From a virus: DNA of 30,638 nucleotides. Below the pieces are notes generated by a model. The model was not told where the DNA came from. It made no database searches and saw only the letters and a program-made list of their open reading frames with translations. The stretch is from the IMG/VR virus record IMGVR_UViG_3300008266_000809, positions 1 to 30,638 of that record; one strand, 5' to 3'. Position numbers and translations under genes: made by a program. The stretch's first letter is position 1. Each line of letters opens with the position of its first letter. Shown here piece after piece: positions 1-30,638 of the stretch.

Positions 1-124
1 ATAAATTCTGAACAATATAATTTTGGTCAGTAAAAGTCTGAGGTCCGTTGGGTTGTTGAAGTGTTCTACCTATCAAAAAATCCCTAAATCCCCTTGTTGT
101 ATTAAAATCTAAATACGTTGGCAT
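1..124 (-). CDS. Partial virion-type protein, N-terminus only
   Basis: An open frame begins with ATG at 124 on the minus strand and runs off the left edge, giving about 41 residues starting MPTYLDFNTTRGFRDFLIG. I do not recognise the family with certainty. The TATTTAT element at 140-146 lies 15 nt upstream of the ATG, like those of the neighbouring tail genes, and the gene follows the tape-measure candidate on the same strand. Both suggest a baseplate or tail component. The start is supported by the promoter spacing and by the frame staying open through all visible sequence. The function is inferred from context only. Confidence 0.6.
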   Translation of the reverse strand, partial: MPTYLDFNTTRGFRDFLIGRTLQQPNGPQTFTDQNYIVQNL

Positions 125-139
125 TATATTGTTTTAATA

Positions 140-146
140 ATAAATA
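140..146 (-). promoter_or_regulatory. TATTTAT late-promoter candidate
   Basis: TATTTAT on the minus strand, 15 nt before the ATG at 124. It belongs to a family of similarly placed elements in this window. Confidence 0.5.
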
Positions 147-165
147 GATATAATTAAAAAATTTA

Positions 166-2118
166 TTACAAGTACAAGTAAGAACCAGGATTACCTACTT
201 GTATTCTTTCATCACCCACTCTTACATCTATTTTAAAAAGATGTGGTTGTGCGTTATTTACCGGTGCTGTATTTGTATTTGTTGTTGTAGTGGTATTTGC
301 TGCGGTAGTGGTATTCGTTGTTATTGGTGCTGCTGTTGTTGTTGGTTGAGCGACAGTACCTTGTTGTGTATTTGTATTTGTTGTTGGTGATTTTGTTGCA
401 GCGCTACCTTTTGGTGTTTTACTTTTAATATATTTATTATTTGCATCAACAATTGCATCCGCAATCCCGGTCATCATATTTTTTACTTCCGGTGCTTCTT
501 TAGTTGCGAATTTACTAAAATTATCTGCAGCCTTTTTAGGGTCTAACGGACCTCCCTTAACAAGTTCTTCATATAATTTATCCGCAGCTTTACCACCAGA
601 CCTTCTTGCTAATGCAGCAAGGAAGTTTAAATCTCTTTCAATATTTGTAACAGAGTTTGCTTGGTCTCTAACTATTTGTTCAGGTGTTCTATCTTGTAAT
701 TCTTTTTGATAAAATAATAATGTTTCTGCTTGTTTTTGCGATAAATTTTCTAACGCAATCTCTTTTGTGTCCTTATCTACACCTAACGCTTCTCTTATTC
801 TATCACTATTTAATTCTATCATCATTTTACCACCCTTCATCTGAGTAATATTAGTTAGGAATTCTTTCTGTTCGTCTTTTAAATCTAAACCACTAGCCAT
901 CATAGCAGCAGCTGCTGAAGTTCTTTCTGCGGAAGCAATTGCACCTTTTGCTAGTTCATCATAACTAACCCCTAATGCTTTAGCCATTTCTCTTGCTCTT
1001 CGTAAATTGACACCGGTAATTTCAAATCTACCTTGTTCTGCATTATATGTCGCTAAACTACTGGCGGCACCAATCAATGAATCTTGTAACCCTTCCACAT
1101 TATTTGTCGCCATGTACATTAATTTTAATGGGTCGTTAAAATCACCTATAGCACCACCTAATACTTGTAAGTTCGCGGCTAAATCAATTGCTCCTTCAGG
1201 ATTCATAACGCTTTCTGCAATCTTAAAAACTTCACTCATACTCATTCTGAATTCGGTTGCTTTTCTAATCATATTACCTAATCCTTCAATACCATTTTTA
1301 AAACCAAATTCATTTAATTTACCTATATTCTGTGATAATTCTTTCGTGGTGTTTTTTGATGAAAGACCTAATTGAAGTGATTTCATACCAACCTTTTCAA
1401 TCATTTCGACAGACTCTCTAGCTCCCATTCCAATATTCTCAAATCCAGGTAACATTCTAACTAATTCTTCTAAAGTACCTACGAACGCCTTTGCTGCAGT
1501 ACCTGCTTGTTTCCATGTTTCCGAATTTATAAATGCGAATTTACCCGAATCCCTCACCAAAACCTGAGATGACCTAACCAATTCATCAAACCCAATACCC
1601 ATTCTTAGTAACTCAGGATTTGCATCTGATAGTTCATTTCTTAAATCTTCCGCTAATTGACCGGTAACACCAATTTCTTCATTTACCTGAGTTCTTAATG
1701 CAGATTGTTGTTTCATGTATAGCTCCATGCTACTACCAAGTCCATCAATAATATTTTTACCAATTTGTTGTAAACTATTAACACCACCTTGTTTATCTAT
1801 TACCACATCAAGAAGATCAGTTATTTTAGTATATTCCTCAGTAATATTTGGTAATTGAGTACTACTTTGAGTTGCAATTCCTCCTCTAAATAATTTTGTT
1901 ACACCTTCAAAAACATTAGATGATTTAGTTGAAGTGGAGGTGGTTGATGTTGTTGTATTAAAACGACTAGTAATTTTCGCTTGTTCATCGGGTCTCATTC
2001 TTTCACCACTATTCCATTGATCTAATGCTCTTAGAAACGTGTTTGTTACTGAAGTTTCATCATTGTGTAAATAAAGATAATCATCTATTCTTGGTCTTGG
2101 TCCTTGTCCGTTTGCCAT
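166..2118 (-). CDS. Tape-measure-like tail protein (candidate)
   Basis: A 650-residue protein, helix-rich in the middle. Alanine-, methionine- and leucine-rich stretches around residues 280-420 include AASSLATYNAEQ and ERTSAAAAMMASGLDL. A Ser/Thr-rich stretch (about residues 52-66) and a Thr/Asn/Ala low-complexity linker (about 565-620) flank the helical core, and a short non-repetitive tail ends in GNPGSYLYL. Length is close to T4 gp29, the 590-residue tail-length determinator and baseplate-hub protein, and would fit a tail of about T4 length if each residue spans roughly 1.5 angstroms. It lies just downstream of the gp26-like hub gene and the tail tube gene. No transmembrane segment or enzymatic motif was seen. 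The tape-measure call rests on composition, size and position. A different elongated virion protein is possible. Confidence 0.55.
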   Translation of the reverse strand: MANGQGPRPRIDDYLYLHNDETSVTNTFLRALDQWNSGERMRPDEQAKITSRFNTTTSTTSTSTKSSNVFEGVTKLFRGGIATQSSTQLPNITEEYTKITDLLDVVIDKQGGVNSLQQIGKNIIDGLGSSMELYMKQQSALRTQVNEEIGVTGQLAEDLRNELSDANPELLRMGIGFDELVRSSQVLVRDSGKFAFINSETWKQAGTAAKAFVGTLEELVRMLPGFENIGMGARESVEMIEKVGMKSLQLGLSSKNTTKELSQNIGKLNEFGFKNGIEGLGNMIRKATEFRMSMSEVFKIAESVMNPEGAIDLAANLQVLGGAIGDFNDPLKLMYMATNNVEGLQDSLIGAASSLATYNAEQGRFEITGVNLRRAREMAKALGVSYDELAKGAIASAERTSAAAAMMASGLDLKDEQKEFLTNITQMKGGKMMIELNSDRIREALGVDKDTKEIALENLSQKQAETLLFYQKELQDRTPEQIVRDQANSVTNIERDLNFLAALARRSGGKAADKLYEELVKGGPLDPKKAADNFSKFATKEAPEVKNMMTGIADAIVDANNKYIKSKTPKGSAATKSPTTNTNTQQGTVAQPTTTAAPITTNTTTAANTTTTTNTNTAPVNNAQPHLFKIDVRVGDERIQVGNPGSYLYL

Positions 2119-2170
2119 AATATTAACTATTTTCTAATTCTATCATATAATTTATATAATATCTTCTTAT

Positions 2171-2177
2171 ATAAATA
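2171..2177 (-). promoter_or_regulatory. TATTTAT late-promoter candidate
   Basis: TATTTAT on the minus strand, 52 nt before the ATG at 2118. It is the most distant member of the set, so weaker than the others. Confidence 0.4.
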
Positions 2178-2249
2178 GGCATAGAGAGAATATCTCCATA
2201 GGAGAATCCTCTTTTAATTAGAAATAAAATTTCGGTTAACTGGTTCTTT

Positions 2250-2999
2250 TTATATTCCGTAGAAAGGGCGAAAGAATTCTACCCCAAATCCGATTACAAA
2301 TTGGATTTCTTCTCCTGATGGGGTTGTTGCTTTTTGGGTTAAATCTAACCCCGGTTTATTATCTGCAATAAATTTTCTAAAGTCCTGTGCATCTTTAATT
2401 GGTAGATTTTCAATTAAATTTCTGATATTCATTAAATCCTTATTTCCTGCAACCGATTTAATCATGAATTCAAGTTGTTTGGTCATAATCGGAGCATATC
2501 CATTACCATTCCAACTCTTTTGAATTTCTCTTATTTCCGCTTCTTGTTTTTGAGTCAAGAATTTGAAAGTAATATCTACTTTAGATTTTTCCATAAAATA
2601 TGAATATTCCCCATTTGCATCAGGTGTTAAATTGAAATCTTTAACTTTTAAAGTACTTAAATCTACTTTGGTTTCAAACTCTTTGTCTGTTTTCGGGTCA
2701 GTTAGTGTTACTGTATATTCTGAACCAAATGCGGTGTTTCTTAAAAAGATTAAAATCGCTTGTCTATCCTCTTCCGCCAATTCCTCAATTGAAATATCTT
2801 TATCCAAAATCTTTCTTTTCAAAAGTTCGGAGACTATCGCATTTGTTTGAATTAGGTTTGGTGCCGCTAAAATATTTTCGTCCGCTGCTGTTAGATATGC
2901 AACTCTAACTGATTTTTTTCCATTTGGATAATGAATACCTTTTGTTGGTAATTCTACCACATCATAAGAAATTGTTGGGTCTACTCTAAATTGTTCCAT
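2250..2999 (-). CDS. gp26-like baseplate hub / tail assembly protein
   Basis: A 249-residue soluble protein. The N-terminal pattern, ELPTKGIHYPNGK followed by a charged segment and ILAAPNLIQTNAIVSELLKRKI, resembles the T4 gp26/gp51 baseplate-hub family, as seen in many T4-like phages. T4 gp26 is 208 residues. The family helps form the central hub of the baseplate on which the tube starts. The middle holds a two-stranded-looking segment (VTLTDPKTDKEFETKVDLSTL) and then a helical part ending in GFGVEFFRPFYGI. It lies between tail tube and tape measure on the same strand, which fits a tail-assembly role. No TATTTAT element is seen immediately upstream. It starts 53 nt after the tube terminator, so either leaky termination or a diverged promoter feeds it. 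The family assignment is by pattern memory, not a search. Confidence 0.65.
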   Translation of the reverse strand: MEQFRVDPTISYDVVELPTKGIHYPNGKKSVRVAYLTAADENILAAPNLIQTNAIVSELLKRKILDKDISIEELAEEDRQAILIFLRNTAFGSEYTVTLTDPKTDKEFETKVDLSTLKVKDFNLTPDANGEYSYFMEKSKVDITFKFLTQKQEAEIREIQKSWNGNGYAPIMTKQLEFMIKSVAGNKDLMNIRNLIENLPIKDAQDFRKFIADNKPGLDLTQKATTPSGEEIQFVIGFGVEFFRPFYGI

Positions 3000-3051
3000 A
3001 GTATTAATTTAATCAATAACTATTGGAAAGTCAAGTTTTTGATAAAATAAA

Positions 3052-3078
3052 AAACCCCATGTGTTGAACATAGGGTTT
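3052..3078 (-). terminator. Intrinsic terminator after tail tube gene
   Basis: Arms 3052-3062 and 3068-3078 form an 11-bp stem around a 5-nt loop. One pair is a G-U wobble when read as minus-strand RNA. The stem is followed on the minus strand by TTTTTTATTTT. It sits 21 nt beyond the stop of the tail tube gene. Confidence 0.85.
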
Positions 3079-3098
3079 GTAAAATATTTGTTTTTGTA

Positions 3099-3587
3099 TT
3101 AGTAAACTAAGATACATCTATCTGGTCTCATTGAACAAGTGATAGTTGCCACATCATCTCTTGAATAATCAAGATCATTAAAGTTTAAGTCAGTAATGAA
3201 TGTACCTTGAAGTATCCATTTCTCAACCACAACACCAGTTGGGTCAAGCATTTCCAATTCAATGTCTTTTTTATAACCAGCAGCATAACCCATACGACCT
3301 GTAACAGATTCAGCGTGTAAACGGAACCATTCCATTAACGCCTGTGCCGCTGAAGGACCAATTGGGTCTTTGAAAGTTACTCTCATTTCATTCCATTCAA
3401 ATCTACCAGCAACATAAGTTGATGTATTGATAAATGGAATTGCAACAGAATTGATTTTTGCACTAGGTCTAGCCGTTGATGTCACATACCACTCGTTAAT
3501 ACCCAAAGATGATGGAAATCTAAGGATGAATCGGTTTACTCTTTTCGGTTCATATGGAACCGGCATTTTCATTAATAAATCTGCCAT
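3099..3587 (-). CDS. 19: Tail tube protein (gp19-like)
   Basis: A 162-residue protein, almost the same length as T4 gp19 (163). It contains the expected tube signature: an N-terminal RVNRFILRFPSSLGINEWYV segment, then RPSAKINSVAIPFINTSTYVAGRFEW, and KDPIGPSAAQALMEWFRLH in the middle. The end, YSRDDVATITCSMRPDRCIL, is typical of the family. The protein polymerises as stacked hexamer rings that form the inner tube through which DNA passes. The gene has its own upstream TATTTAT element and its own terminator, so it is likely a strongly expressed monocistronic late gene, as expected for a high-copy protein. No anomalies were seen. Confidence 0.95.
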   Translation of the reverse strand: MADLLMKMPVPYEPKRVNRFILRFPSSLGINEWYVTSTARPSAKINSVAIPFINTSTYVAGRFEWNEMRVTFKDPIGPSAAQALMEWFRLHAESVTGRMGYAAGYKKDIELEMLDPTGVVVEKWILQGTFITDLNFNDLDYSRDDVATITCSMRPDRCILVY

Positions 3588-3621
3588 TTTTTAAATAATT
3601 AAGTTTTTTTGTTATCTTCCT

Positions 3622-3628
3622 ATAAATA
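3622..3628 (-). promoter_or_regulatory. TATTTAT late-promoter candidate for tail tube
   Basis: TATTTATA on the minus strand, 34 nt before the tail tube ATG. It lies between the repeat element at 3702-3855 and the gene. Confidence 0.55.
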
Positions 3629-3701
3629 CTACGTATTTGAGAATATTTTATTTTTTTTGAAAAATCTTGACTTTGTCATTTTTTTTCGTTAGTTTTTTAC
3701 T

Positions 3702-3855
3702 ACCCAGTATCTAGGTTCCAGTATTCAGTATTAATATAACCAATTCCAGCATCTAGAATATTATATAAATACTAGAATATCTAGTTCTAGTATCTAGAAT
3801 AATAAATATAATATTATAAAACTAGTACTAGCATACTAGTTCCAGTATACTGGGT
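3702..3855. repeat. Degenerate 13-bp iteron / CTAG-rich dyad array
   Basis: Non-coding stretch with at least six related 13-mers on the plus strand: 3702-3714 ACCCAGTATCTAG, 3716-3728 TTCCAGTATTCAG, 3744-3756 TTCCAGCATCTAG, 3785-3797 TTCTAGTATCTAG, 3827-3839 ACTAGCATACTAG and 3840-3852 TTCCAGTATACTG. CTAG occurs nine times. Nested inverted repeats are also present: 3702-3710 with 3847-3855, 3757-3766 with 3806-3815, and 3770-3777 with 3785-3792. No open frame of note lies here. The layout resembles an iteron array or centromere-like protein-binding site more than a terminator. The function is unknown. Confidence 0.75.
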
Positions 3856-3861
3856 AAATAG

Positions 3862-3877
3862 TGTTCCACGTGGAACT
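3862..3877. promoter_or_regulatory. parS-like palindrome
   Basis: The sequence TGTTCCACGTGGAACT contains a perfect 14-bp palindrome at 3863-3876. The core equals the GTTCCACGTGGAAC form of the bacterial chromosomal parS site. It is also close to the general consensus TGTTNCACGTGNAACA, matching at all but the last base. parS is bound by ParB, which spreads along DNA. No parB or parA gene is present in the window, so any ParB would come from the host or from elsewhere in the phage. The match is seen directly. Function is inferred. Confidence 0.65.
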
Positions 3878-3918
3878 ACCATATTCCCCCTTTATGTTAC
3901 CGAGTTTTTATACAAAAA

Positions 3919-3944
3919 AAATCCTCTAGTTTTCTAGAGGATTT
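3919..3944 (-). terminator. 18: Intrinsic terminator after tail sheath gene
   Basis: A perfect 11-bp stem (3919-3929 with 3934-3944) around a TTTT loop, followed on the minus strand by a run of seven T. It lies about 20 nt past the sheath stop codon and contains two further CTAG sites. Confidence 0.9.
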
Positions 3945-3964
3945 ATATTTTATTTTAATGTTGA

Positions 3965-6871
3965 TTATATATTCTCAAATGAAGCACCAGTCGGAGTTAT
4001 ATTGAATTCAATCTCAATAAATTCAAGAGACCTAGTTGGTTTTAAGTAAATCTTTCCTCTCAATGTGTTTGCATCTAAATCCTCTGGATCACTAGACACT
4101 CTTACACGGAAATCGTAAAGACCTCTTTCTTTCTTTATAGACTCAAGAATAGGATTTACTAATCTCAAGAACTCTTGTCTTACTTGTTCGTCATTTTGTT
4201 CAAATAACAACCTTACAGATACCGCAGAAATCAATTTTCTTGCTCTCAACAATAATCTTCTAACATTAATTCTATCTAATGCAGATTCTCTTAATTGAAG
4301 AGTTTTATTACCCCAAATAATTGTACCTGTATCTGAGAATGTTGCGATAGGGTTAATTCTGTTTGAATATAAGGTGTCTCTTTCATCTAATGTAAGTTTC
4401 TTATTCGCTTTAATTGATTTAACAAGACCTCTTGAATAACCTGCAACTGCGAACCAAGGATACGATACATTATCGGTTAACGCAATATTTCTAACAACTT
4501 CACCTGTAGGCGGGATGTATAATTGTGTTGCGTTGTCTGTATCTCTAACCTGTATCCACGGCCAGTATGTCGCTGAATAGTTACTATCAATTGCGGAATC
4601 GTCAATCGCAGCAACTACTTCTTCAACACCTTCAGCACCAGTGAAATTAGGAGAGTTCATAATATATAATGAATCCGCTCTATCTTCTTCAATCATTTCT
4701 ATCGCTTGGTTAACCAATGAACTATGATCGTAGAAATTAATACCTGGTGTAGCGAATACATTTATATCAACCGCTTCAGGATTTTCAAATGTTTGAATAC
4801 CTTGAAGATACGCATAATAGTCAGAATTACCATTATTAACATCAAATACACCGCCATTATTTTGATTATTTGCGTTATATGTTGGTTTACCATAAATGTA
4901 ACCATCACCATAAGTTCTAACATTTCTATAGATATCCCAACCATCAAAACCACCACCAGCAGCAAATGTAAATTTACGATATCTGATGTCAGTTAATTTA
5001 TCTCCTACTGGTTGACCCTCCAAATCGTATGGAGTTGTAATATATGTGGTACCTGAAATTGTTGATGCGTTTACAGATAAGTGGAAACCAGATGTGGATG
5101 AAGTACCTTCAGCACCTTTATATTTAAATAAATCATTATCATATCTTGAACCTGTCTGATTTGATAAACCTAAAGATACTTTTCTTACTTTATCTCCATT
5201 TGATAATACCGCGGTACCATCAGCGTCATAATACATTGTATCGCCAGCATCAAAGTATTCTGTTTTATACAAAACATTACCTAAAGTACCACCACCAAAT
5301 GTTTGATTATTTACGAATCCTTTAAAACCAGCAGGGAATGCATCAACAGGTGCGTTATCTGCTATAGATAACATAATTAACTTAGAACGTAATTCATAGT
5401 CACCATTTGATGTACCTATTTTTTTAGCGACATAACCTGGTAAATCAGGATTCATACTACATCTTGAATATTTTTCTAAAACAACAGGATTATCATCAGT
5501 ATCATAGTAATCACGAACCAATAAATCAAAATCACCATTATCCAAATTAATATTAGCTATTTGAATTTTAACTGTGTAGTTTGCACTTTCACCATCAGGT
5601 ATTGTTATAATTTCAAACAAATCTGCAACTTTACCACCTCTAACCTCTGAAACAACCATTGGTGTTATCGGAGATAACCATTGACTCATAAAGTTTTCTG
5701 ATTCTGAATTTACAACTTTTGTTAAACTTAAACCTCTAACATATCCTTTTTGAAATGCAGATTGTAAGAATTTAGGGTATGCCTCATGAACGTATATTGG
5801 ATAGTCTGTTCTTGGTTTATCAAACACATCACTTCCCAAAACTTTAGTTATGTATTTTGAAGATGTTTGATCCATGGAACAAGTGAATTGTTTTGCACCA
5901 CCTGTTGTACCCGTTACGTTAATTATAAATTCTGCTAATGGATTTGTAGTAACACCACTTAAATCATCAATATCGAAACGAGATGAAAGAAATGTTTCAA
6001 GACTTAATGTGTTTTGTTGATAGAGACCTCTACTTCTAAGTGCAGCAACTATTAAATCTTTATACTGTGTTAACTCACCTGCATCGTATTTGAATCTAGC
6101 CACATCAAAATATCCATTTTGTGCGTCATATGCAAAAAGATAAGAATAAACACCATCAACATTTCCACTACCATCAAAAGATAAAAGTTTGTTTATCCAT
6201 TCTTTACCGTTAGGACTATCATCAGTATAAAACCCATTAAGTGGGGAAACTTGTTCAATTCCAAATAAAGATGATAATTCGGTAATCGCATTACCATCCA
6301 AATCGGTAACAATATATGCACCTAAATCAGGTACTAATCCCATAGTAAACCAGTTACCATCTTCAGAAGCACCATATCCACCAAAATTTGTTTCAATGTA
6401 ATCTGTTATTGTTGTTCCTTCAAATGAGAATATATTTGAAAGTTCATTATAAAAAATACTTGATGATGGGTTAGATGGGTCCATAGAGTCCACTACTAAA
6501 CTAGTATGTGCACTTGTATCTGCGGTAACACCAGCTAATGTTTGTATACCAAATGTTGTTGTTGGTTTATATCCAGTTAAACCAAGAATTCTTGTTACGA
6601 ATAGTTGGTTTGATTCTTCTAGATACGATTTAGCAACATACGGTAATTCATATTTTGGATTATCTGCACCGTCTTTTACAGGTGTAGTACTTCCAAAGTA
6701 TACTTTGAATTCATCAAAATTGGTAATTAATATTGGTTCAAATGCGGGACCCTTCAATGTCTCACCAACCAATCCGAGTGTTGTAACACCAACACTTTGT
6801 GCTACGAATGTTAAATCTTTCTCTGAGGTATATACACCGGGAGAAACGAATACTTTGTTTGAATTTGCCAT
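3965..6871 (-). CDS. 18: Tail sheath protein (gp18-like), enlarged
   Basis: A 968-residue protein against 659 for T4 gp18. The N-terminus has the sheath pattern FVSPGVYTSEKDLTF, then VGVTTLGLVGETLKGPAFEP and LPYVAKSYLEESNQLFVTRI. The conserved C-terminal half includes YPWFAVAGYSRGLVKS, RINPIATFSDTGTIIWGNKT, SALDRINVRRLLLRARKLI and a final segment ending IEIEFNITPTGASFENI. This part forms the contractile core that links subunits into the sheath. The extra length lies in the middle (roughly residues 110-740), where Gly-, Asp- and Tyr-rich beta-type sequence probably forms surface domains. The gene has an upstream TATTTAT element and its own terminator, so it is likely transcribed alone at high level late in infection. 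Confidence 0.95.
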   Translation of the reverse strand: MANSNKVFVSPGVYTSEKDLTFVAQSVGVTTLGLVGETLKGPAFEPILITNFDEFKVYFGSTTPVKDGADNPKYELPYVAKSYLEESNQLFVTRILGLTGYKPTTTFGIQTLAGVTADTSAHTSLVVDSMDPSNPSSSIFYNELSNIFSFEGTTITDYIETNFGGYGASEDGNWFTMGLVPDLGAYIVTDLDGNAITELSSLFGIEQVSPLNGFYTDDSPNGKEWINKLLSFDGSGNVDGVYSYLFAYDAQNGYFDVARFKYDAGELTQYKDLIVAALRSRGLYQQNTLSLETFLSSRFDIDDLSGVTTNPLAEFIINVTGTTGGAKQFTCSMDQTSSKYITKVLGSDVFDKPRTDYPIYVHEAYPKFLQSAFQKGYVRGLSLTKVVNSESENFMSQWLSPITPMVVSEVRGGKVADLFEIITIPDGESANYTVKIQIANINLDNGDFDLLVRDYYDTDDNPVVLEKYSRCSMNPDLPGYVAKKIGTSNGDYELRSKLIMLSIADNAPVDAFPAGFKGFVNNQTFGGGTLGNVLYKTEYFDAGDTMYYDADGTAVLSNGDKVRKVSLGLSNQTGSRYDNDLFKYKGAEGTSSTSGFHLSVNASTISGTTYITTPYDLEGQPVGDKLTDIRYRKFTFAAGGGFDGWDIYRNVRTYGDGYIYGKPTYNANNQNNGGVFDVNNGNSDYYAYLQGIQTFENPEAVDINVFATPGINFYDHSSLVNQAIEMIEEDRADSLYIMNSPNFTGAEGVEEVVAAIDDSAIDSNYSATYWPWIQVRDTDNATQLYIPPTGEVVRNIALTDNVSYPWFAVAGYSRGLVKSIKANKKLTLDERDTLYSNRINPIATFSDTGTIIWGNKTLQLRESALDRINVRRLLLRARKLISAVSVRLLFEQNDEQVRQEFLRLVNPILESIKKERGLYDFRVRVSSDPEDLDANTLRGKIYLKPTRSLEFIEIEFNITPTGASFENI

Positions 6872-6910
6872 CGATTGTTATTTGCTTAAATATATTTTTA
6901 TTGATTACTT

Positions 6911-6917
6911 ATAAATA
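6911..6917 (-). promoter_or_regulatory. TATTTAT late-promoter candidate for tail sheath
   Basis: AGATATTTATAAG on the minus strand, 39 nt upstream of the sheath ATG. Confidence 0.55.
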
Positions 6918-6999
6918 TCTTTATTTTATTGAAAGATTTATGTATTTTTAACGGTAAGTATCCTTTTATATACTTAATTATCTTTTTTTATCTTTTTAC

Positions 7000-7155
7000 A
7001 TGAAGAATAAGACCAAAAACGTAAAAATTAGTGATAAACACCATCAGATGTTAAAAAATCACTGTGAAAAAAACGGGCTTAAAATCTATAAGGTTATAGA
7101 AAAGTGGATTGAAAATCTATCAAAGAACGATAAGAAAGACATTTATGGTGAATAA
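7000..7155 (+). CDS. Small basic hypothetical protein (51 aa)
   Basis: ATG at 7000 to TAA at 7153-7155 encodes a 51-residue protein beginning MKNKTKNVKISDKHHQML and ending KKDIYGE. It is Lys-rich, with a beta-like start (VKIS) followed by two predicted helices (KHHQMLKNHCEKNG and IYKVIEKWIENLS). This arrangement recalls small ribbon-helix-helix DNA-binding proteins, but that is only a pattern resemblance. It lies on the plus strand between two minus-strand tail genes and ends 3 nt before the stop of the gp15-like gene. No TATTTAT element precedes it, so it may be an early or middle gene. Codon use looks ordinary for this genome. Confidence 0.65.
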   Translation: MKNKTKNVKISDKHHQMLKNHCEKNGLKIYKVIEKWIENLSKNDKKDIYGE

Positions 7156-7158
7156 CGA

Positions 7159-8394
7159 TTAGTAAAAATATGTAACAGTTATCTTAGAATTTACTATAGG
7201 ATTTATTAGTAGAGTTATTTCATTTTTATTTGTTACATCATATCCTACAGAATTTTCTTCTATAAGACCATTTATATCCAACATAATCAAAGCGGCAATA
7301 GTGTTACTTGTGGTGAATACATTTGTTGTACCATCATAAATAAATGTTTCTTTAGCCAAGAATATTTTATTTCCCCATAAATCAGTTGGTGTTGGGTTTT
7401 TTCCTTTGTAATAAATTATAGTTATTTTACTACCAACAAGAGGAGGAGAAACAAATGTTATTTTTGATGTTTTTGCAATATGGTAATAATCAACATCTTT
7501 AATTTGTACAACACCATTTATTGATACACTTACTAAAATTGCTATAGTTTCACCCACACTAAATGATGTTTGTATTCCATCTGCAACTATTGATGTGACA
7601 AATATTTCATCAATATTCTGTACGCTGGTTTTTACTATTTTAGGTAATTCTTCAAACTCTTGCATTATAAACATTCTACTGATAGCCGGTTTAACTTCAA
7701 ATTCTTCACTGTCAATAAGAAAACCTAACATTGTAAATTTGTAATTCTGTAAATAAAACCTACGACCATCTAATGTATCCATAGGTGTATTATCATCAAT
7801 AGAGTCTAAAACTATAGGAATATAATGTCCTTTAACTGACGTATACGCTTGTCTTGATGAAAAGTTTTGCATTACAAGTTTATTCAACTTATTTAAGTCT
7901 CTAAATTTGTTACAAACTATTGTCACTTCATATGATATATCTACAGCAATTGGTTGCGGTATTTTGTATATGTCTGCACCAAATTGATTACCATCCCAAG
8001 TAGGTACCGTAGCGTAGTGGAATTGTTTTCTAACCGGTATTGTTCTTTGTACTGAAGGATTTGTACCTAATTGAACTTCAGGTTTTCTTATCACCGCCAT
8101 AAAAGGAACCTGAACATTACCATCTTTATCTGAAAATTCCCAATTATTAGTGTACTCCGCCCATCTTTGAATGGTCATTATTTTATCAATAATAGGTACT
8201 TTTTTACCATCAGAAACTATCTGTAAATTATTTTTTACAAATTCCAACATACCCAAATCTAAGTCATCATGTAAAACAGAATCAGGAAGGTAAGTATCGG
8301 ATTTAGTTATCCTATCCAATAATTCTTGTCTTCTTTCAAGTAACTCTTTTTGAGTATAAACACTAAAATTTGTTTTTCTTTTAGGTAATGGCAT
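7159..8394 (-). CDS. 15: Tail sheath stabiliser / tail terminator (gp15-like)
   Basis: A 411-residue protein from the ATG at 8394, which is preceded by GAGGA seven nt upstream. An ATG 39 nt further upstream (8433) lies inside the previous gene and is less likely. The central part (VDISYEVTIVCNKFRDLNKL, QNFSSRQAYTSV, FYLQNYKFTMLGFLID) resembles T4 gp15, which caps the finished tail and joins it to the neck. T4 gp15 is 272 residues, so this protein is longer. The excess is at the C-terminus, where two similar modules of about 60 residues occur (about 7162-7599 on the DNA). Each has a DG...F start, an INGxxxxxxxxY centre and an SKITxxY end. It is translationally linked to the gp14-like gene upstream. 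Confidence 0.7.
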   Translation of the reverse strand: MPLPKRKTNFSVYTQKELLERRQELLDRITKSDTYLPDSVLHDDLDLGMLEFVKNNLQIVSDGKKVPIIDKIMTIQRWAEYTNNWEFSDKDGNVQVPFMAVIRKPEVQLGTNPSVQRTIPVRKQFHYATVPTWDGNQFGADIYKIPQPIAVDISYEVTIVCNKFRDLNKLNKLVMQNFSSRQAYTSVKGHYIPIVLDSIDDNTPMDTLDGRRFYLQNYKFTMLGFLIDSEEFEVKPAISRMFIMQEFEELPKIVKTSVQNIDEIFVTSIVADGIQTSFSVGETIAILVSVSINGVVQIKDVDYYHIAKTSKITFVSPPLVGSKITIIYYKGKNPTPTDLWGNKIFLAKETFIYDGTTNVFTTSNTIAALIMLDINGLIEENSVGYDVTNKNEITLLINPIVNSKITVTYFY

Positions 8395-8395
8395 A

Positions 8396-8908
8396 TTATA
8401 TTCCTCTAAATTCAGATTCCTGTACCGGAGCACAAGTTATTGTTCTATAATGCGGTTTGTAACCAAACATATTATGTTTATTATCAGATACAACCGTACC
8501 GTCATTTGTAACCGTATAATATCTAATTCTGTCTTCTGTTTCCTGATAACCTACATAATCACCATATCTTATATTAATCTTTAATTCTTCTAAATGTTTT
8601 ATGTACACAGACACAATTAAATTTCCGGGTTCTTGATAACGAACTAAACCAGCTTTATATGAAGCATTCTTAGGTTCTTCAATCTTAACCAGAGCATTAA
8701 ATTCTATAGGAGGGAAAAACTTTATTTGGTCTTTCCCGACTTCACCGTATACATCATCGGTGTCTGTTTTTTGTCTATCAACTCTAAATAGAATTAATTT
8801 CATATTTAAGTCACCATGAAGATATTCTTGACCCATTTGAATATTAAGATCAATATCATCAACAGATACGAACTTAGATAATCTAGTTATTGGTAAACGG
8901 TTTGTCAT
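8396..8908 (-). CDS. 14: Neck protein (gp14-like)
   Basis: A 170-residue protein with no membrane segment. Features include QEYLHGDLNMKLILFRVDRQ, VYGEVGKDQIKFFPPIEFNALV, a RYGDYVGYQETEDRIRYYTV strand-rich segment and an end in TITCAPVQESEFRGI. The DDVYGE and GDYVGY elements are placed like the corresponding segments of T4 gp14, a neck protein that seals the head-tail junction. The identification leans on its position directly before the gp15-like gene, which keeps the T4 order 14-15. The stop lies 2 nt before the gp15-like ATG. A TATTTAT element lies only 6 nt before the ATG. Confidence 0.6.
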   Translation of the reverse strand: MTNRLPITRLSKFVSVDDIDLNIQMGQEYLHGDLNMKLILFRVDRQKTDTDDVYGEVGKDQIKFFPPIEFNALVKIEEPKNASYKAGLVRYQEPGNLIVSVYIKHLEELKINIRYGDYVGYQETEDRIRYYTVTNDGTVVSDNKHNMFGYKPHYRTITCAPVQESEFRGI

Positions 8909-8914
8909 AATATA

Positions 8915-8921
8915 ATAAATA
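8915..8921 (-). promoter_or_regulatory. TATTTAT late-promoter candidate for neck genes
   Basis: TACTATTTATTAT on the minus strand, 6 nt before the gp14-like ATG. If used as a -10 element it would give an almost leaderless transcript. Confidence 0.45.
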
Positions 8922-8966
8922 GTACAAACTTTTATTCTATTTAACTATATTTTAAGTATTTAGATT

Positions 8967-10709
8967 ATGATTATAGAAATTGAAGCAAGAGAAATACTCT
9001 TAAATTATGAAGGTTCTAATAACCAATTATTAGAATGGAAAAAAAGATTTTCCGAACAGAAGAGTTTTAAACTAACCAGACCACAGTCTGAGTATGTTTT
9101 AAAATATCATGACATTAAACCAAAAGTTGCAAGGAAATATATTAAAATAGCGAAAACATTCGGACAAAAAATTATGGACGAAAGATTACTTCCTGAGGTA
9201 CCTGAAAAATTTTGGTGTGAAAAATTGTTATGTGAATCAGATAAAGCGTTTCATATATGGGGTAAAATTATTGAAACTGACCCATTAAATTCTTTTTGGA
9301 TACCAAAAGCAGCAGTTTTACAAGAAGAAAAAAAATTAGATAGAGAAATTGATTACAGTAAATATAGTAATAGACCTCCACTTGAACATCAAAAAGAAGC
9401 GATAGAAAAATTGTTAGCCAACAATAAGTTTATCTTGGCTGATGACATGGGTTTAGGTAAAACAACATCTGCGGTTATTGCGTCTTTAGAAAGTGGTGCA
9501 AAAAAAATATTAATTGTTTGTCCCGCGTCACTTAAAATAAATTGGGAAAGAGAAATCAAAAATTATTCCGATAAAAAAATATTAATCGTTGAAGGTAGAA
9601 AGTGGGGTTCAACATTTGATTATTATATCATAAACTATGATATCATTAAAAACTTTCACACAACTGATAAATCAGAAGACAGTGAGGATTATAAACTTTT
9701 AGTCAATATGAATTTTGATTTAGCAATAGTTGATGAAGCACATTATGTATCAAATACAACAGCAAATAGAACAAGACTATTAAATGATGTCTTAAGTAAA
9801 ATTCCCAAGGTTTGGTTATTAACTGGTACTCCTATGACATCAAGACCAATTAACTATTTTAATTTATTAAAAATTGTTGACTCACCATTAACACTTAATT
9901 GGCAAACATATGTAAGAAGATATTGTAAAGGTTATCAATTTACTGTTGGTAATAGAAAAGTGTGGAATACAAGTGGTGCAAGTAATTTAGATGAATTAAG
10001 AGATTTAACTAAATCTTATGTTTTAAGAAGAATGAAAACTGACATTTTAGATTTACCGGAAAAAACAATTACTCCTGTATTTTTAGAATTGACAAATAAA
10101 ATGTACGATGAGGAATTAGAAGAGTTTACAAAAATAACAAGTGAAAATAAAAATAATGAAACGATAAGTGTTACACTTAATCGTCTTATGAAAATAAGAC
10201 AACTAATTTCTTACGAAAAAATTCCATATACTTGTGAATTAATTGACAAGTGTTTAGAAATGGGTAAAAAAGTTATAGTCTTTACTAACTTCACAGCAAC
10301 ATTGGACACTCTTCATCAAAAATATAAAAAAAATTCTGTTGTTTTAGATGGAAGAATGTCAAAAGATAAAAGACAAGAAAGTGTTGACAGATTTCAAAAT
10401 GACGATAAAGTAAAAGTATTCATTTCGAATATCATTGCTGGAGGTGTAGGTATCACATTAACCGCTGCGGACACAGTAATTATGAATGACTTATCTTTTG
10501 TTCCTGCTCACCATAGTCAAGCAGAAGATAGATCGTACAGATACGGGCAAAAAAATAGTGTTCTCGTTTATTATCCAATTTTTGAAAACACTATTGAAAA
10601 GATTGTTTATAATATTTTACAGAAAAAGAAAAATATTATTGACCAAGTAATGGGTGATGGGGAATATTCTGAATCTTTCAGTAAAGACTTAATTAAAGAG
10701 CTTATTTAA
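8967..10709 (+). CDS. SNF2-family DNA helicase/translocase
   Basis: A 580-residue superfamily 2 ATPase of the SWI2/SNF2 group, closest in layout to SMARCAL1-type annealing helicases. Walker A is DDMGLGKT (159-166), followed by ILIVCPASLKINWEREI (motif Ia), the DEAH box (256-259) and LLTGTPM (about 284-290). RRMKTDILDLPEKT follows. The second RecA lobe has VIVFTNF, the GRMSKDKRQ segment and SNIIAGGVGITLTAAD. Motif VI is QAEDRSYRYGQ. Such enzymes move on double-stranded DNA, remodelling forks or displacing proteins. In a phage it may take the role T4 gives to UvsW-type helicases in recombination-dependent replication. There is no TATTTAT element, so early or middle expression is likely. It diverges from the neck genes and its 3' end overlaps the nuclease-like gene by 21 nt, tail to tail. 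Confidence 0.92.
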   Translation: MIIEIEAREILLNYEGSNNQLLEWKKRFSEQKSFKLTRPQSEYVLKYHDIKPKVARKYIKIAKTFGQKIMDERLLPEVPEKFWCEKLLCESDKAFHIWGKIIETDPLNSFWIPKAAVLQEEKKLDREIDYSKYSNRPPLEHQKEAIEKLLANNKFILADDMGLGKTTSAVIASLESGAKKILIVCPASLKINWEREIKNYSDKKILIVEGRKWGSTFDYYIINYDIIKNFHTTDKSEDSEDYKLLVNMNFDLAIVDEAHYVSNTTANRTRLLNDVLSKIPKVWLLTGTPMTSRPINYFNLLKIVDSPLTLNWQTYVRRYCKGYQFTVGNRKVWNTSGASNLDELRDLTKSYVLRRMKTDILDLPEKTITPVFLELTNKMYDEELEEFTKITSENKNNETISVTLNRLMKIRQLISYEKIPYTCELIDKCLEMGKKVIVFTNFTATLDTLHQKYKKNSVVLDGRMSKDKRQESVDRFQNDDKVKVFISNIIAGGVGITLTAADTVIMNDLSFVPAHHSQAEDRSYRYGQKNSVLVYYPIFENTIEKIVYNILQKKKNIIDQVMGDGEYSESFSKDLIKELI

Positions 10710-11804
10710 TCTTTCTGTTTCATCAATAACCATTTTCTTAATTCCTTTGTCTTCAGCATCAGGGAATTGAATTGTAACTGTTTTGGTTTCTTCATCATAA
10801 ATTATTTTATTAATATCACCATCCTTAGTCATTACAACATTTATGTTGTTTTTACTCGCTATTTTCATTAAATTTTTAAGTTCTTCAAACATATCGATTA
10901 TTTTTATTTTTTTTACTACAACTTCTTCAGGAAAAACCCATGTCGTATCTTGTAGTTGTTTATTTTTATTTAAATCATTTTTTAACATTATTATACTATC
11001 CTTATAAACCATTACCCAATAATGACAATTAGAACGAGTACTAAATTTAGATTTAGTTAGAATTTGATTTTCATTGTTGATGTAATAATTTGCATATTTC
11101 ACTTGAATTTTTTCTTCAAAATTATTTGAGTTAACTACCCAAAAATCAACACCAGTTTCTCTATCTAGTGGATCACCTAATCCACTTGAACATTTCATTC
11201 TTAAATAATTTGGGAAAAATTCGTTAATAAATCTTTTGAATAACATTTCACCAATGTCACCTATCATCATTACGTTTGCACATATTGACATCATTTCTTT
11301 ACACTGAGGTGAATTATAATCCAATAATAAATTACTGTATTTTCTAACAATTAATAAAAGACTATGAATTTTTTCATATGTCGATTCAATATCTTCTCTC
11401 CAATTCTCACCTATTCTTATTTTTTCAGTGTATATTATTTTACCATCAATTTCAATATAATCTTTTCCGGATTTTTTTAATGATTCCAAAATAACATTAC
11501 ATTGTGAAAAAAGATATAACTGTCCACTTAAATTAGTATTAAGTGTATTTAATCTGTGCCACCTATTCAATAACACAACACCAAAATCAGTTAATTTAGA
11601 TTGAGGGTGAGGATTTCTTAACCATAAACCTAATGGTTCATAATATTCTTTTAATATAAAATTAATTGAGTCAGATATCCGGTATTTTATACATTTATCT
11701 TTGTACTTATATTCCCCGATTTCACTTAATACTTGAAAAAAAGTTACCTCATATCCTACCTTTTTATCCGTCATTAATCTATTGTATATTTCAGGTGTCA
11801 TCAT
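10689..11804 (-). CDS. PD-(D/E)XK / Mrr-like nuclease candidate
   Basis: A 371-residue protein that I do not recognise as a whole. A restriction-endonuclease-like core is visible at about residues 180-240: a helix with E186 (MIGDIGEMLFKRF), then GVD220FW, then EEKIQVK236YA. The order E, D, QxK is the one used by Mrr-like members of the PD-(D/E)XK superfamily, where D and K help bind the catalytic metal. The N-terminal 175 residues have no known motif but look mainly helical. The C-terminus is basic and helical and ends in DETERLNKLFN. The start could be 11804 or 11801 (two adjacent ATGs). It converges on the SNF2 helicase gene with a 21-nt overlap. It could process phage DNA, attack host DNA, or act against competing phages. 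None is shown. Confidence 0.6.
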   Translation of the reverse strand: MMTPEIYNRLMTDKKVGYEVTFFQVLSEIGEYKYKDKCIKYRISDSINFILKEYYEPLGLWLRNPHPQSKLTDFGVVLLNRWHRLNTLNTNLSGQLYLFSQCNVILESLKKSGKDYIEIDGKIIYTEKIRIGENWREDIESTYEKIHSLLLIVRKYSNLLLDYNSPQCKEMMSICANVMMIGDIGEMLFKRFINEFFPNYLRMKCSSGLGDPLDRETGVDFWVVNSNNFEEKIQVKYANYYINNENQILTKSKFSTRSNCHYWVMVYKDSIIMLKNDLNKNKQLQDTTWVFPEEVVVKKIKIIDMFEELKNLMKIASKNNINVVMTKDGDINKIIYDEETKTVTIQFPDAEDKGIKKMVIDETERLNKLFN

Positions 11805-11855
11805 TATTAGTTAAAAATACTAAAAATATTTGGTATTTAGTAATAACTTTTAAGA

Positions 11856-11862
11856 TATTTAT
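11856..11862 (+). promoter_or_regulatory. TATTTAT late-promoter candidate for gp13-like gene
   Basis: AAGATATTTATTG on the plus strand, 17 nt before the ATG at 11880. Confidence 0.55.
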
Positions 11863-11879
11863 TGTAATAACACAAAGAT

Positions 11880-13004
11880 ATGTCAGCAACAATAATAACT
11901 CTACCTGAAAAGGAAAAATTATATACACAGGTTTTTCACCTATTAGGTATGCCTGTTAGGGGAATTGAATTAACAGAAGAACAAATGGATACGTTTTTAG
12001 AATTAGCGGTATCTGAGTATGAACAATACGTTAATGATTGGTTAATTGAATCACAGTGGTCTGCTTTAGCCGGATTGGATGTTGACACACAATCCTTAAC
12101 AAGAGCTCTGACCACAAGAGCAATGGACTATGAAACACAATATACATATTCATATTCAAAAATCGTTGGATTACAAACAGGTGGTCCATGGGAGTTGAAA
12201 AAAGATTATTTCACATTAACAGGAGGAACTCAGACATATGTAATCCCCGCAGGACGTGAAATAAACGAGTTATTATGGTTCACAAGAGCAACTCTTACCG
12301 ATTCAATTGTTGATCCGTTTTTGGGTGGATTTGGTGGTCTTGGTGGTGTTGGTTTTGGTGGTGTTGGTGGATTCGCTCAAGTTGGTGCGTCAGGGTCCTA
12401 TTTTATGTTACCAGCGTTTGATTTGTTATTAAGAATGCAAGATAGAAATATTAAAAATAGATTAATTGGTGGTGAATTAACTTATAGAATTACTGCGGGA
12501 CCAAATGGGACTAAAATAGTACATTTATATAATGTACCCGGTGGTAAATTTGACTTCGGGTCTGTACAACAAAATAACTACCAAGTGTGGTATTGGTATT
12601 ATGATACAACTACAACATCAAGAGATGAATGTTTAGAAAAAAATAAAGACATAGTAAAACTTCCGTCTGATGTTATGGTTGAAGCGTTAACTTGGGATAA
12701 AATGAATAAACCTTCACAAAATTGGGTAAGAAAATATTTGACAGCATATGCTAAGGAAGGTCTTGCAAGAATATGGGGAAAATACTCCGGTGACTTAAAA
12801 GTACCTGACCAAGATATTAAACTTGACTATACTTCTTTATTAACCGAAGCAAAAGATGAAAAACTTAAATTAGTTGAAGAATTACAACAAAGACTAGAAA
12901 GACTCCGCCCCGAAAAACTTTTAGAAAGAAAAGGAAACGAAGCGGAGAATCTTAACAAATCTCTGAAGTATAGACCAATGGTGTCACCATTTAATGTTAT
13001 TTAA
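11880..13004 (+). CDS. 13: Neck / head-completion protein (gp13-like)
   Basis: A 374-residue protein with the strongly conserved N-terminus of gp13-like neck proteins in T4-like phages. Segments include LTEEQMDTFLELAVSEYEQY, then NDWLIESQWSAL, YTYSYSKIVGLQTGGPWELK and VIPAGREINELLW. These proteins sit below the portal and help hold packaged DNA until the tail joins. Residues about 143-168 form a Gly/Phe-rich low-complexity segment (FLGGFGGLGGVGFGGVGGF), probably a flexible or pore-facing loop. The C-terminal region is helical and charged (KLKLVEELQQRLERLRPEKL). T4 gp13 is 309 residues. In T4 genes 13, 14 and 15 are adjacent; here gp13 is on the opposite strand and separated from gp14 by helicase and nuclease genes. 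Its 3' end overlaps the polymerase gene by 4 nt. Confidence 0.8.
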   Translation: MSATIITLPEKEKLYTQVFHLLGMPVRGIELTEEQMDTFLELAVSEYEQYVNDWLIESQWSALAGLDVDTQSLTRALTTRAMDYETQYTYSYSKIVGLQTGGPWELKKDYFTLTGGTQTYVIPAGREINELLWFTRATLTDSIVDPFLGGFGGLGGVGFGGVGGFAQVGASGSYFMLPAFDLLLRMQDRNIKNRLIGGELTYRITAGPNGTKIVHLYNVPGGKFDFGSVQQNNYQVWYWYYDTTTTSRDECLEKNKDIVKLPSDVMVEALTWDKMNKPSQNWVRKYLTAYAKEGLARIWGKYSGDLKVPDQDIKLDYTSLLTEAKDEKLKLVEELQQRLERLRPEKLLERKGNEAENLNKSLKYRPMVSPFNVI

Positions 13005-15898
13005 AGGTGATTCGCGTGATACGCAAAATCATTGCCATTTGTTTCAATAATTTCATCTTCATTACTCACAGTACTTGACTCAATCATAGAAACGACTTTT
13101 CTATTGTGTTCCACCCAATAACTGTCTACGTTACTTAAACTCTCCTCAACATACATAAAGAACGGGTCTCTATTTACTCTATTCCAAAACATTACTTCAC
13201 TATCTGATAATGTCATTACTTCATTAAAATTATCTTGACCAGATTCTTTTAGAGGAAACCCACTTACAAGTTCACATTGAAGTTTCGTAAAGTATTGTCT
13301 GTTAGCCGGATCCTCAATTAAAATATCGTCCCTGATTTCAGGTTTAAAAACAACCAATAGTGGTTCAATTCTTTTATTGAAATTATTTAAATAACGAGCA
13401 ACATTGTAATCACCTGTTAGTTCAGGATTATTTTGAATATCTCTTTCAGGAATCATGTAACAGTTAATTTCCAAATAATCACTCGGCATCGGTTCACCAT
13501 GTTTTAACTCATACTCTTCTTTTTGTTTCTTAGTTGGTTTAGTTATTTTTTGAACGTCACCAGAAGTTTTCTTTGTACCGTTATTTACATAATAAATTGT
13601 TTCACCTAATGTTGCAGGATAGTCATTAAGTAAAACTAATTCCATGTGAGCTTGTCTTGACATTAAGATACCGGCTTTAGTTGTTTTCTTGATGTATTTT
13701 CTATATTCTTCTACAGATTGTTTTACTCTTGATTTGTTGGCGATTTTAGATAAAGGAATTTGTTTATTGTATATCTTATCAACATAAGAATAATATAACT
13801 CAATAAAAGAAACCCCGTCACCATTTAACAGATGTTTTAATCCTTCATCTAAAAACTCGACAACATACTGTTGTAATTTCTTGGATTTGATTGTGTTACC
13901 AGTAAGTTTTATTTTTTCTTTTCCTTTCTTTAATAGTTTAATGATATAATTTTTTCTTGAGACATTAATACAAACGGGAGCAATATAATCAATATCCAAA
14001 CCCATTTCGTTCCTCATAAAAACATCATTAAACTCTGCAGTGTCTGCTTCAATACCTTTATATTCTTTACCTTCTTCAACTAATTCGTTTAATCCCTTAC
14101 CAATATAAATGTGCGATTCAACATCAATGGGTGTTTCAAAGTTGACACCATCAGTATCCATTACAAGTGGTTTATAACCTTTCTTCATAAAGAACATAAT
14201 CATCATACGAAGACATTGTCTACCCACACATGTAATTGTTTCACCCATATTCATATCACCCCATGGAAATACTTGAGGTGCAGATAATGAACCGAAATAA
14301 GCGTTGATGAATATTTTAATTGGTAACTGTTTTCTATCGTACATTTCCGCCAATACAGGGTCTTTGTCTTTTAATTCACCTGCCAATCTTTTATATTGAA
14401 TACGAATGTTTCTGAAATATTTTAACATTGATTTTTGTACACCCATAACATCACAATCAGGGAATACATCGTACACCAATTGAATTGATGGGTATAGTGA
14501 AGCGTAGTCAAATTTAACGATGTTTTTAGAATACCCTACACTCAGTAATCTTGATAACCCTCCAGTGATTGCTCGTCTTTCATCTTTAGCGGGAATTGCC
14601 AAATTATTTTCGTAAGACCATGCTAACATTATTATCTTCCATAAGGTCGCAGTACCCATAGTAGATATTCTTTCATATGTTGTTGGTACTAATTTTGACA
14701 ATAGAAAAGTAGATTGACTAAAAGAATCATCAACAACTAATGTCTCATACAAATCATCATCGAGATATTGTTCAACAATTTTAGAACCAACCCATATCTC
14801 AAATTTACCCGGATATTTTTCTAATAAGTTTTCTGTACCCGGTTCACCAATTTTCTTATAATTACCTGTCTTAGGATTGACATAGTAACTTTCATTCTCT
14901 AAATAAATTTTAGAAATTTTATTACCCTCAACATACACACGATTTGGTTTTTCTTTTTCCAAATACTTTGTTATGTATTTAAGACTCCATGATTTAATTT
15001 CTGAATTAATTGCCTGTGCTCTACGAACAGAGTGAGCAATGTCCACAATATTGAAACCCCATATAACATGTTGAGTATACGGTTCAATTTCATTTGCCAA
15101 CTTTAAAAGACCTTCTTTTTGTTTTATACCTTCTAAAGTAAAAATTTGAGTCAACCCTTTAATATCAACACCTAAAATTTCACCTCTTTTAAGTATAAAT
15201 GGAAAGTCAAATGACGCTGAATTATATCCTGCAATAATTGTTGGTTTTAATTCTCTTATTGTATTAAAGAATTCCTCAATACATTTTTTCTCACCATCAT
15301 CACCAAACGCACTTAATGTCCTTTGAAATCCCCTATTATCTTTCATCCCAATTAGTATGATTTTATCTGTTTCAGGATTTAAACCGGTGGTCTCAATGTC
15401 AAACACAAATCTGTGAACACCAGAATAATCATCAATACCTTTGAACAGTCTTTTTTTCTTTTGAATAAGATATTGTTCTACCGGAGATAATGTTATAAAA
15501 TATGGTTTATATTTTTCATCCCAAGGATTTATACCACCTTGTCTGAAAAAACTAATTAGTTCAGTATATCCTTTTATACTTTTTACTAAAAAGTTTAAAC
15601 CATTTGATAATCTTTCATTACCATGGGTCTCTAATTTTTCAATTAGAATACCATATTCAACCATTTTTTGTTTTTGAAGTGTCTTACTATTATTGTAAAA
15701 ATTAAGACCAGTTAAGTCCCCAACCCAAAGAAACGGAATGAAACTATCTTCTTTGATTATCTTACCCTGTTCAGGGTCCTGTATGATTTTGTAAATTTTA
15801 TTTTGTTGGTAATCGTATTCAACGCCAACAATGAATTCTTCGGAATCTGCGCCGTTCAAGAAGCTCTCAATGACTTCCTGAGAAATAATTTCTTTCAT
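13001..15898 (-). CDS. 43: Family B replicative DNA polymerase (gp43-like)
   Basis: A 965-residue polymerase with an intact 3'-5' exonuclease. Exo I is FDIETTG (D167, E169), Exo II is NSASFDFPF (N226, D231) and Exo III is probably YLDDD (378-382). Polymerase motif A is DYASLYPS (464-471), motif B is KIFINAYFGS (528-537) and motif C is MDTDG (D581, D583). It copies the phage genome with proofreading. T4 gp43 is 898 residues. Part of the difference is an insert at about 322-366 (VYVEGNKISKIYL, YYVNPKTGNYKKIG) just before Exo III. It is transcribed leftwards and converges with the gp13-like gene. No TATTTAT element is present upstream, consistent with early or middle expression. The 5' leader can fold (see the separate entry). 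Confidence 0.97.
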   Translation of the reverse strand: MKEIISQEVIESFLNGADSEEFIVGVEYDYQQNKIYKIIQDPEQGKIIKEDSFIPFLWVGDLTGLNFYNNSKTLQKQKMVEYGILIEKLETHGNERLSNGLNFLVKSIKGYTELISFFRQGGINPWDEKYKPYFITLSPVEQYLIQKKKRLFKGIDDYSGVHRFVFDIETTGLNPETDKIILIGMKDNRGFQRTLSAFGDDGEKKCIEEFFNTIRELKPTIIAGYNSASFDFPFILKRGEILGVDIKGLTQIFTLEGIKQKEGLLKLANEIEPYTQHVIWGFNIVDIAHSVRRAQAINSEIKSWSLKYITKYLEKEKPNRVYVEGNKISKIYLENESYYVNPKTGNYKKIGEPGTENLLEKYPGKFEIWVGSKIVEQYLDDDLYETLVVDDSFSQSTFLLSKLVPTTYERISTMGTATLWKIIMLAWSYENNLAIPAKDERRAITGGLSRLLSVGYSKNIVKFDYASLYPSIQLVYDVFPDCDVMGVQKSMLKYFRNIRIQYKRLAGELKDKDPVLAEMYDRKQLPIKIFINAYFGSLSAPQVFPWGDMNMGETITCVGRQCLRMMIMFFMKKGYKPLVMDTDGVNFETPIDVESHIYIGKGLNELVEEGKEYKGIEADTAEFNDVFMRNEMGLDIDYIAPVCINVSRKNYIIKLLKKGKEKIKLTGNTIKSKKLQQYVVEFLDEGLKHLLNGDGVSFIELYYSYVDKIYNKQIPLSKIANKSRVKQSVEEYRKYIKKTTKAGILMSRQAHMELVLLNDYPATLGETIYYVNNGTKKTSGDVQKITKPTKKQKEEYELKHGEPMPSDYLEINCYMIPERDIQNNPELTGDYNVARYLNNFNKRIEPLLVVFKPEIRDDILIEDPANRQYFTKLQCELVSGFPLKESGQDNFNEVMTLSDSEVMFWNRVNRDPFFMYVEESLSNVDSYWVEHNRKVVSMIESSTVSNEDEIIETNGNDFAYHANHL

Positions 15899-15900
15899 GT

Positions 15901-15970
15901 GTTATAAATTTGGTTGACCTATTAGCTTACTGTAAATCAGTAGTTTGTCTTGTATTCCAATAATTATAAC
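15901..15970 (-). promoter_or_regulatory. Foldable 5' leader of DNA polymerase gene
   Basis: The 70 nt just upstream of the polymerase ATG (15898) begin with GTTATAA and end with TTATAAC (minus-strand reading), a perfect 7-bp closing stem. Inside is a hairpin TACTG-ATTTA-CAGTA. In T4, gp43 represses its own translation by binding a hairpin at its ribosome-binding site. A similar role here is only inferred. A tRNA was considered and rejected. Confidence 0.35.
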
Positions 15971-15984
15971 AAAAAAGTTCGAGA

Positions 15985-16353
15985 TTAAAAAATATTGATG
16001 TAAAGTTTTTCTCTGATTGGAACTATTAATTTGTTTGTGGGATTCAAATCGGTATCTAAAAATTGTATGGTAACCGTACCCTCAAACCTACCTACTTGAG
16101 AAGTTTGTTCTTCGGTGAATCTATATGTAATATAATATTCATCTGTTGTTTGATTGTATTTTTTTGTTCTTAATACCAAATTACATTGACCATCAAATAT
16201 AATAGGGTCACCAGTTGAAACTTCTGACATTTCAAACGTTATTTCAGAATTTTCCAATAAATCATTAAAAGATGATTTATCGTTTTTACCATCGTCAATT
16301 AATCTTAATTTTAATATCGGGTCTGTTGCGCCTTTTCTTATAAAAAATTCCAT
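15985..16353 (-). CDS. BppU-like baseplate/fibre-associated protein
   Basis: A 122-residue beta-rich protein. Its pattern is FFIRKGATDPILKLRLID, then NDLLENSEITFEMSEVSTGD, YYITYRFTEEQTSQVGRFEG, and finally NKLIVPIREKLYINIF. This is the pattern of short phage upper-baseplate proteins (BppU N-terminal-like domain) that connect receptor-binding proteins to the baseplate. It has no signal peptide or membrane segment. Its ATG lies directly after the stop of the small membrane protein gene at 16355-16591, so the two are probably co-transcribed. It lies downstream of the fibre cluster, which supports a host-attachment role. Family naming is from pattern memory, so moderate confidence. Confidence 0.65.
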   Translation of the reverse strand: MEFFIRKGATDPILKLRLIDDGKNDKSSFNDLLENSEITFEMSEVSTGDPIIFDGQCNLVLRTKKYNQTTDEYYITYRFTEEQTSQVGRFEGTVTIQFLDTDLNPTNKLIVPIREKLYINIF

Positions 16354-16354
16354 A

Positions 16355-16591
16355 TTATAAAAAATGATTTAAAAAGACAATATTTCCCCCCATGAGAGTC
16401 CATAATGCATCTTTATAATCCGGAGTACCGGTGTCGGACAAATAATCATACACTTCTTTTCCTATTGAAATAACCATTAAAAAAATTAATGAAATCAATG
16501 GATGAAATACTAAGTTAAATAATGTGTAAATAATTACACCGTAAACAAAGTGATTTGCTTTATCTATTGGTATTAAAGGTAACTTATTCAT
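16355..16591 (-). CDS. Small membrane protein, YfiM/VanZ-like signature
   Basis: A 78-residue protein with two hydrophobic segments: about residues 17-43 (VYGVIIYTLFNLVF, then PLISLIFLMVISI) and a weaker one near the C-terminus (MGGNIVFLNHFL). Polar motifs are DKANHFVYG near the start, GKEVYDYLSD after the main segment, and TPDYKDALW. DKxxHF followed by GKExxD and a late D pair is typical of small membrane proteins of the YfiM/DUF2279 or VanZ-like type. Their biochemical function is not established. In a phage it could act in lysis, envelope modification or exclusion. Position between a BppU-like gene and fibre genes gives little guidance. It starts 4 nt after a TATTTAT element. Confidence 0.6.
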   Translation of the reverse strand: MNKLPLIPIDKANHFVYGVIIYTLFNLVFHPLISLIFLMVISIGKEVYDYLSDTGTPDYKDALWTLMGGNIVFLNHFL

Positions 16592-16595
16592 ATCA

Positions 16596-16602
16596 ATAAA
16601 TA
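16596..16602 (-). promoter_or_regulatory. TATTTAT late-promoter candidate
   Basis: GATATATTTATTG on the minus strand, 4 nt before the ATG of the small membrane protein. It would yield a leaderless mRNA if used as a -10 element. Confidence 0.4.
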
Positions 16603-16613
16603 TATCGAAAAAA

Positions 16614-16638
16614 AAATCCCTTCGTTTAGAAGGGATTT
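16614..16638 (-). terminator. Intrinsic terminator after 238-aa fibre protein
   Basis: A 10-bp perfect stem (16614-16623 with 16629-16638) around a 5-nt loop, followed on the minus strand by a run of T. It lies just past the stop at 16657. Confidence 0.9.
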
Positions 16639-16656
16639 ATTATTAAAATTTAAAAA

Positions 16657-17373
16657 TTATAGTGAAACTGTATGGTACGAAAGGTATACTTGCATTGATA
16701 ATGTACCACCTGAAGCATTACTTGCTGCTGTTATTGCTATATTTTCGTTAGTTAATCCTGTAAGTGATGTAGGATAATATACGAGTGTTTTTGACGCTAA
16801 ACCTAAAGGTCCATTAGTTGAAGTAACAATGTTTTGACTACCACCACTATAACCAATCGTAACTTGAGTACCACCTGTATACGCAGTACCAGAAGAAGTT
16901 TTCAGAATTACTGAATCAACCACAACTAATTTATTAGCACCAGGTGCCGCCAAAATTGTTTGAGGTGTTGTTGCCAATAGTGCTGTTTGTCCACTAGTAA
17001 TTGTTATTCCAGTCGTTGTAAATAATGTTGCACCGGGTACATCTGTAATATTACTACCGTCACCAGAAAAATCGGTTGCGGTAACTGTTCCTGTAACGTT
17101 TAAATCACCGGTAACATCCATCACACTGTCTACAGTAAAAGTAGTTGCAGTTGTACCATTAAAAGTTAAATCATATCCTGCGAAATTTACCGTTCTATTA
17201 CCGGTCAAACTATCGTCACTACTATATAGTGTACTAGAACCACTAAACTGTATTGTATCTGCAATAGTTTGTATTGAGCATTGATAAATTGTATCATTAT
17301 CAACTACAACTGTTGTTGTGGATAATGAGGGGTTAGCTAAATTGTCTAAATCTGTGATTTTAATACTATTCAT
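16657..17373 (-). CDS. Tail fibre/virion surface protein, Thr/Ser-rich
   Basis: A 238-residue Thr-, Ser- and Gly-rich protein with low charge, typical of a beta-structured virion surface protein. The N-terminus (IKITDLDNLANPSLSTTTVV then VDNDTIYQCSIQTIADTI) is related to the start of the 122-residue protein at 18752-19120, so it may be a shared tail-anchoring module. Residues about 85-115 (DVTGDLNVTGTVTATDFSGD, GSNITDV) have the repeated short-strand pattern of trimeric phage fibre shafts. The C-terminal part is a beta-sandwich-like domain ending in SMQVYLSYHTVSL. It has its own TATTTAT element and terminator, so it is likely an abundant late protein. No enzymatic motif was seen. The exact role is unknown. 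Confidence 0.7.
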   Translation of the reverse strand: MNSIKITDLDNLANPSLSTTTVVVDNDTIYQCSIQTIADTIQFSGSSTLYSSDDSLTGNRTVNFAGYDLTFNGTTATTFTVDSVMDVTGDLNVTGTVTATDFSGDGSNITDVPGATLFTTTGITITSGQTALLATTPQTILAAPGANKLVVVDSVILKTSSGTAYTGGTQVTIGYSGGSQNIVTSTNGPLGLASKTLVYYPTSLTGLTNENIAITAASNASGGTLSMQVYLSYHTVSL

Positions 17374-17389
17374 TGTAAATTATTTTATT

Positions 17390-17396
17390 ATAAATA
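17390..17396 (-). promoter_or_regulatory. TATTTAT late-promoter candidate
   Basis: AAATATTTATAAT on the minus strand, 16 nt before the ATG at 17373. Confidence 0.55.
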
Positions 17397-17435
17397 TTTG
17401 GTTATTTCAAATTATTCTTTTTATTTTAAAAAATT

Positions 17436-17565
17436 TTAATTAGTGATACCCGTTATTATTAAGGTGTTACCAGAAATGAAAAATAATTTATTATTTCCAT
17501 CGGTATCTTGTAAAATATTTTTATTAAAACTACCTGACACGCTAATCGAACCTGTAAAGATAAAA
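17436..17565 (-). other. Out-of-frame C-terminus of the tail fibre gene
   Basis: One T added to the TTTT run (plus-strand AAAA, 17562-17565) restores a frame reading FTGSISVSGSFNKNILQDTD and then GNNKLFFISGNTLIITGITN, stopping at 17436-17438. This gives about 41 residues of fibre-like composition, against the odd hydrophobic tail in the present frame. Confidence 0.7.
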
Positions 17566-18739
17566 TTGTGTTACGAGCAAATTCATAACCTATTTGATTT
17601 TTTCTAAAATTTGATGTAATGTAATTATCTTCAAATAAGTTACCTATAAAATTGTCTTCAAAATTATCGTTTGTTATATTATTTCTAAAATAATCACCTA
17701 CACTGTTGCTATAAGAATGATTATCAAAAGTGTTGTTGTAGCAAACGTTACCAAAAGTATTTTGATAGTAATCAAAATTACCTTTAAAAACATTATTAGG
17801 TAATATGAAATTTCCTACACTATCATATAAATGATATATACTATAGTCTCCAATGTAATTATTAAAAATTGTTAATCCTGTTGGTGAAACCCCGGTCAGA
17901 TTAAAAGTTGTGTATTCTTCACTTGTTAGTGATATGTTGTTTCTTTTATGACTAACAAACCCATCATTAATAGTTGAGTAATAAGTTGTACCTGAACCTA
18001 TGGTCGTAATACTTAATCCGGTAATAGTCATACCTGAAGAACCGGAAATAGTCAATACTTCAAAATACTTGTTACCCATACTTGGTATTGCAATTACGTC
18101 TCCAACAGTTAATGATGAAGAAAAAGTTGTACCGGTATTACCAACAACCACACCATTTGATTGTACTTGTATTGTACCAGGTAATATATCACTTAATTTA
18201 TATGAATAATATTCATATCTTTTTAAGTATATGTTTCTATGTTCATAATCTGTTCTGTTGTTATATTCATCAATTCTTTCTATAATTCTTCCAAACGCCT
18301 GACCACCCGTTTTTTCAGTAGTACTGAAAGTATAGTCATATTTGATTTTGTCTTTAGGGTATTTAGGTTGATATCCGTCTGAACTAATTGTATTTGCACT
18401 TAAAGCAAAAACAATAATTGGTTCAATAGGTCCTTGTTTATAAGTTGTATTACCAGTAACAGGTTGACCATTAATTAAAAAATCTGGTTGATCGTAACAC
18501 GTTTTATAGTTGGTTATTAAATATGATTTACCAGCGGTAAGCGTTTTACCTGTTATTTTACTGACTAATTCAGAATAAGTAACACTTTCATAGTCGTTTG
18601 AAAGATTAAATGTATTACCTGAATCATTTTTAAATTTAAAAAACCCGTCACTTGAATCTACGAATAGGTTATACGTATTACCACTTGATGTCGGAATATT
18701 GTTTTTATTTTGTTTTTGTAATTGTATGTAACTTGGCAT
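17459..18739 (-). CDS. Tail fibre protein with beta-helix; C-terminus frameshifted
   Basis: A 426-residue protein. The N-terminal part (SSGNTYNLFVDSSDGFFKFK) looks like a short fibre-attachment domain. The central part has Gly/Thr-rich beta sequence. Residues about 300-385 show an Asn/Phe/Tyr-rich ladder with a period near 8-10 (NNVFKGNFDYYQNTFGNVCY, NNITNDNFEDNFIGNLFEDN), as in right-handed beta-helix fibres. After FARNTIL the sequence turns into an unrelated Leu/Ile/Val-rich tail. An alternative frame continues sensibly (next entry), so the visible end is probably a frameshift product. It lacks its own TATTTAT element and follows the 122-residue gene by 12 nt, so the two are likely co-transcribed. 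It is probably a receptor-binding fibre. Confidence 0.75.
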   Translation of the reverse strand: MPSYIQLQKQNKNNIPTSSGNTYNLFVDSSDGFFKFKNDSGNTFNLSNDYESVTYSELVSKITGKTLTAGKSYLITNYKTCYDQPDFLINGQPVTGNTTYKQGPIEPIIVFALSANTISSDGYQPKYPKDKIKYDYTFSTTEKTGGQAFGRIIERIDEYNNRTDYEHRNIYLKRYEYYSYKLSDILPGTIQVQSNGVVVGNTGTTFSSSLTVGDVIAIPSMGNKYFEVLTISGSSGMTITGLSITTIGSGTTYYSTINDGFVSHKRNNISLTSEEYTTFNLTGVSPTGLTIFNNYIGDYSIYHLYDSVGNFILPNNVFKGNFDYYQNTFGNVCYNNTFDNHSYSNSVGDYFRNNITNDNFEDNFIGNLFEDNYITSNFRKNQIGYEFARNTILSLQVRLACQVVLIKIFYKIPMEIINYFSFLVTP

Positions 18740-18751
18740 TTTATTTATTTT

Positions 18752-19120
18752 TTAAATTATTATTCCTGAACCTGTTATAGACCCATTATTTATTAGTGCT
18801 CCACCAATTTTAAGTGTACCATCAACAATAATCGAATCATTATTAGTTAAATTACCTTGCACAAAATATTCAGCATTTTGTTCTATAATAAATACAGTAT
18901 TTTGGTTTACAGTTAAATTAGAATGATTATATATTACTTGATATTCTTCAATTGTACTTGTATAACCTGTTCTTGTTTGATTATATATAAATGGGGTCAA
19001 CAAATTACGTAAATAATCAAATGTTACTTTATATGTAACACCATTTTGAACAATAGCGGTTACGCCGGTTAAACTTGGAGTCGTTAAATTTGGAAGTAGT
19101 GATATTTTTATACCTGACAT
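18752..19120 (-). CDS. Small fibre-associated protein with shared N-module
   Basis: A 122-residue protein. Residues 1-45 (GIKISLLPNLTTPSLTGVTA, then VQNGVTYKVTFDYLRNLLTP) match in pattern the start of the 238-residue fibre protein at 16657-17373: I-K-I, L-x-NL, PSL, then a V-x-N-x-x-Y-x segment. This suggests a shared module for attachment or trimerisation. The rest (FIIEQNAEYFVQGNLTNNDS, DGTLKIGGALINNGSITGSG) is a short beta-solenoid-like ladder. The size is small for a complete fibre, so it may be an adaptor between tail and the longer fibre encoded 12 nt downstream. A TATTTAT element lies 4 nt before the ATG. No enzymatic motif was seen. Confidence 0.65.
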   Translation of the reverse strand: MSGIKISLLPNLTTPSLTGVTAIVQNGVTYKVTFDYLRNLLTPFIYNQTRTGYTSTIEEYQVIYNHSNLTVNQNTVFIIEQNAEYFVQGNLTNNDSIIVDGTLKIGGALINNGSITGSGIII

Positions 19121-19124
19121 TTAC

Positions 19125-19131
19125 ATAAATA
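19125..19131 (-). promoter_or_regulatory. TATTTAT late-promoter candidate
   Basis: AAATATTTATGTAA on the minus strand, 4 nt before the ATG at 19120. It probably drives this gene and the fibre gene after it. Confidence 0.45.
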
Positions 19132-19133
19132 TT

Positions 19134-20177
19134 TTAAATAATCAATAGATTATCATTTTCTGTTAATAAATTTTTTCCATCCTCGGCCAATAATCCATTA
19201 TTTATCAAACTTATTATATTATTAACCCCATTCGCGTCAATATAGTCACATTCATTAGTGTTATAAACACATAAATCATATGTCTCAGTAAGAATTAAAA
19301 AATTATATTTTACATACACAAAACTTAGAGGTTCTGTATAATATCTTATTTTTTTAATATCAAAACAACAAACACCATCGTGTACGTTGTTCATTAATCC
19401 TGTTCCACCACCCCAAGATTGTATAAATGGTTGAACACTATCACCATCCCTTGGTATAATTTCTTCCCAATTAATTATTTTATATATTGGTCTACCATTT
19501 AGATATATTTTTAGAACACCTAATCTTCTATCTCTTTCTTCATCCCATCTTGGGTTTAGTATTTGAGTTTCTTCATAAATTGGTGTAGCTCCGGTTAAGA
19601 CATCATATGGGTTTAATACTGTTGACCCGGTAATTAAATCATTGACACCACCTTCATTTAATAAATCACAATCAGTATAATATTTGTACCTATCAAAAAC
19701 TATTGCAACGTGAAAATCTTTAGTTTCTTCACAAATGTGGAGTGTAGGTGTCTGACCACTTGAAACATAATAATTTCTAGTGTAACCCGAATCACAATTT
19801 GTTGTATCACCTGAATATCTTATTGTAACCCATCTGATTCTACCATCTGAAGTAAATTGAAAAGATAAATTATTATCGGCGTATTTTTGTGGATCATCTT
19901 CACCTCTTGTACCTATATAATAAAATACACTACCATCGGACCAATCCAACCCATTTTTATTAAAAACAAATTCCAAACTCCAACCTTTTTCATGTCTACT
20001 TGAAAATATTGGTGAACAATTATCGATACCACTTCCTGTGTCAAATTTATATGCCCAAGGTTTATTTTGTAAACTTGGTGCTTGGTCACAACAATTATCT
20101 GAACTTTCTAATTTTCCGACACAATTAATAATTTCGGAGGATAAATCAGATACAGGAATTTGTAAATCAATTGACAT
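19134..20177 (-). CDS. LamG-like virion adhesin candidate
   Basis: A 347-residue protein, Cys-containing and beta-rich. The central region has the features of a concanavalin A/LamG-like sandwich: KGWSLEFVFNKNGLDW, VFYYIGTRGED, LSFQFTSDGRIRWVTIRYSG, KDFHVAIVFDRYKYY, LGVLKIYLNGRPIYKI and a last strand FDIKKIRYYTEPLSFVYV. Such domains bind sugars or act as spacers in phage fibres. The Cys residues (NCVG, NCCDQ, ICEE, VCCFD, LCVYN, ECDY) are numerous for a phage protein and could bind metal or form disulfides outside the cell. The last 40 residues are a Leu/Asn-rich tail. It sits between fibre genes and a large adhesin gene, with its own TATTTAT element 13 nt upstream. The receptor is unknown. 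Confidence 0.6.
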   Translation of the reverse strand: MSIDLQIPVSDLSSEIINCVGKLESSDNCCDQAPSLQNKPWAYKFDTGSGIDNCSPIFSSRHEKGWSLEFVFNKNGLDWSDGSVFYYIGTRGEDDPQKYADNNLSFQFTSDGRIRWVTIRYSGDTTNCDSGYTRNYYVSSGQTPTLHICEETKDFHVAIVFDRYKYYTDCDLLNEGGVNDLITGSTVLNPYDVLTGATPIYEETQILNPRWDEERDRRLGVLKIYLNGRPIYKIINWEEIIPRDGDSVQPFIQSWGGGTGLMNNVHDGVCCFDIKKIRYYTEPLSFVYVKYNFLILTETYDLCVYNTNECDYIDANGVNNIISLINNGLLAEDGKNLLTENDNLLII

Positions 20178-20190
20178 TTATCTTTTCTAT

Positions 20191-20197
20191 ATAAATA
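20191..20197 (-). promoter_or_regulatory. TATTTAT late-promoter candidate
   Basis: TACTATTTATATAG on the minus strand, 13 nt before the ATG at 20177. Confidence 0.55.
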
Positions 20198-20212
20198 GTA
20201 TTTTAATTAGAT

Positions 20213-22729
20213 TTACACATTAGGTACAACAACTATTTCTATAGTGTCTTCCACCACAAATGAATCATGAGTAAAATAGTACGTATTCGTACTATCTCCT
20301 TGAACAAGAAGTGAATCTTGTAAAACACTATTTATATATAATTTAACTGTGTGATCCTGTTTTATACCATTAGTTATTTCAACAAGAATAGTACTCGAAC
20401 TATTATTTGTATGTGTCGCCACAAGACAATCTCTAGCACTTAACGGTATAGTATTTGAACCATCAATAACACTATAACCCGGACCGTCAAGACCAGACAG
20501 CAACTCAACGTTGTTTATTACCAAACCTGGACTCGCCTCTCTATCTGTATTATTAGAAACTATTAATCTACCTGTATCTCGAATTAAACGGAAACCATTT
20601 ACAACCGTTATAACTAAATAATCTGAGGATGGTATTGGTGTTCTATCAAGTATAAAAGAACCCGTTAAACTACCAGCATATATGTGGAATTCCGCAGTTC
20701 TACCACAATTTGTGTCGATATTAACTGATTTATCAAGAGTACTATCTCCCACATAACTAATAATCAAATTCTCATCACCTTCTTCATTATTACGAGTTGC
20801 TTCAATTAATGTTGTTGTACTATCAAGAGGGAAAGAACCAGTTATAAATGAGTTAATAAAAGAATTTGGACCTAAAAGACCAGTAATTGATGCGTCACCC
20901 GTTGCGTCATAATTAAATCTAATCAAATCTGTTGGACATCCTGGTGTTGGTGTTGGTGTATTTGTTGGAACTGGTGTTGGTGTCGCAGTTGCAGGGATAG
21001 GTGTTGGTGTATTTGTTGAAACCGGTGTTGATGTTGGTGTTGGTGTTGGTGGAATAGGTGTATTAGTCGGTGTTGGGGTATTAGTTGGCGTCGGTGTTGG
21101 TGTTGGTGTGTTAGTTGATGTTGGTGTCGGGGTTGGTGTATTAGTTGGTGTTGGTGTATTAGTTGACGTTGGTGTCGGCGTTGGTGTTGGTGTATTTGTT
21201 GGTGTCGGTGTAGGACAAACGTATGTCGATAGATATGTATTATAATTACCGGTTATCAATCCAGAAGATATGTTTTGATTCCAAATTTCTATAGTACCTA
21301 TTCTAAAATTACCCGGACCACCATTACCCATATTGACTATGTCAAGTAATCCTATACCTAATTGATAATTTGGAGGAGCAATTCTATTAACAAATGTTCT
21401 ATTAACTTCAATTGCATCGACATATGCAACTATTTCCGTTCCGTCATATGTAAAACCAACATAGTACCATCTATTAAATTGAACAGGTTTAGGATTTGCA
21501 ACAAAATCTATACTTGAACCATTCCACAGACCAAAGTGGAAATAACCACTAACTAATTCTATTATTGATAAATGCCAATCACCTGAAAGTCCACCAGACA
21601 TCTCATTAAGGACTATTCCATTTGATATCGGATAAACCCATGTAAATACAGATAATTTATTACTTACAAATGATTGTGAAATATTATTAACAAAACCGTA
21701 ATTAGAAGTACCATTAAATTCCAAATAATCGACACAATAATCACTTGAATAAGTTGGATTATTATAAATTGTGGTTGTTGCTGAAAACGCCAAATCAGTA
21801 ATTGTGTTACCTGTACCTGAATATGATGATGAGTTATTTACATCAATTCTATATAGTACTTGAGGAGCAACTGGTTCAGGTGTTGGTTCTGGTGGTTCAG
21901 GGGTGTTAGTTGGTGTCGGTGTTGGTGTAATAGTTGGTGTTGGGCTTGATGTAGGTGTCGGAGTAATGGTCGGTGTTGGTGTAGGTGTTGGTGTAGGTGT
22001 TGGTGTAGGTGTCGGTGTTGGTTCAATAAATACCACATCAGGTTCTATTTTAAATCCTGTGTATGGGATATTTGATGGTAAAACGATATCCTCAAATACA
22101 TTTTCTTGAGTAAGGATATCAAAAGACTCATCTAAAGTGATTGTTAAATTAGAACTACTTTCACCAGCGTTTATTGTTATTCCTGTAATAATTTCTATTG
22201 TATCACCTGTTGTGTTTAGTTTGTGTGTAAAATTGACTGTAATGTTGTCTTGTACCGGTTGATTACTATTCAAATAATAATTTAAAACTATTGAACCGGG
22301 GGTAATTTGAGCATTTAAATTCAATTGTATACTTTCAGTAAATGCAGAAATAATAAAATAATGAGTTTCTCCGTCTGGATTTGTATAAGTGTAAACATGG
22401 TTATTCAATATTGTATTTGAATATGTGTTACCAAAATGATTAACAAAATCATTGTAATTTAAAAAAATACTATATCCCGAATATGGGTAAGACAAATCAT
22501 TGATTCTGTTATCATATTCAATTAGAATTACATTATCTCTAACGCAACCAAATTGATTCATAGAAGTATCTATTGTTAATCCGGTATATGTAATTAAATT
22601 ATCTAAATCTAATACATCCGAATAATAATCATCGTCAACTTTTGATAGTTCGTAATCATATAATTCTGAGGTATCTAATTTAACGTCTAATTTAGACCCG
22701 TAATATTTTAAAATATTCTGACTATTCAT
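20213..22729 (-). CDS. Large adhesin with LamG-like domain and PT-repeat linkers
   Basis: An 838-residue protein in five parts. Residues 1-235 are a beta-rich N-terminus, probably for virion attachment. Residues about 236-285 are a Pro-Thr repeat linker. Residues about 290-500 are a LamG/concanavalin A-like domain ([62 protein letters not shown]). A second, longer PT-rich linker spans about 505-597 and the rest is a beta-rich C-terminus. PT linkers are stiff, extended spacers known from phage and bacterial surface proteins of Bacteroidota environments. The protein is probably displayed on the tail or capsid to bind host polysaccharide. The PT-coding DNA is a simple repeat of GGTGTT-type units on the plus strand. 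The gene has a TATTTAT element 6 nt before its ATG. Confidence 0.75.
20938..21215. repeat. PT-coding simple-sequence repeat, long copy
   Basis: Imperfect GGTGTTGGTGT-type tandem units (plus-strand reading) encode the second Pro-Thr linker of the adhesin. Third-position changes interrupt the repeat. Confidence 0.85.
21893..22022. repeat. PT-coding simple-sequence repeat, short copy
   Basis: The same type of imperfect 6-bp GGTGTT/GGTGTA units encodes the first Pro-Thr linker of the adhesin. The purest run is at about 21970-22022. Confidence 0.85.
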
Positions 22730-22735
22730 TAATTT

Positions 22736-22742
22736 ATAAATA
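22736..22742 (-). promoter_or_regulatory. TATTTAT late-promoter candidate (divergent pair, left)
   Basis: AGATATTTATAAA on the minus strand, 6 nt before the adhesin ATG. With the element at 22760-22766 it forms a 10-bp inverted repeat (TATAAATATC / GATATTTATA) with a 14-bp spacer. Confidence 0.5.
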
Positions 22743-22759
22743 TCTTTCCTTTCGTTTGA

Positions 22760-22766
22760 TATTTAT
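22760..22766 (+). promoter_or_regulatory. TATTTAT late-promoter candidate (divergent pair, right)
   Basis: TGATATTTATATAA on the plus strand, 18 nt before the ATG at 22785. It opens the plus-strand structural operon. Confidence 0.6.
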
Positions 22767-22784
22767 ATAAAAACCTAAGTTATC

Positions 22785-23531
22785 ATGAATAATTTCATAA
22801 AACAGGTAATTGAAGAAAAATTTGCGTCAAAAAAACAACAAAGATTGTTTTATGCTAAATCTTCTGATAAATCCATTTCACCTAAAGAAAGAAAAAAATG
22901 GAAGAAATGGGCTCAAGAATTTTCAGCAGATACGGATTTTGAAAAATTACCAGAAAAGAAAAAAGAAGAAGTAGACGAAATAGTTGACGATTTCGGTAAC
23001 ATAAGTAGAAATAAAAAACCTAAAAACTTTAACACAAAAGGAATTACATCAAATTCTATGAGTGATGAAGTTGTAAAAAGTGGGTCGGGATCTATGGGTA
23101 CTCATGGCGTACATGGTACACATACTTCTTTAAGATATTGGGCGGAAGCGGACATGAGTAAAACTTTAGGTTACAAAGAAACCTTGGGAAAAGATAAAGA
23201 TTACGAAGATGCTGAAGAACATTTTGAAGATGAATTAAATTTAGATGAGCCAGAAGCTGAAGAAAGATTAAGTAAAATGGGTTATGATAAAAATTTACCA
23301 AAAGATAAAGTAAGATTGATAGAAAACCCAAAAAAATTCATGTCAGATTATATTGAAAGTATAATTTATAAAAAAACTTTGGAAAATGACTTAGTTCAAA
23401 AAGAAACAGATGAAACAGAAGAAACTAAAGAAATCCCAAGTATTGTACAAAAACAATTAAAATCATTAAAAAATACAATGAATACATATAATTTGACTAT
23501 TAATGATGTTACCAAAGAATTAAAAAAATAA
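22785..23531 (+). CDS. Hypothetical virion/assembly protein, FASKKQQR motif
   Basis: A 248-residue, highly charged protein of unknown function. The N-terminal segment (EEKFASKKQQRLFYAKSSDK, then ERKKWKKWAQEFSADTDFEK and LPEK) has a motif recurrent in small phage proteins: F-x-S-K-x-Q-x-R, aromatic-A, then a Trp/Lys helix and an F-x-x-LPE end. A glycine- and histidine-rich linker (SMGTHGVHGTHTS) follows at about 102-115, then an acidic helical region (DYEDAEEHFEDELNLDEPEA) and a C-terminal coiled-coil-like tail. It is the first gene of the plus-strand operon behind a TATTTAT element. The stop overlaps the next ATG by one base (TAATG). A scaffold or internal virion role would fit the composition, but there is no direct evidence. 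Confidence 0.7.
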   Translation: MNNFIKQVIEEKFASKKQQRLFYAKSSDKSISPKERKKWKKWAQEFSADTDFEKLPEKKKEEVDEIVDDFGNISRNKKPKNFNTKGITSNSMSDEVVKSGSGSMGTHGVHGTHTSLRYWAEADMSKTLGYKETLGKDKDYEDAEEHFEDELNLDEPEAEERLSKMGYDKNLPKDKVRLIENPKKFMSDYIESIIYKKTLENDLVQKETDETEETKEIPSIVQKQLKSLKNTMNTYNLTINDVTKELKK

Positions 23532-24028
23532 TGAATAGTGAATTAAAAAGTAGATATTTTGATATACCACAAAATATCTTAGATAAAATTAATCATACAG
23601 TAACTTGTTTACAAGGTGAAAATGTTCGTGGGATTCAACGAGCAAAAAAACTATTGAACGACAAAAAAGTAAAATATGGTCAATTAAAAAGAATTATTCA
23701 TGACATACAAAATATTGATAAAATAAAAGACAGAACCAAATACGATTTATGTGGTGGTGATTTAATGGAAAAATGGGCTAAACAATTTTTAGATAATGAA
23801 AGACAGTTGATAATTAACAGAAAAGATTCTAAAAAAAATGCGGATAGTATGGGAGGAATCACAGGAGAAAGAAAAAATAGTCATTTAAAAAAACACAAGA
23901 AAAGATTTAGTTTCAAAATCCCTGTTAATTTAATTAAAAGTAATTCACATAAATCATCAATTACACCAATAACATCATTAGGATTATTTGAAGAAGTTGA
24001 AAAAATAAAAAAATTAATTGACTACTAA
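23531..24028 (+). CDS. Hypothetical basic protein in structural operon
   Basis: A 165-residue, strongly basic protein. The first half is helical (YGQLKRIIHDIQNIDKIKDR, and GGDLMEKWAKQFLDNERQLI). The middle is a Lys/Arg-rich stretch (RKNSHLKKHKKRFSFKIP) that could bind nucleic acid. The C-terminus is a short helix (GLFEEVEKIKKLIDY). I do not recognise the family. Its start overlaps the previous stop, and the next gene's ATG follows its stop by one base, so translation is tightly coupled across three genes. That coupling suggests products needed together in virion assembly. Confidence 0.65.
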   Translation: MNSELKSRYFDIPQNILDKINHTVTCLQGENVRGIQRAKKLLNDKKVKYGQLKRIIHDIQNIDKIKDRTKYDLCGGDLMEKWAKQFLDNERQLIINRKDSKKNADSMGGITGERKNSHLKKHKKRFSFKIPVNLIKSNSHKSSITPITSLGLFEEVEKIKKLIDY

Positions 24029-24029
24029 T

Positions 24030-25112
24030 ATGGCAACACAGTTAGAACAAATTGCAGAAAAATTAAGAATAGAACATATAGCCAGAAACAAATACGAGTC
24101 AGAAAAAAAATATTCTTCTGAAAATTCTAACGCATTATCCGATGGTGATGAATTTGGTAAAGGAGAAAATAATGGAAGTATTGGTTCAAAAACGGATATT
24201 TTAACAAGAATCGATAATACTGGAAGAAATACATATTCTTCAAATAACGGATATTCATCAGTAAATACTCGAGCATTGTCTGACGGAGATGAACCAGGTA
24301 AGGGGGAAAACAATGGTAATATCGGAGGAAGAACAGATATATTGACTAGAATTGACAATACTGGTAGAAATATTTACAATCCTAATAATCAGTATTCTTC
24401 CATCAATACTCGAGCGTTATCTGATGGTGATGAACCAGGTAAAGGGGAAAATAACGGAAATATCGGGGGTAGAACGGATATTAACACAAGAATTGATAAC
24501 ACAGGAAGAAATATATACTCACCAAATAATCAATATTCATCAGTAAATACAAGGGCGTTATCTGATGGTGACGAACCAGGTAAGGGAGAAAATAACGGAA
24601 ATATTGGTGGACAAACTGATATTCTAACAAGAATTGATAACACCGGTAGAAACATTTATAACTCTAACAATCAGTATTCAAGTATTAATACTCGAGCATT
24701 ATCTGACGGTGATGAGCCAGGTAAAGGAGAGAACAATGGTAGTATCGGAGGTCAAACCGACATATTGACTAGAATTGATAATACCGGAAGAAATATATAT
24801 TCACCAAATAATCAATATTCTTCCATCAATACTCGTGCGTTATCTGATGGTGACGAGCCAGGTAAAGGTGAGAACAATGGTAGTATTGGAGGACAAACTG
24901 ATATTTTTACAAGAATTGATAATACTGGTAGAAATATTTATAACCCTAACAATCAATATTCATCAGTAAACACAAGGGCGTTATCTGATGGTGATGAACC
25001 AGGTAAAGGTGAGAACAATGGTAGTGTTGGTGGACAAACTGATATTCTAACGAGAATCGATAATAGAGGTAGAAATTATTATGGAGAAACAAGACAATAT
25101 CCTGACTTTTAA
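24030..25112 (+). CDS. Protein of seven 47-residue tandem repeats
   Basis: A 360-residue protein. The start is the ATG at 24030; an in-frame TTG at 24018 lies inside the previous gene. Residues 1-28 form a helical, charged N-terminus (MATQLEQIAEKLRIEHIARN). Then come exactly seven repeats of 47 residues (141 nt each, 24114-25100) and a final PDF. The core reads NTRALSDGDEPGKGENNG, then IGG.TDILTRIDNTGRNIY, then NNQY. The first copy is most diverged (NSNALSDGDEFGKG, GSKTDI) and the last ends in RGRNYYGETRQY. The DNA copies differ at many synonymous sites while the protein is nearly constant, indicating selection on the protein. SDGDEPGKGE resembles an acidic loop that might bind calcium; this is a guess. 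I know no named family. Operon context suggests a virion protein. Confidence 0.85.
   Translation: MATQLEQIAEKLRIEHIARNKYESEKKYSSENSNALSDGDEFGKGENNGSIGSKTDILTRIDNTGRNTYSSNNGYSSVNTRALSDGDEPGKGENNGNIGGRTDILTRIDNTGRNIYNPNNQYSSINTRALSDGDEPGKGENNGNIGGRTDINTRIDNTGRNIYSPNNQYSSVNTRALSDGDEPGKGENNGNIGGQTDILTRIDNTGRNIYNSNNQYSSINTRALSDGDEPGKGENNGSIGGQTDILTRIDNTGRNIYSPNNQYSSINTRALSDGDEPGKGENNGSIGGQTDIFTRIDNTGRNIYNPNNQYSSVNTRALSDGDEPGKGENNGSVGGQTDILTRIDNRGRNYYGETRQYPDF
24114..25100 (+). repeat. Seven in-frame 141-bp tandem repeats
   Basis: Seven contiguous units of 141 bp starting at 24114, 24255, 24396, 24537, 24678, 24819 and 24960. Each encodes 47 residues. Differences are mostly synonymous. Confidence 0.9.
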
Positions 25113-25114
25113 AA

Positions 25115-25828
25115 ATGAAAATTAATAATATTATTTTTGACATACTATTGGAACAACCAAGTTTTGATGCAAAATCAAAACCATTAGTGAATGCAATAAA
25201 AAATAGAAATCCGGTGACGTTTTATTATTCGGGACCAAGAAACCCTAAAAAAGATAGTGTGGTTGCGGGTGGTAGATTTAGGGCTGAAATTGTTGCAATG
25301 GGTTTGAGTAAAAAAGGTAATTTAATTGTCAGGGCGTGGGTCGAACCTCCATCAAGAACTAAAACAGGTTTTAATAAAGGAAATTGGAGAACATTTATTG
25401 TAAATAGAATGAGTAGTATTACTGTATTCGATGACAAGACATTTGATGTTAAAAGACCAGGATATAAAGAAGGTGACGATAAATCCATGACAGTAACATA
25501 TGTCAAATCATCGTGGACTTCAACACCACCTGTCAAACCAAAAGAAACACCAAAACCAGTAGAACCTGTCAAACCAAAAGAAACACCAAAACAAACAAAA
25601 CCGGAAGAACCGAAGAAAGATGAACCGGTAAAACCTGAAGAATTACCTCAACCAAAACCTGAAAAGAAACCTGAACCACCAAAAAAAGAGGTTGAACCAA
25701 CTAAACCTGAACTTAAGGAACCAGAAAAAAAAGAGGAACCTAATTCTGAAGAAAACCCTGAAAAGGAAAAAAATAAATTACAAGAAGGAATAGTAAGATT
25801 TAAATCTTTAATTTCCTATAGTTTTTAA
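25115..25828 (+). CDS. WYL-like domain protein with Pro/Lys/Glu-rich tail
   Basis: A 237-residue protein. Residues about 20-115 form a compact beta domain: SKPLVNAIKNRNPVTFYYSG, then GGRFRAEIVAMGLSKKGNLI, VRAWVEPPSRTKTG, WRTFIVNRMSSITVF. The order (AI.NR..V.F.Y, ..G.L..RA, R.F...RM..I.V) is like the WYL sensor domain, a small beta-barrel often binding nucleic acid or ligand. No helix-turn-helix is attached. Residues about 140-215 are a Pro/Lys/Glu repeat (KPKETPKPVEPVKPKETPK and similar), likely extended and flexible. The last 15 residues (LQEGIVRFKSLISYSF) resemble a docking peptide. It starts 2 nt after the repeat-protein stop and is probably co-transcribed with it. Domain naming is by pattern only. 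Confidence 0.65.
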   Translation: MKINNIIFDILLEQPSFDAKSKPLVNAIKNRNPVTFYYSGPRNPKKDSVVAGGRFRAEIVAMGLSKKGNLIVRAWVEPPSRTKTGFNKGNWRTFIVNRMSSITVFDDKTFDVKRPGYKEGDDKSMTVTYVKSSWTSTPPVKPKETPKPVEPVKPKETPKQTKPEEPKKDEPVKPEELPQPKPEKKPEPPKKEVEPTKPELKEPEKKEEPNSEENPEKEKNKLQEGIVRFKSLISYSF

Positions 25829-25849
25829 TTATAATTAAATAAAAATACT

Positions 25850-26443
25850 ATGTCAGGACAAGGAACAATATCGACTAATGATTTAATGATGAAATTAGTC
25901 CAAGCTAAAAAAGTAATGAATAAAGTTGACTCAGGAAATTTTGAAAGAGGTAATGTAAACGAAAGAATACTAACATCACCTCCAGAAGAAATTATGGAAA
26001 TGCAATCACCATCAACAGTAACTAAACAAATACCAACACCAACTGTAGATAAAATACAAAATTCAAAATTACCTGATGCAATTAAAAAAGCGATGATTGA
26101 AAACCCAATTCCACAAATTTCTTTAAATGATAGTTTGGACATGAATTTTGTTAAAAATGCAAAAAGATTGATGGAACAAGAAGGTTTAACATCTAAAAAA
26201 TCAGGGTCTTCAAATCAAGTAATCAAAACATATCTTTCAGAATCAAATACATCAGATATCGCGGAAAAATTAACACCAATTATTGAAAACATAATTAGGA
26301 AAACTTTAGATGAAATAGTTGACAGAAAACTAAATCAGATTTTAACCGCACATCAAACCGCGTCTATCAATGAAAATCTTGTATTAAAAGTTGGTGATTC
26401 CGTGTTTAAAGGAAAAATAACAGGCGTAAATAAAGCTAAATAA
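25850..26443 (+). CDS. Hypothetical virion/assembly protein, last of structural operon
   Basis: A 197-residue protein of unknown family. The N-terminus (TNDLMMKLVQAKKVMNKVDS) is helical. Residues 40-80 are Pro/Thr-rich (TSPPEEIMEMQSPSTVTKQI). Helical segments follow (VKNAKRLMEQEGLT; SDIAEKLTPIIENIIRKTLD; EIVDRKLNQIL). The C-terminal LVLKVGDSVFKGKITGV looks like a small beta-hairpin domain. The helix-rich, low-aromatic make-up would suit a scaffold or tail-assembly factor. It lies 21 nt after the WYL-like gene and no TATTTAT element precedes it. A gap and a change of gene type follow, so I take it as the operon end. Confidence 0.65.
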   Translation: MSGQGTISTNDLMMKLVQAKKVMNKVDSGNFERGNVNERILTSPPEEIMEMQSPSTVTKQIPTPTVDKIQNSKLPDAIKKAMIENPIPQISLNDSLDMNFVKNAKRLMEQEGLTSKKSGSSNQVIKTYLSESNTSDIAEKLTPIIENIIRKTLDEIVDRKLNQILTAHQTASINENLVLKVGDSVFKGKITGVNKAK

Positions 26444-26491
26444 TTTCTTTTTTCAAAATTTTTGTTTATACTTTAGACATATTCATTAGAT

Positions 26492-27571
26492 ATGTCAAAA
26501 ATTAAAGTATTAGTAATCCCATCCGATACATTTGGTGTGGGTAAATTCAGAATCTTAGATCCATTTAAATACATTGGTGATAACTACTCAGATGAAATTC
26601 ATGTTGATATAGCATTTAACACAGAAGATAATCATGATTTTTTTAAAAATTATGATATTGTTGTGTTTCATAGTTTTATACACAAATTACCTCACGAAGC
26701 GAATATCGCGAGAATTAATTGGTTAAAAAATCAAGGAATTAAAGTGATTATGGATATTGATGACCATTGGAAAGTTGATCAGAGACATCCAATGTATCAT
26801 CAAATCCTTTTTAACAAAGTTAGTGAAAAGAAAGTTGAATTGATGAGGTTATCGGATTATGTCACAACAACCACACCGGTTTTCGCAAACACAATAAAAA
26901 CAAAGTTGGGTATAAAAAATGTGTTAGTTTTCCCGAATGCCGTTAACGATGAAGAACAACAATTTCAACCAAATAAAATTGAATCAGAAAAAATTAGATT
27001 TGGTTGGTTAGGTGGTTCATCTCACTTACACGATTTAGAATTGTTAAGAAATGGTATCTCATCTGTTTATAGTGCTTACGGTGAAAAAATACAATTTGTT
27101 TTATGTGGGTTCGATACGAGAGGTTCGGTTAATGAAATAAACAAAGAAACAAATCAAGTAACACAAAGACCAATTCAACCTATGGAAACTGTTTGGTACA
27201 AATACGAACAAATTTTCACAGATAATTACAATGTACTTGATGAAGAATATAAAAATTATTTAATGACTTTTACAGAAGGTAATTATGTGGATAAAGATAA
27301 ACCATACGTAAGAAGATGGACTAGAGAAGTTAGTAAATACGCGAATAATTACAATTATTTTGACGTATCTTTAGCACCGATAGTTGATTCAGAATTTAAC
27401 ACTAATAAATCACAATTAAAAGTTATTGAAGCGGGATTTCATAAAAAGGCATTAATTGCTAGTGAAATAAACCCGTACACTATAGATTTGATTTCAGGTG
27501 TTGATGATGGTAAATTTAATAGTAAGGGTAATGCGTTATTGGTTTCACCAAACAGAAACCATAAACAATAA
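26492..27571 (+). CDS. GT-B glycosyltransferase-like protein, probably truncated
   Basis: A 359-residue protein of the GT-B/family 1 glycosyltransferase type. The first lobe has KVLVIPSDTFGVGKFRILDP, VVFHSF and GIKVIMDIDDHWKVDQRHPM, then VTTTTPVFANTI and VLVFPNAV. The second lobe starts FGWLGGSSHLHDL and ends with the donor-binding region DVSLAPIVDSEFNTNKSQLK, VIEAGFHKKALIASE, GNALLVSPNRNHKQ. It would transfer a sugar to a virion protein, modified DNA base or host glycan. The gene stops with TAA at 27569-27571. In the same frame the next 15 codons read VCKDRVEFIKSIINK, then TAA. That peptide resembles the normal C-terminal helix of such enzymes, so a stretch of roughly 30-40 codons seems lost at the stop. 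Activity is uncertain. Confidence 0.8.
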   Translation: MSKIKVLVIPSDTFGVGKFRILDPFKYIGDNYSDEIHVDIAFNTEDNHDFFKNYDIVVFHSFIHKLPHEANIARINWLKNQGIKVIMDIDDHWKVDQRHPMYHQILFNKVSEKKVELMRLSDYVTTTTPVFANTIKTKLGIKNVLVFPNAVNDEEQQFQPNKIESEKIRFGWLGGSSHLHDLELLRNGISSVYSAYGEKIQFVLCGFDTRGSVNEINKETNQVTQRPIQPMETVWYKYEQIFTDNYNVLDEEYKNYLMTFTEGNYVDKDKPYVRRWTREVSKYANNYNYFDVSLAPIVDSEFNTNKSQLKVIEAGFHKKALIASEINPYTIDLISGVDDGKFNSKGNALLVSPNRNHKQ

Positions 27572-27619
27572 GTTTGTAAAGATAGAGTTGAATTTATAAA
27601 ATCAATTATTAATAAATAA
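27572..27619 (+). other. In-frame C-terminal remnant of the glycosyltransferase
   Basis: Directly after the TAA, in the same frame, lie 15 sense codons (VCKDRVEFIKSIINK) and a second stop at 27617-27619. They match the usual C-terminal helix type of GT-B enzymes. Confidence 0.5.
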
Positions 27620-27631
27620 AAACAAAAAAAC

Positions 27632-27862
27632 ATGCATTATTTAGTAACTATCGGTTATGAAACCGAACAAATGGACAGAAACGGAAATCCTCGTTTACAA
27701 AAATTAAAGTACATCGTTGAAGCTGAAAGTGTTGAAGAAGCAACAATTGTTGCATCAAAATACAGAGCGGGAGACGTAAGGTCAAGTGAAAGTATTTCAA
27801 TTGTTAAAATGCCAATTGAATGTATCATTGATAAAAAAAACACTCCGGAATATTATAAATAA
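27632..27862 (+). CDS. Small hypothetical protein, DUF4494-like
   Basis: A 76-residue protein with the strand-strand-helix pattern MHYLVTIGYETEQMDRNGNP, KLKYIVEAESVEEATIVASK, then SESISIVKMPIECIID. The V-EA-S-EEA segment and small size recall DUF4494, found in Bacteroidota and their mobile elements, whose function is unknown. This is a pattern match only. It is followed at 14 nt by another small gene and is probably part of an early/middle operon with dUTPase. Confidence 0.6.
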   Translation: MHYLVTIGYETEQMDRNGNPRLQKLKYIVEAESVEEATIVASKYRAGDVRSSESISIVKMPIECIIDKKNTPEYYK

Positions 27863-27876
27863 TAAAAAGAAACACG

Positions 27877-28113
27877 ATGCAATTCCATAGTAGAGACATT
27901 CAAATTTTACGTCAGTCACAAAGTAAAATGGTTTTAGAGTATCTTAATTCACTTAATGTTCAAGTAACTGTAGAAGAACTACAAAGAATTACCGACATTT
28001 TTGTTGAATGCTGTTTAAGACCATCAGACGATGATTTAAAAAAAAGAATCAAATCTTTAGATAAATGGATTAATGAAAAAATAGAAGAAAAAAAATCTAT
28101 ACCAAATGGATAA
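27877..28113 (+). CDS. Small hypothetical helical protein
   Basis: A 78-residue protein, almost all helical by pattern (KMVLEYLNSLNVQVTVEELQ, RITDIFVECCLRPSDDDLKK, SLDKWINEKIEEKK). There is no membrane segment or known motif. Its last 8 nt overlap the start of the dUTPase gene, indicating translational coupling. Function unknown. Confidence 0.65.
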   Translation: MQFHSRDIQILRQSQSKMVLEYLNSLNVQVTVEELQRITDIFVECCLRPSDDDLKKRIKSLDKWINEKIEEKKSIPNG

Positions 28114-28723
28114 GGAAAAAATTGACGATTATATCGAAAGATTAAAAAAATTTGACTCAACTATGAGTGGTGATGATGAAAATTTTGACCCAACACTCAT
28201 AAATGAATTGAATAATTTATTAAATGTACTTAATGATGATATTGTAAAAACACAATCTCAACAAATCGATAAAACTGATTATGAAATGGATTTTTCACCA
28301 TTAAGTGTAAAGATTAAAAAATTAAGGGAAAACGCTGTTATTCCAAAATATTCTAAAGATGGTGACGCTGGTTTAGATTTAACTGTAACACATATTATTT
28401 CAGAAACCATGACCGATATTACATATGGTTTTGGAATTGCGCTTGAGATTCCAAAAGGATATGTAGGGTTAGTATTTCCAAGATCATCAATAAGAAAATA
28501 TGACATGTTGTTAACGAACGCAGTTGGTGTTATAGATAGTGGATATAGAGGAGAAATACAAGCAACGTTCAAAAAGACTGAAGGTACTTTTAATTATTAT
28601 GGTGCAAATGAGAGAGCTGCACAAATTATCGTTTTACCTTACCCTAAAGTACAATTTATTGAATCTGACGAATTGTCAGATACAGAAAGAAATACTGGTG
28701 GATTTGGATCAACAGGTAATTAA
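28106..28723 (+). CDS. dut: dUTPase with N-terminal extension
   Basis: A 205-residue protein. All five trimeric dUTPase motifs are present: DAGLDL (87-92), PRSS (125-128), GVIDSGYRGEI (141-151), ERAAQIIVLP (169-178) and RNTGGFGSTG (195-204). It hydrolyses dUTP to dUMP and pyrophosphate, keeping uracil out of phage DNA and supplying dUMP for dTMP synthesis. This is useful for an AT-rich genome. Typical trimeric dUTPases are about 140-155 residues. Here residues 1-65 are an additional acidic, helical region (DDYIERLKKFDSTMSGDDEN, INELNNLLNVLNDDIVKTQS). An internal start at M61 would give a near-canonical protein, but the overlap with the upstream gene supports the long form. Confidence 0.95.
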   Translation: MDKEKIDDYIERLKKFDSTMSGDDENFDPTLINELNNLLNVLNDDIVKTQSQQIDKTDYEMDFSPLSVKIKKLRENAVIPKYSKDGDAGLDLTVTHIISETMTDITYGFGIALEIPKGYVGLVFPRSSIRKYDMLLTNAVGVIDSGYRGEIQATFKKTEGTFNYYGANERAAQIIVLPYPKVQFIESDELSDTERNTGGFGSTGN

Positions 28724-28726
28724 AGA

Positions 28727-28733
28727 TATTTAT
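28727..28733 (+). promoter_or_regulatory. TATTTAT late-promoter candidate before phoH
   Basis: AAAGATATTTATTAG on the plus strand, just after the dUTPase stop. It lies 11 nt before an out-of-frame ATG (28745) and 31 nt before the TTG at 28765. Confidence 0.5.
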
Positions 28734-28764
28734 TAGAATAATAAATGTTGTTAAATTTTAAATT

Positions 28765-29526
28765 TTGTTAAAAAGAAAACCAAAAACATCTGAACCTAAA
28801 AAAGGTAGACCCACAGTAGAAAAAAAAGCACCTATAACATTCGAAGAAAAAAAGATAAATAACAAACAAAGAATTCGTGAGGTCATAAAAAAACCAAAAG
28901 AAAAGTTCTTAACTAAATCTCAAGAAGAGTATTGGAACATTTTGGGTGATAATCAAATTACTTTATGTTTTGGACCTGCGGGTGTTGGTAAATCATACAT
29001 TGCAATGAAAAAAGCGGTTGATTTACTTTGGGACGATAGTAATAAGTACGAGAAAATTATTATTGTTAGACCGGCGGTTGAAGCTGAGGAAAAACTTGGT
29101 AGTTTACCAGGAGGTTTGGAAGAAAAACTAGACCCATACATTTATCCTTCATATTATCTACTTAATAAAATAATTGGTAAAGAAGCCAGAGAAACTTTGA
29201 AAGATGAAGGGTTTATTGAAGTGGCTGCGTTGGCGTATATGCGTGGATGGAACGTTGATAATACGATATTAGTTTTTGAAGAAGCACAAAACGCAACTCC
29301 ACAACAAATAAAGTTATTATTAACAAGAATAGGGTTTAATTCTAAATTTTTTATATCAGGTGATTTAGAACAATCAGATAAATACAAAGACAAAACAAAG
29401 TCTGGTTTATACGACGCTAAGAAAAGATTACACGGGTCACACGATATTGGTATATTTGAATTTGGTAATGAAGACATTGTTAGAAATCCATTAATAAGTC
29501 ATATCTTAAAAAGATATGAAGATTAA
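28765..29526 (+). CDS. phoH: PhoH-like P-loop ATPase
   Basis: A 253-residue protein of the PhoH family, common in marine and T4-like phages. Walker A is GPAGVGKS (70-77). The family block VRPAVEAEEKLGSLPG follows at 101-116, and Walker B with the PhoH signature is LVFEEAQNATPQQIKLL. SGDLEQSD and the last helix (NPLISHILKRYED) complete the fold. PhoH proteins bind ATP, and some are linked to RNA handling. The phage role is unsettled. The start is unusual: no ATG occurs in frame before Walker A, and the frame is closed by TAA at 28759-28761. So TTG at 28765 or ATT at 28762 must be used, unless a base is missing in the TTTT run at 28763-28766. With one more T, the ATG at 28745 would be in frame. 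Confidence 0.92.
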   Translation: MLKRKPKTSEPKKGRPTVEKKAPITFEEKKINNKQRIREVIKKPKEKFLTKSQEEYWNILGDNQITLCFGPAGVGKSYIAMKKAVDLLWDDSNKYEKIIIVRPAVEAEEKLGSLPGGLEEKLDPYIYPSYYLLNKIIGKEARETLKDEGFIEVAALAYMRGWNVDNTILVFEEAQNATPQQIKLLLTRIGFNSKFFISGDLEQSDKYKDKTKSGLYDAKKRLHGSHDIGIFEFGNEDIVRNPLISHILKRYED

Positions 29527-29563
29527 GGTTTACTTATAATCAATCTAATAGTATATTTCTTTT

Positions 29564-30043
29564 ATGGAAATATTCGTTAGTATTGATGGTGTTTTAAGAA
29601 ACACAATTCAAAAATTTGATTATCATTACAAAGACAGTTTTTTTGATTCTGAATTTGAGAGTGAAAATAATTTTGAATATGGAATAATAGAACCAATTCA
29701 AAATAATAATTTATTAGATTCATATAAATTTCAGTCAAAAGAAGAATTTGACTATTTTTTATTTATTGAATATCCAATAGAAATTTTTGGTCACGCCGGA
29801 CTAAGTTACTCAACTGCCATTTCAGATTTAAATAATCTAATACATAATAATCCTGAACATAATTTTACTGTTGTTGGTTTAGATCAATTCGGAAAATCTA
29901 AACCGGCAACACTATTCTTTTTATCTAAAAATGGATTTTTAGGGAATGATATAAAGTTTATCAAATCAAATGAAATAAATAACATTTGGGAAAAATGTGA
30001 TTTTTGGATTACCGATGATAAAAGAATTATTGATTCCTGTTAA
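29564..30043 (+). CDS. HAD-like phage protein with degenerate nucleophile motif
   Basis: A 159-residue protein resembling short HAD-superfamily proteins of T4-like phages. The start (MEIFVSIDGVLRNTIQKFDY) is like HAD motif I (DxDGxL), but the first Asp, the nucleophile, is Ser (SIDG), so phosphatase activity is doubtful. Other features are FIEYPIEIFGHAGLSYSTAI, a motif II/III-like VVGLDQFGKSKPATLFFLSK and a motif IV-like FWITDDKRIID. The stop comes straight after IIDSC. In the +1 frame, coding-like sequence continues (PVKKEITKLSEIQEPWN) for about 45 codons, so the natural C-terminus may be longer. The last 114 nt of the coding sequence before the stop recur exactly at the window's right end. 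Confidence 0.65.
   Translation: MEIFVSIDGVLRNTIQKFDYHYKDSFFDSEFESENNFEYGIIEPIQNNNLLDSYKFQSKEEFDYFLFIEYPIEIFGHAGLSYSTAISDLNNLIHNNPEHNFTVVGLDQFGKSKPATLFFLSKNGFLGNDIKFIKSNEINNIWEKCDFWITDDKRIIDSC
29927..30040 (+). repeat. 114-bp exact repeat, copy 1
   Basis: Identical over 114 nt to 30525-30638 (offset 598). It covers the 3' end of the HAD-like gene, through the codon before its stop. Confidence 0.95.
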
Positions 30044-30079
30044 AAAAGAAATAACTAAATTATCAGAAATACAAGAACC

Positions 30080-30382
30080 ATGGAACTGTTTGGAAAAAAC
30101 TACTACATTGACATTGACGGAATCACAGACAAATGCAGAACAACACAATCAGTAAAAAACGATGACGATACTGATGAAACCGAAAATTCTGAAGGGTCAA
30201 TTGAAATAAACATTTTTAAGTACGAAATGATTAAAATGTGTATTGAAAGAGTTTTATCAGAGTACGAAGAAGATGATGAATCAATGGGAGTTTTTGGAAA
30301 AGAAAAAACACCAATGTCATTTAAAATTGCGTTTAATACATTAATAAAATACGGAATAATAATCGAAGAAGAAGATGAATAA
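30080..30382 (+). CDS. Small acidic hypothetical protein
   Basis: A 100-residue protein, very acidic in two stretches (NDDDTDETENSEG and the end IIIEEEDE). It begins MELFGKNYYIDIDGITDKCR and continues with helical FKYEMIKMCIERVLSEYEED and TPMSFKIAFNTLIKYGI. I recall similar small proteins in other T4-like phages but know no function. It lies between the HAD-like gene and the cut-off last gene, and its stop overlaps the next gene's start by 8 nt. A +1 frame extension of the HAD-like gene would overlap its first part. Confidence 0.65.
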   Translation: MELFGKNYYIDIDGITDKCRTTQSVKNDDDTDETENSEGSIEINIFKYEMIKMCIERVLSEYEEDDESMGVFGKEKTPMSFKIAFNTLIKYGIIIEEEDE

Positions 30383-30638
30383 TCAAGAAAATTTAGAAAG
30401 ACTAGAGTCTGCGATTGGTAGACTAGAAAACAAACAAAGTGTCATTTATTTTTTAACTTATGACACAAAAAATAATCCGAGAGCGGCGGTAAAACATATC
30501 TATGATATTGCGTTGACCCTCAAAAAAAATGGATTTTTAGGGAATGATATAAAGTTTATCAAATCAAATGAAATAAATAACATTTGGGAAAAATGTGATT
30601 TTTGGATTACCGATGATAAAAGAATTATTGATTCCTGT
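30375..30638 (+). CDS. Partial glycosyltransferase-like protein fused to repeat copy
   Basis: An ATG at 30375 overlaps the previous stop and the frame stays open to the window end (88 codons). Residues 1-53 begin MNNQENLERLESAIGRLENK and contain VIYFLTYDTKNNPRAAVKHI and DIALTLKKNG. This resembles the N-terminus of phage GT-B glycosyltransferases (a small N-terminal helix, then a strand and helix). From F54 on the sequence is identical to the end of the HAD-like protein, because the DNA from 30525 is the second copy of the 114-bp repeat. The fusion is in frame but joins unrelated families, so either a recombination product or an assembly artefact is likely. Confidence 0.55.
   Translation, partial: MNNQENLERLESAIGRLENKQSVIYFLTYDTKNNPRAAVKHIYDIALTLKKNGFLGNDIKFIKSNEINNIWEKCDFWITDDKRIIDSC
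30525..30638 (+). repeat. 114-bp exact repeat, copy 2, at window edge
   Basis: An exact copy of 29927-30040. The two copies share AAAAATGG at the left junction. Copy 2 stops at the window edge at the same base where copy 1 meets its TAA. Confidence 0.95.

What the first reader, a model, noticed from the sequence alone, without database searches (positions are those of the whole stretch)
3862..3877. Chromosome-type parS site in a phage tail-gene gap
A perfect palindrome, GTTCCACGTGGAAC, lies in a very AT-rich gap between sheath and tube genes. It equals the core of the chromosomal parS form and fits TGTTNCACGTGNAACA except for the last base. A GC-rich 14-bp palindrome is not expected by chance here. 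Possible roles: recruiting host ParB to segregate or position phage DNA, using ParB spreading to silence late genes early in infection, or titrating host ParB. No ParB gene is visible in the window.
Basis: partly seen in the sequence, partly recalled or inferred. Interest (0 to 1): 0.85.

Follow-up and report, generated by a model that had tools for sequence, protein, structure and literature searches.

The report
Host-type parS site in a phage
A family of large phages, probably infecting Bacteroidota, carries a short DNA palindrome that matches the site bacteria use to pull their chromosomes apart, yet no gene for the protein that binds it was found in them, which suggests (but does not show) that they borrow the host's.

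Summary
GTTCCACGTGGAAC (3863-3876) lies between the sheath and tube genes and is the only exact copy in a 142-kb contig of the same phage. It is not chance: among 95 distinct related loci a match with at most 2 mismatches lies in the gap before the tube gene in 49, in the gap after it in 18, in both in 0, in neither in 28 (shuffled gaps 0.05-0.16%). The 18 form one clade, so the site moved once.

The string is a published chromosomal parS form. No ParB-type domain was found in 21 related records, no ParA-type in 7. Changes fall on both arms and do not favour G-U over A-C, which speaks for a DNA-bound dimer, not an RNA hairpin.

Most likely it loads host ParB onto phage DNA. Against: only 6 of 27 diverged lineages keep a parS-perfect site, 28 of 95 loci have none in either gap, chromosomes of possible Bacteroidota hosts could not be searched, and neither host nor binding is shown. 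New variant of a known kind.

The parts
3863..3876 (.). perfect 14-bp palindrome GTTCCACGTGGAAC, parS-type; with flanks TGTTCCACGTGGAACT at 3862-3877
   Evidence: conserved in relatives
3588..3964 (.). 377-bp gap between sheath and tube genes; the longest stretch without an ORF of at least 60 aa in contig G001
3919..3944 (-). intrinsic-terminator-like stem-loop after the sheath gene (11 pairs, then T run); in aligned relatives the palindrome follows such a stem
3965..6871 (-). tail sheath gene, 968 aa
3099..3587 (-). tail tube gene, 162 aa
3842..3853 (.). second palindrome CCAGTATACTGG, at the edge of a CTAG-rich block
3701..3856 (.). CTAG-rich block bounded by a 24-nt imperfect inverted repeat; the densest CTAG cluster in G001, and the matching gap is the densest in G002 and G003; its role and link to the palindrome are unknown
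3621..3628 (-). TATTTATA on the gene strand, 34-41 nt before the tube start; promoter-like, recurs upstream of ORFs in G001-G003

Best explanation
The palindrome is a chromosome-type parS site carried by a phage lineage in which no ParB was found. The proposed mechanism: dimers of the host's chromosomal ParB recognise it on the injected or replicating phage DNA, load as CTP-dependent clamps, slide into the flanking tail-gene region and build a ParB patch. Through that patch the phage DNA is tied to the host's partition machinery, which holds or spreads the replicating genomes in the cell. SHOWN here: the sequence match, the conservation against diverged flanks, the single intergenic location with one relocation, no ParB_N or CbiA domain found, and substitution patterns that fit a DNA-bound dimer. 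INFERRED: binding by host ParB, clamp spreading, and any effect on positioning. The downstream effect is the least certain step (I give positioning alone about 0.2).
For: (1) The exact string is a published parS: TGTTCCACGTGGAACA in P. putida, nearly so in P. aeruginosa and M. xanthus (table passage); the 9 library papers that contain GTTCCACGTGGAAC are, by title and abstract start, about chromosome partition or plasmid-stabilisation vectors. (2) Conservation: 15 of 80 loci fetched by sheath similarity have an exact GTTNCACGTGNAAC after the sheath gene, and none of the 80 has one elsewhere in its locus; 58 of 80 have it with at most 3 mismatches, in 15 of 18 sheath clusters. (3) Before the tube 49, after it 18, both 0, neither 28 of 95 distinct loci; the 18 are one clade, SH-aLRT 98 (17 of its rows in the tree): the site moved, so it is not tied to one promoter or one 3' end. 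(4) The Y/R position 4/11 equals position 5-12 of chromosomal parS, reported as the tolerated one. (5) At least one intact half-parS GTTYCAC in 63 of 67 sites and 25 of 27 representatives (weak, since a single change always leaves one arm whole); P. aeruginosa ParB binds single GTTCCAC/GTTTCAC heptamers, and B. cenocepacia ParBc1 keeps 49% of its score on a half-parS. Extra half-sites stand beside the palindrome in 18 of 58 loci, from three sequence groups (chance 3.3% per gap). (6) Twofold symmetry: 12 changes on the left arm, 15 on the right; G-U 6 against A-C 7. (7) No ParB_N in 21 records. (8) In IMG/VR at large, parS-type 16-mers avoid ORFs (35/120 and 51/120 outside ORFs, background 10% and 14%), a palindromic control does not (5/120, background 6.5%). 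(9) A more distant phage, G014, has two exact intergenic copies. (10) ParB does load on phage DNA with an engineered parS during infection (lambda-parS, T7::parS; passages).
Against: Only 6 of 27 representatives keep a parS-perfect 14-mer; the centre often changes (CG to CA or TG in 12 of 28), and chromosomal ParB is reported to tolerate mainly the outer position and 5-12. Half-site binding was reported as absent in B. subtilis and weak in Caulobacter. 28 of 95 loci have no site in either gap. Close relatives of G014 (L232-L247) lack its site. Host unproven, and chromosomes of possible Bacteroidota hosts were not searchable here. A single parS need not help a lytic phage. The palindrome keeps company with other conserved elements (CTAG block, CCAGTATACTGG), which suggests a complex site for other proteins. 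No binding data.
Confidence: 0.5

Rival explanations
1. The palindrome is the binding site of another dimeric DNA-binding protein, phage- or host-encoded (for example a regulator or an origin or packaging protein), whose half-site GTTCCAC resembles parS by convergence. Together with the CTAG block it would form a unique cis site of the phage.
For: The centre varies among lineages more than chromosomal parS is reported to do, as if it followed a changing protein. The gap also holds other conserved inverted elements and is the densest CTAG cluster in each of three genomes. Essentially single-copy and intergenic, as an origin or packaging site would be.
Against: The site left the CTAG gap for the next gap in one clade, so it is not part of one fixed composite. 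The string is exactly a parS form including the tolerated position, which convergence does not predict. G014, with a 46%-identical sheath, has the same string at two other places. No candidate protein was identified; none was looked for beyond Pfam ParB_N and CbiA.
Confidence: 0.3
2. Decoy: the site is a host ParB site, but its use is to draw ParB away from the chromosome once the phage genome is in many copies, stopping host chromosome segregation; it is not to position phage DNA.
For: Plasmid-borne parS cuts Caulobacter viability about 100- to 1000-fold, in step with affinity, and weak sites do not (passages).
Against: In most lineages the site is degraded to one good arm, the wrong direction for a decoy; one copy per genome; a lysing cell hardly needs it.
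Confidence: 0.12
3. It is an RNA hairpin (GUUCC-ACGU-GGAAC) beside a terminator, working at the RNA level as a 3'-end or boundary element.
For: It follows an intrinsic terminator in aligned relatives and in L621 and L625 lies inside a terminator-like loop. All five stem pairs are standard or G-U in 21 of 27 representatives.
Against: G-U and A-C combinations are equally common (6 and 7 in pairs 1-5), so neither strand favours wobble pairs; changes fall on both arms alike. No T run follows it in the window. Rfam gives no match at the gathering score (best: Phe_leader, 28.9 bits against a cut-off of 55, over the terminator).
Confidence: 0.08
4. A chance palindrome without function.
For: Some relatives have lost it; at 2 mismatches genome-wide hits equal the control.
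Against: Exact or near copies at the same place across sheath identities of 65-69% to the window with diverged flanks; shuffled rate 0.16% or less per gap.
Confidence: 0.01

Closest known systems
Chromosomal parS of the ParABS system (P. putida and P. aeruginosa TGTTCCACGTGGAACA, M. xanthus TGTTCCACGTGGAACG; table passage)
   Same: identical 14-bp core; palindrome; same tolerated position; intergenic here
   Different: on a phage; no ParB or ParA domain found in the phage; single, not clustered near oriC; often one arm degraded in relatives
Half-parS sites bound by P. aeruginosa ParB (PMC10419367, passages)
   Same: GTTCCAC or GTTTCAC heptamer, which most phage variants keep in one arm
   Different: those are hundreds of scattered chromosomal sites; here one conserved place per phage
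Partition loci of phage-plasmids such as P1 or mycobacterial extrachromosomal prophages (search listings and abstracts; P1 details recalled)
   Same: centromere-like site on a phage replicon
   Different: those encode their own partition proteins; none was found here
Engineered lambda-parS and T7::parS (passages)
   Same: a parS on a lytically growing phage genome gathers ParB supplied by the cell
   Different: man-made labels, ParB expressed for imaging

Membership tests
Chromosomal parS site | matches the chromosomal consensus TGTTNCACGTGNAACA | tested here: met
   15 of 16 in the window, 14 of 14 core; but only 6 of 27 diverged lineages keep GTTYCACGTGRAAC
Chromosomal parS site | tolerated variation at position 5-12 of the 16-mer (4/11 of the core) | tested here: met
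   4 is C or T, 11 is G or A, also unsymmetrically; 5 T and 4 A in 27 representatives; parS tolerance
Chromosomal parS site | central CACGTG kept | tested here: inconclusive
   kept in the window; changed in many relatives. Published parS of a few species also differ there: S. coelicolor, T. thermophilus, D. radiodurans
Chromosomal parS site | bound by ParB, which then spreads | not testable with these tools
   needs EMSA, CTPase and loading assay, ChIP
Chromosomal parS site | the host uses the same parS form | not tested
   host unknown; Bacteroidota genomes could not be drawn (error; single genome-contig scan spent). Literature passage only: two Bacteroidetes, B. caecimuris and M. intestinale, are among 12 genomes with ParABS homologues and consensus parS at 2 mismatches
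Self-contained partition locus (plasmid or phage-plasmid type) | parB and parA on the same replicon | tested here: not met
   PF02195 0 of 21 records, PF01656 0 of 7 records; the records may be incomplete
Intrinsic terminator or RNA hairpin | compensatory or wobble changes keep the stem; T run follows | tested here: not met
   G-U 6 against A-C 7; no T run at the palindrome in the window

The most novel reading that the evidence does not exclude
A widespread lineage of large, ParB-less phages maintains one 'borrowed centromere': a host-type parS kept in tail-gene intergenic regions, able to move to another gap, through which host ParB is loaded on viral DNA so that the host's chromosome-segregation system positions or organises the viral genomes. 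Other phage families (e.g. L057-like) may have done the same independently.
Probability: 0.4. Interest if true: 0.88.

Novelty: new variant of a known kind. Interest (0 to 1): 0.7.

Why it matters
If host ParB binds here, phages without partition genes hitch on to the bacterial chromosome-segregation machinery, a link between phage replication and host DNA organisation for which I saw no report in the listings (one search showed 25 of 75 papers; subscription journals and preprints are not held). It would explain why parS-type 16-mers in virus contigs sit outside genes about three times as often as random positions do, and it gives a directly testable site with natural variants of graded strength.

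Tried and rejected
Rejected: chance; RNA hairpin; an operator fixed to the tube promoter (the site lies after the tube gene in one clade); a phage-encoded ParABS. GC skew of G001-G003 gave no clear origin at the site. The genome-contig scan with a 14-sheath alignment found 2 loci, a Prochlorococcus single-cell contig (43%) and a Deltaproteobacteria MAG (40%), which did not settle the host; the Prochlorococcus record had no parS-type match with up to 1 mismatch and 1 control match. The second near copy in G087 lies inside a 224-aa ORF and looks like chance. The gap itself has no blastn match in the phage collection, nor do window bases 1-8500 by megablast.

Rows dropped before counts: one search used 95 distinct of 237 loci (tube identity at least 78%, both genes found in order, at least 150 nt past the tube, identical pairs merged); the tree holds 92 of these 95, with L136 and L137 (3 mismatches) counted as having the site; windows were chosen by their match to the consensus, so the element's information content there is inflated by selection; one search left out L296, a weak match 642 nt from the sheath gene, giving 27 of 28 representatives, 2 of 80 loci were too short.

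Full report
WHAT IS THERE. The window is a virus record of 30,638 bases. Its palindrome GTTCCACGTGGAAC at 3863-3876 lies in the 377-bp gap between a tail sheath gene and a tail tube gene, both read on the minus strand. Read in gene direction the order is: sheath stop, intrinsic-terminator-like stem (3919-3944), palindrome, CTAG-rich block with CCAGTATACTGG, a TATTTATA promoter-like box, tube start. A larger IMG/VR contig, G001 (141,857 bp), is the same phage (99.99% over window 1-17558); there the gap is the longest non-ORF stretch, the densest CTAG cluster, and the only place with an exact GTTYCACGTGRAAC.

IS IT MORE THAN CHANCE. Among 80 loci found with the sheath protein (the best 80 of 597; one is this phage, the others 65-69% identical), 15 have an exact GTTNCACGTGNAAC 37-92 nt after the sheath gene, and none has one anywhere else in its locus. 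With up to 3 mismatches 58 of 80 have it, in 15 of 18 clusters of sheaths at 85% identity; 20 do not and 2 are too short. In 28 long related records searched whole, 4 hold exact copies (G014 two, G024, G025, G033) and the reversed pattern has no match even with one mismatch; G024 and G025 are one lineage (tubes identical).

THE SITE MOVES. In a sister clade the palindrome is missing before the tube gene but present 41-95 nt after it. Over 95 distinct loci (of 237 given; filters in Tried and rejected): before 49, after 18, both 0, neither 28; shuffled gaps reach the same match quality in 0.16% and 0.05%. On a protein tree of 92 of these the 'after' rows are one clade (17 rows, SH-aLRT 98) and the 'neither' rows need at least 9 changes. 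I read this as one old site, one relocation and several losses; the zero in 'both' therefore rests on one event, not on 18 independent ones.

WHAT THE SUBSTITUTIONS SAY. In 27 representatives whose flanks are under 70% identical, substitutions outside the Y/R position fall 12 on the left arm and 15 on the right. In the five outer pairs, G-U-type and A-C-type mismatches are equally common (6 and 7). An RNA stem would favour G-U on its strand; a symmetric DNA site bound by a dimer predicts what is seen. 25 of 27 keep at least one intact GTTYCAC arm, but only 6 keep both arms. The centre is often hit: CG becomes CA or TG in 12 of 28.

PARS LITERATURE. The string equals parS of P. putida, and nearly so those of P. 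aeruginosa and M. xanthus (table passage in PMC7022226); the 9 library papers containing it are, by title and abstract start, about partition or plasmid-stabilisation vectors (listing). The position variable here (4/11) is the one found tolerant in chromosomal parS; one arm alone keeps 49% of the binding score for B. cenocepacia ParBc1 (PMC5450999, passages). P. aeruginosa ParB binds single GTTCCAC or GTTTCAC heptamers, whereas B. subtilis ParB was not seen to, and Caulobacter ParB does so weakly (PMC10419367, passages). In Caulobacter parS sites the second half is the conserved one (PMC5815017, passage). So a site with one good arm can still be a ParB target, but this depends on the ParB.

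NO OWN PARB. Pfam ParB_N (PF02195) has no match at E 0.1 in 21 related records; it rings in 11 of 14 control genomes, Bacteroides ihuae among them. CbiA/ParA (PF01656) has none in 7 records and rings in 14 of 14 controls. None of the records carries a completeness estimate, so absence is not proof.

HOST. Shine-Dalgarno-like tetramers precede 2 of 107, 3 of 119 and 7 of 120 ORFs in G001-G003 and the upstream bases are A-rich, which I take, from general knowledge, as Bacteroidota-like. The DNA polymerase's nearest named relatives are Salinibacter phages (10 of 18 records, about 24% identity), then Nostoc and Anabaena phages. Sheath and tube have relatives in Microcystis phage Mel-JY01 and Flavobacterium phage immuto, and a Prochlorococcus single-cell contig has a 43% sheath. 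Bacteroidota is likelier, cyanobacteria not excluded. In two Bacteroidetes of a mouse-gut panel ParABS homologues are reported but no known condensin (PMC10197239, passages), so SMC recruitment should not be assumed.

WIDER PICTURE. In IMG/VR, 35 of 120 TGTTCCACGTGGAACT and 51 of 120 TGTTTCACGTGAAACA occurrences lie outside ORFs (background 10% and 14%), against 5 of 120 for TGTTCCAGCTGGAACT (background 6.5%). All three scans stopped at 120, so abundance is not compared; a second control gave only 9 hits, 0 outside ORFs. Of 50 TGTTCCACGTGGAACT contigs 10 have a ParB_N-like match, 6 over the cut-off. In an unrelated family (L057-like) the palindrome follows a stop codon in 19 of 27 loci, 16 exact and 3 GTTCCATGTGGAAC. 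A distant relative, G014, has two exact intergenic copies, although its close relatives lack them in the gap examined.

VERDICT. A real, conserved, mobile, parS-type site in a phage lineage in which no ParB was found. That host ParB binds it is the best single explanation (0.5); another GTTCCAC-binding dimer is the main rival (0.3). What binding would do (position, organise or silence phage DNA, or disarm the host) is inference.

Noticed in passing
window 3701-3856; L138 6818-6948: CTAG-rich block, the densest CTAG cluster in each of three phage genomes; in one subclade it is a 16-nt tandem array CTAGTATCTAGGATCT (8.3 copies).
   Followed up: partly
L148 8709-10322: A 537-aa ORF on the opposite strand inserted in the sheath-tube gap; by eye it looks like a homing-endonuclease-type gene; not searched against families.
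   Followed up: no
window 3621-3628 (minus strand): TATTTATA on the coding strand within 90 nt upstream of 15 of 107, 21 of 119 and 25 of 120 ORFs in G001-G003; likely a phage promoter box.
   Followed up: partly
G003 contig about 81266-81410 (L228 1266-1410): tRNA-like sequence with an apparent insert in the anticodon region (ARAGORN calls no tRNA there), followed by TTGTTTCATGTGAAACAA, a near-parS palindrome between genes.
   Followed up: partly
L621, L625 about 40 nt after the tube gene: The parS-like palindrome sits inside the loop of a terminator-like stem (CGTTA...TAACGAATTTTTTTTT).
   Followed up: no
L655-L673, directly after the stop codon of a 93-aa protein gene: An unrelated phage family (L057-like) keeps the same palindrome right after a stop codon in 19 of 27 loci.
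   Followed up: partly
window 17558, 27569 and 30040: Compared with contig G001 the window lacks about 159, 99 and 56 bases at these points: indels between near-identical phages.
   Followed up: no
G014 contig 3290-3303 and 91046-91059: Two exact GTTCCACGTGGAAC copies, both between genes, in a phage with a 46%-identical sheath.
   Followed up: partly
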